In this document: piece by piece, positions 1-39,627 of the stretch
Position numbering within the stretch: the stretch's first letter is position 1
How the letters are laid out: each line of letters opens with the position of its first letter
Virus record (IMG/VR): IMGVR_UViG_3300025646_000117
Location: 1-39,627 of that record
Length of the DNA stretch: 39,627 nucleotides
Origin: a virus
Reading direction: 5' to 3' (one strand)
Program-made: the position numbers and the translations under genes
Notes under the pieces: generated by a model
What the model was told of the DNA's origin: nothing
Databases searched by the model: none
What the model saw: the letters and a program-made list of their open reading frames with translations, nothing else

Positions 1-1
1 T

Positions 2-2137
2 ACAAAAACTGATACTTATCATAGAATTACTTCTTTGCCAGCAACAAACCAAATAGTAATAACAAGAAGTAGTGGTGAATCCTTAATAACAAATACCCAA
101 TTTGCTCTTATTGTTGCTCGTTCAACACCAATAAGTACTGGTTCTGGTAGTGAAACTGTTACAATTACTTGCTCAGAATCTCACGGATTATCTGTTGGTC
201 ATAAGGTTACTTTAATAAATTCATCTAATAATCGAGTTGGAGAATATATTGTAAGAACTGTTCCGAATGTAACTACATTTACAATTTCAACTTCTTCATC
301 AATAAGTGTTTCTGGTGGATATGTATTAAAGAATGGATTATCTTCAACCAATGGTTCAATAGAAAATAGTGAAAAAGATTTTTCTGTTAGAAACTTTACA
401 TTTTATGGTAGAGATAATTTAAAGTTAAACGCCGCAATCACTTCTACTACATCATCGTCAATTGGTGCTACTGTATTGACTGGTACAAGTATATTGACCA
501 GATTTAAAGTTGGTGATTATATTCAAATTGATGATGAAATTATGAGAATTGCTGGTAGTGGTAGTGGTACTACTTCAACAACATTTACAGTGATTCGTGG
601 TGTTTTTGGCACTAGAGCGAATACACATCTTATAAATTCTTTGATTAGAAAAATCAGTCCATTGGCAATTGAATTTAGAAGACCTTCTGTTCTTCGTGCT
701 TCTGGTCATACATTTGAATATCTTGGATTTGGTCCCGGTAACTATTCAACTGCTCTTCCACAAGTACAATTAAGAACTCTATCAGATAGAGAGTCATTCT
801 TAGCAAATTCCCAGGAAAAATCTTGTGGTATTGTTGTATATAATGGTATTAATAATAATGGAGATGTTTTCTTCGGAAATACAAAAACATCAGCATCTAG
901 TGGAGAAGTTATATCATATGATATTCCAAAACCATCTGTCTTAGGACAACAAGAATCATCAAACATTGCGATATTTGATGAAGTTACAATTAAACAAAGA
1001 TTGCTAGTTGAGGGAGGAAGTTCTGGAACTATTCTCTCACAATTTGATGGACCAGTTACATTCACCAATGATGTAAAAATTCGCGGAGATTTAAATCTTG
1101 AGGGTAATTTAAATGTTACAACACCAGATGACAGACCTATTGTAATTTCTGGAGATTATGAAATTACTGGAGATTTGGAAGTACAAGGTGGTACAACTTT
1201 AGATGGAGAAGTTATTGTAAACACTGGAATTGTTCCAGATGCTGATGAAGGTGCTTATATTGGAACTCCAGCACTCCCATTTAGTGAGGCGCATATTGGT
1301 GAAATTAGAATTGCTGATACTGATGATAATACAATTGATACTGCTACCGGAAATCTAGTATTATCAGCAACTGATGAGATTTCTATTCAGAAAAATACTA
1401 CAATAACTGGAAACTTAACTGTTGAAGGGACAATTAACTCAGATTTTTCAATTAGTTCTCCAAGCATTTCACCAGTAGGAACTATCGTTCTTTGGCCATC
1501 AAACACTGAACCAGAGAACTGGAAATTATGTAATGGAGCTGCTATTAGTAGGCAAGAATATTCTACTCTTTATAATAAAATTGGGGAAACTTATGGTAGT
1601 GGTAATGGTTCAACTACATTTAATTTGCCAGACTTAAGAGATTTATTTGTTGCTGGTGCTGGTCGCAATTATAATCTTGGTGGAACTGGAGGGGCAGATA
1701 CTGTTACTTTGGTAACGGCTAATATGCCGATTCATAATCATTCTGGTAGCACTATTGATGAGAACGGTTCTCATTCACACACAGTTACTGGCGGTTCCCA
1801 TAATCATGGAGGTTCTACTGGGAATAATAGTGTGGATCATAGTCATGGTGTTAGTATTCCATATGATACTAGAAACGAAAATCTAACAAATAGTGGAAAT
1901 GTATTAGTTCATAAGAGTGGACCAACTGGACCTACTAATACTGACTTTAAAACATATACAACTGGTGGCGCTTCATCTACCCATACACATTCAATAAGTT
2001 CAGAATCTCATACACATGATGTAAATCAACAAGGAACACACTCACATACATTTAAAATAGAATCAGAAGGTTCTAATGAGGCTCACGAAAATAGACCACC
2101 ATTTATAGCATTACACTATATTATAAGAGTATTATGA
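2..2137 (+). CDS. Tail fibre / short tail fibre protein with C-terminal Tail Collar domain (5' end outside window)
   Basis: The open frame runs from the window edge with no stop, so the gene is 5'-truncated; the internal TTG at 35 is not a credible start. The N-terminal half is a Ser/Thr/Gly-rich beta-repeat region. Positions 1477-1700 encode a Phage Tail Collar domain (GTIVLWPS, WKLCNGAAIS, FNLPDLRDLF). Then comes a His-rich stretch (about 1729-2060) with many HxH pairs such as NHNH- and SHTH-type motifs, which in T4 gp12-like fibres bind metal along the trimer axis. The end (ENRPPFIALHYIIRVL) is the usual C-terminus of collar proteins. Role: receptor-binding or baseplate-attached fibre (family knowledge). 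It is followed by another fibre gene with its own late-type promoter. Confidence 0.85.
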   Translation, partial: TKTDTYHRITSLPATNQIVITRSSGESLITNTQFALIVARSTPISTGSGSETVTITCSESHGLSVGHKVTLINSSNNRVGEYIVRTVPNVTTFTISTSSSISVSGGYVLKNGLSSTNGSIENSEKDFSVRNFTFYGRDNLKLNAAITSTTSSSIGATVLTGTSILTRFKVGDYIQIDDEIMRIAGSGSGTTSTTFTVIRGVFGTRANTHLINSLIRKISPLAIEFRRPSVLRASGHTFEYLGFGPGNYSTALPQVQLRTLSDRESFLANSQEKSCGIVVYNGINNNGDVFFGNTKTSASSGEVISYDIPKPSVLGQQESSNIAIFDEVTIKQRLLVEGGSSGTILSQFDGPVTFTNDVKIRGDLNLEGNLNVTTPDDRPIVISGDYEITGDLEVQGGTTLDGEVIVNTGIVPDADEGAYIGTPALPFSEAHIGEIRIADTDDNTIDTATGNLVLSATDEISIQKNTTITGNLTVEGTINSDFSISSPSISPVGTIVLWPSNTEPENWKLCNGAAISRQEYSTLYNKIGETYGSGNGSTTFNLPDLRDLFVAGAGRNYNLGGTGGADTVTLVTANMPIHNHSGSTIDENGSHSHTVTGGSHNHGGSTGNNSVDHSHGVSIPYDTRNENLTNSGNVLVHKSGPTGPTNTDFKTYTTGGASSTHTHSISSESHTHDVNQQGTHSHTFKIESEGSNEAHENRPPFIALHYIIRVL

Positions 2138-2152
2138 TAATGAACATATCTT

Positions 2153-2160
2153 CTAAATAC
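2153..2160 (+). promoter_or_regulatory. Putative T4-type late promoter octamer (CTAAATAC)
   Basis: CTAAATAC lies 19 nt before the start of the downstream fibre gene. It resembles the cyanophage version of the T4 late -10 box (TATAAATA) used by the gp55-type sigma factor. The same octamer or a close variant precedes other structural genes in this window, but a single 8-mer is weak evidence. Confidence 0.45.
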
Positions 2161-2179
2161 TTAAAAAATAGCGTATAAA

Positions 2180-4027
2180 ATGGCAACTAGAATAAAGTCA
2201 TTTAATTTAAGAAATGGTGTTCAGGTTGATAATGATAATTTCGTAGTAAATAGTTTGGGATTGGTTGGAATTGGAACAACAATTCCAACTGAAATTCTTG
2301 ATGTTTATGGTGGTAATATTAAAACTGAACAGGGTGTTATTGCCAATAATTTGGAAGTAGTAAATTCCAATGTAACTGGGATTTTAACTTCAAATTCTTT
2401 AGATATTACTTCACAAATTAATATTGGTATAACCTCCATTTCTTCTGGAATTATTACAGCAACAACTGGAGTTGTAACATATTATGGTGATGGTGGTAGT
2501 TTATCAAACTTACCAACCTCACAATGGTTAGATGTTGATGTTGGCCTTGGTTTTACAAGCATATACGCTCAAGGATTTGTTGGAGTTGGAACTGTAGATC
2601 CAAGATACCTATTTCAAGTAGGTGGTAATAATAATATAGGTGTTTTTCAAAATGGTGTTGGAATTGATGGAGATGGAAATATAAGAGCAACTGGAGTAAT
2701 AACTGCGTCACAATTTTCTGGAGATGGTTCTCTATTAACCAATGTAAACGCGAATAATATATCTTCAGGAACGATAAGCAATTCTTCACTTCCAAATGAT
2801 ATAAATGTATCTGGAATTATAACGGCACAAACTTATTTTAGCGGAAATCTAGTTGGAATTGCTGATACTGCTACTGATTTAGAACCAACATCAAGTATTA
2901 CCATTCAAGGAATTAAAGTAACTGGTGTTTCAACAGCAGATACTTTATTGAATGTTAATGGTTCAATTTCTGTTGGTACTATATCACCTAATGCTGATAT
3001 TCAAGTAACTAGGAGCGGGATAAGTTCCGTAAGATTGACAAGTAACGGTAGTTTCCCCTCTATCATAACGCTAGGTAGAAACCAAACTTCCAATTTCACA
3101 AATAATGGACAAATTAGATATGGAAATACTGATGCAGTATATTCAAGAAGTACGGAGCAAAGTTTAGATTTTATTAATTTTGGTACTGGAAATATTAATT
3201 TCTATAATAATTCTGGAATAGTTGGACCTTCTGGAAATTATTACTGGCATTCTGGAACTTCAATTAGCAGAATGATTTTGACTTCTGATGGAAAACTTGG
3301 AATTGGTCAAAATTTAGAAACTGTAAATTTAAATAATACTCTTCACGTTGTAGGAACTTCCACAGTAACAAGTAATTCTTATGTTGGTGCTAGTTTATTT
3401 GTAAATACAAATGCTACTGTTGGTGGCAATTTGAGTGCAAACCAATTGAATATTCCAAATTCATATTTTAGTTCAACTAGAGTTGGAATACTTACATCAA
3501 ATGCTTCATATTCGTTCCAAGTTGGTGCCAATCCATTAGTATCTGGTGGAGGCGTATCAATTGAAAATGATGGATTTGTTAGAATTAGAAATGATATCTC
3601 TACAGTACGAAATATTAATTCTACTGGGATTGTAACAACTTCTGGTCTAGATGTTAATGGTAGTGGTGACTTTAGTGATTCAATCTCTGTTGCTTCTTCT
3701 ATCACTAGTGATAGTTCTTACAGCAATAATTTCTATGGAAATGGTTCTAATATTACAGATTTAAATCTGGATAATGTTACAAATGGATCCATATCTGGAA
3801 GTAGAATTAATTCAGATATTAATATTGTGGGGATTATTACAGCTTCTAAATTAGATGGAAGTGAGATAAAATATGATGAAATGATAATTAAATCCGGAGA
3901 AAATCCAGGTATACCAACAGAAACTACTTCATTAAGTATTTTTTATAAAACAAATACAAATGAATTAATCTTTTTTGTAGAAGATCCAATATCTGGTATT
4001 GTATCTACTTCATTAAGTTTGTCTTAA
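2180..4027 (+). CDS. Tail fibre-like structural protein built of degenerate beta repeats
   Basis: 615 aa. The protein is made of imperfect repeats of the cyanomyovirus fibre type: FSGDGSLLTNV, YGDGGSLSNL and FYGNGSNITDL recur alongside VGIGTTIPTEILDV- and GIITA-type strings. These are typical of long trimeric fibre or chaperone-type proteins of T4-like cyanophages (family knowledge). Composition is Ser/Asn/Gly/Thr/Ile rich with almost no Cys. ATG at 2180 follows a late-type octamer, and the next unit is separated by a perfect palindrome at 4072-4097. Probably a virion protein; its exact place (tail fibre or whisker) cannot be told. Confidence 0.75.
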   Translation: MATRIKSFNLRNGVQVDNDNFVVNSLGLVGIGTTIPTEILDVYGGNIKTEQGVIANNLEVVNSNVTGILTSNSLDITSQINIGITSISSGIITATTGVVTYYGDGGSLSNLPTSQWLDVDVGLGFTSIYAQGFVGVGTVDPRYLFQVGGNNNIGVFQNGVGIDGDGNIRATGVITASQFSGDGSLLTNVNANNISSGTISNSSLPNDINVSGIITAQTYFSGNLVGIADTATDLEPTSSITIQGIKVTGVSTADTLLNVNGSISVGTISPNADIQVTRSGISSVRLTSNGSFPSIITLGRNQTSNFTNNGQIRYGNTDAVYSRSTEQSLDFINFGTGNINFYNNSGIVGPSGNYYWHSGTSISRMILTSDGKLGIGQNLETVNLNNTLHVVGTSTVTSNSYVGASLFVNTNATVGGNLSANQLNIPNSYFSSTRVGILTSNASYSFQVGANPLVSGGGVSIENDGFVRIRNDISTVRNINSTGIVTTSGLDVNGSGDFSDSISVASSITSDSSYSNNFYGNGSNITDLNLDNVTNGSISGSRINSDINIVGIITASKLDGSEIKYDEMIIKSGENPGIPTETTSLSIFYKTNTNELIFFVEDPISGIVSTSLSLS

Positions 4028-4071
4028 TTTTTATCTTCAAACCTGACAAACCTATCCTACTCACGATATGA

Positions 4072-4097
4072 CTTCTTGTCAAGGCCTTGACAAGAAG
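4072..4097. terminator. Perfect 13-bp palindrome, probable (bidirectional) terminator
   Basis: CTTCTTGTCAAGG is followed immediately by its exact reverse complement and then ATTTTTG, giving a strong stem with a short U tract on the + strand. It separates the late fibre genes from the next unit. The right arm contains TTGACA with TATCTT 17 nt on, so it may also serve as a promoter, as in the fused elements elsewhere in the window. Confidence 0.6.
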
Positions 4098-4136
4098 ATT
4101 TTTGTATGATATCTTTTTATTCTTAAAAGTTTTGTT

Positions 4137-4628
4137 ATGAATCCTAAGGTAGTAGAAAGACACAGATATAATAAAGACCAAATAATTCAAACTAGAAGAT
4201 TCATATTCACTCCATATTCTTATAGTGAAAAGAATATGAGTCTAGTTGTAGGATTAATTCGTAGGAATCTTACTCCAGACCTTTTAAAGGGAAGAAAAAG
4301 GTTAATGTATCCAGAAGATACTAAAACCAATCGTTGTTATGGACATTGCTATCATTCAACTCAAGCACTTTATTATTTGATGGACACTGATAAATTAGTT
4401 CCTATGAGTGCTGAAGATTATCGTGGAGAAAAACATTGGTGGTTACAGGATGGTGAGAAGATTTATGATGTAACTGCTGAGCAGTATTATTGCGTTGGCA
4501 AACTTCCACCATACCAAGATGGTAAAAAAAGTTCTTGGTATGGTTGGAAAGGAAGACCTCAACAGATTTCACTAGATTTGATGGTTAGGGTTCTTGGTAA
4601 AGATAAGGTTAAAGATTTAACAATCTAG
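4137..4628 (+). CDS. Hypothetical protein with Cys/His motifs (CYGHCYHST, HWW)
   Basis: 163 aa, not confidently recognised. Visible motifs are CYGHCYHSTQALYYLM, then HWWLQDGEKIYDVTAEQY and a terminal basic region. The order Cys, helix, His-Trp-Trp, Asp (KIYDVTAEQ) resembles the layout of small papain/transglutaminase-like folds, but this is inference from pattern only. It stands alone between a palindrome upstream and the promoter hairpin at 4641-4685. Confidence 0.7.
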   Translation: MNPKVVERHRYNKDQIIQTRRFIFTPYSYSEKNMSLVVGLIRRNLTPDLLKGRKRLMYPEDTKTNRCYGHCYHSTQALYYLMDTDKLVPMSAEDYRGEKHWWLQDGEKIYDVTAEQYYCVGKLPPYQDGKKSSWYGWKGRPQQISLDLMVRVLGKDKVKDLTI

Positions 4629-4640
4629 GCCAACTCCATA

Positions 4641-4685
4641 ACTGTCACAAGCCCCCTTGCGGTTCCCCCGTAAGGGGGTTATTAT
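4641..4685 (+). promoter_or_regulatory. Box + hairpin + promoter module driving the helicase gene
   Basis: ACTGTCACA (4641-4649) is followed after 7 nt by TTGCGG (4657-4662), 17 nt, then TATTAT (4680-4685). An 11-bp stem (4652-4662 with 4668-4678, one G.U pair, 5-nt loop) contains the -35 hexamer. The expected transcript start (about 4692) leaves a leader of only a few nucleotides before ATG 4699. Confidence 0.65.
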
Positions 4686-4698
4686 GTATTCATACGAA

Positions 4699-5934
4699 AT
4701 GAGGTCTGTGATTCAACTCCGTCCCCACCAACAAAAAGCACTGGATGCCCTCGCCAAGTATAGCAAGGGTATCTGTGTGTTTCCCACCGGCGGTGGTAAA
4801 ACCAATGTGGGTATCTTCGATGCTATTCGCGTTTTTCAGTCTAAGACTCCTCAGACTGTCGTAGTTGTTGCTCCTCGCATTCTGCTTGCTGAGCAACTTT
4901 CTTCTGAGTATCTTGAGTTCATCACCAATGCTGCTGTGATGCACGTTCATAGTGGTGAAACTCATCACTACTCCAGCACCAAGCCAGACACCATCTACAA
5001 CTGGTTCCAGAACACTGCTGGGCACAAACTCATCTTCACCACCTACAACTCCCTACAGCGTCTTGTGGATGCCGATGTGGTGGTCGATACCATCTATTTC
5101 GATGAGGCACATAACAGCATTCAGCGTCACTTCTTCCCTGCTGTAGAGCACTTCAGTCAGGAAGCATCCCGCTGCTATTTCTTCACCGCTACTCCTAAGT
5201 ATTCGGTGACTATCGGCAAACCTGGGATGAACGACACTGATGTGTATGGTCAAATCATCGCTAAGGTTCCTGCACCTGAACTGGTGAATGGTGGTTACAT
5301 CATTCCCCCTAAGGTGATTGCGAAGCAACTGCAGATGGTGCAGAAAGGTGATGATATTGCTCAGCGTGACCGCGACAATCTTCTGGAAGTTCTGGAAGAG
5401 AATCCCGTCAATAAGATTCTGATTTGTGCGAAGGCAACCAAGCACATCATCGGTCTTCTGTCTGAAACTGATTTCGCTGAGGTTGTTGCTGAGCAGGGTT
5501 ACTCTGTGATGCACATCACTGCGAAGCACGGTGGTTTCATCGACGGGGAGAAGGTCAACCGTGAGGTGTTTTTCGACACTCTGAACGCTTGGGGTCGTGA
5601 CCCTCAGAAGAAGTTTATTGTTCTTCACCACAGCATTCTTGCTGAAGGCATCAACATTTCTGCTCTTGAGGCAGTTGTGTTTATGCGGGATATGGACATT
5701 GTGGGTATCGGTCAGACTGTTGGCCGTACTCTGCGTCTGCATCCCGATGATGCTGCTGGTATTCGTAACGGCAGCATTGTTCCTGGTCAACTGGAGCAAT
5801 ACACCAAATCTTTCGGTCTGGTGATTGTTCCTGTGTTTTCCAAGGCAACTGCCTCTGCTGCGAAGAAAGTCCAGAATGTTGTGGACATTATCTTTGAGCA
5901 GGGGGACGTTGCGGTGAGCACCATCCGCCGCTGA
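4699..5934 (+). CDS. uvsW: UvsW-like superfamily 2 DNA/RNA helicase
   Basis: 411 aa from ATG 4699. SF2 motifs are in order: Q-motif-like RPHQQKAL (8-15), Walker A FPTGGGKT (28-35), motif Ia VVVAPRILLAEQL, DEAH box (135-138), TAT motif III (about 163) and motif VI GQTVGRTLRL (about 338). In T4, UvsW unwinds branched DNA and R-loops and drives the switch from origin- to recombination-dependent replication; that role here is inference. ATG 4684 and TTG 4657 are in frame but lie inside the promoter at 4641-4685, so 4699 is preferred. The gene is clearly GC-richer and uses more C-ending codons than its AT-rich neighbours. The symbol is by similarity; other phage SF2 helicases are possible. Confidence 0.8.
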   Translation: MRSVIQLRPHQQKALDALAKYSKGICVFPTGGGKTNVGIFDAIRVFQSKTPQTVVVVAPRILLAEQLSSEYLEFITNAAVMHVHSGETHHYSSTKPDTIYNWFQNTAGHKLIFTTYNSLQRLVDADVVVDTIYFDEAHNSIQRHFFPAVEHFSQEASRCYFFTATPKYSVTIGKPGMNDTDVYGQIIAKVPAPELVNGGYIIPPKVIAKQLQMVQKGDDIAQRDRDNLLEVLEENPVNKILICAKATKHIIGLLSETDFAEVVAEQGYSVMHITAKHGGFIDGEKVNREVFFDTLNAWGRDPQKKFIVLHHSILAEGINISALEAVVFMRDMDIVGIGQTVGRTLRLHPDDAAGIRNGSIVPGQLEQYTKSFGLVIVPVFSKATASAAKKVQNVVDIIFEQGDVAVSTIRR

Positions 5935-5950
5935 GGCGGGGTGCATCTCA

Positions 5951-6115
5951 ATGAGAACTCAGATGGCCACTAGAGCAAAAACGGGATTTTCTGCGAATTC
6001 TACGCAGAAGGTCCTGTTGCCCATTTCCCGCAATAAAAACGCGGCAGAATCGGTTTTTATCGCTTTGACCGATGCAATTATCAAGATTGGTATTTTCTTG
6101 ATAGTCCTGTGTTGA
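5951..6115 (+). CDS. Small hypothetical protein with C-terminal hydrophobic helix
   Basis: 54 aa. The N-terminus is basic and Thr/Ser rich; the end (AIIKIGIFLIVLC) could be a single membrane-anchoring segment. It lies 16 nt after the helicase gene and shares its higher GC. No convincing ribosome site and no recognised family; a longer reverse-strand frame over the same DNA is judged a shadow. Confidence 0.4.
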   Translation: MRTQMATRAKTGFSANSTQKVLLPISRNKNAAESVFIALTDAIIKIGIFLIVLC

Positions 6116-6127
6116 GACGGTCTAAAA

Positions 6128-6171
6128 ACTGTCACACACCACTTGACACCTTCACCCTTTTCTCCTAAACT
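6128..6171 (+). promoter_or_regulatory. Promoter with upstream ACTGTCACA box
   Basis: ACTGTCACA (6128-6136), 6 nt, perfect TTGACA (6143-6148), 17 nt, TAAACT (6166-6171). This is the only box-type promoter here without an obvious hairpin around the -35. It starts the small-gene train beginning at 6196. Confidence 0.65.
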
Positions 6172-6195
6172 ACTACAGTAAACACAAAAAAGATT

Positions 6196-6348
6196 ATGTC
6201 TTCTCCCACCTGGACTGTTACCATCGGCATTAGTGGTGCAACTTATGAAGTTCAGATTCCTGGAACTTCCTATAGGCAAGTAGAGCAGATTGCTAAGCAA
6301 CAATATCCTGGTTGCCGTGTTTGGAGTTGCAAACCAAACCGTCTATGA
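6196..6348 (+). CDS. Small hypothetical protein
   Basis: 50 aa, first gene after the promoter at 6128-6171. It is a compact sequence with SGATYEVQIPG, SYRQVEQIAKQQYPGCRVWS and two Cys. No known family recognised. Its stop overlaps the next start by 4 nt (ATGA), indicating translational coupling. Confidence 0.65.
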   Translation: MSSPTWTVTIGISGATYEVQIPGTSYRQVEQIAKQQYPGCRVWSCKPNRL

Positions 6349-6575
6349 GTATTCCAAATTCAACAATCTTGGACCCAGTTTCTTATGAACCTGGGTTCAT
6401 TTCTAAATGTGGAGAATGGGTCGTTGTTCCCTATGGAAGTCGCTTTATGCTAATCCACAAAGGTCAACAAGTTCAAATCGCAAACTCTATTAAAAGTGCT
6501 AAGAGTCACATTGAAAGGCATCTAAAAGCACAAAAAAAGAATAACAGTTCTGCTACTCTTGAAGAACATCTATGA
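6345..6575 (+). CDS. Small hypothetical protein
   Basis: 76 aa starting at the ATGA overlap at 6345, which is preferred over an in-frame upstream ATG at 6312 inside the previous gene. It has a central GEWVVVPYGSRFMLIHKGQQV beta-like segment and a Lys-rich C-terminal helix. Unrecognised. Followed by another 4-nt overlap. Confidence 0.65.
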   Translation: MSIPNSTILDPVSYEPGFISKCGEWVVVPYGSRFMLIHKGQQVQIANSIKSAKSHIERHLKAQKKNNSSATLEEHL

Positions 6576-6772
6576 ATCGTTTTATTCCATTAATTTTAGT
6601 TTTCTTTACTACACCTGCCTTTGCAGAATCTATGCTTATTCAGATTAATCCGAATAGAATGTGTGCTGCTATTGTAGGTATTCCCTATGCTTCGGATAAT
6701 TTTTCTGATGAAGAATGGGAAGAATTTAAGGAATGTGTAAATTATTTCTATCAATACAAAGATGTTGAATGA
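6572..6772 (+). CDS. Small secreted (signal-peptide) protein
   Basis: 66 aa. The first 18 residues (MNRFIPLILVFFTTPAFA) form a classic Sec signal peptide with an AxA-type cleavage site before ESML. The mature peptide is about 48 aa, acidic, with two Cys (MCAAIVG, FKECVNYF) that could form a disulfide in the periplasm. Coupled by 4-nt overlaps to both neighbours. Function unknown; an envelope or exclusion role would be speculation. Confidence 0.65.
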   Translation: MNRFIPLILVFFTTPAFAESMLIQINPNRMCAAIVGIPYASDNFSDEEWEEFKECVNYFYQYKDVE

Positions 6773-6981
6773 CTAAAAATTTTACTCAAACGTGCCATAA
6801 CCCATACGACAGGCACACCTACACGATAAATTTAAAAAATGGAAAATCTGTCAACTTTGACGACTTTGAATCTGCAAGAGAATATTGGTGGTCTTATAGA
6901 GAAATTCCCAATTACCTTGATTTTATTGTTGTTAATGATAGAAAAAGTGCTAGGAAATCTGGTGGAAAAGGATTTGCATAA
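6769..6981 (+). CDS. Small hypothetical protein
   Basis: 70 aa, beginning ATGACTAA in the 4-nt overlap. Contains TINLKNGKSVNFDDFESAREYWW and a basic tail (RKSARKSGGKGFA). No family recognised. The stop overlaps an ATAAATAG octamer. Confidence 0.6.
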   Translation: MTKNFTQTCHNPYDRHTYTINLKNGKSVNFDDFESAREYWWSYREIPNYLDFIVVNDRKSARKSGGKGFA

Positions 6982-6988
6982 TAAATAG
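6981..6988 (+). promoter_or_regulatory. Possible late-type promoter octamer (ATAAATAG)
   Basis: ATAAATAG lies 17 nt before ATG 7006 and close to a good Shine-Dalgarno (AAGGAG). It matches the T4 late octamer pattern loosely, and in DNA this AT-rich it may be chance. Confidence 0.25.
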
Positions 6989-7005
6989 CAAAAAGGAGAA
7001 TCTAA

Positions 7006-7242
7006 ATGAATACCTTTCAATCAATATGCCTCATTATATTTGGAGTGATTGCCTATATGATGATTCTTGATAAGAATGTTGGAGAATATCTGACCCTTAT
7101 CTTCAAAATAATGAAGGTCAACCTTGAAAGGTACATTTGGATGATTCGATTTCACCCACGCAATCCAATCACAAATTTGATTAAGAAGTGGGAATATGAG
7201 AAACTTGCAAAGGAACTTGAGAAAGAATTTGGGGAATCTTGA
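7006..7242 (+). CDS. Small membrane protein
   Basis: 78 aa preceded by AAGGAGAA. Residues about 5-20 (QSICLIIFGVIAYMMIL) form one transmembrane helix. The rest is amphipathic and ends in a charged helix (KWEYEKLAKELEKEFGES). Likely inner-membrane anchored; function unknown. Confidence 0.65.
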   Translation: MNTFQSICLIIFGVIAYMMILDKNVGEYLTLIFKIMKVNLERYIWMIRFHPRNPITNLIKKWEYEKLAKELEKEFGES

Positions 7243-7463
7243 AAAAGTATAAAGCAACTGCTTGGAGAATTATTGCTAAGGCTCTTGGTGAAAAATCTGG
7301 AAAGACTGATAGTGAGGCGGATAAAATTGCTTTTATCCGTCTTTTGATTATGATACAATTAATTACAACTAACGGGTTCATTATTGCAAATGCAATAAGG
7401 CATTGGAATGATATTGACTATGGAACTACTCAAACAAAAGTGGAATGTTCAAAAACTAAATAG
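7239..7463 (+). CDS. Small hypothetical protein with TTG start and hydrophobic helix
   Basis: 74 aa from TTG 7239, which overlaps the previous stop by 4 nt; a GGGG run lies upstream. Starts KKYKATAWRIIAKALGEKS, then a hydrophobic stretch (FIRLLIMIQLITTNGFIIANAI) that may span the membrane. Unrecognised. It overlaps the next gene by about 44 nt. Confidence 0.5.
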   Translation: MKKYKATAWRIIAKALGEKSGKTDSEADKIAFIRLLIMIQLITTNGFIIANAIRHWNDIDYGTTQTKVECSKTK

Positions 7464-7605
7464 AGTTCTTATCGCAAGATTGATAGGGGAGTTAGAAGGT
7501 GTATCATATTTACTTGACTGCTTAGACGAAGAAGACTATAATACGGTTAGAGACCTACTCTCTAAATACTACGATTATTATTTTTCTTTGCCTAAAAATG
7601 AATGA
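7420..7605 (+). CDS. Small acidic hypothetical protein
   Basis: 61 aa from ATG 7420; an in-frame ATG at 7408 is also possible. Helical N-terminus (MELLKQKWNVQKLNRVLIA), then an acidic, Tyr-rich end (DCLDEEDYNTVRDLLSKYY). Unrecognised. A 4-nt overlap follows. Confidence 0.55.
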   Translation: MELLKQKWNVQKLNRVLIARLIGELEGVSYLLDCLDEEDYNTVRDLLSKYYDYYFSLPKNE

Positions 7606-7802
7606 ACTACGCACCATATTCGCCTGAATGGCATCGCAAAAGGTATCTTAAAGAAGCATTAGATTCTTATCTTGACGATTATGTCGATAATGAAATAATT
7701 CTAAATGATATTTTAGATATTCTTTATGAAAGGTCTGAATGCTCTTATAATGATTTCAGTCGTACATTGGACCTTGAAAGTCGTATACACGCAAATAAAT
7801 AG
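7602..7802 (+). CDS. Small hypothetical protein
   Basis: 66 aa beginning in the ATGA overlap. HRKRYLKEALDSYLDDYVDNE and an all-helical look; no family recognised. Last gene before a 20-nt gap. Confidence 0.6.
   Translation: MNYAPYSPEWHRKRYLKEALDSYLDDYVDNEIILNDILDILYERSECSYNDFSRTLDLESRIHANK
7795..7802 (+). promoter_or_regulatory. Possible late-type promoter octamer (ATAAATAG)
   Basis: Octamer overlapping the stop of the previous gene and 20 nt before ATG 7823. Same pattern as at 6981; low certainty. Confidence 0.2.
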
Positions 7803-7822
7803 TACCATATCTGGAGACACAA

Positions 7823-8146
7823 ATGCTTTCCACACAATATCGTATAAGAATGCAAAGAATTTGTGAAGCAATTGAGTTGGGGGAACCTGTTCAACTTCAT
7901 GAAATGATATGGGCAGAGAAACTTGCAAAAGCAAATGGACATGCCCGTACTATGCTGAATCAAGCAAGAAGAAAGGCACAAAATCCAGATATGGACCAAG
8001 ATGGTTTGGACGGATTCCTAAATGGCCTTGATTTAGGTGACCCAGACCCAAGCAATCATCGCACAGGATTTAGTAGTGCTGATGAGATTGCCGATTGGTT
8101 TACAAGAGACGATACCGACACTGATGAATGGAGGCGGCGTGACTAA
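7823..8146 (+). CDS. Small hypothetical protein with helical N-terminus and acidic C-terminus
   Basis: 107 aa with GGAG 8 nt upstream. The first 60 residues are predicted helical (QYRIRMQRICEAIELGE, LHEMIWAEKLAKANGHARTMLNQARRKA). The rest is Asp/Gly rich (GLDGFLNGLDLGDPDPSNHRTGF). This type of protein is common in cyanomyoviruses but has no assigned role. Overlaps the glutaredoxin start by 8 nt. Confidence 0.65.
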   Translation: MLSTQYRIRMQRICEAIELGEPVQLHEMIWAEKLAKANGHARTMLNQARRKAQNPDMDQDGLDGFLNGLDLGDPDPSNHRTGFSSADEIADWFTRDDTDTDEWRRRD

Positions 8147-8387
8147 GAAAATTACAGCAGTTCTTTATACTGACGGAAACCAAGAGTGTGAACGAATTCG
8201 TATGCTCTTGAAGAGTCTTGGTGGTGAGTATCTTGAATATGTTTTAGGTGTTGATTTCAGTGATAGACAGTTCCGTATGGAATTTGGCAAAGATGCTGAA
8301 TATCCACAAGTTACAATCAATCATGAACATATTGGAAGTTTGAAGGAAACACTTCATTATTTCAAAGAAACTGGAGTTATTAGTTGA
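8139..8387 (+). CDS. Glutaredoxin-like protein (single-Cys active site)
   Basis: 82 aa from GTG 8139, with GGAGG just upstream and an 8-nt overlap; ATG 8124 is an alternative. Thioredoxin-fold features: beta strand ITAVLYTDG, active-site position NQEC (Cys17, where typical glutaredoxins have CxYC/CxxC), helix ERIRMLLKSLGG, cis-Pro region EYPQV (Pro56) and C-terminal IGSLKETLHYF. Only one cysteine is present, as in monothiol types. Cyanophage glutaredoxins are thought to support ribonucleotide reductase or redox balance; that role here is inference. Confidence 0.75.
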   Translation: MTKKITAVLYTDGNQECERIRMLLKSLGGEYLEYVLGVDFSDRQFRMEFGKDAEYPQVTINHEHIGSLKETLHYFKETGVIS

Positions 8388-8495
8388 ATGGATTGGATTG
8401 AACTTGCATCACACGAACTTTACTTATTTGTAAGTTTTATGTGTGGACTTTTGCTTGGTTATCTTGTTGGTAGAAGGGATGATTCTGAAATGTAA
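8388..8495 (+). CDS. Tiny membrane protein
   Basis: 35 aa, ATG immediately after the glutaredoxin stop. A single hydrophobic helix (LYLFVSFMCGLLLGYLVG) is followed by a charged tail RRDDSEM, a typical single-span mini-protein with the tail in the cytoplasm. Function unknown. Confidence 0.55.
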   Translation: MDWIELASHELYLFVSFMCGLLLGYLVGRRDDSEM

Positions 8496-8499
8496 AATG

Positions 8500-8733
8500 A
8501 TGACCGAAAAAGACAAAATTTTTTATAATGTGTGGTATTGTGCTTATCAACGAGCACACGAATACAAAAATACTCCCAGGGGAAATAGAGAGTGGGAAAC
8601 GGTAAAAATGTGCCTCAAACACGCAAAGTGGTGGAAGTATGAAGAGGACCGCAGGACGGTTCTTAATCCGTCACACGCTGTAGTTGCCACTGACGACAGT
8701 CTGTGGTATCATAGCCTTGTATCTGGATTCTGA
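8500..8733 (+). CDS. Small hypothetical protein
   Basis: 77 aa starting ATGACC (ATG 8497 is also possible). Trp/Tyr/Lys rich (KIFYNVWYCAYQRAHEYK, HAKWWKYEEDRRT). Unrecognised. Its stop shares one base with the next start (TGATG). Confidence 0.6.
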   Translation: MTEKDKIFYNVWYCAYQRAHEYKNTPRGNREWETVKMCLKHAKWWKYEEDRRTVLNPSHAVVATDDSLWYHSLVSGF

Positions 8734-9248
8734 TGATGTATAAAGCAACCGTAAAACTTCAGTTTGATTCCAAGTGGGACTCTACTAATTATAGTAGTGG
8801 TTATGAAGATGGATTACTTCCAGAAGAACATATTGTAATTGAAGTTCCTGCTCAAGACCTAAACACAAAGCAACTCTTCAATCTATTTGAAAAGTTTCTT
8901 TTGTCTATGGGATATATTGAGAAGAATATTTGTGAAAGTGCTCTTTCTCTTGTTTTCAATAATATTAGGTCAGAAGAACTTATGAAAGAACTTTGTAAGG
9001 CATATGACCTCACGATGAATGAGGATATGGGAGACCTTAATGAATGGAAGAATAGTGCTAAAAAGTATGAGGACCTCTATTGGAATCTTCATAGGAAAGT
9101 AAAAGAACAAGAAGCAATCATTTCCCGTCTTCAAAATCCAGACAATCCCCAATACACTGAAGAAGAAATGGATGTGATGTGTATGGAACAAGAACCTGAA
9201 AAAGAGGGTCTAAAGTGGTGGGAGAAACAGGTTGGTGGTAATGGATAA
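8733..9248 (+). CDS. Hypothetical protein with C-terminal coiled coil
   Basis: 171 aa. The first half is mixed alpha/beta (MYKATVKLQFDSKWDS). The second half is helical with heptad-like EKYEDLYWNLHRKVKEQEAIISRL, followed by an acidic end. No enzyme motif seen. Confidence 0.65.
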   Translation: MMYKATVKLQFDSKWDSTNYSSGYEDGLLPEEHIVIEVPAQDLNTKQLFNLFEKFLLSMGYIEKNICESALSLVFNNIRSEELMKELCKAYDLTMNEDMGDLNEWKNSAKKYEDLYWNLHRKVKEQEAIISRLQNPDNPQYTEEEMDVMCMEQEPEKEGLKWWEKQVGGNG

Positions 9249-9372
9249 GAACTCTAAGTATCTTTTATTATCTTTTCTTGGACTTGTGCTTATAGATTTG
9301 ATGGTAATTGTTTTCTTTTTCTATAAAGCACAGGTTAATTTTCCTTTGGTGTTTAAACATATTTTTGAATAA
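9241..9372 (+). CDS. Tiny membrane protein
   Basis: 43 aa overlapping the previous stop by 8 nt. One strongly hydrophobic helix (YLLLSFLGLVLIDLMVIVFF), then KAQVNFPLVFKHIFE. Single-span membrane mini-protein of unknown role. Confidence 0.55.
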   Translation: MDKNSKYLLLSFLGLVLIDLMVIVFFFYKAQVNFPLVFKHIFE

Positions 9373-9376
9373 ATAC
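9369..9376 (+). promoter_or_regulatory. Possible late-type promoter octamer (ATAAATAC)
   Basis: ATAAATAC followed by C is a good match to the cyanophage late -10 pattern, 9 nt before ATG 9386. The leader would be very short. Confidence 0.35.
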
Positions 9377-9385
9377 CTAAAAAAA

Positions 9386-9751
9386 ATGAAATCATACGAT
9401 CAGTTCAAAAAAGAATTGGAAAATTTAGATGAAATTTTTGGGTTATTTGATGCACAAAGTCGCCGTGAGCGTAGAGGTAGAAAACAATTAGAAAGGGAAA
9501 GACTTGATAGGATAACAGGTAAAAAAAGAGACCCTGAAAAAGAAGAGCGTGAAAGAAACCTTGAATATATGAAAAAGAGGGATAAAAGAGAAAAAGATGA
9601 AAAGAAAGATGGATATTCTGTAGAAACAGAACCTCCAATGATGAATGTGCATTATCTTGACAAAAGAAATGAATTACGGAAAACAAAATCAAGATATCCT
9701 CATTCCAAGAAAGTTAGATTTCCTGGAGAGCGTGAAAAAGAAGAAGAGTGA
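9386..9751 (+). CDS. Highly charged Arg/Lys/Glu-rich helical protein
   Basis: 121 aa starting MKSYDQFKKELENLDEIFG; the in-frame ATG at 9308 lies inside the upstream gene. About residues 30-85 are an almost continuous charged helix (RRERRGRKQLERERLDRITG, KKRDPEKEERERNLEYMKK), possibly a coiled coil or nucleic-acid-binding segment. MKSYDQF-type starts occur in late cyanophage proteins, consistent with the octamer upstream. Unrecognised. Confidence 0.65.
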   Translation: MKSYDQFKKELENLDEIFGLFDAQSRRERRGRKQLERERLDRITGKKRDPEKEERERNLEYMKKRDKREKDEKKDGYSVETEPPMMNVHYLDKRNELRKTKSRYPHSKKVRFPGEREKEEE

Positions 9752-9761
9752 CACCTTGAGA

Positions 9762-9805
9762 ACTGGCACACCACCCTTGACGGGTGGTCTTTTTTTGTGT
9801 ATGAT
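9762..9805 (+). promoter_or_regulatory. Fused terminator-promoter: -35 is the terminator loop
   Basis: ACTGGCACA (9762-9770), then a 6-bp stem CCACCC/GGGTGG (9771-9776, 9782-9787) with loop TTGAC, then TCTTTTTTT. The loop plus one stem base is TTGACG (9777-9782), exactly 17 nt before TATGAT (9800-9805). This is an intrinsic terminator for the upstream unit and a sigma-70-type promoter for 9828. A near copy is at 12903-12946. Confidence 0.75.
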
Positions 9806-9827
9806 ACTTAGGTAACCAAAACACAAA

Positions 9828-10001
9828 ATGAATTCCTTAGAGCAGCACCAAGTCAAACAAGTATTTGATATGATTGAATATGAAAAGAGGTGTGCTGACC
9901 TTCATCACGAACGGGTGTATGGTCGCGGTATTCGTGCCTGGGAACCCAAATATAAATCTTGGGGATGGATTAAAAATGGTAAATTTACTTCCGATAACTG
10001 A
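9828..10001 (+). CDS. Small hypothetical protein
   Basis: 57 aa, first gene after the fused element. Helical start (EQHQVKQVFDMIEYEKRCADL), then HHERVYGRGIRAWEPKYKSWGW. Unrecognised. Confidence 0.55.
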   Translation: MNSLEQHQVKQVFDMIEYEKRCADLHHERVYGRGIRAWEPKYKSWGWIKNGKFTSDN

Positions 10002-10009
10002 TAAATCTT

Positions 10010-10303
10010 ATGCCTAGACCTAAAAAATCAGATTCATCGAAACCAGCAAAACCTAAAACAACCAGGGCTAAAGCAAAGACACCTAAATCAGCACCTAAAC
10101 CTAAGGCAACTGCTGAACCAAAACCAAAACCCCTAAAGGTAAAGGAAGATTTTCCGCATATTGGATTTCCATATCGTCTTGAGTATATGGAAGACAAAGA
10201 TAAAAAGATTTGCTTCTTCCAGTGCGAAAATCATATGGAGAAGCATATTACAAGACACAAACTTAATAGAAAAACCTGTAAAATCTCAGTAAAGGAGGAC
10301 TAA
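10010..10303 (+). CDS. Lys/Pro/Ala-rich basic protein with C-terminal folded segment
   Basis: 97 aa. Residues 1-45 are low-complexity histone-H1-like (PKKSDSSKPAKPKTTRAKAK, KPKATAEPKPKP), likely disordered and able to bind nucleic acid. The C-terminal 50 residues (FPHIGFPYRLEYMEDKDKKI, FFQCENHMEKHITRHKL) look folded. No named family; DNA or RNA binding is inference from charge. Confidence 0.65.
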   Translation: MPRPKKSDSSKPAKPKTTRAKAKTPKSAPKPKATAEPKPKPLKVKEDFPHIGFPYRLEYMEDKDKKICFFQCENHMEKHITRHKLNRKTCKISVKED

Positions 10304-10305
10304 TT

Positions 10306-10431
10306 ATGGCAACTCGGACTTATACTCAGAAAGATGGTGCTGTCTGGGAATGGGAAGAAACTGTAGAATCTACTAAAGCACTTGAAACCTATTACAAACT
10401 CGTAAATCAGAATGCAAAGGGAACTAATTGA
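10306..10431 (+). CDS. Tiny hypothetical protein
   Basis: 41 aa with a strong ribosome site (AAGGAGG, 10292-10298). Contains YTQKDGAVWEWEETVESTKA. Its 3' end overlaps the next start by 20 nt. Unrecognised. Confidence 0.55.
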   Translation: MATRTYTQKDGAVWEWEETVESTKALETYYKLVNQNAKGTN

Positions 10432-10621
10432 TGACTGCTTCTATGTCCAACAGCAACGCTGGGGAACTTGGGTTTCCGAAGATTCAATGGGTAAGCAACT
10501 CGTCACTTCATTCACTGAAAACGAATGTATCAAAGCGACCCGTTTTTATCTTAAAGGACGGCAGGAAGGTTTTTCAGAGCCTGAGGTGATTCACGATGGA
10601 ACAGTTGGAGGAAAACTATAA
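10412..10621 (+). CDS. Small hypothetical protein (cyanophage-conserved type)
   Basis: 69 aa. The sequence FYVQQQRWGTWVSEDSMGK followed by ATRFYLKGRQEGF has the look of a conserved small fold. ATG 10412 lies in the previous gene; a competing frame from ATG 10431 gives a less protein-like product and was not chosen. Confidence 0.6.
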   Translation: MQRELIDDCFYVQQQRWGTWVSEDSMGKQLVTSFTENECIKATRFYLKGRQEGFSEPEVIHDGTVGGKL

Positions 10622-10763
10622 GTTTCCTACACTCGACCCAACAACTCCTTGGTACGAATTTTTATTGTATCAAGAGTCTTGTTGGAGTCTTGGTAGGCCT
10701 GTGAGACTTACTAGTTTTATTTGTTATAATGCTTACCTAAAAGAGATTGGAGTTATCAAATGA
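10596..10763 (+). CDS. Small hypothetical protein
   Basis: 55 aa, overlapping the previous gene by 26 nt and the next by 4 nt. Contains DPTTPWYEFLLYQESCWSLG. Unrecognised; inclusion rests on the overlap pattern and absence of other coding here. Confidence 0.5.
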   Translation: MEQLEENYKFPTLDPTTPWYEFLLYQESCWSLGRPVRLTSFICYNAYLKEIGVIK

Positions 10764-10975
10764 GTGACCCTTATTGGTTTCAAAAAAAGTGGGGACTTAG
10801 GGGTGACCCACCGATTGAAACTCTGCTTAAAAGAATTGAAGAACTTGAGGAAAGAGTACTTAAGTTAGAAGATGAAAACATTTCTACCACAAATGAACTG
10901 TATCGTCTGGAAAACTCACTTGATGCACGCATAGATATTCTTGCAGAACATTGTAGGACAGACACAGATGTATGA
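10760..10975 (+). CDS. Small coiled-coil protein
   Basis: 71 aa. The start MSDPYWFQKKWGLRGDPPIE is followed by heptads (LLKRIEELEERVLKLEDEN), so probably a dimeric coiled coil. Partner unknown. Confidence 0.6.
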   Translation: MSDPYWFQKKWGLRGDPPIETLLKRIEELEERVLKLEDENISTTNELYRLENSLDARIDILAEHCRTDTDV

Positions 10976-11144
10976 TGACCTTGACAGTTTTGAAAAAGCA
11001 CTTTCACATTTTGGAACAAGAGTCGATGTTATTTGTGCCCTTGAAATGGGTGGGAAAATTGATGCAGAGACCGCATACCAAAACATTAAAATCGAACTCA
11101 AAGAACTTAAAAAAATCCGAAAGCAATATAAAAAGGAAATGTAG
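10968..11144 (+). CDS. Small hypothetical protein
   Basis: 58 aa from ATG 10968, overlapping the previous gene by 8 nt. Helical with Lys-rich end (IKIELKELKKIRKQYKKEM). Overlaps the zinc-ribbon frame that follows. Confidence 0.55.
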   Translation: MYDDLDSFEKALSHFGTRVDVICALEMGGKIDAETAYQNIKIELKELKKIRKQYKKEM

Positions 11145-11259
11145 TAAATGTGGTGAAGAGAAACCACTGGACAAAGACCACTATCAGGTGGTAAAATACT
11201 TTAAACAAGGATTTAGTTATTACTGCAATGAGTGTAACAAACCAAAACCAAGGGAGTGA
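11062..11259 (+). CDS. Zinc-ribbon mini-protein (CxxC...CxxC), start uncertain
   Basis: The informative part is RKCSKCGEEKPLDKDHY followed by FSYYCNECNKPKPRE: two CxxC knuckles 27 residues apart, as in the zinc ribbon at the front of many HNH-type phage proteins, but without the nuclease. ATG 11062 gives 65 aa with a 22-residue basic extension that is antisense-like in composition. A natural start would be at 11128, where the codon is ATA. A stretch of seven A at 11109-11115 lies just upstream. Confidence 0.45.
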   Translation: MQRPHTKTLKSNSKNLKKSESNIKRKCSKCGEEKPLDKDHYQVVKYFKQGFSYYCNECNKPKPRE

Positions 11260-11416
11260 TTCCTTAAAAATCATACAAAATCCTGATGGTTCTTATACTG
11301 CCGAATGGGATAAAAATGACCCAGACTGGTCTTGGTTAAACAACTTGACTTCTAAGGAAATTCAGATTATTATTCAACAAGCTTGTAAGGAGTATGAAAA
11401 AGACTATGGAACTTGA
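11228..11416 (+). CDS. Small hypothetical protein
   Basis: 62 aa. KIIQNPDGSYTAEWDKNDPD then WSWLNNLTSKEIQIIIQQA: a beta hairpin followed by helices, a pattern seen in cyanophage small proteins. ATG 11228 lies inside the upstream frame. Unrecognised. Confidence 0.6.
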   Translation: MSVTNQNQGSDSLKIIQNPDGSYTAEWDKNDPDWSWLNNLTSKEIQIIIQQACKEYEKDYGT

Positions 11417-11831
11417 TTACCATAAAGTATGGAATGCTATGAATGAACTTGAACAACAGTTCAGCAAATTTTCTGTTGTGAGAGATGTTCTTGAAGTTGC
11501 TAGGGATAAATCTGTTGATTCAGATGTAGAAAACACAATTGATGCTTCTATTGAACTCTTTGACATTTATACTGCTCAATGGGATGAGCAGTTTAAAAAT
11601 GCCTGGGATGCAGTTGTTGTTCCCCTACACATCAAAGAATATTCATCTTCAGAGTCAAGAGAAGAATCCCGTAAAGATTTGGATGTGCTCGATGATGTAA
11701 TTAACCAAGCAGAAGAATTTTATAATAAAGTAAAGGTTGGTCGCATTTCCTATCAAGAAGCAATTGAGAGGGGTTGGGAGATGACTGATGATGGATTCTG
11801 GATGCCCCCACAGGACACTGTAAATGACTAA
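11406..11831 (+). CDS. Acidic helical hypothetical protein
   Basis: 141 aa from ATG 11406 (ATG 11394 adds four residues; AAGGAG at 11387 is too close to 11394). Predominantly helical and acidic, with EESRKDLDVLDDVINQAEEF and the ending WEMTDDGFWMPPQDTVND. No family recognised. 8-nt overlap with the next gene. Confidence 0.65.
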   Translation: MELDYHKVWNAMNELEQQFSKFSVVRDVLEVARDKSVDSDVENTIDASIELFDIYTAQWDEQFKNAWDAVVVPLHIKEYSSSESREESRKDLDVLDDVINQAEEFYNKVKVGRISYQEAIERGWEMTDDGFWMPPQDTVND

Positions 11832-12006
11832 GTTTCAAGTGGCAGGAACTTATGACGGGGAATACTTCTCCGTCATTATTTCTATGAATGATACTCACGC
11901 AATCTCCTTAGATGGACTTTCTAAGGATGATATGCTAGAATTGCAAAGTTGTATTGACTGTATGTTAAGCGAGGAACAAACTGATGGCATTGGGACAACA
12001 AGTTGA
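11824..12006 (+). CDS. Small hypothetical protein
   Basis: 60 aa starting ATGACTAA. KFQVAGTYDGEYFSVIISMN looks like a beta sheet, followed by a helix with two Cys (LQSCIDCMLSEEQ). Unrecognised; overlaps the next start by 23 nt. Confidence 0.6.
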   Translation: MTKFQVAGTYDGEYFSVIISMNDTHAISLDGLSKDDMLELQSCIDCMLSEEQTDGIGTTS

Positions 12007-12217
12007 AGAAAGTCTAAAAGAAGCAGAAGCAAATCTAAGAAACGCATTGGCATTTGCCGCAAGAGGAGAAAGGTCTGTTGTTGTGTCTTGTATTGCTGAC
12101 CTGATTCATAAAATTGATACGGTTATCAGTACTGATGATTTGTTGGATAAACTTGAGAATCGAAAGAATGGTGATTCTGGCACCTGGGGGGACTTTTTCA
12201 TTTCTGATGATGAGTAA
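11984..12217 (+). CDS. Small helical hypothetical protein
   Basis: 77 aa. EESLKEAEANLRNALAFAA and CIADLIHKIDTVISTDDLLD suggest a helical bundle. Last gene before an 83-nt gap. Unrecognised. Confidence 0.6.
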   Translation: MALGQQVEESLKEAEANLRNALAFAARGERSVVVSCIADLIHKIDTVISTDDLLDKLENRKNGDSGTWGDFFISDDE

Positions 12218-12261
12218 TTATTAAGAATCATTACTGAACCATAAAGACAATATTAAAAACG

Positions 12262-12282
12262 GAGCATTATGCTCTATATAAT
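12262..12282 (+). promoter_or_regulatory. Palindrome abutting a TATAAT -10 element
   Basis: GAGCAT-T-ATGCTC (12262-12274) is directly followed by TA and then TATAAT (12277-12282), 18 nt before ATG 12301. No good -35 is seen, so the palindrome may be an operator or hairpin in an otherwise weak promoter. Confidence 0.4.
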
Positions 12283-12300
12283 GTTAGGATTTGCTAACAG

Positions 12301-12474
12301 ATGCAAATGTCTATGAGTCTCACCGAAGAAGAACGCGAAGAAATGCAGGCACTTAAGTCTGCAATAAATGAATACCCAGCTTCAGTCATTCCAGAAAAAC
12401 AAGAGCGATTTACAGAGTTATTTGTGCGTTCTCTACAAGAACTGCACTCAAAAAGTGACTTAAATTCTAAATAA
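12301..12474 (+). CDS. Small hypothetical protein
   Basis: 57 aa. SLTEEEREEMQALKSAINEY then PASVIPEKQERFTELFVRSL: helical and acidic, with the look of a small conserved cyanophage protein. Starts at 12307 or 12313 are possible. It lies directly upstream of cp12. Confidence 0.6.
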   Translation: MQMSMSLTEEEREEMQALKSAINEYPASVIPEKQERFTELFVRSLQELHSKSDLNSK

Positions 12475-12482
12475 TATATCAT

Positions 12483-12707
12483 ATGGATACAAAAATGGAT
12501 AGCATCGACCAACACATCCAAAAAGATATGAGTATCTTGGAGGACCCAACCATTTCTCCACAAGCACGTCGCCACGTTGAGGAAGAACTTGAGTCTCTTG
12601 AAAAATACAAAGAAAATCATCCTGAAGATTTGCACGACCCAACTCCACTTGAACTTTATTGTGACTCCAATCCTAATGCTTTAGAGTGTAGAATTTATGA
12701 AGATTGA
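12483..12707 (+). CDS. cp12: CP12-like Calvin cycle inhibitor
   Basis: 74 aa. The C-terminus LELYCDSNPNALECRIYED (56-74) is the CP12 signature: a Cys pair (Cys60, Cys69) around a Pro, ending in an acidic Tyr motif that enters the GAPDH active site. RRHVEEELESLEKY (29-42) corresponds to the CP12 helical core (plant/cyanobacterial AWDxVEEL). CP12 bridges GAPDH and PRK when oxidised and shuts down carbon fixation. In cyanophages it is thought to divert carbon to the pentose phosphate pathway (established knowledge). The N-terminal Cys pair of plant CP12 is absent. Confidence 0.85.
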   Translation: MDTKMDSIDQHIQKDMSILEDPTISPQARRHVEEELESLEKYKENHPEDLHDPTPLELYCDSNPNALECRIYED

Positions 12708-12715
12708 CTAAATAC
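12708..12715 (+). promoter_or_regulatory. Possible late-type promoter octamer (CTAAATAC)
   Basis: Same octamer as at 2153, overlapping the end of cp12 and also 19 nt before an ATG. Suggests that the next small gene may be expressed late. Confidence 0.4.
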
Positions 12716-12734
12716 ATAAAAAAAACAAAGAACT

Positions 12735-12887
12735 ATGTCAAGATTCACAGATTTATTTCAAGAACCAAAAGCAGTTCCAGCACCAGTAGTTGAAACAAAA
12801 GTAGAACCAGTTGTAGTTGAAGAAGTTAAAGAAACCAAAGTAACATCAATTCTTGAAAGAATCAAAAAGAAAAAGACAACTGACTGA
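12735..12887 (+). CDS. Small Pro/Val/Lys-rich protein
   Basis: 50 aa. Starts MSRFTDLFQEPKAVPAPVVE, then alternating Val/Glu and a basic end (SILERIKKKKTTD). Low complexity; similar in start style to short late proteins. It is terminated by the fused element at 12903. Unrecognised. Confidence 0.55.
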   Translation: MSRFTDLFQEPKAVPAPVVETKVEPVVVEEVKETKVTSILERIKKKKTTD

Positions 12888-12902
12888 TGTGACACCTTAA
12901 GA

Positions 12903-12946
12903 ACTGGCACACCACCCTTGACGGGTGGTGTTTTTTTGTGTATGAT
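12903..12946 (+). promoter_or_regulatory. Fused terminator-promoter: -35 is the terminator loop
   Basis: Near-identical to 9762-9805: ACTGGCACA (12903-12911), CCACCC/GGGTGG stem (12912-12917, 12923-12928), loop giving TTGACG (12918-12923), T tract, then TATGAT (12941-12946) at 17 nt spacing. Ends the cp12 unit and starts the 12979 unit. Confidence 0.75.
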
Positions 12947-12978
12947 ACTTAGGTAATCAATGGTGAGTGACAAATGAC

Positions 12979-13146
12979 ATGAGTTACGATATAAATCCAG
13001 ATGAAGAAAAGTGTAAAAAGATGTTTGAGTTTGTCAAGGGAACAGATGGGGTTGACTTAAATCATCTAGTCTGGGCTCTTGGCAAACTTGAAGAACGCAT
13101 TTTTCATCTTGAAACCGTAATTTTGTCAATGCAAGAAGATGACTAA
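12979..13146 (+). CDS. Small hypothetical protein
   Basis: 55 aa. Preceded by a five-codon reading frame (ATG 12960 to TGA 12977) in the leader that could act as an upstream peptide. The protein is helical (LNHLVWALGKLEERIFHLET). Unrecognised. 8-nt overlap with the next gene. Confidence 0.55.
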   Translation: MSYDINPDEEKCKKMFEFVKGTDGVDLNHLVWALGKLEERIFHLETVILSMQEDD

Positions 13147-13303
13147 AAGGTACATCGCATTTTTTGCTTTCGGTATCGCGTTTATTGTCGGTTGGAACAT
13201 TGCTCTAATCCAACGGGATAAGAAACTGTTCGACCGACACACACCCAAAGAACATTATTGTGCTCAACAGGCACAATGGCACCCTGACTGTAATGTGGAG
13301 TGA
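13139..13303 (+). CDS. Small membrane-anchored protein with two Cys
   Basis: 54 aa starting ATGACTAA. One transmembrane helix (YIAFFAFGIAFIVGWNIALI) right after a basic start, then an extra-cytoplasmic-looking tail with HYCAQQAQWHPDCN. The positive-inside pattern places the Cys pair in the periplasm. Function unknown. Confidence 0.6.
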   Translation: MTKRYIAFFAFGIAFIVGWNIALIQRDKKLFDRHTPKEHYCAQQAQWHPDCNVE

Positions 13304-13307
13304 ATCA

Positions 13308-13583
13308 ATGATTATCCAAGCATCCAAAGTTGAAGTGTCCCACAAAGAGTGGGATTGCTATTCATTCACACCAGATGCTATTATTGCTGATGTGAACACT
13401 GGTATCACTGAGATTCTGATGACTACACATCATCCAGTAACTGCCCAAAAGAGGATTATGGATTTTCTTGAATCATATACTTTTTATGGATTCAGGGATA
13501 GTGAGTGTGAATTTGCAGCAACTGATGCTATCAACGCATACTACAAATCGAACATCAACCGTTGGGCATATTTGCGTAAATGA
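13308..13583 (+). CDS. Small hypothetical protein
   Basis: 91 aa from ATG 13308, four nt after the previous stop. Mixed alpha/beta with SHKEWDCYSFTPDAIIADVN and a C-terminal DAINAYYKSNINRWAYLRK. It resembles conserved small cyanophage proteins but has no known role. 4-nt overlap with the deaminase gene. Confidence 0.6.
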   Translation: MIIQASKVEVSHKEWDCYSFTPDAIIADVNTGITEILMTTHHPVTAQKRIMDFLESYTFYGFRDSECEFAATDAINAYYKSNINRWAYLRK

Positions 13584-13963
13584 TTTCTGACTCCGTTCTT
13601 CAACTTGCAATCAAGACTGCCAAGTCTTCCCCATCCAAAAAGAAAATAGGTGCTATTCTTCTTCGTAAGAATAAGGTCATTGTAACAGCAACTAATCTTG
13701 AAAAGAAAACACATCCTATTCAGGCATTTCTTGCGGAAAAGGTAGGTCTTGATGAAAAGATTTATCTTCACGCAGAAGTTAATGCCCTTATCAAATCTAA
13801 GGAGAAGGCAGATACGATTGTAGTTGCTAGAATCGGTGGTCATGGGCACGATGAGTTGCGAATGAGCAAACCTTGCCCAATCTGTCAAATGGCACTTGAA
13901 ATGAACAATGTGAATAGAGTAATCTATTCCACAAACGAAGGTTTTCTACAACAATGGAGGTAA
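13580..13963 (+). CDS. Cytidine/deoxycytidylate deaminase-like zinc enzyme
   Basis: 127 aa. Carries the zinc-binding signature of the CMP/dCMP deaminase superfamily: HAE (His64, Glu66) followed by PCPIC (Cys99, Cys102), with KKIGAILLRKNKVIVTATN as the core strands. Members hydrolyse the amino group of cytosine nucleotides; a phage dCMP deaminase would supply dUMP for dTTP synthesis. Substrate cannot be read from sequence: it is shorter than T4 Cd and lacks an obvious allosteric extension, so a cytidine or nucleic-acid substrate is possible. Confidence 0.75.
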   Translation: MISDSVLQLAIKTAKSSPSKKKIGAILLRKNKVIVTATNLEKKTHPIQAFLAEKVGLDEKIYLHAEVNALIKSKEKADTIVVARIGGHGHDELRMSKPCPICQMALEMNNVNRVIYSTNEGFLQQWR

Positions 13964-13964
13964 A

Positions 13965-14318
13965 ATGATTTTTCTGGCACAAATCCCTACTCCCCCACCT
14001 ATCAGCATCACCCCAAAGCAACAGGATATTCTGAATAAAATCTACAATCAAGATTTTGAGAAAGCAAATGAAACCAAACGAATCTTTGGTTCTTGTACCT
14101 ATGATTGGTCTGGTTGGAAACTGAGTGAAGATAAGGTTCGGTCTACCATTCGTGTTTGCAATGGTAAAGAGCAACGGATTGCCGTGAGTTGTGATGCACT
14201 GAAGACCAATGAATATGTAAGTGATAAATGGATGGGTTGGATTTCTCCCGTATCCAGTTCAGCAGAGAAGGGTGAAGACCTAATGGTAGCAACACTTTGT
14301 TCTAATATCGCAAAATAA
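13965..14318 (+). CDS. Hypothetical protein, possibly exported
   Basis: 117 aa. Starts MIFLAQIPTPPPISITPKQQ, which is short for a signal peptide. Contains GSCTYDWSGWK, STIRVCNG, AVSCDALK and TLCSNIAK, so four Cys that could pair. It lies directly upstream of the RlpA-like gene. Unrecognised. Confidence 0.6.
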   Translation: MIFLAQIPTPPPISITPKQQDILNKIYNQDFEKANETKRIFGSCTYDWSGWKLSEDKVRSTIRVCNGKEQRIAVSCDALKTNEYVSDKWMGWISPVSSSAEKGEDLMVATLCSNIAK

Positions 14319-14319
14319 C

Positions 14320-14348
14320 TTGACAGTACACTTCATCTGTGATATTCT
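14320..14348 (+). promoter_or_regulatory. Promoter TTGACA-17-TATTCT
   Basis: TTGACA (14320-14325), 17-nt spacer, TATTCT (14343-14348). No ACTGGCACA box and no hairpin. It drives the RlpA-like gene, which has a strong ribosome site. Confidence 0.6.
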
Positions 14349-14376
14349 GTAATTTCAAATCGAGGAGGTTATCAAT

Positions 14377-14691
14377 TTGATTTCGACACTTATTGCTGGA
14401 CTTACTTGTGGAATCTCTACTTTCTACGGAATGGGTGATGGATTCCACGGGCAAATCACCGCAAACGGTGAAAGAATGGATGCATATCGTTGGACGGCCG
14501 CACATCCATATCTTCCTATGGGAACTAAACTACGAGTGACTAATCAACGAAATGGTAAGCAAGTTATTGTCCGCATCAATGATAGGGGTCCTTACTCTCA
14601 TGCTGATTTGGACCTTTCCTATTCTGCATTTGCTCATATTGAATCCACATCTAAGGGCAATGCTACTGTTTGCTGGAGAGTAGTCGGTTAA
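14377..14691 (+). CDS. RlpA-like double-psi beta-barrel protein
   Basis: 104 aa from TTG 14377, chosen because GAGGAGG sits 8 nt upstream. Matches the RlpA-like DPBB domain: FHGQITANGERMD, TAAHPYLPMGTKLRVTN, VIVRINDRGPY, DLDLSYSAF. His43 and Asp69 occupy the positions of the catalytic residues of RlpA lytic transglycosylases, which cleave peptidoglycan strands lacking stem peptides (family knowledge). The short N-terminus (ISTLIAGLTCGISTF) may act as a signal. A role in host wall remodelling or lysis is inference. Confidence 0.7.
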   Translation: MISTLIAGLTCGISTFYGMGDGFHGQITANGERMDAYRWTAAHPYLPMGTKLRVTNQRNGKQVIVRINDRGPYSHADLDLSYSAFAHIESTSKGNATVCWRVVG

Positions 14692-14694
14692 GAA

Positions 14695-14739
14695 ACCGTC
14701 ACAAGGGCACTTCACAGATGCCCTTTGATGCCTTATAAT
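14695..14739 (+). promoter_or_regulatory. Box + hairpin + promoter module
   Basis: ACCGTCACA (14695-14703), hairpin GGGCA/TGCCC with loop containing TTCACA (14711-14716), 17 nt, TATAAT (14734-14739). Drives the unit from 14817 through a longer structured leader. Confidence 0.65.
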
Positions 14740-14749
14740 ATACTCACAA

Positions 14750-14793
14750 GGAACCAGGGAACGCCTGTGCGATAAAGAGGCACAAAAGGTTCC
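14750..14793 (+). ncRNA. Structured 5' leader (nested stems)
   Basis: GGAACC (14750-14755) pairs with GGTTCC (14788-14793), enclosing TGTGC (14766-14770) with GCACA (14780-14784). It sits in the roughly 70-nt leader between the promoter at 14695 and ATG 14817, longer than any other leader in the window. A cis-regulatory or processed RNA is inferred. Confidence 0.35.
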
Positions 14794-14816
14794 CACCATA
14801 CACACAGACACCTCTT

Positions 14817-15014
14817 ATGACTATTGTTCATATGACCGAAGGACTTGATAATGAAGACAAACTTCCTCTTCCTACTCACGAAGAACTTTGTGAAATGATG
14901 ATTGAACATTGGGAGAAAGAAATTCGACTGGTTCAGGCAGGATTGGGATTTAGAATTGGTTATCATAAACAAATTGTAAATCAATATAAACAAATTTTAA
15001 AGAAACTGAAATGA
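14817..15014 (+). CDS. Small hypothetical protein
   Basis: 65 aa (ATG 14832 also possible). Contains LPTHEELCEMMIEHWEKEIR, mostly helical with a basic C-terminus. Unrecognised; 4-nt overlap follows. Confidence 0.55.
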   Translation: MTIVHMTEGLDNEDKLPLPTHEELCEMMIEHWEKEIRLVQAGLGFRIGYHKQIVNQYKQILKKLK

Positions 15015-15334
15015 CTGCCTTCACTTACAAAGGATACGGACGCATCTACACCAATCCAGAGCACATTCAAGTTGTAGAGGATATTATAAAATTACTTGAT
15101 GAGTTTGAGTGGAGTTATTATCCAGGAGGACTTGTAGCATCTTGGGACAAGTATCCAAATGTTGAGTATGTTGGTAAGTTTGAACTGAATGAAGAAAAGT
15201 TCAAAGAGTTTTGTAAAAAAGCAGACATTCCTGTTTTTGTCTTTAATGCTTATGATAATGATTATCCTCGTGGTTATGTCAAAACCTTGAATGTAGAAGA
15301 AATCAAAACACTTTCTTATGGAGAACTCCAATGA
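15011..15334 (+). CDS. Small hypothetical protein
   Basis: 107 aa, alpha/beta (NPEHIQVVEDIIKLLDEFEW, EYVGKFELNEEKFKEFCKKA, YPRGYVKTLNVEEIKTL). Looks like a compact folded domain; no family recognised. Coupled by 4-nt overlaps on both sides. Confidence 0.65.
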   Translation: MTAFTYKGYGRIYTNPEHIQVVEDIIKLLDEFEWSYYPGGLVASWDKYPNVEYVGKFELNEEKFKEFCKKADIPVFVFNAYDNDYPRGYVKTLNVEEIKTLSYGELQ

Positions 15335-15546
15335 TTACCGACGAACAAATCCTTGAATATGCTGAAAAGTATCTTGATGTATTTCCAGATGATGTTACAG
15401 CAACCAAAAAACAACTAATTGAGTTTGCCCTCAAAATCCACGAAATGGGTTATAATGAAGGATACGATGAAGGTTGGGAAAGTCGTGCCCAAAGTGAACA
15501 CATGAACTCATCTTATCCAACTGGACTTGTAAAAGACCCACAATGA
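15331..15546 (+). CDS. Small helical hypothetical protein
   Basis: 71 aa. TKKQLIEFALKIHEMGYNEG then YDEGWESRAQSEHMNSSYP. The YNEGYDEG pattern is common in small phage proteins of unknown role. Confidence 0.6.
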   Translation: MITDEQILEYAEKYLDVFPDDVTATKKQLIEFALKIHEMGYNEGYDEGWESRAQSEHMNSSYPTGLVKDPQ

Positions 15547-15707
15547 CTAAATGTTCTTTTGACCCAACAGCAGACATTTATAAGGATGCTCCTATTGGTA
15601 TGTTTCACTGCCCTGAATGTGGTGAAATGGTAGTTGCTGGGCTTCCTCATCCTGATTGGGATGCTTTATTTGATGAATTGGAGGACACTTCTCAAACTGA
15701 CCCCTGA
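15543..15707 (+). CDS. Zinc-ribbon-like mini-protein
   Basis: 54 aa starting ATGACTAA. FHCPECGEMVVAGLPHPDW gives one CxxC plus His, possibly a zinc-binding knuckle with Cys4 or a His as further ligand. Ends directly at the promoter hairpin. Function unknown. Confidence 0.55.
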   Translation: MTKCSFDPTADIYKDAPIGMFHCPECGEMVVAGLPHPDWDALFDELEDTSQTDP

Positions 15708-15739
15708 CCCCTCCACAGGGGCATCAGATGCCCTATAAT
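15708..15739 (+). promoter_or_regulatory. Double-hairpin promoter
   Basis: CCCC-TCCACA-GGGG (15708-15721), with the loop at the -35 position 16 nt before TATAAT (15734-15739). A second perfect hairpin GGGCATC-A-GATGCCC (15719-15733) abuts the -10. The ACTGGCACA box is not recognisable here. Confidence 0.55.
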
Positions 15740-15760
15740 ACTCTCATAAGCAACGAACCA

Positions 15761-15955
15761 ATGAGAAAAGTTCAAGTCATTCCAAAATCTAAAAAAGCAA
15801 AAAACCGTCTTGCTAATAGTATGGATGGTAATCCTATCTGTATTGTAGAACAGGACAAAGGAGATGGTATGCTGTTCTTAGCATCTGAGAACGGCAAATA
15901 CTTCTTCTGGGTGAATACAGAAGATTTCTGGGAATGTGACTGGGAGGTAATCTAA
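15761..15955 (+). CDS. Small hypothetical protein
   Basis: 64 aa from ATG 15761, about 20 nt downstream of the -10; an in-frame ATG at 15728 lies inside the promoter. Basic N-terminus (VQVIPKSKKAKNRLAN) and beta-rich end (LASENGKYFFWVNTEDFWE). Unrecognised. It opens a long coupled operon. Confidence 0.6.
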   Translation: MRKVQVIPKSKKAKNRLANSMDGNPICIVEQDKGDGMLFLASENGKYFFWVNTEDFWECDWEVI

Positions 15956-16224
15956 TGAGATTTCGTGATATTGAGTTCCGTTGGAGCTCTGTCAATAAAA
16001 AGTATGAACTCCTCAAGTGGTATAAAGCAGAGGTGGACGGATGTGAGGAGAGAGAGTATTGTTATGTAATTGCTTTCTTTGATAAAGAAAAAGAGGGTTA
16101 TGATATGAGAACCATAGGTAATCGTTTCTTTGAGGATAAAGATGCTTGGGTTGTTGGTAAGTATGGTTTGGAGTTTTTAAATGCTATCTTTCAAATTGAA
16201 CAAGATGAAGAGGAACTGAAATGA
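15955..16224 (+). CDS. Small hypothetical protein
   Basis: 89 aa, ATG sharing a base with the previous stop (TAATG). Aromatic and charged: FRWSSVNKKYELLKWYKAEV and EREYCYVIAFFDKEKEGYDM. Probably a small beta-rich fold; unrecognised. Confidence 0.6.
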   Translation: MRFRDIEFRWSSVNKKYELLKWYKAEVDGCEEREYCYVIAFFDKEKEGYDMRTIGNRFFEDKDAWVVGKYGLEFLNAIFQIEQDEEELK

Positions 16225-16433
16225 CTAAAACAGAAAGAAAAGTAATGGAAGCATTTTGGAACTCTCACCAACAAGACAGAGCATACTGGCATCGTGATGG
16301 AGTTGCTGCTGCCCTCCGTGAAGTCGTTAATCAACTTGAAAATACCTATGAGATAAAAACTGGAATTCATAGAACTGGTATGATTTTTTGTGCTGATGTG
16401 TTAAAATTGTGTGAGGAACTGGAGGCACAATGA
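16221..16433 (+). CDS. Paralogue family A (AALREV...EELEA) small protein
   Basis: 70 aa starting ATGACTAA. Core VAAALREVVNQLEN and end DVLKLCEELEAQ are shared with the genes at 20552 and 20761, so this is one of three diverged copies of a small helical protein. Function unknown. Confidence 0.65.
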   Translation: MTKTERKVMEAFWNSHQQDRAYWHRDGVAAALREVVNQLENTYEIKTGIHRTGMIFCADVLKLCEELEAQ

Positions 16434-16675
16434 CTAAACACTATATTTGTTGCTATAATGAAAAAAGAGAACTGGAACACTTTGAAGTTCCCAAATCAAT
16501 CTCTGTGTATATTCGTCAGTTAGAATGTGAAATCAAATATAAACGGGGTGGAGTTCAAAAACTTTATCCTGATAGATTTGGAGGAAACTATAATATAGAA
16601 GATTGGGGTGGAAACACTCCAATCGTGCCTGATGAGACGATGGAAGAACTTTTGAAGAATGGAGTAAGAGAATGA
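16430..16675 (+). CDS. Small hypothetical protein
   Basis: 81 aa starting ATGACTAA. HYICCYNEKRELEHFEVPK then a Gly/Asn-rich central loop and EETMEELLKNG-like helix at the end. Unrecognised. Confidence 0.6.
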   Translation: MTKHYICCYNEKRELEHFEVPKSISVYIRQLECEIKYKRGGVQKLYPDRFGGNYNIEDWGGNTPIVPDETMEELLKNGVRE

Positions 16676-16926
16676 AACTCACACGAATTATATTTGATAA
16701 GTGGAAAATCTGGATGACCCTTCCAGATAGAACCCTAATGTGGGCACTCAAAAGTAAAGAAAACTTGGGGTTTTATGATTGGTATACTATGGACTTCTGG
16801 TATTGTCTCAATCACGATTGGTATAAAATGAATAACAAAATGTATGCCTATACTGGTTGTGAAGACCCCTACACAGAGCCCAGAGATTTTGATGATTATG
16901 AAGAGTATTGGAGGGAACAAAAATGA
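16672..16926 (+). CDS. Small aromatic-rich protein, possible paralogue of the 28382 gene
   Basis: 84 aa. Very rich in Trp/Tyr/Asp: WYTMDFWYCLNHDWYKMNNK. That stretch resembles DYHIWKSFWSSLNGGWHDMN in the gene at 28382, suggesting a shared domain. Function unknown. Confidence 0.6.
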   Translation: MKLTRIIFDKWKIWMTLPDRTLMWALKSKENLGFYDWYTMDFWYCLNHDWYKMNNKMYAYTGCEDPYTEPRDFDDYEEYWREQK

Positions 16927-17186
16927 AAGTTTATTCACTATACGATAAAGACCAAACATTTCTGGGAGCATTTCCTTCCAGAGATATGTGTGTATTTTAT
17001 GCGAAGGTTCTACATCCTAATGCCGATGGCTGGGACTATGATATTCTTGAAGAGTATTTGGTTAAATCTCCAATTTATAGTTCTCCTTATACTACTCTCA
17101 CTCCTCAACAAACAACTCCTGGTGTTCCTGGTATTACTCTTATGCCTGGAACACCACAAATCAATAATAGTGTGAGGGCAGAATGA
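16923..17186 (+). CDS. Paralogue family B (MKVYSLY) protein
   Basis: 87 aa from ATG 16923. N-terminus KVYSLYDKDQTFLGAFPS and the Pro/Thr-rich tail after YSSPYTTLTP match the gene at 21497; the two proteins are clear paralogues. The tail looks disordered. Function unknown. Confidence 0.65.
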   Translation: MKVYSLYDKDQTFLGAFPSRDMCVFYAKVLHPNADGWDYDILEEYLVKSPIYSSPYTTLTPQQTTPGVPGITLMPGTPQINNSVRAE

Positions 17187-17599
17187 TTACTGAAAAAGAC
17201 CTTGAATGTGAAATGGAAGAACTACGACTTGAAATCAAAGACAACGCAGAACGAATAGACAAACTCTGTAATCTTCTAAAACGAAACAACGAAAAACTAC
17301 GAACTCTCAAAGGAATGACTAATCAAACACCTTGTAATCATCGCACTCCTCCAAAATATAATGTTGAGTATTTGGACGATAAAATGGTGATTGTGAATGG
17401 AATTCAGTATCAACGAGTAGAAGAACAAAAACCACAAACACTTTTTGATGCTCTTTTAGATGATTTTGATTGGGAAGAACGTGAAACTATTTGTCGTATT
17501 GTAAGAGGTTGGTTAATTGACCACACAGTAATTGAAACAGAAGATGCTGAAAGGGTTACATTTACTATTCACAAAGAACAATTGCAAACACCAAAATGA
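17183..17599 (+). CDS. Modular protein with coiled coil and RVEE-KPQTL module (family C)
   Basis: 138 aa. Residues 1-45 are a charged coiled coil (EKDLECEMEELRLEIKDNAE). Then come YNVEYLDDKMVIVNGIQYQR and VEEQKPQTLFDALLDDFDW, a module shared with the 26062 gene (YKRVEEPKP, EPKPQTLYNRL). IVRGWLIDHTV parallels the VEDWLPEE element of the other members. Function unknown; looks assembled from exchangeable parts. Confidence 0.65.
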   Translation: MITEKDLECEMEELRLEIKDNAERIDKLCNLLKRNNEKLRTLKGMTNQTPCNHRTPPKYNVEYLDDKMVIVNGIQYQRVEEQKPQTLFDALLDDFDWEERETICRIVRGWLIDHTVIETEDAERVTFTIHKEQLQTPK

Positions 17600-17871
17600 C
17601 CAAAAAGAAACTAACCGATGCCGAAAAACTTGTAAATGACCTAACTCCTTATGTGGTTCAACCTGAAAGTGGAACAGCAGAGTTTGTTATTCATCACATC
17701 CTTCAATATCTTATTGATAATTTTTATGAGTTTCCTCAACTTCAAGATGAAGATGAGTTTTATGAGAAACTTTATGGAAGTCACGGAAAGATTGAAGTTG
17801 AAATACTTGAAAATTTGATTACACAACTTCAAACTATGGAAACTGAAAAGAAAGAACAATTTGAGGACTAA
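17596..17871 (+). CDS. Small acidic helical protein
   Basis: 91 aa starting ATGACC. LTDAEKLVNDLTPYVVQPES then FVIHHILQYLIDNFYEF and KIEVEILENLITQLQTMETE. All-helical, acidic; unrecognised. Confidence 0.6.
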   Translation: MTKKKLTDAEKLVNDLTPYVVQPESGTAEFVIHHILQYLIDNFYEFPQLQDEDEFYEKLYGSHGKIEVEILENLITQLQTMETEKKEQFED

Positions 17872-17873
17872 AA

Positions 17874-17903
17874 ATGACTGAAGAAAATGAAAATTCAAAT
17901 TGA
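17874..17903 (+). other. Nine-codon mini-ORF (possible remnant gene start)
   Basis: ATGACTGAAGAAAATG... ends after nine codons (MTEENENSN) and overlaps the start of the next gene. It has the same opening as many neighbours (ATGACTGA), notably the gene at 18300, so it may be a leftover gene start or a leader peptide for 17887. Confidence 0.3.
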
Positions 17904-18303
17904 ACAATCCCCCACAGGAACTGGAGAGTTTCGTTGGGCATTAGAAACAGGACCAGAGCATATTGATGTGTATTCTGGAACTGCTGATACTCTTGGTGAA
18001 TGTTTCCAAGAGATTATAAGAATGGATACACTTAACGCACTTGATTATCGTGAGGCAACTGAAAAGGATAATCCAAACCTTGAAAAAATTATTGATAAAA
18101 TGGTAGAGGAACGCAAAGCACAAAAACTCTGGAATATTCTTATAAGATATGGTTATGCTGATGATGTTGATGAGATTTTAGATTTGGTAGAGAAATGGTT
18201 GCCCGAACCACAATCTGCTGCTAGTTCCCAAAATGTGAATACTGAACTACTGGTAGAGGGGTTCAACGATTGTGTGCGAAAAATGAAGGAAATGTTGCGA
18301 TGA
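17887..18303 (+). CDS. Modular protein with WLPE...NDCVRKMKEMLR C-terminus (family C)
   Basis: 138 aa. N-terminal beta-rich part (KIQIEQSPTGTGEFRWALET), then a helix DKMVEERKAQKLWNILIRYG. The C-terminus VDEILDLVEKWLPEP, then EGFNDCVRKMKEMLR, is shared with the end of the 26062 gene. The C-terminal module is therefore joined to different N-terminal parts in different genes. Role unknown. Confidence 0.65.
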   Translation: MKIQIEQSPTGTGEFRWALETGPEHIDVYSGTADTLGECFQEIIRMDTLNALDYREATEKDNPNLEKIIDKMVEERKAQKLWNILIRYGYADDVDEILDLVEKWLPEPQSAASSQNVNTELLVEGFNDCVRKMKEMLR

Positions 18304-18455
18304 CTGAAGAACAAATCAAAATGCTCCGTCGTCTCATTCAGGATGAGATTGTATGTGCCCAGATTGACGGTATGGAACACGGGCAATGGGGTTGGGCAGA
18401 GAAATCCTTGGATATAGGTTGGAAACAGTTTCAGGGGAGTTTTAAAAATGAGTGA
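18300..18455 (+). CDS. Small hypothetical protein
   Basis: 51 aa starting ATGACTGA at the 4-nt overlap. TEEQIKMLRRLIQDEIVCAQ then GQWGWAEKSLDIGWKQFQG; helical. Unrecognised. Confidence 0.6.
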   Translation: MTEEQIKMLRRLIQDEIVCAQIDGMEHGQWGWAEKSLDIGWKQFQGSFKNE

Positions 18456-18969
18456 TGAAATGCCTTGGGTTCTTGGACTTACTGATAAGGAAGTAGAAGA
18501 ACTCCGCAACAAAAAACACACCCTTACTCAATACGGCAAACAAAAACTAAACGAAATGATGAACCGAATTCCAGACAACGATGAGATTGAGGACATTATG
18601 AACATCACTCTCACAGAAGAAAAGAAAGCAGAACTTGATGAAATGAGGAACTCTCCTGCTTATCCTGACGAAATGTTTGAAGAAGCAGAACGTCGTGAGA
18701 AAAGTAATCGTGTTCTTCAACGATATAATGATTACTATAATTTGGAATGTTCTGGTCTTCCTCACGGCACACCTATCACACCAGAGCATCAACAAGCACT
18801 TGCTTTAGATTGTATGGTTGCTGCTATTCGTTGTGAGTATATGAACCAGGAGTTTGACCGGGTTCCTGTTTCTGATATTGAGGATTTGATTGAAGCATTG
18901 TATCAACAAGGTAAAGATTACCTTAAACGAGTGCAAGAATTCAAAGATAGTGCTGATGGAGTAGCATAA
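18448..18969 (+). CDS. Acidic helical hypothetical protein
   Basis: 173 aa, one of the largest in this train. Mostly helical and acidic (LTDKEVEELRNKKHTLTQYG, EKKAELDEMRNSPAYPDEMF), ending in LIEALYQQGKDYLKRVQEF. No motif of a known family seen. 8-nt overlap with the preceding gene. Confidence 0.65.
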   Translation: MSDEMPWVLGLTDKEVEELRNKKHTLTQYGKQKLNEMMNRIPDNDEIEDIMNITLTEEKKAELDEMRNSPAYPDEMFEEAERREKSNRVLQRYNDYYNLECSGLPHGTPITPEHQQALALDCMVAAIRCEYMNQEFDRVPVSDIEDLIEALYQQGKDYLKRVQEFKDSADGVA

Positions 18970-19151
18970 TGACACGATTTATCAAAAATCCAGATGAGAT
19001 TGTTTTGGAAGATGTGAAGATGGTACACTATGAAACTATGGAAGAAGGTCGTGCTGTATGGTTGGGTATCTATCTCAACAATGGTAAGATGTATCACCTA
19101 AACATTGGTGGGGATAACCTTTATGTAAACTACAGTGATGAGACCACTTGA
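18969..19151 (+). CDS. Paralogue family D (FIKNPDEIVLEDVKMVHYET), copy 1
   Basis: 60 aa. The first 23 residues are nearly identical to those of the gene at 19629; after that the two diverge completely (here VWLGIYLNNGKMYHLNIGG). It is the last gene before the promoter module at 19155. Confidence 0.65.
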   Translation: MTRFIKNPDEIVLEDVKMVHYETMEEGRAVWLGIYLNNGKMYHLNIGGDNLYVNYSDETT

Positions 19152-19154
19152 CGA

Positions 19155-19198
19155 ACTGGCACAAGGGGTTCCCAGAGTGCCTTCTGATGCCTTATAAT
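19155..19198 (+). promoter_or_regulatory. Box + hairpin + TATAAT module with weak -35
   Basis: ACTGGCACA (19155-19163), GGCAC/GTGCC hairpin, TATAAT (19193-19198) 29 nt after the box. The -35 position reads TCCCAG, a poor match to TTGACA, so activity may depend on the box. Confidence 0.55.
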
Positions 19199-19225
19199 AC
19201 TATCATACACAAAGGAAAACCTGAA

Positions 19226-19414
19226 ATGACGACTATTCCTGAACAATACAATCAACTTCTTGAAACCATCGCAAAGAAATGGTTTGATATTGAAACTCTT
19301 GAAACCCGTGGAAGTGATGGTTTGGATTTTTATGATGTTTCTGTTTTTTGTATGAAATCGGCACTTGATGAGGCATTCAGGGCAGGTATGGAAGTTGGTA
19401 TTGTAGTAAAATGA
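19226..19414 (+). CDS. DUF6900-like small protein
   Basis: 62 aa from ATG 19226; the longer open frame upstream crosses the promoter. LLETIAKKWFDIETLETRGS then LDFYDVSVFCMKSALDEAF matches my recollection of the DUF6900 domain (phage/bacterial, function unknown: LETIAxxxLxIETLETRxSDxLDFxDVAV). Family name from memory. Confidence 0.6.
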   Translation: MTTIPEQYNQLLETIAKKWFDIETLETRGSDGLDFYDVSVFCMKSALDEAFRAGMEVGIVVK

Positions 19415-19632
19415 AAAAACTCTGTAAGGATTGTAAATGGTATCGTAAAGACTATCTTTCTCATCTATTTGGAATGGGATACCGACACGATACTTGTGCC
19501 TCTCCAAATACTTCTGAAAACCTTGTAACTGGTAATGAGCAAAGATTTTGTGATATGCTCCGTGCTAAATGTTGGGAATCACTTGATTACTCTTGTGGAC
19601 CAGAAGGAAAGTTTTGGGAGGCAAAGAAATGA
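19411..19632 (+). CDS. Cys-rich small protein (CxxC-type)
   Basis: 73 aa with seven Cys: KKLCKDCKWY, HDTCASP, QRFCDML, AKCWE, YSCGPEGKFWE. The spacing CKDCKWY...C.P...C...CGxxGKxW is typical of a widespread small phage/bacterial family thought to bind zinc. Role unknown. Confidence 0.65.
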   Translation: MKKLCKDCKWYRKDYLSHLFGMGYRHDTCASPNTSENLVTGNEQRFCDMLRAKCWESLDYSCGPEGKFWEAKK

Positions 19633-19793
19633 GTAAGTTCATTAAAAACCCAGATGAGATTGTTCTGGAAGATGTGAAGATGGTTCACTATGAAACTAAA
19701 GAGGAAGCACAAGAAAAATGGGGGGAAATATCAAAACAAAAGTATAGATATGACTGGTATGAGATTGTTGATTTGAGGGAGTGGATGGAATGA
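19629..19793 (+). CDS. Paralogue family D, copy 2 with different C-terminus
   Basis: 54 aa. Begins MSKFIKNPDEIVLEDVKMVH, as in copy 1 (18969), then switches to an unrelated end (KYRYDWYEIVDLREWME). A clear example of a shared 5' part fused to a new 3' part. Confidence 0.65.
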   Translation: MSKFIKNPDEIVLEDVKMVHYETKEEAQEKWGEISKQKYRYDWYEIVDLREWME

Positions 19794-20008
19794 CTGAATT
19801 CAATAAAAACTCACTGGAACTGTATATTCTCAAGAAATATGCTGGAAAAATAGACCCTCGTATAATCAAAGATTTCATCGGTCATTTTCAAGAGTGGTTG
19901 CCTTCAGTAGAAAAGGGAACTACACAAGAAGAAAAAATGTATTATTCTGGATATAATGCTTACAAGGGAGAAATCCTTGAAAATCTATGGTGGAAGAAGA
20001 ATGACTGA
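19790..20008 (+). CDS. Small protein with WLP element
   Basis: 72 aa starting ATGACTGA. FIGHFQEWLPSVEKGTTQEE then YYSGYNAYKGEILENLWW; the EWLP position recalls family C (VEKWLPEP, VEDWLPEE). Overlaps the next gene by 8 nt (the whole ATGACTGA). Confidence 0.6.
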   Translation: MTEFNKNSLELYILKKYAGKIDPRIIKDFIGHFQEWLPSVEKGTTQEEKMYYSGYNAYKGEILENLWWKKND

Positions 20009-20138
20009 CACTCCAACTGATGAACAACTTGATGAACTTTGGGATGAGATTGGAGGGTATTACAATCTTTATCCAGAAGTTAGAAAAACTATTCGTGAAG
20101 CACTCAATCGTTGGGGAAATATGAGGAATGAAGAATGA
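20001..20138 (+). CDS. Small acidic protein; full-length partner of the truncated copy at 20505
   Basis: 45 aa: MTDTPTDEQLDELWDEIGGY, then PEVRKTIREALNRWGN. Its first 40 nt plus 5 upstream nt are duplicated exactly at 20500-20544. Function unknown. Confidence 0.6.
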   Translation: MTDTPTDEQLDELWDEIGGYYNLYPEVRKTIREALNRWGNMRNEE

Positions 20139-20320
20139 CTGAATTCTATGTGATTATGTTGAAGAGGCAGGATGGTAAGGTCTATGCTGATTTACATAAG
20201 ACCAATCAGCACATTTACCTTACAATAGAAGATGCTGAAGACGAATTCAATAAGTCAGAACATTATAAACAATACTACCACATCGTAAAACTTATTGCTT
20301 CTTTGGAGAATGAAGAATGA
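20135..20320 (+). CDS. Small hypothetical protein
   Basis: 61 aa starting ATGACTGA. EFYVIMLKRQDGKVYADLHK, then YLTIEDAEDEFNKSEHYKQY: beta-beta-alpha pattern. The next gene (20317) has a similar layout, possibly a distant tandem copy. Confidence 0.6.
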   Translation: MTEFYVIMLKRQDGKVYADLHKTNQHIYLTIEDAEDEFNKSEHYKQYYHIVKLIASLENEE

Positions 20321-20508
20321 AAATCTATCTGGTTATTCAAGATGAGGACTACGGTTCTCACTATGATATAGGTGAAATTCACAAGGCATTCAAATCAAAA
20401 GAAAAAGCAGAAGAATTAGCAAAAAAAATGCTTGAAGATTATGAGTGGTTGCCTTATGAAGAACCTTTTGACATCATTTATGTTATTGAAATGGAGATGG
20501 AAGAATGA
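20317..20508 (+). CDS. Small hypothetical protein
   Basis: 63 aa. MKIYLVIQDEDYGSHYDIGE, then AFKSKEKAEELAKKMLEDYE and FDIIYVIEMEMEE: a beta-beta-alpha-beta layout found in many small phage proteins that track an input/output display strand. No function known. Confidence 0.6.
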   Translation: MKIYLVIQDEDYGSHYDIGEIHKAFKSKEKAEELAKKMLEDYEWLPYEEPFDIIYVIEMEMEE

Positions 20509-20555
20509 CTGACACTCCAACTGATGAACAACTTGATGAACTTTTAGAACTATGA
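20505..20555 (+). pseudogene. Truncated second copy of the 20001 gene start
   Basis: The 45 nt at 20500-20544 repeat 19996-20040 exactly, then the frame stops after 16 codons (MTDTPTDEQLDELLEL). Its stop overlaps the start of 20552. Either a fragment left by recombination or a very short coupling peptide. Confidence 0.6.
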
Positions 20556-20764
20556 CTACCAGAGCACAACAAATCGTAGATGCTACGATGGAACTTACAC
20601 TACGACCACAACAAGGAGACAGAGCAAAGGTGATTGCTGCTGCTATTCGTGAGATTGCGAATGAACATCAATACTATCAGTTTTGTGAAGAAGAAGGTGT
20701 AGAAGATATGGTAGTTGATGCTCGGCTGCTTTATGAACTTGCTGATGAACTGGAGGCACTATGA
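20552..20764 (+). CDS. Paralogue family A small protein
   Basis: 70 aa. RAKVIAAAIREIANEHQYYQ and LLYELADELEAL mark it as a relative of 16221 and 20761. Acidic and helical. The adjacent copy (20761) suggests tandem duplication. Confidence 0.65.
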   Translation: MTTRAQQIVDATMELTLRPQQGDRAKVIAAAIREIANEHQYYQFCEEEGVEDMVVDARLLYELADELEAL

Positions 20765-20982
20765 AAGAACAAACACAAGCAGTCGCAGATGCTATTGAAG
20801 AAGTAAGATGGGACTGGGGGAATATGGAACAATCACATCCACATACAATTGTGGTTGCTGCTCTCCGTGAAGTCATCAACCAACTCCAATATGATAATAC
20901 TGATTGGGATACACCTGATGATCATATGATTATAGATGTAAAAGACATTTTGAAACTTATTGAGGAACTGGAGGCACTATGA
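20761..20982 (+). CDS. Paralogue family A small protein
   Basis: 73 aa. HTIVVAALREVINQLQYDN and DVKDILKLIEELEAL; closest to 16221 in this window. Tandem with 20552, joined by a 4-nt overlap. Function unknown. Confidence 0.65.
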   Translation: MKEQTQAVADAIEEVRWDWGNMEQSHPHTIVVAALREVINQLQYDNTDWDTPDDHMIIDVKDILKLIEELEAL

Positions 20983-21146
20983 AACTCTACCGATACAAAA
21001 AAGACGGACACCTTTATACTCTTTACGAACAAAAGATGCCCTATTATAATCTTGTAGCAGTTCCTTATTTTCCCAATCAAGGTATTCTTGCTAAAAGTAA
21101 GAGGAATATTTCTATGGATGATTTTGTGGTGGTTGCTGAACGATGA
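20979..21146 (+). CDS. Small hypothetical protein
   Basis: 55 aa. MKLYRYKKDGHLYTLYEQKM, then YYNLVAVPYFPNQGILAKSK: basic, beta-rich. This layout (short YxYKKDGKLYTLY hairpin) is typical of small cyanophage proteins; function unknown. Confidence 0.6.
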   Translation: MKLYRYKKDGHLYTLYEQKMPYYNLVAVPYFPNQGILAKSKRNISMDDFVVVAER

Positions 21147-21331
21147 CTGAACCAGAATTTGAACTCAATGAAAAGGGTGAAATATCAAAAATCACAATCA
21201 CTTCTTCTGGGTCTGATTGGGATAAAGCACTCAAAAGTATGAATGAGTATGTAAAGAAGTGGGTAGATGAAGAAATTGATAAAATCAAGTATAATAAAAT
21301 TAAAAACATTATTAATTTGGAGATTTTGTGA
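21143..21331 (+). CDS. Paralogue family E (MTEPEFELNEKGE), copy 1
   Basis: 62 aa. Its first 94 nt differ from those of the 26817 gene at only two positions, with similarity fading towards the 3' end. EFELNEKGEISKITITSSGS then a helix ALKSMNEYVKKWVDEEIDKI. Unknown function. Confidence 0.65.
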   Translation: MTEPEFELNEKGEISKITITSSGSDWDKALKSMNEYVKKWVDEEIDKIKYNKIKNIINLEIL

Positions 21332-21332
21332 A

Positions 21333-21500
21333 ATGATTAAAATCAGTAAAACTTACCATCTTGCTCTCACAGAGGAACAAGCAAAAGAACTCTATGAGAT
21401 TTTAGATTATGAAAGAAAGAATGATAATCTTGGACCTGATAGAGAACTGGTGCTTGTTTATCACGAACTCAAAAACCTCTTTGACACTGGAATCCGATGA
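21333..21500 (+). CDS. Small hypothetical protein
   Basis: 55 aa from ATG 21333, one nt after the previous stop. YHLALTEEQAKELYEILDYE and VLVYHELKNLFDTGIR: helical, of the kind seen in small phage proteins with a TEEQAxxLYxIL helix. Unrecognised. Confidence 0.6.
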   Translation: MIKISKTYHLALTEEQAKELYEILDYERKNDNLGPDRELVLVYHELKNLFDTGIR

Positions 21501-21769
21501 AAGTTTATTCACTCTATTATAAAGACACATTTGTAGCAGCATTTCCAGAAAGGAAAGATGCTATTGCTTATGGTAAGCAGTTTTATGAGGATGCTTGGGA
21601 TTGTAATATTGTAGAAGAGTATTTGAGTAAATTTCAACCACTTTATAGTTCTCCTTATACTCCTCTCACTCCTCCCAATACTATTCCTTGTGTTTCTCCC
21701 GTAATCTCAAAACCACCTGTGAAATATCCTGATACTTATCCTCATATCTATTGTGATGGAACCAAATGA
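21497..21769 (+). CDS. Paralogue family B (MKVYSLY) protein
   Basis: 90 aa. KVYSLYYKDTFVAAFPERKD and YSSPYTPLTPPNTIPCVSP align with 16923. The Pro-rich tail has diverged most. Duplicated about 4.6 kb apart. Function unknown. Confidence 0.65.
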   Translation: MKVYSLYYKDTFVAAFPERKDAIAYGKQFYEDAWDCNIVEEYLSKFQPLYSSPYTPLTPPNTIPCVSPVISKPPVKYPDTYPHIYCDGTK

Positions 21770-22035
21770 AACAATTTAACATCAACTACAACGTCAAAGT
21801 TCGTCTCACAAAGTTCGGTAAAGAACTTCATAAGAAAGATTGGGAGGATTTTTGGAACTCTATTGGTAAATTGGATGAGTTTCCTTATACTCCACCAGAG
21901 GAAGATGAAAATGGATACTGTAAGTTTCAACTGTGGGATTTGATGAAGAAGTTTGGTTCTTATTGTGGATTGGGGTGTGAACCACCTTTTGATACTGTTA
22001 TTCTTATTGATGAGAGAGATTTGAAAGATGACTGA
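21766..22035 (+). CDS. Small hypothetical protein
   Basis: 89 aa. QFNINYNVKVRLTKFGKELH then KFQLWDLMKKFGSYCGLGCE and PFDTVILIDERDLKDD. A start with VKVRLTxxGxxxL is common in small phage proteins of unknown role; an alpha/beta fold is likely. 8-nt overlap with the next gene. Confidence 0.65.
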   Translation: MKQFNINYNVKVRLTKFGKELHKKDWEDFWNSIGKLDEFPYTPPEEDENGYCKFQLWDLMKKFGSYCGLGCEPPFDTVILIDERDLKDD

Positions 22036-22267
22036 TGAAGTAAAAGAAATCTTTTATGGATTACCTAAAAGTTATAAAGTAATCTGTGACGAAAACGAAC
22101 CAACAGACACAGAAATCCTTGAATTTCTACTCAATCAGTTCCACCCACACAATCTCCAAATGAATGGTAAAAGTGATTGGAAATTTATGAGTAGTGGATT
22201 TCCTATGAACCACGCAAAGGGTAGAAGTGCCCGTGATGCTGTGATTGCTGCGATGAGGGCAAAATGA
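22028..22267 (+). CDS. Small hypothetical protein
   Basis: 79 aa starting ATGACTGA. TDTEILEFLLNQFHPHNLQM and GRSARDAVIAAMRAK. The C-terminal helix recalls family A (VIAAAIRE) but too weakly to assign. Unrecognised. Confidence 0.6.
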   Translation: MTDEVKEIFYGLPKSYKVICDENEPTDTEILEFLLNQFHPHNLQMNGKSDWKFMSSGFPMNHAKGRSARDAVIAAMRAK

Positions 22268-22554
22268 ACACCAACATCAAAGAAAATCTAAAATCCATTC
22301 AGCATTTTGCTGTGCTTGCTCTTGATAAACATAAGAGGTCTGGTGAAAAATTTGCTGGTGTAAATTATGCTGACCTGCGAGTGGTTAATGTATGGGTAAA
22401 ATACTCTCTTGGTGATAGTCGTGAGTATTATGGTATTACGATTGAGGAGTGTTCTCCAAGTGCTGGAGATTTATATCAGTATATGAAGGAATACCTACAA
22501 GAACACCTTCCCGACGATTTGGGTTGTTATGTTGATGTTGAATTGGAGTGGTAA
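22264..22554 (+). CDS. Small hypothetical protein
   Basis: 96 aa. NIKENLKSIQHFAVLALDKH, then RVVNVWVKYSLGDSREYYGI and GCYVDVELEW; looks like a compact alpha/beta domain. Unrecognised. Confidence 0.6.
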   Translation: MNTNIKENLKSIQHFAVLALDKHKRSGEKFAGVNYADLRVVNVWVKYSLGDSREYYGITIEECSPSAGDLYQYMKEYLQEHLPDDLGCYVDVELEW

Positions 22555-22556
22555 TT

Positions 22557-22778
22557 ATGACTGAAAGAACCCCTATACAAATCTCTGGTGATAGAGTATT
22601 ATGTGATGATGGAACTTTATGGAGGTGGGATAATGGAGATTTTATGTTTGGGACATCTTCTGGATGGGTAAAACTTCCTCCTATTCCCACTGACGAACAA
22701 TATGAAATTCTCACAAAAGACAAATATGAAGAATGGAGAGGATGGATGGAAAGAGAACTTAAAAGATTGAGGAATTAA
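22557..22778 (+). CDS. Small hypothetical protein; source of a truncated copy at 26652
   Basis: 73 aa from ATG 22557. TERTPIQISGDRVLCDDGTL, then WRWDNGDFMFGTSSGWVKLP and a basic helix RGWMERELKRLRN. The 49 nt at 22567-22615 recur exactly at 26665-26713. Unknown function. Confidence 0.65.
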   Translation: MTERTPIQISGDRVLCDDGTLWRWDNGDFMFGTSSGWVKLPPIPTDEQYEILTKDKYEEWRGWMERELKRLRN

Positions 22779-22781
22779 AAG

Positions 22782-23000
22782 ATGACTGAACAACCAGACA
22801 TTCCTTATGTGGATATTTCAACCGAAAATACATTTACTTTTCACGCACCAAAATACTCTAATTGGAAGTGTTATATGTTCGGCAATCGTCCTGGTGGTGT
22901 GGGTATTACTTATATACCACAAGAAGGACAAGTGCCTAATGCTTGGGTGAGATTTTGGATGTGGGTATTTCTTGATTGCTTGTGGGTGAAAGAGAAATGA
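22782..23000 (+). CDS. Small aromatic protein
   Basis: 72 aa starting ATGACTGA. YSNWKCYMFGNRPGGVGITY and a Trp-rich hydrophobic end (WVRFWMWVFLDCLWVKEK) that may be an amphipathic or membrane-associated helix. Unrecognised. Confidence 0.6.
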   Translation: MTEQPDIPYVDISTENTFTFHAPKYSNWKCYMFGNRPGGVGITYIPQEGQVPNAWVRFWMWVFLDCLWVKEK

Positions 23001-23200
23001 AAATTAAAGAAGCAGTAGCACATATGACTTTCTATGTTGAAATAGAAGAGGAAGAAGGTGAGGACTTTGATTTTCACCACTACCGAACTGATAAAAATGG
23101 AAGTTATTGGGAAATTCTTATGGGAGAGAGTTGGGAACCAGTTTATGATGATGAAGAACTACGAACAAAGTTTTTGGAATTTATTAGGAAATTAGGATGA
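22997..23200 (+). CDS. Small acidic protein
   Basis: 67 aa from ATG 22997. Very acidic middle (EIEEEEGEDFDFHHYRTDK), then SYWEILMGESWEPVYDDEEL. Possible DNA-mimic-like charge, but nothing more specific. Unrecognised. Confidence 0.6.
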   Translation: MKIKEAVAHMTFYVEIEEEEGEDFDFHHYRTDKNGSYWEILMGESWEPVYDDEELRTKFLEFIRKLG

Positions 23201-23352
23201 CTGAAAAACACATAATCGTCATAGATGCAGAAAACGCAAGAATTGGTTGTCCTTATTGTGATGAGTGGGAACCTTTCTTTGGAACTACTATGGACGCACA
23301 GGATTTCTGTGATATACTATTGAAAGAACATTTGAAACGATTGGAGAAATGA
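23197..23352 (+). CDS. Small CxxC protein
   Basis: 51 aa starting ATGACTGA. IGCPYCDEWEPFFGT carries a CPYC motif, the glutaredoxin active-site sequence, but without the rest of a thioredoxin fold; a third Cys follows (DFCDILLKEH). More likely a zinc site or chance than an enzyme. Confidence 0.55.
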   Translation: MTEKHIIVIDAENARIGCPYCDEWEPFFGTTMDAQDFCDILLKEHLKRLEK

Positions 23353-23594
23353 CCCACCCATCGTATTGTTGCCCTAAATGTGGAGATATGATAGGATGGA
23401 CTGGAAGGTTCTTTCAGTTCATTCGTGTTCCATTACATCGGTGTAAGAAACCTTATGAACCCAAGATAAGGATTGATAGTTCTGGGGCAAGTGAATGGGT
23501 GAACAGTGCCGAGTATTTTTTAAGTGAAGGGGGACAAAAGTTTCTCAAAGAAACAAGTGAATTTGCTAAACGACACATCAAGAAAAATGACTAA
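23349..23594 (+). CDS. Zinc-ribbon-like small protein
   Basis: 81 aa. YCCPKCGDMIGWTGRFFQF followed by PLHRCKKPYEP gives three or four ligands for one zinc. Then a region ending SEFAKRHIKKND. Unrecognised family. Confidence 0.6.
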   Translation: MTHPSYCCPKCGDMIGWTGRFFQFIRVPLHRCKKPYEPKIRIDSSGASEWVNSAEYFLSEGGQKFLKETSEFAKRHIKKND

Positions 23595-23892
23595 TCCTTT
23601 ACTACAAAAATATGAGGAACTTTATGGAAAGAAAGAACCTCCAAAAATGCCCCGCATAGAAGATTGTGAGGGTGAAGAGACAATCGCAGATGAACTGAAG
23701 AAATCAAAGTCCAAACTCAAAACTTATGAACCTGATAGTGTGAATGATGTGAATGATTCTTTCTTACAAATCGTAGAAAAAGTAAAGAACGGAATGGCAC
23801 AAGTAACAAGTGTATCTGTACAGGTTGATGCTATTGGATGTTTCAGTTATGGTAAAAGAATAACCTTTGAGGTTTATGATTATGAACTTTGA
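23587..23892 (+). CDS. Small hypothetical protein
   Basis: 101 aa from ATG 23587 (8-nt overlap). Linker-like acidic/basic first half (KYEELYGKKEPPKMPRIEDC), then a helix and TSVSVQVDAIGCFSYGKRIT, a beta segment. Unrecognised. Confidence 0.6.
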   Translation: MTNPLLQKYEELYGKKEPPKMPRIEDCEGEETIADELKKSKSKLKTYEPDSVNDVNDSFLQIVEKVKNGMAQVTSVSVQVDAIGCFSYGKRITFEVYDYEL

Positions 23893-24043
23893 AGAACTCC
23901 AAAAATACTTGGATGATAATAACACCACTCTTGAAGAGTATTTGAGGAATAATATCATTACTGATGAAGAAAGGAAAGAGGTAAAGCAAAAGTGGGATGC
24001 TATGGTGGTGGAAGCACTTTATAGAAACTTTGAGGACACTTGA
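23882..24043 (+). CDS. Small acidic helical protein
   Basis: 53 aa. FEELQKYLDDNNTTLEEYLR, then TDEERKEVKQKWDAMVVEAL. Ends in ...FEDT at the sequence GAGGACACTTGA that precedes several promoter modules. Unrecognised. Confidence 0.6.
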   Translation: MNFEELQKYLDDNNTTLEEYLRNNIITDEERKEVKQKWDAMVVEALYRNFEDT

Positions 24044-24046
24044 ACA

Positions 24047-24091
24047 ACTGGCACAGGGGCACTCCACAGGTGCCCTTTTTCGTTGTATAAT
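24047..24091 (+). promoter_or_regulatory. Fused terminator-promoter (loop TCCACA)
   Basis: ACTGGCACA (24047-24055), stem GGGCAC/GTGCCC (24057-24062, 24070-24075) followed by TTTTT: an intrinsic terminator. Loop TCCACA (24063-24068) lies 17 nt before TATAAT (24086-24091). Confidence 0.7.
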
Positions 24092-24113
24092 GACTTCATA
24101 AGCAACCAAACCG

Positions 24114-24305
24114 ATGACTGCTCTACTCAAACTTCACAAACTCTGTATTCTTGATTTGTTGATTGCTATTGATGAGGATGTTGTAGATTGGAGGAACTAT
24201 CCTAAACTCTGGGAAGCAATCCAATTTGCCGATAAAACTCTTGATATTTGGGCAGGAGACAATCTAAAACAAATGCGGGATAAACTTCTGGAGGAATTGA
24301 AATGA
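24114..24305 (+). CDS. Small helical protein
   Basis: 63 aa. LLKLHKLCILDLLIAIDEDV, then LDIWAGDNLKQMRDKLLEEL. First gene of a three-gene unit. Unrecognised. Confidence 0.6.
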   Translation: MTALLKLHKLCILDLLIAIDEDVVDWRNYPKLWEAIQFADKTLDIWAGDNLKQMRDKLLEELK

Positions 24306-24436
24306 ACAGATTTGAAAAGAAAGATGAAAGGAACAAAAAGTTCATTCAAACACAAGGATATGATATTTGGGGTAGAAATGTTGATAAGGCACGAGTTGTT
24401 GAACACGATAGAAGAAGAGGTGTAAAAACTAAATGA
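24302..24436 (+). CDS. Small basic protein
   Basis: 44 aa. NRFEKKDERNKKFIQTQGYD, then VVEHDRRRGVKTK; strongly basic, maybe nucleic-acid binding. 4-nt overlaps on both sides support it. Confidence 0.5.
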   Translation: MNRFEKKDERNKKFIQTQGYDIWGRNVDKARVVEHDRRRGVKTK

Positions 24437-24627
24437 AATACAACATCAAAAAACAACAAATCATTCAAAATGAAGAAGAAGGTTGGAGTTTTCAATTTTG
24501 GGAAGAGGTAGATTTTGTAAAGATTGTTTATTTTGAACAACTACTTTCAAAAACAACAGAATTTCGTATTCCTAAAGATTGTGTAGAATATTTTATTGAT
24601 GCTTTGGAGAATCTGAAAGACACTTGA
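24433..24627 (+). CDS. Small hypothetical protein
   Basis: 64 aa. GWSFQFWEEVDFVKIVYFEQ, then FRIPKDCVEYFIDALENLKD: beta strands and a closing helix. Ends at a promoter module. Unrecognised. Confidence 0.6.
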   Translation: MKYNIKKQQIIQNEEEGWSFQFWEEVDFVKIVYFEQLLSKTTEFRIPKDCVEYFIDALENLKDT

Positions 24628-24630
24628 AGA

Positions 24631-24675
24631 ACTGGCACAGCAGGACACCCAGAGATCCCTGTGATGCCTTATAAT
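24631..24675 (+). promoter_or_regulatory. Box + TATAAT module with poor -35
   Basis: ACTGGCACA (24631-24639) and TATAAT (24670-24675) exactly 30 nt apart. The -35 position reads ACCCAG, flanked by CAGG/CCTG. Box and -10 are kept while the -35 has drifted; near copy at 25592. Confidence 0.55.
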
Positions 24676-24698
24676 ACTCTCATAGACACAGACACCTG

Positions 24699-24932
24699 AT
24701 GAAATCAGTAAAAATCACAGCAGAAATCACAATCACTCCTGAAATGTTTATTGAGTGGTGTGGTCAAAATGATTATCTAAAGAATGAACAAATGTATAAG
24801 GATTATATCAAGTCGTGGGTTCATTCTAAGTTTAGTGCTTATGGTAAATTTTTTGGAGAATATGAGAATTTCATCAATAAAACTATTCCCGATAATGGAA
24901 ATGGTTTGAAAATTGCCATTCAGGAGGTGTAA
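24699..24932 (+). CDS. Small hypothetical protein
   Basis: 77 aa, a single-gene unit between two promoter modules. SVKITAEITITPEMFIEWCG, then YIKSWVHSKFSAYGKFFGEY. Unrecognised. Confidence 0.6.
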   Translation: MKSVKITAEITITPEMFIEWCGQNDYLKNEQMYKDYIKSWVHSKFSAYGKFFGEYENFINKTIPDNGNGLKIAIQEV

Positions 24933-24947
24933 TGTAACACTTGAGAA

Positions 24948-24991
24948 ACCGTCACAGGGGCACTTGCAGGGTGTCCTTTTTGCCTTATAAT
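24948..24991 (+). promoter_or_regulatory. Fused terminator-promoter (TTGCAG -35)
   Basis: ACCGTCACA (24948-24956), hairpin GGGGCACTTGCAGGGTGTCC followed by TTTTT, TTGCAG (24964-24969) and TATAAT (24986-24991) with 16 nt spacing. Confidence 0.6.
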
Positions 24992-25013
24992 ACTCTCATA
25001 CACACAGACACTG

Positions 25014-25187
25014 ATGGACTACGAAACTTACATAGACATCAAGCAGTATTCTACTGATTGTTATTTTTCTTACACTCTCAGGGTTACAAATGTAATGAAT
25101 ATGGATTACTACTATAACGGCACTGCTAAAACTCTTGATGATGTTATGGAATGTGTCAAACTCCACCTCAAACAACACCAGAACTGA
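25014..25187 (+). CDS. Small hypothetical protein
   Basis: 57 aa. YETYIDIKQYSTDCYFSYTL, then TLDDVMECVKLHLKQHQN; beta then helix. First gene after the module at 24948. Unrecognised. Confidence 0.6.
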   Translation: MDYETYIDIKQYSTDCYFSYTLRVTNVMNMDYYYNGTAKTLDDVMECVKLHLKQHQN

Positions 25188-25188
25188 A

Positions 25189-25578
25189 ATGAAACCCTTT
25201 GATTATTACTCCAAACCACAAACTCTCTATCCTAACAAAAAGGATTACATCACCTCTTATGTTTATGATAAGGGTGTAGTTCTTTGGTCTGGTCCTACTT
25301 GGGAAAAGAGTAAAGCAGAACTAAAAGAAGAATATCCTAACGCAGTCATTCAGGAAGTTCTGGATGAGGGAGGATACAAAGCACATCAAAAACAATATGG
25401 TGAAGAAACACATAAACTTCACGAAGAGTTTGTGAATGATTTGTTTGAGAAGTTTGGTGTGAGTGATAATCCCAAACGATATAAGGCATTTCACCTTGCT
25501 TGGGAAAAAGGACACGCAAATGGTCTTGAAGAAGTGTATAATGAGTTTTATGACCTTGTAGAACTTATTAAGGATTGA
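25189..25578 (+). CDS. Hypothetical protein (cyanophage-conserved type)
   Basis: 129 aa from ATG 25189. FDYYSKPQTLYPNKKDYITS, then VYDKGVVLWSGPTWEKSKAE, and a helical C-terminal half (HKLHEEFVNDLFEKFGVSDN, AFHLAWEKGHANGLEEVYNE). I recall similar openings in cyanophage proteins without function. The C-terminal helices with WExGHxxG resemble those of other small phage proteins. Confidence 0.65.
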   Translation: MKPFDYYSKPQTLYPNKKDYITSYVYDKGVVLWSGPTWEKSKAELKEEYPNAVIQEVLDEGGYKAHQKQYGEETHKLHEEFVNDLFEKFGVSDNPKRYKAFHLAWEKGHANGLEEVYNEFYDLVELIKD

Positions 25579-25591
25579 GGACACTTGAAGA

Positions 25592-25636
25592 ACTGGCACA
25601 GCAGGGCACCCAGAGAGTCCTGTGATGCCTTATAAT
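25592..25636 (+). promoter_or_regulatory. Box + TATAAT module with poor -35
   Basis: ACTGGCACA (25592-25600) and TATAAT (25631-25636) 30 nt apart, -35 position ACCCAG. Almost a copy of the element at 24631, including the sequence after the -10. Confidence 0.55.
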
Positions 25637-25659
25637 ACTCTCATACACACAGACACCTG

Positions 25660-25836
25660 ATGACTAACCAAATTACCAAAGAACAACTAATCCGAGTTAA
25701 AATTCTTCCACAACTTGAAAGTGTTTCTGATTTTTTGCTTGATTGTCACGACAATTCCACAGCAAAGATTTTTGGTAGGAAACTAGATAAAATTACTGAA
25801 GAACTCATCACTATTTTGAACGACGAGGACAACTGA
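25660..25836 (+). CDS. Small helical protein
   Basis: 58 aa starting ATGACTAA. ITKEQLIRVKILPQLESVSD, then IFGRKLDKITEELITILNDE. Helical, no family recognised. Confidence 0.6.
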   Translation: MTNQITKEQLIRVKILPQLESVSDFLLDCHDNSTAKIFGRKLDKITEELITILNDEDN

Positions 25837-25837
25837 A

Positions 25838-26065
25838 ATGACTATTTTTTCCCGAACTCTTGATAATGGAAATTACAAGAGTGTCCTTCAATGTGAAGAA
25901 CTGCTATTTGTTTATGGTGAATATCGTGAGATGGCAAACGATATTTCAAATGATGGTGGTAGAACTATCAGTAGTGCCTCGTTGATTATGCTTCTTCAAC
26001 AAATGAATGACCGCATTTATGAACTTGAAAGTGAAATCCGTCAACTCAAAGGGAGAATGGAATGA
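25838..26065 (+). CDS. Small protein with C-terminal coiled coil
   Basis: 75 aa. RTLDNGNYKSVLQCEELLFV, then SLIMLLQQMNDRIYELESEI and RQLKGRME; the end is a likely coiled coil. Unrecognised. Confidence 0.6.
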   Translation: MTIFSRTLDNGNYKSVLQCEELLFVYGEYREMANDISNDGGRTISSASLIMLLQQMNDRIYELESEIRQLKGRME

Positions 26066-26655
26066 CCTGTAAATACTTTGATTGTGGATGGTGTTATGCC
26101 CCTTCGGAAATTTCAACTTCGGCAACACCTGACAAAAAATGTCTAAACCCAGATGCTTGTCTTTATCTTAAATCGCAAATGACTGAAACTGACATCTCAA
26201 AAGTTCTCATAGAAGGAGAATACGCAACCATTATGGGTGTGAAGTATAAGAGAGTGGAAGAACCAAAACCAAAAATGAATTTTCTATTTGATGGAAAGTT
26301 TGAGATTGTCTCTTATAATGGTGAGAATTATTATCGTCTGGAATATCCAACTGATGTTATTTGGTATAAGGAAAAGAAACCTGTTGATGGTATGATGCTG
26401 GTTCGTATTACTGGTAGTGAAACTCATCGTCTTCTTGAAGGTTTGTGGTTTAATGATGTGAAGAAAGGGAAGTATGATGATGAGGTTTCTGAACCAAAAC
26501 CACAGACACTTTACAATAGACTGTATGATGAACTTGGTTATGATTTTAATACTTATATTGTAGATTTGGTTGAGGACTGGTTGCCTGAAGAACACGACAC
26601 GAATTCTGATGGATGGAATAAGTGTGTTAGAATGCTACGGGAGAACCTACGATGA
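26062..26655 (+). CDS. Three-part modular protein: Cys-rich N-terminus, RVEE module, WLPE C-terminus (family C)
   Basis: 197 aa. Residues 1-40 are Cys-rich (CKYFDCGWCYAP, KKCLNPDACLYLKSQ), probably one zinc site. Then ATIMGVKYKRVEEPKPK, a beta-rich middle (YYRLEYPTDVIWYKEKKPVD) and SEPKPQTLYNRLYDELGYD. The C-terminus IVDLVEDWLPEEHDTNSDG, then WNKCVRMLRENLR, matches 17887, and the RVEE/KPQTL parts match 17183. The gene looks like a fusion of modules found separately elsewhere in the operon. Function unknown. Confidence 0.65.
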   Translation: MTCKYFDCGWCYAPSEISTSATPDKKCLNPDACLYLKSQMTETDISKVLIEGEYATIMGVKYKRVEEPKPKMNFLFDGKFEIVSYNGENYYRLEYPTDVIWYKEKKPVDGMMLVRITGSETHRLLEGLWFNDVKKGKYDDEVSEPKPQTLYNRLYDELGYDFNTYIVDLVEDWLPEEHDTNSDGWNKCVRMLRENLR

Positions 26656-26726
26656 CTGAAAACCGAACCCCTATACAAATCTCTGGTGATAGAGTATTAT
26701 GTGATGATGGAACCACATCCAGATGA
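26652..26726 (+). pseudogene. Truncated copy of the 22557 gene start
   Basis: Begins ATGACTGA and repeats 49 nt of the 22557 gene exactly (26665-26713), then stops after 24 codons (TPIQISGDRVLCDDGTTSR). The break falls inside GATGATGGAAC, which then supplies the start of the next frame at 26704. Confidence 0.6.
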
Positions 26727-26820
26727 TAAGGAGTATTGTATTTCTAATGATGAAAAATGGGTAGAACCTGGACAAATCATTAACGATGATGTCATGCTGC
26801 ACGATTTGTATTACAAATGA
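26704..26820 (+). CDS. Small hypothetical protein starting inside the truncated copy
   Basis: 38 aa (MMEPHPDDKEYCISNDEKWV, then EPGQIINDDVMLHDLYYK). Its start codons come from the 3' end of the duplicated 49-nt segment, so the recombination seems to have given this fragment a new start, or the fragment is itself a decayed gene. 4-nt overlap with 26817. Confidence 0.45.
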   Translation: MMEPHPDDKEYCISNDEKWVEPGQIINDDVMLHDLYYK

Positions 26821-27005
26821 CTGAACCAGAATTTGAACTCAATGAAAAGGGTGAAGTATCAAAAATCACAATCAATTCTTCTGGGTCTGATTGGGATAAA
26901 GCACTCAAAAATTTGAATGAGAATGCAAAGAAGTGGGCAGATGAAGAGATAATGAAAATCCAATGTAAGGTAATTCACGACATTATTAATAAGGAATTGG
27001 AATGA
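26817..27005 (+). CDS. Paralogue family E (MTEPEFELNEKGE), copy 2
   Basis: 62 aa, near-identical at the 5' end to 21143 and diverging later (EIMKIQCKVIHDIINKELE). Function unknown. Confidence 0.65.
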   Translation: MTEPEFELNEKGEVSKITINSSGSDWDKALKNLNENAKKWADEEIMKIQCKVIHDIINKELE

Positions 27006-27223
27006 AAAACTTTGAAGAAATTGATTGGGTCGTTTTGTCTGTCTTTTTTGCGCTAAGTGTTGCCTGTTGTACTCTCACTTATAGTGCGCAACAACAACGA
27101 ACACTCTTTCAACAAACATACAATAAGAACTTGGAGTGTCGTCAAGCACTCAACTCCCAAACAGTAGGAAGAGTGGATGAGATTTGTGGTGCTGTTCCTG
27201 TGATTGGAGATTTTGTGAAATGA
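27002..27223 (+). CDS. Small membrane protein
   Basis: 73 aa. One hydrophobic helix (WVVLSVFFALSVACCTLTYS) followed by a polar domain with NLECRQAL and DEICGAVPVIGDFVK; two Cys outside. Orientation suggests a periplasmic domain. Unrecognised. Confidence 0.6.
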   Translation: MKNFEEIDWVVLSVFFALSVACCTLTYSAQQQRTLFQQTYNKNLECRQALNSQTVGRVDEICGAVPVIGDFVK

Positions 27224-27420
27224 CTGAAGATTTTGTGATAGGAACAGTTTGTTTTGCTGGTCTTGCCCTCGTTTCCGTTGTATTTCTTATAGGTTCTCGG
27301 TTTGGTTTTGATGATGGTATGGTGAAAGGAAAGAACGAAGGTATTGTATTCTGTATGGAACAACCACAGAAATGTAAGATTTCTTATGATTATTTGAAAC
27401 TTCAGGAGAACCAGAAATGA
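27220..27420 (+). CDS. Small membrane protein
   Basis: 66 aa from ATG 27220, starting ATGACTGA. One transmembrane helix (IGTVCFAGLALVSVVFLIGS), then GFDDGMVKGKNEGIVFCMEQ. Tandem with another membrane gene, so the two may work together; no known family. Confidence 0.6.
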   Translation: MTEDFVIGTVCFAGLALVSVVFLIGSRFGFDDGMVKGKNEGIVFCMEQPQKCKISYDYLKLQENQK

Positions 27421-27629
27421 CTGAACCAACTTGGTATATCCTCTATGATGGACAAAGTGTAGATGGCAGAGGAGACCCAGATTTCTACAAACGAACCACA
27501 GACAAACAAGAAGCAATAGAACACTGGAAAAAATGTAAGGAAAATCCATATTCCACTGGTAAGGTTGTTGCTTTTACTGATACAAAACAAAAATCAGTTT
27601 ATTTTGATTATGATTGGGAGGGATTGTAA
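27417..27629 (+). CDS. Small hypothetical protein
   Basis: 70 aa starting ATGACTGA. PTWYILYDGQSVDGRGDPDF, then TTDKQEAIEHWKKCKENPYS and GKVVAFTDTKQKSVYFDYDW. The beta-alpha-beta order resembles other WxIxxxG...A..HW small phage proteins. Function unknown. Confidence 0.65.
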   Translation: MTEPTWYILYDGQSVDGRGDPDFYKRTTDKQEAIEHWKKCKENPYSTGKVVAFTDTKQKSVYFDYDWEGL

Positions 27630-28034
27630 ATGACTGCTGACTACAAACAACTTGCTGAAGAACTTTACGAAAAACTCAAAAAAGTTAGATACGGGGGTAT
27701 TTCCAACAGAGAAGTAGATGATGTCATCGCAAAATACGAACAAGAAACAACCAGAGGCACAGGTAGAACCACTGCTCTCTATATGAAAGCAATCACAGAA
27801 GCACTTGAAAATCCTGGTAAGAGTGTGGAGTTTATTGACCATCACCCTCATCGTTGGGATAGTGCTCATCATCACGCAAGTAATTTGATGCATATTATCA
27901 AGAAACTTGGTTATGATATTGTGGTTACTACTCCTGCTGGGTCAAACCAAGTGTTCCTTTACAATAGGTTTGTCGCAGGACACTTGACGAACTGGCACAA
28001 GGGCACTCCACAGGTGCCCTTTGATGCCTTATAA
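27630..28034 (+). CDS. Small P-loop-like protein whose 3' end runs through a promoter
   Basis: 134 aa. QETTRGTGRTTALYMKAITE looks like a Walker A variant (GTGRTT), followed by GKSVEFIDHHPHRWDSAHHH and GYDIVVTTPAG, consistent with a small P-loop NTP-binding fold. No clear Walker B. The last 18 residues (GHLTNWHKGTPQVPFDAL) are translated from the conserved box and hairpin at 27991-28019, so the coding end and the next promoter overlap. Confidence 0.55.
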   Translation: MTADYKQLAEELYEKLKKVRYGGISNREVDDVIAKYEQETTRGTGRTTALYMKAITEALENPGKSVEFIDHHPHRWDSAHHHASNLMHIIKKLGYDIVVTTPAGSNQVFLYNRFVAGHLTNWHKGTPQVPFDAL

Positions 28035-28035
28035 T
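27991..28035 (+). promoter_or_regulatory. Box + hairpin + promoter module inside a coding end
   Basis: ACTGGCACA (27991-27999), GGGCAC/GTGCCC stem (28001-28006, 28014-28019), loop TCCACA (28007-28012), 17 nt, TATAAT (28030-28035). A strong Shine-Dalgarno (AGGAGG, 28050-28055) follows before ATG 28060. Confidence 0.65.
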
Positions 28036-28059
28036 ACTCTCATACACACAGGAGGATTG

Positions 28060-28290
28060 ATGGAACTTTACACGGTTGAAGTGCATTATAACGCACCTAA
28101 TAGTTCTTATGATTCAACTGGAGAACTTGTATGCACAGGTGAAAGTCTGTTTGGTATTTTATACACTTTTGATAAGTCTAAAACAGTTCTTGAATATAAA
28201 GTCAGTTGTGGTGCTAATACAGTTATGCACAAAAGTCATTTTAGTTTTCAATGTGATAAACTTGTTCAAGAATTTGATTGGAGTAAGTGA
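28060..28290 (+). CDS. Small hypothetical protein
   Basis: 76 aa from ATG 28060 with AGGAGG 4 nt upstream; one of the few genes here with a full ribosome site. Beta-rich (LYTVEVHYNAPNSSYDSTGE, SHFSFQCDKLVQEFDWSK). Unrecognised. Confidence 0.65.
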   Translation: MELYTVEVHYNAPNSSYDSTGELVCTGESLFGILYTFDKSKTVLEYKVSCGANTVMHKSHFSFQCDKLVQEFDWSK

Positions 28291-28391
28291 TGAAAGTTAA
28301 AGACCTGATTGAAAAACTGAAAACTTATGATGATCCATATAATCCGTTTCTTTCACCAGAACGCAAGTTGAGGTTGGGGAGATGGAGTTGA
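28290..28391 (+). CDS. Short MKVKDLIEKL-type peptide, possibly truncated
   Basis: 33 aa (MKVKDLIEKLKTYDDPYNPF, then LSPERKLRLGRWS). The opening is the common first helix of a small phage protein family that is normally longer, so this may be a truncated member. Overlaps the next gene by 10 nt. Confidence 0.45.
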   Translation: MKVKDLIEKLKTYDDPYNPFLSPERKLRLGRWS

Positions 28392-28711
28392 TCAACAAAT
28401 GGATTATCTCAAATAGATTTTTACGATATAGTCCATTCTGGTGGTGGTATCGTTTAATGTCTCATCAGGGATTTAGATTTGATGATTATCATATCTGGAA
28501 GTCATTCTGGAGTTCCTTGAATGGTGGATGGCATGACATGAACTACAAATGGGAGTTTGAGAAGTTCTGGGGTAAAGGAAGTTATCCTCCTGAAACAATT
28601 GTATTACCAGCAAAAGATTATGATGCTCTTGTAGAAAGATTAAATCAACCACCAGAATACAACGAAAACCTTGCTAAATTATTTCAAAGAAAGGCACCTT
28701 GGGAAGAATAA
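28382..28711 (+). CDS. Aromatic-rich protein with TacA/DUF1778-like C-terminal tail
   Basis: 109 aa. Residues 1-65 are Trp/Phe/Tyr rich (YSPFWWWYRLMSHQGFRFDD, WKSFWSSLNGGWHDMN), similar to part of 16672. The C-terminus TIVLPAKDYDALVERLNQPP, then NENLAKLFQRKAPWEE, resembles the toxin-covering tail of DUF1778-type antitoxins (LxxxxxxxLxxPPxxNxxLxxL), but the ribbon-helix-helix DNA-binding part is missing. Resemblance only; no toxin gene is adjacent. Confidence 0.6.
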   Translation: MELINKWIISNRFLRYSPFWWWYRLMSHQGFRFDDYHIWKSFWSSLNGGWHDMNYKWEFEKFWGKGSYPPETIVLPAKDYDALVERLNQPPEYNENLAKLFQRKAPWEE

Positions 28712-28712
28712 A

Positions 28713-29030
28713 ATGACCAACCTTCAATACATATTCACATACCTCATCCCAACAGGAATAAGGGAACTTGGCAATAACTTCCGTATGTGGAAAGACCTTA
28801 TGACTGGAAACTATGCGGATTATGCTCTCCTCAAAGAGGATGACCCTTTTGAGGAGTGTAGAAATTGGTTCTTTTATGGTATTAACGCAGATGAAACATA
28901 TCCCAAAGAGTTCCTTGAGTATCTACAAGAACTCTGTGACCGTATAGATAAGGGAGAGGAGAAACTTATTCCTGTTACCATAGAAGACTTAAGAGAAATA
29001 GAAGAACTTTTAGATGTTGGGGAGGATTGA
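28713..29030 (+). CDS. Hypothetical protein
   Basis: 105 aa starting ATGACC. NLQYIFTYLIPTGIRELGNN, then EECRNWFFYGINADETYPKE and acidic helices (VTIEDLREIEELLDVGED). Helical; unrecognised. 3 nt before the next TTG start. Confidence 0.6.
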   Translation: MTNLQYIFTYLIPTGIRELGNNFRMWKDLMTGNYADYALLKEDDPFEECRNWFFYGINADETYPKEFLEYLQELCDRIDKGEEKLIPVTIEDLREIEELLDVGED

Positions 29031-29033
29031 ACC

Positions 29034-29438
29034 TTGGGGATGTTCGATTATTTCAGGTCAAGTTATGACCTTGAAGATTTTACAGATGTGGTTTGCCAGA
29101 CAAAAGAAATTGAAGATGGTATTGGTGGTACGATGACTGATTATTGGTTAGACCCTAATGGAGTTTTATGGAGACCAGACTATAGGGGAACCAATACATT
29201 TGAAGAAATCCCAGAAACCGACCCACGATATAATAAAAAGATGGGTTTCTTAAACTTAAACTATGAGTGGGTTCCAACAGGACAACACGGAAAGTTCATT
29301 CATCATCCTATTACCAAATATGTGGAGATTTATCCTGAACGATGGGAAGGGGAATGGGATGATTGGCCCAGAATGAAACTACATTTTAAAAAGGGTGTTC
29401 TACAAGATTTTGAGAGGTTTGGTAAGACACTTCAGTAA
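29034..29438 (+). CDS. MGMFD-family small phage protein
   Basis: 134 aa. TTG 29034 is chosen because GGAGG lies about 7 nt upstream and homologues widely begin MGMFD. Sequence MGMFDYFRSSYDLEDFTDVV, then CQTKEIEDGIGG and DPNGVLWRPDYRG follows the pattern of a broad phage/bacterial family (MGMFDxxRCxYPL...FQTKDL). Function of the family is not known to me. Ends at a promoter module. Confidence 0.65.
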   Translation: MGMFDYFRSSYDLEDFTDVVCQTKEIEDGIGGTMTDYWLDPNGVLWRPDYRGTNTFEEIPETDPRYNKKMGFLNLNYEWVPTGQHGKFIHHPITKYVEIYPERWEGEWDDWPRMKLHFKKGVLQDFERFGKTLQ

Positions 29439-29482
29439 CTGGCACAGCACCCCTTGTGGGGTGGTGCCTGATGCCCTATAAT
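29438..29482 (+). promoter_or_regulatory. Box + hairpin + promoter (TTGTGG-17-TATAAT)
   Basis: ACTGGCACA (29438-29446), GCACCCC/GGGGTGGTGC hairpin with TTGT loop, TTGTGG (29454-29459), 17 nt, TATAAT (29477-29482). Drives the nuclease/methyltransferase pair. Confidence 0.7.
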
Positions 29483-29503
29483 ACTTGAGTAAAACAAATT
29501 ATT

Positions 29504-30136
29504 ATGACATTTTCTGTAAGCAAACCTTTTCTAAAAAATCACAGTCTTCATAACTTCCATCAATCTTCTGCTAATGAAAAACAATTTATTAATGAAGGAA
29601 AACACCTCCCTGTAATTCACCATCTTAATATTGTTTTCCAAGAAAACTATGGATTGATGATTGATTTTGATAGTATTCAAGAATATTATGGAAATGACGA
29701 CCTTTCAATTTTTAAAAATAAATCTGGAATTGATGCTTCATTTAATATTCTGAATATGAAAACTGGAGAAATTAAAAAGGAAAATTTTACACTTGATTGG
29801 AAAATCAGATTTTTTCATACTTCTATTGTTTATGATGATTTTCTTGCCGAAATTGTAAGTCAAGATTTTGGACACTATTCTGGTAAAATTCCAGTTCCTG
29901 GTTGGGCAGTGTGTAATCATAAGGTAAATGATGCTATTCTATACATTATTCCACAGTTGAACAAAGCGGCACTCATTATGCGCAAAGAACTTAAAAGTGG
30001 ATTTGAAAGTCGTCGGTTTCCTGATAGAAATCGTAAGATTGCTAAAAATGGTAAATATAATACTATTAGCGTTCCAATTTCTTGGGAGAGACTAATTAAA
30101 GTATGTCCAAGTACAATTCTATTCAATTATGAGTGA
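29504..30136 (+). CDS. Probable PD-(D/E)XK-type nuclease paired with a methyltransferase
   Basis: 210 aa. Possible catalytic layout: GIDASFNI (Asp77), LDWKIRF (Asp98, Lys100, a D-x-K version of (D/E)xK), then FLAEIVSQD (Glu116) and VPGWAV. I recall a phage family with the same order (GIDxxL...xxDxKxR...DxLLEIxS...PGW...D.I.Y, ending in a YxTxxVPV strand), which has a restriction-endonuclease-like fold; here YNTISVPISWERLI is present. It overlaps the methyltransferase by 8 nt and shares a private promoter, so a restriction-modification or self/non-self role is plausible. Nuclease activity is inference. Confidence 0.55.
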   Translation: MTFSVSKPFLKNHSLHNFHQSSANEKQFINEGKHLPVIHHLNIVFQENYGLMIDFDSIQEYYGNDDLSIFKNKSGIDASFNILNMKTGEIKKENFTLDWKIRFFHTSIVYDDFLAEIVSQDFGHYSGKIPVPGWAVCNHKVNDAILYIIPQLNKAALIMRKELKSGFESRRFPDRNRKIAKNGKYNTISVPISWERLIKVCPSTILFNYE

Positions 30137-30803
30137 TGTAAAATTTTATAACGATGACTGTATGAACATACTCCCAACCCTTGCGGATGGGAGTATTTCT
30201 CTTACTCTTACAGATATTCCATACGATGAAGTAAATCGAAAAAGTGGTGGATTGAGAAATCTTGATAAAGGGAAAGCGGATATTATTACATTTCCTCTTG
30301 ATAACTTTATTGACGAAATAGTTCGGGTTACTTCTGGAAGCATTTATATTTTTTGTGGTTCGGTTCAAGTATCACATATTCGCAATAGATTAATCGAATA
30401 TGGACTATCTGTAAGGCATTGTATATGGGAAAAAACCAATCCATCTCCTATGAATGGTCAGCATATTTGGTTATCAAGCATAGAAAATTGTGTATTTGCC
30501 AAAAAATCTGGAGCAGTTTTTAATGAGCATTGTAAATCTGCTGTTTGGAGATGTGCTACTGAAAGGTATAAAGAACACCCAACACCAAAACCAGTTAAAC
30601 TTATGTCAAGATTAATTGAAGCAAGTTCAAACATTGGAGATACTGTTTTAGACCCCTGTATGGGCAGTGGTTCAGTTGGAGTTGCTTCAAAAAGGTGTGG
30701 AAGAAATTTTATTGGAATTGAAATGAGTAATAATTACTTTGAAGTGGCAAAAGATAGAATACAAGGAGAAACGCAAAGTATTCTATCTTTTATGGACACC
30801 TGA
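30129..30803 (+). CDS. DNA methyltransferase, beta class (N6-adenine or N4-cytosine)
   Basis: 224 aa. N-terminal catalytic motif IV is LTLTDIPYDEV (DIPY at 29-32, a variant of DPPY). C-terminal AdoMet motif I is LDPCMGSGSVGVA (175-187), followed by RNFIGIEMSNNYFEVAKDRI. HPTPKPVKLMSRLIEAS precedes motif I. IV-before-I order defines the beta class. Target specificity cannot be read. Phage copies protect the phage genome or regulate replication; pairing with the 29504 gene suggests an R-M-like cassette. Confidence 0.8.
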   Translation: MSDVKFYNDDCMNILPTLADGSISLTLTDIPYDEVNRKSGGLRNLDKGKADIITFPLDNFIDEIVRVTSGSIYIFCGSVQVSHIRNRLIEYGLSVRHCIWEKTNPSPMNGQHIWLSSIENCVFAKKSGAVFNEHCKSAVWRCATERYKEHPTPKPVKLMSRLIEASSNIGDTVLDPCMGSGSVGVASKRCGRNFIGIEMSNNYFEVAKDRIQGETQSILSFMDT

Positions 30804-30806
30804 GGA

Positions 30807-30851
30807 ACTGGCACAGCACTCCTTGCGATGTGGTGCCTGATGCCCTATAAT
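30807..30851 (+). promoter_or_regulatory. Box + hairpin + promoter (TTGCGA-17-TATAAT)
   Basis: ACTGGCACA (30807-30815), GCAC...GTGGTGC hairpin, TTGCGA (30823-30828), 17 nt, TATAAT (30846-30851). Sequence after the -10 (ACTTGAGTAA) matches that of 29438-29482, so the two elements flanking the nuclease/methyltransferase pair are near copies. Confidence 0.7.
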
Positions 30852-30873
30852 ACTTGAGTAAGAACAAACCCCT

Positions 30874-31086
30874 ATGACTGATGAAGAACTGCTCTACAAA
30901 CTGAAAAACGCATACACAACCTGTTTTGATTGTGGGCACAAAAACGGAGTTTATTCCGTTGGTTGTTCATCAGTCTGGGAAGGTAAGTGTGATGTATGTG
31001 GTGAAAACAAACCAGTGACGGAAAGCAGAGATTTTGCTTACTTTGTGACTGGTATTCGGCAACTCAATCAAAAACTAAACAAGTGA
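30874..31086 (+). CDS. Zinc-ribbon small protein
   Basis: 70 aa starting ATGACTGA. TTCFDCGHKNGVYSVGCSSV, then EGKCDVCGENKPVTE: CxxC ... CxxC about 18 residues apart plus an extra Cys, a classic zinc ribbon. Similar proteins are frequent in cyanomyoviruses. Nucleic-acid binding is possible; function unknown. Confidence 0.7.
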   Translation: MTDEELLYKLKNAYTTCFDCGHKNGVYSVGCSSVWEGKCDVCGENKPVTESRDFAYFVTGIRQLNQKLNK

Positions 31087-31094
31087 GGTAAATT

Positions 31095-31514
31095 ATGAAA
31101 CAACAAAACGGATTTTTTGACCCCATTATTGCTCTGGGTTTTCTGGGCGTGGGTGTGTTGGTTGGCATCATTTTTATTGGTGGTCCACAATACAATGTGT
31201 GGCAACAATCTCTTGCTGGTAAGGCAGAACTACAGAAGGCAGAATATACTCGTCAGGTAGCAGTGTTGGAAGCACAAGCAAAGAAGGATTCTGCACAACA
31301 ACTTGCTGATGCTGAAATCATTCGTGCTGAAGGTGTTGCGAAAGCAAACCAAATCATTGGTGAGAGTCTAAAGGACAATCCTGCTTATCTTCAGTATCTG
31401 TGGATTACTCAAGGTGAAGAGAATGCGAATCGGACTGTTTATATGATTCCCAGCAATGGTGGTGCTCCTGTACCTACCTTTGATATTCAACAACCACCAG
31501 CAGTTAAGAAGTGA
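31095..31514 (+). CDS. SPFH/prohibitin-like membrane protein (short)
   Basis: 139 aa. N-terminal transmembrane helix (IIALGFLGVGVLVGIIFIGG), then a long helical region AGKAELQKAEYTRQVAVLEA and IIRAEGVAKANQIIGESLKD, NPAYLQYLWI, VYMIPSNGGAPVPTF. This is the C-terminal half of stomatin/prohibitin-type proteins; the N-terminal SPFH barrel is missing. Membrane scaffold proteins of this kind occur in cyanophages; T4 analogues affect lysis or FtsH. Role here is inference. Confidence 0.7.
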   Translation: MKQQNGFFDPIIALGFLGVGVLVGIIFIGGPQYNVWQQSLAGKAELQKAEYTRQVAVLEAQAKKDSAQQLADAEIIRAEGVAKANQIIGESLKDNPAYLQYLWITQGEENANRTVYMIPSNGGAPVPTFDIQQPPAVKK

Positions 31515-31780
31515 AAACATTCCAAGTAGCAAAGTGGAGTGTTGTCGATGATTTTGGGAAAGAGTTTTATCTTTCCCTTTTTTCTACAGATAAACACTCA
31601 TTTGCCCAATTTTGTTTACAGTTTTCTGTTTATGACAATTTCTTTCAATTCCCGAGGTTGTATCTAACGATTGCTGACAATAGATTGTTTTCCATTAGTA
31701 TTTATGTAGGAAAACTTGGTTTTTTGTTTGATATGTTTGGGTCCAACTGGTCAAATTTTTATAATAATGTGACACTCTAA
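31511..31780 (+). CDS. Small hypothetical protein with GTG start
   Basis: 89 aa from GTG 31511, overlapping the previous stop by 4 nt. Phe/Leu/Val rich, beta-like (EFYLSLFSTDKHSFAQFCLQ, RLYLTIADNRLFSISIYVGK, GFLFDMFGSNWSNFYNN). Similar short sequences occur in cyanobacteria and their phages as far as I recall. Function unknown. Confidence 0.6.
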   Translation: MKTFQVAKWSVVDDFGKEFYLSLFSTDKHSFAQFCLQFSVYDNFFQFPRLYLTIADNRLFSISIYVGKLGFLFDMFGSNWSNFYNNVTL

Positions 31781-31782
31781 GA

Positions 31783-31826
31783 ACTGGCACAAGGGCACTC
31801 CAGAACCGCTCTGGGTGCCCTATAAT
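31783..31826 (+). promoter_or_regulatory. Box + long hairpin + TATAAT
   Basis: ACTGGCACA (31783-31791), 11-bp stem (31793-31804 with 31810-31820, one bulge) and TATAAT (31821-31826) directly after the stem. The loop side replaces the -35. Confidence 0.6.
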
Positions 31827-31849
31827 ACTTTCATACGCAACGGACTCCA

Positions 31850-32290
31850 ATGACCACCACGTTTGCCGACTACGCTTCTGCTGCTGAGGCACGGAAGGAT
31901 ATTGAACTTGCCGTGCTGGGACATACCTATGCTCTCTGTGAGGCACTGCGACAGAACTTTATCGACTACTCTATCCGCACTCACAAACGTGCTATTGAGA
32001 AGGGTGAGAATGCTCACTATCATATTGCCTGCATTGAGAAACTTCGCAAGGGCATTTGTGATTATGAGTTCTATCCTGAAACTGGTCGCAAGTATCACAA
32101 AGTCATTATGAATGCGAATGGTTCCCGTTCGGTTCATTGCTTCATTGATAAGAAGACTGGTTCCGTATATAAAGCAGCATCGTGGCGTGGTCCTGCTAAA
32201 GGAGAAAGGTGTAATCTTCTTATTATTAAAGAAAGAGAGTGGGCACTTTCTACCGCAGACTGGGCAGGAAGCTGGTTATACCTACGATGA
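31850..32290 (+). CDS. Hypothetical protein (cyanophage-conserved type)
   Basis: 146 aa. C-terminal part RKYHKVIMNANGSRSVHCFI, then DKKTGSVYKAASWRGPAKGE and WALSTADWAGSWLYLR is a pattern I recall from several cyanomyovirus proteins of unknown function. N-terminal 70 residues are helical. Its 3' end overlaps the end of the convergent homing endonuclease gene by 9 nt. Confidence 0.65.
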   Translation: MTTTFADYASAAEARKDIELAVLGHTYALCEALRQNFIDYSIRTHKRAIEKGENAHYHIACIEKLRKGICDYEFYPETGRKYHKVIMNANGSRSVHCFIDKKTGSVYKAASWRGPAKGERCNLLIIKEREWALSTADWAGSWLYLR

Positions 32291-32860
32291 CCCAAAAGTT
32301 CCATCTTTATTTCTCTGGCGGGACTTCACTTTGTTCTTCATCGTTTCACTTATTTTTTGTTTCTGTTCTTCACTCATTGGTCCTGTTTTCTTTCCTTTAT
32401 TCCAAGGAACATTACCTTTGAGTGATTGACTAACTTTTTTACCAGTTTCTTTACTCCATCCACCACCGTTTTTTCTTGCTTCTATTCTTTTAGCAACGTG
32501 TTCTGGTGATTGTTTTTTCCCTTTTAAGTGTCCTTTCTTTGCCTGACTTATCCTCTTTCTAGTTTCTTCACTCATAGGTATTCCAGTATTATCATAATCA
32601 AACTTTGATGATGTTTGGTTTGCTTGATTTACAAAGTGTGGATTGTTTTTTACATCATAAAACTTGTGGAGTATAACTTCCAATTCTAACGCTTCCTCTC
32701 TTGTGTTACATTTCATCAAAATGACTTTATTTGTTGGATTAAATGTTTTATCGTAGTAGCTACCAACGTATTCGTCTTCGTAAATGTCGCCCTCACACTG
32801 TCTCACGCCGATGTATCCTCTTCCCCAATCTTCATACGAATAATAAACATAATGGTTCAT
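32282..32860 (-). CDS. GIY-YIG homing endonuclease with NUMOD3 repeats
   Basis: 192 aa on the reverse strand. The N-terminal catalytic part has HYVYYSYEDWGRGYIGVRQC (variant GIY-YIG) and EEALELEVILHKFYDV (the Glu metal ligand region). It is followed by NUMOD3 DNA-binding repeats: SEETRKRISQAKKGHLKG, SPEHVAKRIEARKNG, SKETGKKVSQSLKGN, SEEQKQKISETMKNK. Free-standing Seg-type endonucleases of T4-like phages cut related phage genomes to spread. It sits between two + genes without disrupting either, and has its own late promoter. Confidence 0.85.
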   Translation of the reverse strand: MNHYVYYSYEDWGRGYIGVRQCEGDIYEDEYVGSYYDKTFNPTNKVILMKCNTREEALELEVILHKFYDVKNNPHFVNQANQTSSKFDYDNTGIPMSEETRKRISQAKKGHLKGKKQSPEHVAKRIEARKNGGGWSKETGKKVSQSLKGNVPWNKGKKTGPMSEEQKQKISETMKNKVKSRQRNKDGTFGSS

Positions 32861-32881
32861 AGATTTTTATCCTTTTTTTAT

Positions 32882-32889
32882 TATTTATA
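32882..32889 (-). promoter_or_regulatory. T4-consensus late promoter octamer (TATAAATA)
   Basis: On the reverse strand TATAAATA lies 21 nt before the endonuclease ATG, with AAAAAGGA as ribosome site between. An exact match to the T4 late promoter box, in keeping with late expression of Seg-type genes. Confidence 0.55.
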
Positions 32890-32907
32890 AACCTGCTACT
32901 TGGTGAA

Positions 32908-33180
32908 ATGACTTATTCTAATCTTTCCAAAATCCGCCCTAAACTTCGCACATCCGGACGAGTTTCTGGAAACTTTGGTAAAAACAAGGTGAAATCGGGT
33001 TCACCACTATCAGAAATCGGAATGAGTACTAAAGAAACTATCAAATGCGCAACACAGAATGAATACCTGCAACGACTTTATGTCGCGTTTGATACCACAA
33101 ATGATTCTAAACTGAAAGACTTTCTTTATCAAGAAATTCGTAAGATTCACATTCAACGAGGTGTATGGACCAATCAGTAA
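32908..33180 (+). CDS. Small basic hypothetical protein
   Basis: 90 aa. Basic N-terminus SKIRPKLRTSGRVSGNFGKN, then helices QNEYLQRLYVAFDTTNDSKL and FLYQEIRKIHIQRGVW. No family recognised. First + gene after the homing endonuclease insertion. Confidence 0.6.
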   Translation: MTYSNLSKIRPKLRTSGRVSGNFGKNKVKSGSPLSEIGMSTKETIKCATQNEYLQRLYVAFDTTNDSKLKDFLYQEIRKIHIQRGVWTNQ

Positions 33181-33362
33181 AACTCTCTCTTGCATTGATG
33201 CAAATTAAAAACATTAGCAATCTAATTGAAGGTAATCAATGGGAAGGATTCTTTGCTTCTCATCTATTGCCAATGAAGTATGAGTTGGAGAGGCAAATTT
33301 CCCTCTTGACACCTGACCACACCCTGTCCTATAATACTGGAGAAGTTTCAAACCAAGAATGA
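33165..33362 (+). CDS. Small hypothetical protein overlapping a promoter
   Basis: 65 aa. LSLALMQIKNISNLIEGNQW, then LPMKYELERQISLLTPDHTL. Its 3' third coincides with the promoter at 33306-33335. Unrecognised. Confidence 0.55.
   Translation: MDQSVKLSLALMQIKNISNLIEGNQWEGFFASHLLPMKYELERQISLLTPDHTLSYNTGEVSNQE
33306..33335 (+). promoter_or_regulatory. Promoter TTGACA-18-TATAAT within a coding end
   Basis: Consensus -35 (33306-33311) and -10 (33330-33335) with 18-nt spacing, 24 nt before ATG 33359. No ACTGGCACA box, no hairpin. Confidence 0.6.
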
Positions 33363-33592
33363 AAAATCTTTATATCGTTGACTACTGGGTTCCTTTCCCT
33401 TCTTCCGAATATGGTGGAATGGTTATCGTGATTGCTGAATCGAAACAAGAGTGTCACGACCTTCTGCTTGAATGGCGCGATGAGTATCTAAATTCACATG
33501 ATGCCCGTATCATGGAAAAAGTGGACAAGGCACAAGTTTTTGCTCTTGCAACTGAAGAAGAGTCCTGTGTAGTTGATTCCTTTATAACCTGA
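33359..33592 (+). CDS. Small hypothetical protein
   Basis: 77 aa. NLYIVDYWVPFPSSEYGGMV, then SKQECHDLLLEWRDEYLNSH and VDKAQVFALATEEESCVVDS. Beta-alpha-beta pattern; the layout resembles small proteins widespread in cyanophages. Role unknown. Confidence 0.65.
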   Translation: MKNLYIVDYWVPFPSSEYGGMVIVIAESKQECHDLLLEWRDEYLNSHDARIMEKVDKAQVFALATEEESCVVDSFIT

Positions 33593-33873
33593 TGATTCCC
33601 GATTTTCCACATTCTCCCCCCGATGGATACTCCTATGAGTTTGAAAAGTACAATACACGTCTTGTACGGATTATGCTGCGGTGTCATCGTGAATTTGATT
33701 ACAACAACAGGAAACCAACCAAGACAGTATGGGGATTCTACTCACCTAAGAAGCGAGAGTATTATTCTCCAGTCAATGCCACAAAGGTAGGAGAAAAGGT
33801 AGAAATTTCAAGTACTCGCAACTACACTGCGATGCCAATTAATCTCAAACCTTTGGAGGAATTTTTTGTATGA
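33592..33873 (+). CDS. Small hypothetical protein (cyanophage-conserved type)
   Basis: 93 aa. IPDFPHSPPDGYSYEFEKYN, then TKTVWGFYSPKKREYYSPVN and RNYTAMPINLKPLEEFFV. The FPHSPPxGYSYExExxN start recurs in cyanophage proteins I recall, without function. Shares a base with the previous stop. Confidence 0.65.
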   Translation: MIPDFPHSPPDGYSYEFEKYNTRLVRIMLRCHREFDYNNRKPTKTVWGFYSPKKREYYSPVNATKVGEKVEISSTRNYTAMPINLKPLEEFFV

Positions 33874-34112
33874 ATAAAGACTCAAATCAACAGGAATTTG
33901 ATGAGATTTACTCTGACCACATTCACTGGTTGTCAGTCAAAATGACAGACCTTGTTGAGAACAATCGGATTGATGACTCTGATGCACTCTACACAGAGTA
34001 TGTTGTAGATGGTGAAGACCCTGATGAATCTCTTTACTTGACATGCCCACGTATTCGCAAGTACTGGCTTAAGAGTTCTTTTGATGAAATGATGGGAAAA
34101 CTCTTTTACTGA
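33870..34112 (+). CDS. Small acidic protein
   Basis: 80 aa. FDEIYSDHIHWLSVKMTDLV, then DDSDALYTEYVVDGEDPDES and CPRIRKYWLKSSFDEMMGKL. Acidic, helical ends. Unrecognised. Confidence 0.6.
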   Translation: MNKDSNQQEFDEIYSDHIHWLSVKMTDLVENNRIDDSDALYTEYVVDGEDPDESLYLTCPRIRKYWLKSSFDEMMGKLFY

Positions 34113-34303
34113 TGAACTACAATTCTTTTGCTGAAGGTATCTGGGTGCAGTTTCAAGAGACAAAGGGACCAATCAAATTTGTATGTCACAAGTATATTAC
34201 AGTCTGCATCAATCCAGAGAATCACAAAGCACGGCAAACGAATCGTATTATCTTTTCTGAGGACTGGCCAAAAGTTGCACTGTTCAAGGAGTCCGAAAAA
34301 TAG
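34112..34303 (+). CDS. Small hypothetical protein
   Basis: 63 aa. EGIWVQFQETKGPIKFVCHK, then QTNRIIFSEDWPKVALFKES; beta-rich. Its end meets the reverse-strand frame at 34284 tail-to-tail. Unrecognised. Confidence 0.6.
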   Translation: MNYNSFAEGIWVQFQETKGPIKFVCHKYITVCINPENHKARQTNRIIFSEDWPKVALFKESEK

Positions 34304-34487
34304 ATAACCATCTCCATCCATAGACATTCACCCAATACTGACCACGATTGACTGCTGCGGATATTTTATGCATTCCATTGCGATTTCCAGTAATTGCAAT
34401 GGATGCTTCTTCTATTGAATTGAAGTATCTGACTTGTTGCATATTACCAACCTTTACTGCTTTAATTCTTCTCTTCTTCTTTTTCAT
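34284..34487 (-). CDS. NUMOD1-like DNA-binding remnant without nuclease
   Basis: 67 aa on the reverse strand. KAVKVGNMQQVRYFNSIEEA, then NGMHKISAAVNRGQYWVNVY and GWRW resembles NUMOD1 (a helix-turn-helix with a closing GYxW strand found behind HNH and GIY-YIG homing nucleases). No catalytic domain is present, so it is an orphan or a remnant. TATAAT-like sequence lies upstream on the same strand. Confidence 0.5.
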   Translation of the reverse strand: MKKKKRRIKAVKVGNMQQVRYFNSIEEASIAITGNRNGMHKISAAVNRGQYWVNVYGWRWLSIFRTP

Positions 34488-34641
34488 ATTTTAGTACTGT
34501 AATCATCCTATTATATTATAAAAACTGATATTCTGCAAATTCTGCTGCAGCACAGGACTCATAGCACATAAACCCAGAATTTGCAAAAAATCAAGGTTTC
34601 GGACTCAGTGGCCACCAGGGTTCTCAGTGCGTCTCACCTGC

Positions 34642-35292
34642 TCAGACTCCGAACCTGCCCCGTGTGGCGTTGAAGTTTTGTTGGATTTCTGATGCTGTGA
34701 GGACACGATTATAACAATATAAAAATGATATTTCTGCTTTACTATATTGAGTATTTCCTGGACCATATCTACCAAGAGAAAACCCATTAGGACCATTTGC
34801 ACCATTTGCATTTGATGTTATAAATTGTCCATTTACATAAACTCCCCAGACATCATTCGTATAATCTCCAGTTGCTGCATATATTCTCCAAATATCTCCT
34901 ATACCAGAATTACTTGGATTATAAACCCAACCATTAGCATAATAAGAACTACTATTTCCACTATGATGCCCTAATAACCAATTATTACTTCTTGCAGAAA
35001 CAATTCTGCCTGGAGTTGTCAAATCCACATATCTTGTAGCACAAATCACCGTATTATCACTAATTGAAAGATTTAGAGAAATTATATCAATATATTGATT
35101 GCTTCCATCAGTAACTAAAACCCCACCCCTATTACTACTGAAAGTAACACCATTCACAAGAGTTCCATTATTCCCATTACCACTTATATCATTCCAAGTA
35201 GTTCCACTACCAGGATAAGACTTTGGATTTGCTGCATCAAGTGCAAGAACTAAACCATTTTCTACAACATTAGGACCCGCATAAGCACCCAT
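34642..35292 (-). CDS. LamG/concanavalin-like structural protein, paralogue 1
   Basis: 216 aa. NGLVLALDAANPKSYPGSGT, then WNDISGNGNNGTLVNGVTF, a beta-sandwich core with WRIYAATGDY and VNGQFIT, and YNRVLTASEIQQNFNA at the end: the laminin-G/ConA-like module common in cyanophage fibre and capsid decoration proteins. Carbohydrate binding is the usual assumption. Its last codons (ATRGRFGV) are noticeably GC-rich. Start has a GGAGAAG ribosome site. Confidence 0.75.
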   Translation of the reverse strand: MGAYAGPNVVENGLVLALDAANPKSYPGSGTTWNDISGNGNNGTLVNGVTFSSNRGGVLVTDGSNQYIDIISLNLSISDNTVICATRYVDLTTPGRIVSARSNNWLLGHHSGNSSSYYANGWVYNPSNSGIGDIWRIYAATGDYTNDVWGVYVNGQFITSNANGANGPNGFSLGRYGPGNTQYSKAEISFLYCYNRVLTASEIQQNFNATRGRFGV

Positions 35293-35293
35293 A

Positions 35294-35548
35294 TCACTCT
35301 TCTCCTATCGGTGCAGTCCATTCTTCACCAGAAAGAATATCTAAAATCTCAGAGTAAGTATAAGTCCCTTCAATAGTAGTGAGTGCCTGTACTGATGGTG
35401 GTGGAGTTTCCCCATCCCACTTTACAAAAGTCTTGGTTTCATTCACAGATTTTCTTACAGTATCTGCAGAAGTTTCTAAGACCTCATTAAAGTCAATTTG
35501 GTTCAATTCGGTTGTGGAGAAGATTGCAAACTGTCTATTTTCGTACAT
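35294..35548 (-). CDS. Short structural-type protein
   Basis: 84 aa. YENRQFAIFSTTELNQIDFN, then FVKWDGETPPPSVQALTTIE and YSEILDILSGEEWTAPIGEE. Sequences of this type lie between fibre genes in cyanophages and often end in a WTxP motif. Preceded by a late-type octamer. Function unknown; virion association inferred from context. Confidence 0.65.
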   Translation of the reverse strand: MYENRQFAIFSTTELNQIDFNEVLETSADTVRKSVNETKTFVKWDGETPPPSVQALTTIEGTYTYSEILDILSGEEWTAPIGEE

Positions 35549-35558
35549 TGTTTTTGAT

Positions 35559-35566
35559 GTATTTAG
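35559..35566 (-). promoter_or_regulatory. Putative late promoter octamer (CTAAATAC)
   Basis: Reverse-strand CTAAATAC about 10 nt before the 35548 start, overlapping the last codons of the upstream LamG gene. Same octamer as at 2153. Confidence 0.4.
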
Positions 35567-36225
35567 ATTGAGAAACGAGAACGAAGTGCGTTGAAATTTT
35601 GTTGGATTTCTTGTTGAGTTAATGCTTTACCATAAACCATACTATATGCAATATCACCAACCCAATAAGGGTCTGCTCTTCCAATATACTCTAATGTTCC
35701 ACTATTAAATTGCGAAAATGTTTGGGACGTAGTTCCAACAGGAGTTCCATTCAAATAATAAGTTACTGAATTTGATGAATTTAATGATGCTGCACCAATA
35801 AACCACTCATTTTCCACTAAAGACAAATAGTTACTAAAACTTCCAGAATTTGCAACACCATTACCTGTTGAAAAATGAAATCTAAAACCAGTATTATCTT
35901 TGTAAGTATAAAAGTTAAAATTCCTTAAAATTACAGAACTTGATGTTCCAATCATTCCACGAAAAAGAGGTGGCGTTCCATATATTGCCCCAATACGAGC
36001 AGCAACCATTACAGTTTTTCCTGTATAAGTTGTATTATATACAGAAGAATTTATTGCATATGCATCATCAGTTCCATCAAAAGTATAATATCCGTTAGAT
36101 GGAGGTGATACTCCACCATTTGCGGTGAGAGTAGTATTTCCTATTCTTGGATTTATTGGATTTGCAGCATCTACTACTAATAAAAGATTATCAGTCACGA
36201 TGCGTGGATTATAAGTAACTCCCAT
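35563..36225 (-). CDS. LamG/concanavalin-like structural protein, paralogue 2
   Basis: 220 aa. Starts GVTYNPRIVTDNLLLVVDAA; lacks the WNDISGNGNNG segment of the other two copies but keeps YYTFDGTDDAYAI, WFIGAASLNSSNSVTYYLNG and the ending ALTQQEIQQNFNALRSRFSI. The most diverged of the three paralogues. Likely virion surface. Confidence 0.7.
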   Translation of the reverse strand: MGVTYNPRIVTDNLLLVVDAANPINPRIGNTTLTANGGVSPPSNGYYTFDGTDDAYAINSSVYNTTYTGKTVMVAARIGAIYGTPPLFRGMIGTSSSVILRNFNFYTYKDNTGFRFHFSTGNGVANSGSFSNYLSLVENEWFIGAASLNSSNSVTYYLNGTPVGTTSQTFSQFNSGTLEYIGRADPYWVGDIAYSMVYGKALTQQEIQQNFNALRSRFSI

Positions 36226-36247
36226 TTCCTTCTCTTCTTATGATTTG

Positions 36248-36255
36248 ATATTTAG
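36248..36255 (-). promoter_or_regulatory. Putative late promoter octamer (CTAAATAT)
   Basis: Reverse-strand CTAAATAT overlapping the stop of the upstream LamG gene, 22 nt before the 36225 start, with GAGAAGGAA between as ribosome site. Confidence 0.4.
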
Positions 36256-36887
36256 ATTCCATATCGTCCTCTTAATGCTGTAAAGTTCTGTTGGATTTCT
36301 TGTGCTGTAAGAACCCGATTATATGCAGAAACATAAGAAACCTGACAAGCAGAACGTTCTGAAGAAACCCATCCTCCCAATCTAATTCCATTCGGACCAT
36401 TAGAACCACCAGCATTTGGTCCAACTATTAAAACTCCATTTCTGTATAGTTGCCAACTGTCTCCAGGTTGATTACCAGTAGCAGCATAACAAATCCAATT
36501 AGTCTCTCCCACAGGCCCTCCACCAGAAGGAGAAACCCATCCTTCGGCATAATACTTATTTGTTTGTCCTGCCCACCATCCCATTAACCAGTTTCCCGTG
36601 TTTGATGTAATTACCCTATTGTTATTTGTTCCCTTATATCTACCAATACCAATAATAGTATATGTTGTGTTTGTTAAATTTATTGGTATAGAAATATAAT
36701 CATCAACTCCATCAAAATCAAACAATCCACCATTAAAAATAACACCATTCACAAGAGTTCCATTATTCCCATTACCACTTATATCATTCCAAGTAGTTCC
36801 ACTACCACTATAACTCTTACTGTTCCCAGCATCTAAACATAATACTAATCCATCCGTAACTATTCTTGGTGAGTGTGCTAATGCCAT
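36252..36887 (-). CDS. LamG/concanavalin-like structural protein, paralogue 3
   Basis: 211 aa. PRIVTDGLVLCLDAGNSKSY, then SGNGNNGTLVNGVIF, DFDGVDDYISI and YNRVLTAQEIQQNFTALRGR. Shares an exact 68-nt block with paralogue 1. First structural gene of this reverse block, just after the HNH gene. Confidence 0.75.
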   Translation of the reverse strand: MALAHSPRIVTDGLVLCLDAGNSKSYSGSGTTWNDISGNGNNGTLVNGVIFNGGLFDFDGVDDYISIPINLTNTTYTIIGIGRYKGTNNNRVITSNTGNWLMGWWAGQTNKYYAEGWVSPSGGGPVGETNWICYAATGNQPGDSWQLYRNGVLIVGPNAGGSNGPNGIRLGGWVSSERSACQVSYVSAYNRVLTAQEIQQNFTALRGRYGI

Positions 36888-36890
36888 TGG

Positions 36891-37421
36891 TTAATTCCCC
36901 ATTACTTTTCTTAGACCGTATTGATTAATGTATTGCTCCATTGCATCATTAATCATTTTGTTTGTAAACTCATAAGAGTCAGGTACTTTTAATCCTTTCC
37001 TATGTGAAGCAGCATGTACTTCCTTTAGTTTATTTAATAGTGAATCATCTATTATCTGCATTGGTTTCTCATTAGATGATATGACTTGTATATTATTCTT
37101 TTTTTCTATCCATTCAAGATTCTCAATTCTATTATCACTGTAATCATTATTGATATGTCTTATTCTTGAAGAGAAGTCATTACAAGGTAAGTATGCCATA
37201 GCAACTAACCTATGAATGTAAAAGTTCTCTCTTTTGTTATTTGTATTTCTTAGTCCTACTATTAGGTAACTGCCTTTCTTTTTTGCCCATCCAGGTTTGA
37301 GTATTGCAGGTGTTCTTCTCTTATAGCTCCATACATTACCGTTTACATCTATTTCGTAATGTATGAAGTTTTCCAACCCTTTTATGTCGCAGATTTTCTT
37401 TCTTCTGACTGGTATAGACAT
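36891..37421 (-). CDS. HNH homing endonuclease
   Basis: 176 aa from ATG at 37421 (reverse); an in-frame ATG 32 codons upstream is less likely. YEIDVNGNVWSYKRRTPAIL (the NUMOD4-like lead strand), then ENFYIHRLVAMAYLPC, RIRHINNDYSDNRIENLEWI: the HNH core with H-RLVA, HINND and N-ENLEW. The C-terminal 60 residues include SLLNKLKEVHAASHRKGLKV, a likely DNA-binding helix. Probably a mobile, free-standing endonuclease next to structural genes. Confidence 0.8.
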   Translation of the reverse strand: MSIPVRRKKICDIKGLENFIHYEIDVNGNVWSYKRRTPAILKPGWAKKKGSYLIVGLRNTNNKRENFYIHRLVAMAYLPCNDFSSRIRHINNDYSDNRIENLEWIEKKNNIQVISSNEKPMQIIDDSLLNKLKEVHAASHRKGLKVPDSYEFTNKMINDAMEQYINQYGLRKVMGN

Positions 37422-37539
37422 TTGTTTATGTACTACTATTTTATCTAGTAGTGTTAAGTTTTCCACAATTTGGGAAAACCTGTGGAAAACTATTATAGTG
37501 TTTTGTTTTCCTGACAATATTTGTTATTATTCTTATTAT

Positions 37540-37644
37540 TGTATGAGTATTATGTGTTAATGTATGAGTATTATTTGTTATTGTATGAGTATTATGTGTT
37601 AATGTATGAGTATTATGTGTTAATGTATGAGTATTATAAAGAAT
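37540..37644. repeat. 21-bp tandem repeat array (about 5 units)
   Basis: Units begin at 37540, 37561, 37582, 37603 and 37624, each starting TGTATGAGTATTA; units 1, 3 and 4 are identical, unit 2 varies at three positions, the fifth is partial. The last GAGTATT pairs with AATACTC just downstream as a hairpin. AT-rich iteron-like DNA in a 458-nt region without genes (37518-37975), upstream of the reverse-strand HNH gene. Confidence 0.8.
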
Positions 37645-37748
37645 ACTCAATTAATACTCATTTCTTATGCAAGTTAAGCGAGCATATCATGAGACCCGCA
37701 GTTTGTCAACCCCCCACCCACGCACAAAAATCCTGAGACCCACACAAA

Positions 37749-37876
37749 ATCTAGTCGAGACTCACACATATCTTATAAGAATCTAGTCGAGACTCACACA
37801 TATCTTATAAGAATCTAGTCTAGACTCACACATATCTTATAAGAATCTAGTCTAGACTCATATATATACATCATAA
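37749..37876. repeat. 32-bp tandem repeat array with two palindromes per unit (4 units)
   Basis: ATCTAG recurs at 37749, 37781, 37813 and 37845, exactly 32 bp apart; units differ only at a G/T (AGTCGAGACT or AGTCTAGACT). Each complete unit also holds TCTTATAAGA, itself a palindrome. The fourth unit decays after ACTCA. No spacers, so not CRISPR; looks like an operator or replication array upstream of the promoter at 37902. Confidence 0.8.
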
Positions 37877-37901
37877 TCTAGTCGAGATAGACACATCTAG
37901 A

Positions 37902-37944
37902 AGTGGCACAAGCCCTTGACATCTAGACTAGATGGCACTATACT
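37902..37944 (+). promoter_or_regulatory. Box + promoter (TTGACA-17-TATACT)
   Basis: AGTGGCACA (37902-37910), TTGACA (37916-37921), 17 nt, TATACT (37939-37944). Spacer contains TCTAGACTAGA, so the CTAG motif lies between -35 and -10. Directly downstream of the 32-bp array. No hairpin. Confidence 0.65.
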
Positions 37945-37975
37945 GTACAAGTACACAAATCTAGACGAGACCCCT

Positions 37976-38125
37976 ATGTACGACGACTACGATCTCGACT
38001 ATACATTTGAGCGAGATTATGCGCAGAATCTAGATGAGTATGCACTAGATGCTTATGATCTAGATGACGAATATGCACGAGATAGTGATGATTATGAATC
38101 ACTTGCATACAAGCATTATGCATGA
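37976..38125 (+). CDS. Asp/Tyr-rich acidic mini-protein
   Basis: 49 aa from ATG 37976; the longer open frame starts in the promoter. Extremely acidic and aromatic: YDDYDLDYTFERDYAQNLDE, then YALDAYDLDDEYARDSDDYE. Leu is nearly always CTA followed by GAT, producing CTAG in the DNA. Such charge could mimic DNA (as in Ocr-like anti-restriction proteins) or bind a basic host protein; purely inference. No family recognised. Confidence 0.55.
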   Translation: MYDDYDLDYTFERDYAQNLDEYALDAYDLDDEYARDSDDYESLAYKHYA

Positions 38126-38153
38126 TATAATCTAGACACATACAGGAGGCATT

Positions 38154-38306
38154 ATGATCGCACAGAAGCAACGTGTACGGGTTACTCTAGACCTAGAAGT
38201 ATATGATGACCTAGACCTGCATAGACAGGACTGGCACGATATTCTAGACCTAGAGGGGGATGAGGATGTTGATGTTAGCATCGAATATCTAGATATAGAT
38301 TACTGA
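38154..38306 (+). CDS. Acidic mini-protein with CTA-GAY codon pairs
   Basis: 50 aa with AGGAGG 5 nt upstream. IAQKQRVRVTLDLEVYDDLD, then WHDILDLEGDEDVDVSIEYL. Basic first residues then acidic; VRVTLDLEVYDDLD could be a beta strand plus helix. Six of its Leu-Asp/Glu pairs are written CTA-GAY/R, continuing the CTAG enrichment. Function unknown. Confidence 0.6.
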   Translation: MIAQKQRVRVTLDLEVYDDLDLHRQDWHDILDLEGDEDVDVSIEYLDIDY

Positions 38307-38354
38307 TGTGACACTTTCCAAATTGGCACAAAACTCTTATATATAATATACATT

Positions 38355-38442
38355 ACTTAAGTTTATTATAATAAAGAGCAGCTCTTGAATTCTCCTAATA
38401 GGACTCAGAATCAATCTGACATACATTATAATAAACTTAAGT
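38355..38442. repeat. Perfect 18-bp inverted repeat (stem-loop, 52-nt loop)
   Basis: ACTTAAGTTTATTATAAT (38355-38372) has its exact reverse complement at 38425-38442. The loop holds AGAGC-A-GCTCT. It lies in a stretch without genes (38307-38690). Could be a structured RNA, a terminator, or a recombination/cruciform site. Confidence 0.7.
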
Positions 38443-38556
38443 AGACATAAACATTATATAAGCGAACAGGGTTTAACGCTAGTTTCCCAATGTGCTGAAT
38501 GTAGTGAACAATTGAAGAAGGACTATAAAGAATAAAAAACAACAGGACGATTCCTG

Positions 38557-38581
38557 ATGAGATTTTGTGTTTAAATCTCAT
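38557..38581. terminator. Perfect 9-bp stem-loop
   Basis: ATGAGATTT (38557-38565) and AAATCTCAT (38573-38581) pair around a 7-nt loop. No clean T tract follows (TACTTAGGAG). Possible terminator or processing site between the acidic gene unit and the next promoter. Confidence 0.4.
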
Positions 38582-38622
38582 TACTTAGGAGTCATATTTT
38601 TGTATCTTGTGCCAGTTGGAGA

Positions 38623-38666
38623 ACTGTCCACTACCCCTTGCATTCGGCATCAGAATCTGCGATAGT
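38623..38666 (+). promoter_or_regulatory. Diverged box + promoter (TTGCAT-17-GATAGT)
   Basis: ACTGTCCAC (38623-38631), TTGCAT (38638-38643), 17 nt, GATAGT (38661-38666); box to -10 is 29 nt as in the other modules. Weaker hexamers than most. Confidence 0.5.
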
Positions 38667-38690
38667 ACTTGAGTCGTCGGGAATTGCTCC

Positions 38691-38867
38691 GTGATTAATG
38701 ACAACTACCAAGTTTATAAAACCTCCAATCATGAGGCATTTTATGAACTGAATTGTATGCTGCGGAGTCTGATTGCTTGTCAGATTTCTTGTAATGAGAA
38801 GTATAATATTGATTTGGATTATGGCACCATTCGTGAGGATGCTAAGTTTAAAATTTACGACTGCTGA
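38691..38867 (+). CDS. Small hypothetical protein with GTG start
   Basis: 58 aa from GTG 38691, 24 nt after the -10. INDNYQVYKTSNHEAFYELN, then MLRSLIACQISCNEKYNIDL and YGTIREDAKFKIYDC. No ATG is available in frame before a stop. Bracketed by two promoter modules. A reverse-strand frame over the same DNA was rejected. Confidence 0.5.
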   Translation: MINDNYQVYKTSNHEAFYELNCMLRSLIACQISCNEKYNIDLDYGTIREDAKFKIYDC

Positions 38868-38880
38868 GGACAGTTGAGCA

Positions 38881-38925
38881 ACTGGCACAGGGCCCCTTGC
38901 GGTGAGACCTGATGCCTGTTATATT
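38881..38925 (+). promoter_or_regulatory. Box + promoter (TTGCGG-17-TATATT)
   Basis: ACTGGCACA (38881-38889), GGGCCCC, TTGCGG (38897-38902), 17 nt, TATATT (38920-38925). The leader that follows is repeated at the window end. Confidence 0.65.
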
Positions 38926-38947
38926 ACATTCGTTCCTGAGAAATCCA
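38923..38947 (+). repeat. Leader repeat, copy 1 (25 nt)
   Basis: ATTACATT-C/T-GTTCCTGAGAAATCCA occurs here and at 39603-39627 with one mismatch, each starting at the -10 of a box-type promoter. Confidence 0.7.
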
Positions 38948-38951
38948 CCAG

Positions 38952-39224
38952 ATGCAAACCACCTATCGGGTCATCGGTTTCGGTCACGCTAATCACGGGT
39001 TCTTTAATCAATTCGCATTCTCTTCCAGCATCGGATATGCCTGCGGAATTTATAATGCTCATCTCCACGATCCTGAGATGGATGGTGCCGTGATTATTCG
39101 TGTTCGGCACGAAGAATGGGAAGTGATTCAAGAGTTCAATTCTGAGCACTATCCCATCAGCATCGTATACGGTCCTCTGGGCAACTTTAAAGTCGAAAAG
39201 TCCCCTATCCTGGAGTTGGTTTGA
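38952..39224 (+). CDS. Small hypothetical protein
   Basis: 90 aa. QTTYRVIGFGHANHGFFNQF, then SIGYACGIYNAHLHDPEMDG and AVIIRVRHEEWEVIQEFNSE. Higher GC than the small-gene trains. Several His/Asn, alpha/beta look; unrecognised. Confidence 0.6.
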   Translation: MQTTYRVIGFGHANHGFFNQFAFSSSIGYACGIYNAHLHDPEMDGAVIIRVRHEEWEVIQEFNSEHYPISIVYGPLGNFKVEKSPILELV

Positions 39225-39343
39225 TGACTGAAGACCAATTGATGTTCTGCTATTGGTATGAACAACTCACAGGGGATTCTGTAGAAGAACTCTGTGAGCA
39301 GCTTGAGATTACTGTTGATTACTTTATGATGGAGTTCGTTTGA
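39224..39343 (+). CDS. Small acidic helical protein
   Basis: 39 aa starting ATGACTGA. EDQLMFCYWYEQLTGDSVEE, then LCEQLEITVDYFMMEFV. 1-nt overlaps on both sides support it. Unrecognised. Confidence 0.5.
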   Translation: MTEDQLMFCYWYEQLTGDSVEELCEQLEITVDYFMMEFV

Positions 39344-39561
39344 TGGCACTCTCTACTAAGACAACTCAAAAACTAGCAATTGCTCTCACTCCTGAAGTGA
39401 TTGAGTATATCTACGCTGATGAGCGTTGGTTTGACTTTATGATTGAAATGACTGGTGAGGCAGTACAGGAGAAACTGGGCACAAATGATATGGAATTAAT
39501 TGCCGAACTGGGACAATGTATCATTGATAATATTCTGCTCAAGAGTGTGACAGTTGCCTAA
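39343..39561 (+). CDS. Small hypothetical protein (cyanophage-conserved type)
   Basis: 72 aa from ATG 39343. QKLAIALTPEVIEYIYADER, then WFDFMIEMTGEAVQEKLGTN and ELIAELGQCIIDNILLKSVT. I recall close relatives (LTPEVIDYIYxDERWxDFM) in cyanomyoviruses, without assigned function. All-helical. Confidence 0.65.
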   Translation: MALSTKTTQKLAIALTPEVIEYIYADERWFDFMIEMTGEAVQEKLGTNDMELIAELGQCIIDNILLKSVTVA

Positions 39562-39605
39562 GTGGCACACAGGGGGTTGTGAGGGACCCTAAGACCTGCT
39601 ACATT
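39561..39605 (+). promoter_or_regulatory. Box + promoter (TTGTGA-17-TACATT)
   Basis: AGTGGCACA (39561-39569), TTGTGA (39577-39582), 17 nt, TACATT (39600-39605). Box to -10 is 30 nt. It drives a gene beyond the window. Confidence 0.6.
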
Positions 39606-39627
39606 ACATTTGTTCCTGAGAAATCCA
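39603..39627 (+). repeat. Leader repeat, copy 2 (25 nt)
   Basis: Second copy of the leader at 38923-38947, cut by the window end; the next gene start should lie just outside. Confidence 0.65.

Follow-up and report, generated by a model that had tools for sequence, protein, structure and literature searches.

For phages of the T4 type, cassettes termed PeSLs were reportedly dealt with by Arbiol et al. in 2010 (doi 10.1093/gbe/evq006) and by Comeau et al. in 2014 (doi 10.1093/gbe/evu129), and a novel element controlling early genes and conserved among T4-like cyanophages, Syn9 included, is said to have been found by Doron et al. in 2016 (ISME J, doi 10.1038/ismej.2015.210); we know of no link made in the latter work to terminators or gene shuffling. 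PeSLs are promoter-early stem-loop cassettes of T4-type phages, as they are cited in PMC4503421, where those of cyanophage S-PM2 were considered too few to be of importance. Sigma-70 early promoters of T4-like phages share a TATAAT-type −10 and a host-like −35 (PMC1524935; PMC2984593), and how early and middle genes are transcribed in cyanomyoviruses was in 2010 still regarded as unclear (PMC2984593). Here, we analysed a 39.6-kb virus fragment (IMG/VR record IMGVR_UViG_3300025646_000117; this whole stretch is referred to below as the window), which PHROG matches to tail fibres, helicase and DNA methyltransferase, together with protein matches to S-PM2, S-SKS1, S-SRM01 and similar phages, place within a T4-like Synechococcus cyanomyovirus. 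No close nucleotide match was present in the phage collection searched. Positions 34642–37517 on the minus strand, opposite to the rest of the window, hold a row of some four apparently paralogous genes, each encoding about 210 aa, two of which were tested and match phrog_24074 and phrog_8510; two tandem-repeat arrays (37533–37637 and 37716–37896) are built of 21-nt (ATGTATGAGTATTAT...) and 32-nt (AATCTAGTCGAGACTCACACATATCTTATAAG) units with a nearly palindromic core AGTC(G/T)AGACT. About 20 sites of the window are probably copies of one compact gene-joint cassette of about 60–70 bp, in which, as far as nucleotide sequence allows judging, the stop codon of the upstream gene would be followed by a dyad, an optional terminator, a −10 and then the beginning of another gene.

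An earlier note on this DNA had pointed to a terminator hairpin whose loop serves as the −35 of the next promoter, and inspection of 9762–9805 and 12903–12946 found the sequence exactly as described: a stem CCACCC/GGGTGG, a loop TTGAC and a T tract are combined with TTGACG-17-TATGAT, the two 72-nt copies being 96% identical in repeat analysis. The recurrence of this layout proposed for 14695, 15708, 24047, 24948, 27991 and 29438 stands as regards the hairpin (−9.7 to −13.5 kcal/mol) and TATAAT positioned 16–17 nt past the loop hexamer, but only in part as regards the T tract. A G+C-rich hairpin followed by a true T tract, as in intrinsic terminators, is present at four of the eight cited sites (9762, 12903, 24047 and 24948), while 14695 and 27991 carry TTT only; the tract is absent from 15708 and 29438, which, together with 31768, lack this combination. 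Generic scans of the window returned 18 terminator-like signals (shuffles: 10.9 ± 3.5) and 66 promoter-like ones (shuffles: 61.5 ± 7.2), weak enrichments lying so near the shuffle level that the earlier claim could not rest on scans alone. Repeat analysis and fuzzy search revealed sequence shared by the window copies on both sides of the hairpin, namely GGACACTTGARGAACTGGCACA on the 5′ side and TATAATACTCTCATA on the 3′ side. With at most one mismatch, AACTGGCACA occurs 21 times in the window against 2.6 expected, mostly at a fixed 28–30 nt ahead of the −10, and a profile composed of the block, the spacing and the −10 and trained without the window gave 21 matches there (20 on the plus strand) against 0 in three shuffles. 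Judged by profile sites and the conserved block, the eight sites are thus part of about 18–20 copies, recognized by their variable middle and not by their conserved ends; the note had missed the dyad block together with its fixed geometry, and also the putative role as a gene-exchange joint.

The copy at 9747–9805 (plus strand, like all those listed here and below) comprises a dyad block (9747–9770), a hairpin (9770–9788) with the loop TTGAC, a T tract, the −35 TTGACG (9777–9782) and the −10 TATGAT (9800–9805), with the upstream ORF stopping at 9751 and the next ATG at 9828; its near-identical counterpart at 12888–12946 has the dyad at 12888–12911, then a hairpin, a T tract, TTGACG at 12918–12923 and TATGAT at 12941–12946. 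The other cited sites fall into elements 14680–14739 (dyad of the AACCGTCACA variant, hairpin, TTCACA-17-TATAAT, TTT only past the stem), 15681–15739 (degenerate dyad, hairpin, TCCACA-16-TATAAT, no T tract), 24032–24091 (dyad 24032–24055, hairpin AGGGGCACTCCACAGGTGCCCTT with a T tract, −10 TATAAT 24086–24091), 24933–24991 (dyad 24933–24956, hairpin with a TTGCAG loop region and a T tract, −10 TATAAT 24986–24991), 27976–28035 (dyad 27976–27999, hairpin with a TCCACA loop, −10 TATAAT 28030–28035; 87% identity over 70 nt with S-PM2 9856–9924) and 29423–29482 (dyad 29423–29446, hairpin with a TTGTGG loop, no T tract, −10 TATAAT 29477–29482). The earlier note did not contain 4626–4685, where the dyad is followed by a −23 kcal/mol hairpin abutting the −10 (TATTAT, 4680–4685) without a T tract. 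Further copies are located at 6113–6171 (no hairpin; dyad, TTGACA in the spacer, weak −10 TAAACT), 19140–19198 (dyad, weak hairpin, −10 TATAAT 19193–19198), 24616–24675 (dyad, weak hairpin, −10 TATAAT 24670–24675), 25577–25636 (dyad, hairpin, −10 TATAAT 25631–25636; 95% identity with copy 24616 over 84 nt), 37887–37944 (dyad with AAGTGGCACA, TTGACA in the spacer, −10 TATACT 37939–37944), 38866–38925 (dyad, weak fold, −10 TATATT 38920–38925) and 39546–39605 (dyad TGTGACAGTT-GCCT-AAGTGGCACA, hairpin, −10 TACATT 39600–39605).

In IMG/VR, many cyanophage contigs were found to carry AACTGGCACA followed by TATAAT when a gap of 18–34 nt was allowed, and spacings of 28, 29 and 30 nt accounted for 25, 123 and 67 pairs, respectively (215 of 275), with 0–5 at each other spacing; since the −10 was included in the search pattern its perfection is partly selected, while the spacing peak is not. 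The common order is an imperfect dyad TGTGnCAsTT-N4-AACTGGCACA (consensus TGTG[AC]CA[CG]TT-N4-AA[CG]TG[GT]CACA), 28–30 nt of almost no fixed sequence, TATAAT and, about 20–30 nt further on, the next ATG. In the window copies the upstream gene usually stops within the dyad or at its edge, with TGTGA supplying a TGA; stop codons cluster likewise across the collected element set. The next ATG lies 13–32 nt past the −10 in nearly all window copies. The idea that one compact element ends one transcript and starts the next is plausible in view of these stop and start codons and of the hairpins accompanying codirectional upstream genes described below. The outer half-site letters are similar to those of CRP-type operators, but the spacing is not, TGTGA-N14-TCACA standing in place of TGTGA-N6-TCACA; an Rfam search gave no match. 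Being an inverted repeat located where the upstream gene ends, the dyad could be taken for a structure of the upstream RNA (a second hairpin, processing site or antiterminator) and not for a DNA operator, which we consider highly improbable: changes at positions 5 and 8 of the half-sites are not compensated (A/G in 41 of 110, C/C in 41 of 110), the distance to the −10 is fixed within 1 nt, and the dyad is retained where the upstream gene is divergent. Both halves use the same alternatives without mutual compensation, which favours a DNA site over an RNA stem and led us to reject a paired RNA hairpin. We regard the dyad, centred near −53, as a putative DNA site, probably bound by a dimeric regulator.

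Similarity to TTGACA at a 16–18-nt spacing averages 3.25 of 6; control hexamers score lower (about 2 when reversed or complemented, 2.86 when reverse-complemented). A score of at least 5 of 6 is reached in 15% of sites vs 3% or less in controls, so the −35 is real but weak, and elements that have a hairpin (3.25) do not differ in it from those that lack one (3.27). Taking folds at or below −7 kcal/mol as strong, about half of the collected elements have a strong hairpin, accompanied by a T tract in 82 of 158 cases. Two sub-classes can be distinguished, one with a T-rich tail of 6–12 nt and the loop near −31, another (45 of 158) with the stem abutting the −10 without a T tract; given the latter and the half of elements without a strong hairpin, not all of them are classical terminators. 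Strong hairpins abutting the −10 and devoid of a U tract (31768–31826, 4626–4685 and orthologous elements in L317–L391) change position between relatives and do not correspond to classical terminators. In the de-duplicated set, hairpins are found in 54% of elements with a codirectional upstream ORF (103/191) and in 16% with a divergent one (6/37; p = 2e-5), the larger set giving 55% and 19% (p = 6e-6), where orientation is approximate because the classes rest on simple ORF rules. Such an excess after codirectional genes is predicted by a terminator and not by a promoter component or a cruciform, so that the hairpin would end the transcript of the preceding gene.

One could nevertheless suppose that a terminator hairpin with a −35 loop is the essential design, the hairpin, a cruciform or the nascent RNA gating access to the −35. 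The geometry is true at the two best sites, and among 156 hairpin elements 99 have a loop that shares 3 nt or more with the −35 window; but 38 of the 156 loops miss it entirely, the −35 is of equal quality whether or not a hairpin is present, a strong hairpin is missing from about half of the promoters, hairpins are rare after divergent genes, and within orthologous spacers the hairpin shifts while the dyad and the −10 stay put. This design appears improbable to us as the essence of the element. What the earlier note said of the loop as the next −35 survives as the geometry of its two best sites, and the switch it suggested, acting on the −35 through a cruciform or nascent RNA, is not supported, since hairpins are rare where there is no transcript to end; masking of the −35 was rejected in view of the hairpin-independent quality of this hexamer. 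We favour a promoter that would be defined by the dyad, the spacing and the −10, the −35 being weak as in activator-assisted promoters. An optional intrinsic terminator would fill the 28–30-nt spacer, with the weak −35 in or near its loop: packed into a fixed spacer of about 29 nt, a terminator fits with its loop near −31, on the −35.

Outside the window, the profile matches 24 sites in S-PM2, 30 in S-SRM01, 27 in P-SSM2, 11 in Syn9 and 30 in the 139 kb of the S-CRM01 genome that were examined, and the divergent cyanomyovirus S-TIM5 has 8 elements with a variant block. KVP40 and RB49 gave 0 matches (0–2 in shuffles), and no element was found in the T7-like cyanophages P-SSP7 and Syn5, the SAR11 T4-like phage HTVC008M or the Microcystis phage Ma-LMM01. 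Numbering 11–30 per cyanomyovirus genome, elements cluster in ORFan regions, e.g., at 42–69 kb of P-SSM2 and 48–89 kb of S-SRM01; dyad promoters of Syn9 occupy an ORFan cluster at 48.6–53.0 kb and occur also elsewhere.

Elements coincide with borders of gene blocks as well. Element 30792–30851, located directly after the DNA methyltransferase gene 30129–30803, bounds on its left a block of genes that relatives lack, and element 31768–31826, with a strong hairpin abutting the −10 and no T tract, lies before gene 31850–32290 and makes the right edge of this block. Homologues of gene 31850 were gathered by protein alone; an element immediately precedes 55 of the 77 for which sufficient sequence was available, and in 34 of the 55 the −10 and the start are separated by an identical 21 nt. 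Families of upstream proteins adjoining these homologues number 17. The methyltransferase and gene 31850 are joined in three ways among relatives: two elements flank a small gene of roughly 44 codons (L233, L234, L239, L240, L251, L252), a single element is present (L235, L241, L243, L247–L249), or, as in the window, two elements flank three other genes. The element of L235 is a hybrid: of the two elements of L234, the first is resembled by its left part and the second by its right. These joining patterns are as expected from recombination between elements; with their common sequence and intergenic position, the cassettes would allow whole genes to be added, removed or replaced in this way. 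A plainer reading would see in them ordinary promoters and terminators of a compact genome, with shuffling at borders reflecting nothing but tolerance of intergenic breaks. The laboratory deletion in S-PM2 (5,799–15,339; PMC4503421) is in line with it: both ends lie outside elements, which rules out an element-mediated origin of this deletion and means that not every rearrangement in the region uses elements. Hybrid elements with precise gene differences in several relatives, near-identical window copies (95–96% over 72–84 nt) and DNA identity between the window and S-PM2 that stops at element edges speak against break tolerance, and make this reading unlikely.

As for the protein that may recognize the dyad, two phage families are to be considered as leads only, pointed to by their presence and absence. 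The 66-aa protein of phrog_1920 is known from 423 phage records, all of cyanophages (the S-PM2 copy is at about 93.9 kb of NC_006820), looks helix-turn-helix-like by eye and has no Pfam match; the 79-aa protein of phrog_385 is listed as a transcriptional regulator. Both are encoded by S-PM2 and all four other element-bearing Kyanoviridae tested and are absent from element-free phages, although neither was found in S-TIM5, which bears elements. Among bacterial genomes, 23 stretches were found to contain the symmetric dyad, the neighbouring genes having no common function and the record titles naming no marine Synechococcus or Prochlorococcus; as weak negative evidence, this survey disfavours a host regulator using the dyad as its operator. 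In one Pyrinomonadaceae (acidobacterial) genome, the symmetric form TGTGACASTT-N4-AASTGTCACA is encountered at least six times (L207, L212, L214, L218, L224, L225). We tentatively propose, giving it slightly less than an even chance, that a so far undescribed regulator of cyanomyoviruses, encoded by the phage or carried in the virion, has the dyad as its operator and would activate dozens of early promoters from about −53, and that the 70-bp unit of stop codon, operator, terminator and promoter serves as an accessory-gene shuffling joint of Synechococcus and Prochlorococcus T4-like phages. The element provides a signature by which putative early transcription units can be searched for in phages that are abundant in the sea and in fresh water and whose accessory genes are mostly unknown, and suggests how these genes pass in and out between phages, a point left unclear for S-PM2 by PMC4503421. 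It also makes the early regulator of cyanomyoviruses directly testable, a single dyad being usable as bait.

Like PeSLs, the cyanophage element has a putative early promoter, joined in about half of the copies to a stem-loop that may act as a terminator; like them, it recurs among small, non-essential genes in hyperplastic regions, where genes would be shuffled from copy to copy. Its near-perfect −10, weak but real −35 and nearby ATG are those of a predicted sigma-70-like early promoter, many copies are found in hyperplastic ORFan regions, and gene presence or absence bounded by elements, together with hybrid elements, matches PeSL-type shuffling, for which recombination would be the cause. 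The S-PM2 stem-loop 11369–11391 named in PMC4503421 is situated inside one of the 24 dyad promoters found there. KVP40 (NC_005083) has a repeated AAAGGGTTGAC(nnnn)GTCAGCCCTTT-4-TATTAT at about a dozen loci with the −35 inside the terminator hairpin, so this arrangement is already known and not new. Hairpins of KVP40, e.g., at 85853, 100188 and 121371, have TTGAC or TTGC in the 5′ arm and TATTAT or TATCAT 2–7 nt later. The element differs from PeSLs in the fixed-distance dyad, the optional and mobile hairpin and the stop codon inside the dyad, and its weak −35 is near the loop, whereas in KVP40 TTGAC is in the stem arm. It has no common sequence with RB49 and KVP40 PeSLs, the profile giving 0 matches in both and the KVP40 composites being of another sequence, so that it would resemble a PeSL in the way it works and not in sequence. 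To the sigma-70 early promoters of T4-like phages (PMC1524935; PMC2984593) it adds the dyad at about −53, the weak −35 and the embedded terminator. The general kind is thus known from T4-like phages, and new here are the fixed-distance dyad, its density in cyanophages and its probable use as a joint. The dyad itself is likely the early element of Doron et al.

Follow-up and report, generated by a model that had tools for sequence, protein, structure and literature searches.

Do the two overlapping genes at 29,504 to 30,803 of this viral DNA, one for a predicted nuclease and one for a DNA methyltransferase, work together as a restriction-modification system, and do they travel together among phages? 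The window, meaning the whole 39,627-nucleotide stretch that was analyzed, is a 39.6-kb record from an uncultured virus. Synechococcus and Prochlorococcus phages (403 records) match the first 8 kb, in genes for a tail fiber and a helicase, and the region from 28.5 to 32.5 kb has counterparts in Kyanoviridae, among them S-PM2 and DSL-LC02, so the window is most likely part of a T4-like cyanophage genome. A T4-type major capsid gene was found in 2 of the 12 nuclease-bearing contigs searched, most of which are fragments.

The overlapping gene pair

29504..30136, + strand: putative restriction endonuclease with a PD-(D/E)XK fold, 210 aa, called from conservation, predicted fold, and purifying selection
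30129..30803, + strand: beta-class amino-methyltransferase, 224 aa, carrying DIPY at motif IV and DPCMGSG at motif I; its gene and that of the nuclease share 8 nt

Recomputed from the sequence, the coordinates and frames of the two open reading frames (ORFs) and their 8-nt overlap (letters ATGAGTGA) agree exactly with the original prediction. Its assignment of the second product to the beta-class DNA methyltransferases is certain, as the protein matches Pfam N6_N4_Mtase (E = 1.2e-26) and PHROG 67 (E = 4e-59) and its motif IV precedes motif I, which is the beta order; DIPY occupies motif IV in all 53 relatives examined. An internal TATAAT at 30056 was considered as a promoter of the methyltransferase's own and dropped because relatives encode other residues there.

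Several observations concern the surroundings of this methyltransferase. A second methyltransferase, ~30% identical, lies 1 to 2 kb upstream in L014 (2152-2868), L016 (2257-2976), and L023 (1481-2182), and in other phage contigs (L045, L047, L048, and L061) orphan copies sit after a large ORF resembling a uvsW-type helicase. The window itself encodes, at 31095-31514, a small protein annotated as "protease" (PHROG 11227) that is a recurrent neighbor of the methyltransferase in related phages.

A candidate nuclease family

Protein and alignment scans of IMG/VR recovered ~30 distinct relatives of the nuclease, all from uncultured phages and 35 to 76% identical. Nine residues are invariant in 30 aligned sequences (E25, G75, D77, D98, K100, R102, D112, E116, and D121), and these include the Asp77, Asp98-x-Lys100, and Glu116 on which the PD-(D/E)XK assignment was originally based. 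The "PGW" cited with them holds up in its last two positions, G133-W134 (GWA) being invariant, while the proline before G133 varies. Searches of Pfam, PHROGs, NCBIfam, and PDB, of 50,697 phage records, and of 72,556 plasmids returned no sequence homologs, and the family and PDB searches connected the 210-aa protein by sequence to none of the known restriction enzymes; PADLOC reported a weak DruH3 match alone (E = 0.015). In a scan of genome contigs for bacterial homologs, the matches listed included only a 9-kb contig (L092) that carries the pair, and this contig, assigned to a metagenome-assembled genome of Bacteriovorax, is probably a misbinned phage contig.

Fold prediction had been proposed as a check on the assignment, and an AlphaFold2 model of the protein (pLDDT 86), when compared with solved structures, is PD-(D/E)XK-like. 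In the model, D77 lies just ahead of strand 78-84, and D98 and K100 lie within strand 90-101. This placement in the predicted structure is the layout of a PD-(D/E)XK site, and the conserved D...(D/E)xK and acidic residues by which such enzymes are recognized fall in the predicted alpha-beta core. Of the solved structures, the N-domain of Eco15I matches best (Z 7.7, rmsd 2.9, 110 aligned), with I-Ssp6803I (Z 6.8) and PvuII (Z 5.8) as further matches and with the fuselloviral protein D212, the SPARDA nuclease, Hjc, NhoI, HinP1I, DpnI, RecU, EcoRV, and BglI also on the list. Above Z 4.7 the list consists almost entirely of PD-(D/E)XK enzymes, none of them reaching 8, and Foldseek found no match in the PDB below E = 0.01 (best E = 0.013). 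Because no single match is strong, the PD-(D/E)XK call rests on many consistent modest matches together with the motif spacing. Judged from its sequence, the nuclease appears to represent a previously unclassified family of predicted DNA-cutting enzymes. A partial literature search found no paper on such a pair in T4-like cyanophages, in which the family appears to be undescribed so far. A Phormidium phage protein, PfWMP3_05, is also a structural match to the nuclease; its adjoining genes include no recognizable methyltransferase.

The same structural matches could be taken to mean that the nuclease is methylation dependent, cutting host-methylated DNA while the methyltransferase puts another mark on phage DNA. 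The Eco15I N-domain is the top VIA match, and the list also has DpnI and NhoI, the latter of which was solved with methylated DNA. However, the methyl-sensitive enzymes PvuII, HinP1I, BglI, and EcoRV are listed too, such scores fail to tell one kind from the other, and 210 aa leave little space for a separate methyl-reading domain. We regard methylation dependence as improbable.

Conserved linkage to two methyltransferases

If the two genes formed a functional pair, the original prediction argued, they should co-occur in other phages, and in many phages they do. Besides the window, the nuclease gene lies directly upstream of a window-type methyltransferase in 36 contigs, and the 8-nt overlap is kept in nearly all of them (23 nt in L023; L163 left out). 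A window-type methyltransferase follows in every nuclease contig that has downstream sequence except two of a divergent type; two contigs, L007 and L011, end within the nuclease gene. In the divergent type (L119 and L120 = L162, whole), the nuclease is 37% identical, and its gene shares 11 nt with that of another methyltransferase, one of 400 aa. The 400-aa protein of L162, which is overlapped at its end, has a CPPY motif and PADLOC and PHROG methyltransferase matches (E = 1.6e-7 and 1.8e-6) and is without a Pfam match. The nuclease family is therefore operon-linked to two different methyltransferases. As in type II systems, linked nuclease and methyltransferase genes are conserved across genomes and encode separate polypeptides, and neither family scans nor the block shared between relatives added a translocase or a specificity subunit to the two.

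The divergent pair (L162, 927-2685) lies between DNA polymerase-like and RecA/UvsX-like genes of another phage, and the adjoining uvsX-like gene, together with the RecU and Hjc resolvases among the structural matches (Z about 5 to 6), would suit a structure-specific recombination or repair enzyme of the RecU/Hjc kind that shares an operon with a methyltransferase by chance. We consider this very improbable, as the strict overlapping linkage to two methyltransferases and the patchy presence of the nuclease point to a role connected with methylation.

Mobility of the pair and turnover of the nuclease

The pair was found in ~10 upstream and 9 downstream neighbor groups. Two contigs, L035 and L036, are 97% identical over 1.42 kb (3252-4673), a block that comprises the stem-loop/promoter, the nuclease gene, and the methyltransferase gene to its stop codon, and are unrelated immediately downstream of it and for some distance upstream; several further contig pairs have the two genes alone in common. 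Since L035 and L036 share only the promoter and both genes, the pair moves as a unit. In S-PM2 and DSL-LC02, the window gene at 29034-29438 has a relative that stands immediately before a weak relative (24 to 32% identical) of the gene at 31511-31780, nuclease and methyltransferase both being absent from the junction, although this is not a clean empty site because gene order is otherwise shuffled.

Within the pair, the nuclease is the part that comes and goes. It is missing beside many close methyltransferases and is thus not required. On the methyltransferase tree, where L060 was entered as "solo" and its contig starts at the gene, the paired state changes ~11 times, at least 6 of these changes being forced by well-supported branches. 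In L016, a contig of 188 kb that includes capsid and psbA-type genes, the methyltransferase comes right after a relative of 31095-31514 and there is no nuclease anywhere; L030 and L031 are arranged in the same way, whereas L006 and L023 carry the nuclease between these two genes. In L025 versus L032, the methyltransferases are 95 to 99% alike and the nucleases 60 to 76%, a pattern that suggests exchange of the nuclease at constant specificity. The nuclease itself is under purifying selection (dN/dS 0.07 to 0.17).

Such turnover could also reflect a PD-(D/E)XK homing endonuclease that spreads alone upstream of methyltransferases, the orphan methyltransferase protecting against host restriction. 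I-Ssp6803I, a PD-(D/E)XK homing endonuclease, is among the top structural matches; upstream of similar methyltransferases whose gene neighborhoods are comparable, the nuclease is present in some contigs and absent in others (L016 and L030 versus L006 and L023); and in L013, L014, and L019 its synonymous divergence is lower than that of its partner. Yet nuclease, methyltransferase, and promoter move as one block in L035 and L036, the methyltransferase is always present across the ~10 contexts, the divergent nuclease of L162 overlaps an unrelated methyltransferase, and the contrast between L025 and L032 is the reverse of what a spreading nuclease would give. Homing is, in our estimation, unlikely.

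Promoter and stem-loop modules

29437..29492, + strand: stem-loop and sigma-70-type promoter module (TTGTGG-17-TATAAT), directly upstream of the nuclease gene
30806..30861, + strand: following promoter/stem-loop module (TTGCGA-17-TATAAT), which precedes the next gene and bounds the transcription unit
6127, 9761, 12902, 15693, 19154, 24046, 24630, 24944, 25591, 27990, 29437, 30806, 31782, 38880: module copies in the window

The upstream module has its -10 element at 29476-29481, ending 22 nt ahead of the nuclease start codon, and a stem of -20.1 kcal/mol (z -3.2). The two near-identical modules that had been noticed on either side of the pair are real (67 nt, 90% identical), and they had been read as a sign that the pair was inserted as a unit. 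Unit movement stands for the pair, by way of the block shared between relatives, but the modules do not serve as evidence for it: as insertion scars they were rejected, since they belong to a genome-wide repeat and this form is not found around most relatives. The sequence AACTGGCACA, allowing at most one mismatch, occurs 21 times in the window against 2.6 expected, and there are ~14 full intergenic modules (AACTGGCACA ... TATAAT), some copy pairs being 88 to 95% identical and two other module pairs resembling each other just as closely (91% and 95%).

Of 28 related loci, 15 have a TATAAT-type element no more than 55 nt ahead of the nuclease, and many, not all, of these have a stem-loop, often terminator-like, before the element. 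A region-wide promoter scan gave no excess over shuffles. From its promoter sequence, early expression of the pair is likely. According to the account in PMC4503421, which cites Arbiol 2010 and Comeau 2014, promoter-early stem-loop (PeSL) cassettes are reported to mediate gene-module shuffling in T4-like phages. Like the PeSL elements described there, the window modules combine a stem-loop with an early-type promoter and occur in many intergenic copies, and by description only they can be counted among such cassettes.

A probable mobile restriction-modification cassette

The genes overlap and move together, the nuclease family has a second methyltransferase pairing, and the nuclease changes while the methyltransferase stays. 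These features form a restriction-modification signature, and we put at roughly three in four the probability that the two genes make up a compact mobile cassette for type II-like restriction-modification in T4-like cyanophages, one that cuts host or rival DNA lacking the mark. An early promoter of host type, located in the stem-loop module, would give a single message for nuclease and methyltransferase, the translation of which may be coupled through the 8-nt overlap. The methyltransferase would mark a short site on phage DNA, and the nuclease, if it shares that site as we assume, would cut it wherever the mark is missing, so that unmarked DNA, whether the host chromosome, other phages in the same cell, or both, would be degraded. 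Packaged phage DNA would arrive already methylated, which could allow the nuclease to be made first without self-damage. The orphan close methyltransferases of related phages fit a use against competitors, and both uses can operate together.

A broader scenario is put forward more tentatively, and we judge it somewhat more likely to fail than to hold: that an undescribed nuclease family combines with unrelated methyltransferases and spreads among T4-like cyanophages in cassettes of promoter, nuclease, and methyltransferase, that it substitutes, by modification, for the modified-base host DNA destruction of T4, and that it is a weapon between co-infecting phages to which orphan methyltransferases confer immunity. 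Both selective host DNA destruction and intracellular competition are poorly known in cyanophages, and a direct test is offered by a mobile operon that combines a nuclease with its mark and that close relatives have both with and without the nuclease. As the nuclease family lies outside current annotation libraries, such systems would be recorded as "orphan methyltransferase plus hypothetical protein."

Comparison with known systems

Virus-borne restriction-modification is known already from chloroviruses and marseilleviruses, in which the pairs are always adjacent. Chloroviruses such as PBCV-1 have adjacent nuclease and methyltransferase genes, the nucleases being thought to degrade host DNA, and many orphan methyltransferases whose nuclease is thought to have been lost (PMC7019647). 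The window pair resembles these in belonging to a lytic DNA virus, in the adjacency of its genes, and in the many orphan methyltransferases; it differs in that the chlorovirus host is a eukaryotic alga and the chlorovirus nuclease is packaged in the virion, and the family and PDB searches revealed no sequence relation between the chlorovirus nucleases and that of the window. In the GATC system of marseillevirus, an adjacent and maintained pair, the nuclease is transcribed before the methyltransferase, the system is proposed to exclude competing viruses, and orphan methyltransferases are proposed to give protection (PMC7253447). Unlike the window nuclease, the marseillevirus enzyme is related to CviAI, acts at a known site (GATC), and is found in viruses of amoebal hosts. 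Compared with PvuII, EcoRV, BglI, and HinP1I, the window nuclease is without detectable sequence similarity and is carried by T4-like phages, but it is like these enzymes in its predicted fold, in its Asp-x20-Asp-x-Lys motif, and in having a methyltransferase in the same operon.

Follow-up and report, generated by a model that had tools for sequence, protein, structure and literature searches.

The locus analysed here raises the question why one tetramer, CTAG, is crowded into a few hundred base pairs of a viral DNA. In the preliminary description, 21 CTAG tetramers had been counted from 37751 to 38292, and a direct count gave the same number, with starts from 37751 to 38289. The window, i.e. 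the whole stretch of 39,627 bases that was analysed, contains 52 CTAG. The remaining 39 kb outside the locus hold 31 of them, most 500-bp bins of the window have none, and no other bin of the window approaches the peak at 37751-38292. A second-order Markov model predicts 63 outside the locus, so that the rest of the window shows a mild avoidance of CTAG, and the Poisson probability of finding 21 in 542 bp is about 3e-21 at the Markov rate and 3e-28 at the outside rate. Other four-base palindromes are also avoided outside the locus, the ratios of observed to expected numbers being 0.07 for GATC, 0.13 for CATG, 0.16 for AGCT, 0.25 for ACGT and 0.49 for CTAG; GATC occurs 13 times in the whole window, three times within ORF1 or ORF2. 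The claim that leucine is unusually often written CTA in the two small genes was borne out as well. All CTA-coded leucines of ORF1 (three) and ORF2 (six) precede GA, while CTA was used for only 2 of 37 leucines before GA in the long ORFs of the window.

The analyses described below indicate that the CTAG cluster is one phage's version of an array of palindromic sites straddling an early promoter. The array is apparently an undescribed element present in many cyanobacterial viruses from the ocean and from fresh water; no description of it was found in the open literature searched.

A near-palindrome of 11 bp is the repeated unit

The unit repeated in the array of the window is the 11-bp near-palindrome TCTAG-W-CKAGA, rather than CTAG. 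Seven of these palindromes were detected in the window by pattern search (Table 1), and across relatives the general form is TCTMG-W-CKAGA. A scan of IMG/VR with this pattern gave at least 120 matching stretches, of which places holding three or more sites were kept as arrays, revealing at least 87 distinct arrays with at least 451 sites in cyanophage DNA. Among the matches listed, the consensus is (A)AATCTCGWCGAGATT(T), in which A or C is chosen freely in each half. At position 4 of the half-site, C accounts for 80% and A for 20% of these matches, sites with A in both halves number 26 with about 18 expected, and the choice is nearly independent between the halves; mixed, that is mismatched, half-sites occur in 29% of the sites. 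This independence fits a putative dimer, the monomers of which would each tolerate A or C. Relatives mostly show the C form, TCTCGWCGAGA, with TCTCGACGAGA or mixed forms at the equivalent place. The window represents an extreme A variant with A in 10 of 14 half-sites, and one related locus (L132) has A in all 12 of 12. The high CTAG count in the window is therefore due to the use of the A variant of the half-site by this phage. CTAG as a universal word was rejected, because most relatives use CTCGWCGAG in the array and in ORF1. The exact array sequence of the window had no match elsewhere in viral_contigs. Of the meanings suggested earlier for the cluster, a binding-site array has thus been strengthened by the conservation of the palindrome, by its placement between -35 and -10 and by the spacing of the sites, but not with CTAG as the general word, and a packaging signal found no support.

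Neighbouring sites, among the matches listed, are preferentially separated by 21-24, 31-33, 40-43 or 62-67 bp. For promoter-linked arrays, the circular statistic at 10.5 bp reached R 0.31, a value inflated by relatedness, and the period of the spacing peaks is broad, about 9 to 10.5. This spacing hints at binding along a single face of the helix. An RNA hairpin or a riboswitch was also considered and rejected. The element has no match in Rfam, its predicted RNA folding is ordinary (z of -0.8 to -1.5), and 29% of the sites are mismatched. As the half-sites mutate independently and RNA folding is unremarkable, the element appears to be read as DNA rather than as RNA.

Three arrays were detected in S-SRM01. 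In the S-T4 record MH412654, an identical array is present at 2.7 kb and at 174.3 kb, near both ends, suggesting long end redundancy or an assembly overlap.

Promoters and gene order at the locus

Array-bearing loci follow a common order: AT-rich block, leftward sigma70-like promoter, array, rightward promoter with a putative operator in the spacer, a further one before the ATG, ORF1, and ORF2. The features of the window are listed in Table 1.

Table 1. Features of the array locus in the window
Feature	Position	Strand	Details	Method
Two inverted DnaA-box-like 9-mers	37459..37489	 	TTTTCCACA, 37459-37467; TGTGGAAAA, 37481-37489	 
AT-rich 21-bp tandem repeat	37536..37637	 	4.9 copies, left of the leftward promoter	TRF
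Leftward sigma70-type promoter	37681..37709	-	-35 TTGACA (complement 37704-37709), -10 TATGCT (complement 37681-37686)	 
32-bp putative operator array	37748..37887	 	4.4 copies	TRF and pattern search
Array palindromes	37750-37760, 37782-37792, 37814-37824, 37846-37856, 37877-37887	 	 	Pattern search
Rightward early-type promoter	37916..37944	+	-35 TTGACA 37916-37921, -10 TATACT 37939-37944	 
Putative operator in the promoter spacer	37922..37932	 	TCTAGACTAGA, fills the -35/-10 spacer directly after -35	 
Putative operator before ORF1	37960..37970	 	TCTAGACGAGA, between promoter and ORF1 start	Pattern search
ORF1	37976..38125	+	49 aa, very acidic, half-site words	 
ORF2	38154..38306	+	50 aa, phrog_12516 (function not assigned), 6 CTAG	 

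CTAG had been noted in the spacer of the rightward promoter, and this is correct, but the spacer contains a full palindrome, more than loose CTAG tetramers. A full operator-like site lies inside the -35/-10 spacer in 46 of 54 loci, compared to 15.2 expected when the sites are rotated. When a stricter promoter score was applied, only 23 distinct promoter-plus-operator sequences remained, and the loci are therefore not all independent. P-SSM2 shows a perfect consensus promoter, TTGACA-ATCTCGACTAGATCTGG-TATAAT, and laboratory phages with this arrangement also include S-SRM01 and S-SKS1. S-T4 carries the array and ORF1-ORF2, but no operator within the spacer was scored for its promoter. The site in front of ORF1 is found at the equivalent position in S-SRM01, S-SKS1, P-SSM2 and two further loci (L013, L022). 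Since P-SSM2 has ORF1 without an adjoining ORF2, ORF1 is the constant partner of the array.

The leftward promoter, which has a 17-bp spacer and in the window faces a gene for an HNH endonuclease, recurs in most loci with an array, at a distance of about 400 bp from ORF2, and in most array-less loci, where the distance is about 180 bp. From these distances, array and ORF1 constitute a module placed between leftward promoter and ORF2. In one locus (L024), a plain promoter without a single palindrome precedes ORF1 and ORF2. The AT-rich block recurs at the equivalent place in relatives, at -450 to -700 in most loci, and the pair of DnaA-box-like sequences in the window is possibly origin-related. 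The HNH endonuclease gene (phrog_59, Pfam HNH_3) is located beside this control region, at 36891-37517 on the minus strand; several arrays of relatives are bordered by GIY-YIG and HNH genes. On the other side, right after ORF2, a perfect 19-bp inverted repeat, TACTTAAGTTTATTATAAT, with a 52-nt loop is found at 38354-38443.

Among the matches listed, no ORF2 was detected near 33 arrays. This group includes some ORF1 loci (e.g. L064 and L131), and the others sit between other small genes, most without an obvious promoter; a site within a promoter spacer was seen in 4 of the 33. Because so many of them show no obvious promoter, promoter repression cannot explain everything. These arrays and the extra ones of S-SRM01 may be stoperator-like roadblocks, regulatory relics, or sites for structural proteins. 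Extra arrays in gaps between small genes were seen, for example, at 1608-1697 in L052, at 6323-6424 in L007, and in L104 and L110; some are arranged around a hairpin, and they are mostly promoterless.

Half-site words are maintained in ORF1 and ORF2 by synonymous choice

The two genes next to the array specify small products. ORF1 proteins have a mean net charge of -14 in the family and a conserved C-terminus, ..DxxYARDxxDYxxLAYKHYA. For the ORF2 product, a confident structure model (pLDDT 88.5) shows almost no regular secondary structure and is uninformative. According to the preliminary description, selection acts on the DNA word itself, and a test of synonymous sites had been proposed. In this test, codons were randomised with each phage's own usage. 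In 50 ORF1 genes, 194 half-site words were counted, compared to 54.8 from synonymous expectation, and in ORF2 of array-bearing loci 237 compared to 73.2. Unbiased k-mer counting gave CTCGAC as the top word in ORF1 (95 versus 5.8), and CTAG as the most enriched tetramer in ORF2, 133 versus 20.2 expected or 6.6 times, across 53 array-bearing loci. Leucine before GA is written CTA in 105 of 211 cases in ORF2, although CTA makes up 7.6% of leucine codons. Relatedness among the phages inflates these counts, but the array-less control runs the opposite way: ORF2 of 24 array-less loci contains 12 half-site words with 27.5 expected, and nine CTAG in total. The claim of selection on the word was thereby upheld and extended to an entire group of phages, and the signal in the genes is the best evidence for it. 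It had also been said that other strains encoding the same peptides without CTAG would speak against it. Loci that lack the array, such as L024, do encode peptides of the same family without using CTAG, which is therefore not required by the peptides; the word accompanies the array.

The positions of CTAG in ORF2 differ among the phages, forming 37 distinct position sets, so that what is conserved seems to be the density of the word and not its exact places. In a meta-profile of 53 loci, CTAG amounts to about 0.04 per 50 bp outside, rises to 0.25-1.49 between -400 and the ORF2 end, and then returns to background. The borders of the signal are sharp and correspond to the array start and the ORF2 stop codon. 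In ORF2, overlapping ATCTAGA/CTAG words are favoured, without full spaced palindromes. This word pattern is not predicted by a strict dimer operator and counts against the operator model.

Possible function of the array and relation to known systems

The features described above are best accommodated, with somewhat better than even probability in our view, by a multi-operator control element of T4-like cyanophages, at which a dimer would cover the early promoter and might extend across the genes. The postulated DNA-binding dimer, which the phage itself probably encodes, would recognise TCTMG half-sites arranged as TCTMG-W-CKAGA. As one site sits between the -35 and -10 of the rightward early promoter and another immediately in front of ORF1, the bound protein would block RNA polymerase by steric repression. 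The upstream sites, at about 21-24, 32, 42 and 63-65 bp, would permit cooperative binding on one DNA face, and the half-site and CTAG words maintained in ORF1 and ORF2 by synonymous choice could act as weaker sites extending the complex to the ORF2 end. A more far-reaching version, tentative and in our estimation somewhat unlikely, assumes that a phage protein nucleates on the operators and polymerises or spreads over about 550 bp via the weak half-sites in the genes. The resulting bounded nucleoprotein domain would silence or mark the early locus, and the acidic ORF1 product could perhaps be a DNA-mimic antagonist.

To find the binder, the array-bearing genomes S-SKS1, S-T4, S-SRM01, G002 and P-SSM2 were compared to the array-less Bellamy, S-CAM7, Sf-CH8 and ACG-2014f. 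Among proteins encoded in all genomes of the first group and in none of the second, no clear DNA-binding one was found. Phrog_661, an acidic protein of 56-58 aa, was detected in every array-bearing genome that was checked, but several array-less genomes (S-CAM7, ACG-2014f, Sf-CH8) encode it as well. Its gene is located 1.5 to 8 kb downstream of the array in most array-bearing genomes examined, and in places distant from it. The AlphaFold model (pLDDT 85) best matches EcMazE, AbrB-N, SpoVT and VapB in Foldseek, with probabilities of 0.93-0.99 and weak E-values of 0.09-0.6, and the protein scores below the curated cut-offs of Pfam MazE (13.7 versus 24.7 bits) and TIGR01439 (18.1 versus 28.3). 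The predicted fold thus resembles the swapped-hairpin proteins AbrB, MazE and SpoVT at weak E-values, from which phrog_661 differs by its acidity and by its occurrence in array-less cyanophages. It is the best candidate, albeit a weak and non-exclusive one, and its role as the binder is doubtful.

On the host side, ATCTMGWCKAGAT was found singly scattered in 34 of 201 genomes of the family of a cyanobacterial MAG, not above the reversed control, and no arrays were detected in these 201 genomes. In genome_contigs, 52 triple-site matches were obtained, few of them cyanobacterial: three contigs in two cyanobacterial MAGs, possibly phage DNA, one symbiont chromosome, and the rest in other taxa. 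As the site is not enriched in the host family and cyanobacterial contig matches are few, a phage-encoded binder is likelier.

Alternatively, the element could be a cyanophage replication origin or part of it, with the leftward RNA as a possible primer. The AT-rich block, the tandem repeats and iteron-like palindromes, and divergent promoters kept even without an array would suit an origin, and a published prediction gives Syn9 a single theta origin (PMC2984593). DnaA-box-like 9-mers upstream of the arrays number 24 in 45 related loci, about 37-fold above the 0.65 expected by chance, but they are confined to 10 of the 45. The GC-skew sign change is absent at the locus in five genomes, the promoters and the AT block persist in array-less phages, which have no iterons, three arrays occur in S-SRM01, and T4-like phages carry their own replication machinery. 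An origin is considered unlikely.

Neutral repeat expansion, in which slippage and gene conversion homogenised one word per phage without binding function, is quite improbable. The 32-bp tandem array is repeat-like, ORF1 varies in length via LDE-like units, and coding and non-coding variants correlate weakly within a phage (Spearman 0.38, P 0.006). However, the palindrome is kept while the spacers change, its place in the promoter spacer is fixed in the large majority of loci, the ORF2 words arose from scattered synonymous changes and not from copied blocks, and the functional borders of the signal are sharp.

Still less probable is a putative methylation target timing promoter use, replication or packaging, like the GATC sites of oriC or P1 pac. 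The crowding of one palindromic tetramer within about 550 bp, and its retention through synonymous codons, would suit this reading, and the strong avoidance of four-base palindromes elsewhere in the window suggests restriction pressure. CTAG is not generally avoided in relatives, though (observed/expected 0.74-1.07), and since most of them use CTCGWCGAG in array and ORF1, no single methylatable tetramer is shared.

The least probable reading, a host transcription factor borrowed by the phage, could appeal to the host sigma70-like promoters and to the sites for the host regulator NtcA reported in cyanophages (PMC3037559), but is opposed by the singly scattered sites in the host family and by triple-site matches lying mostly outside cyanobacteria.

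The preferred reading, multi-operator control, suggests that a repressor-like circuit acting on an early promoter has been overlooked in a large number of T4-like cyanophages, which are without several of T4's early transcription regulators (PMC2984593). Among them are the laboratory phages P-SSM2, S-SRM01, S-SKS1 and S-T4, and the circuit is thus directly testable. It would also be an exceptionally clear example of protein-coding genes that hold regulatory DNA words through synonymous codons, with array-less relatives as a natural control.

Other known systems invite comparison. The promoter early stem-loops (PeSLs) of T4-type phages, mentioned in PMC4503421, are host-like early promoters that lie among small early genes beside hairpins whose arms are GTGACA..AAGTGGCACA; the promoter in the window begins with AGTGGCACAAGCCCTTGACA. 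PeSL-like units, in which such a hairpin recurs with a promoter-like sequence between small genes, are found in the window at 38307-38332, 38610-38640 and 39560-39600. To our knowledge, PeSLs have neither a palindrome array nor a signal in coding sequences. The GATC clusters of oriC/SeqA and P1 pac are similar in that one palindromic tetramer occurs far above chance over a few hundred bp of coding and non-coding DNA, but the cyanophage word is variable (CTAG or CTCG..CGAG) and has no known methylase link.

Lambda OL/OR, P22 and the stoperators of mycobacteriophages L1 and L5 comprise repeated near-palindromic sites for dimers, one of them in a -35/-10 region, divergent promoters, and additional sites elsewhere. 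Repeated dyad sites, one in a core promoter, divergent promoters and extra sites are also found with the cyanophage arrays, some of which lie in short intergenic gaps as in L5. In contrast to these phages, T4-like cyanophages are regarded as lytic and no repressor gene was found in them, their half-sites run through two genes by synonymous choice, and the half-site variant, A or C, differs between phages. While membership in this class would need a repressor, the array would, by analogy, work like the multi-operator control of these phages.
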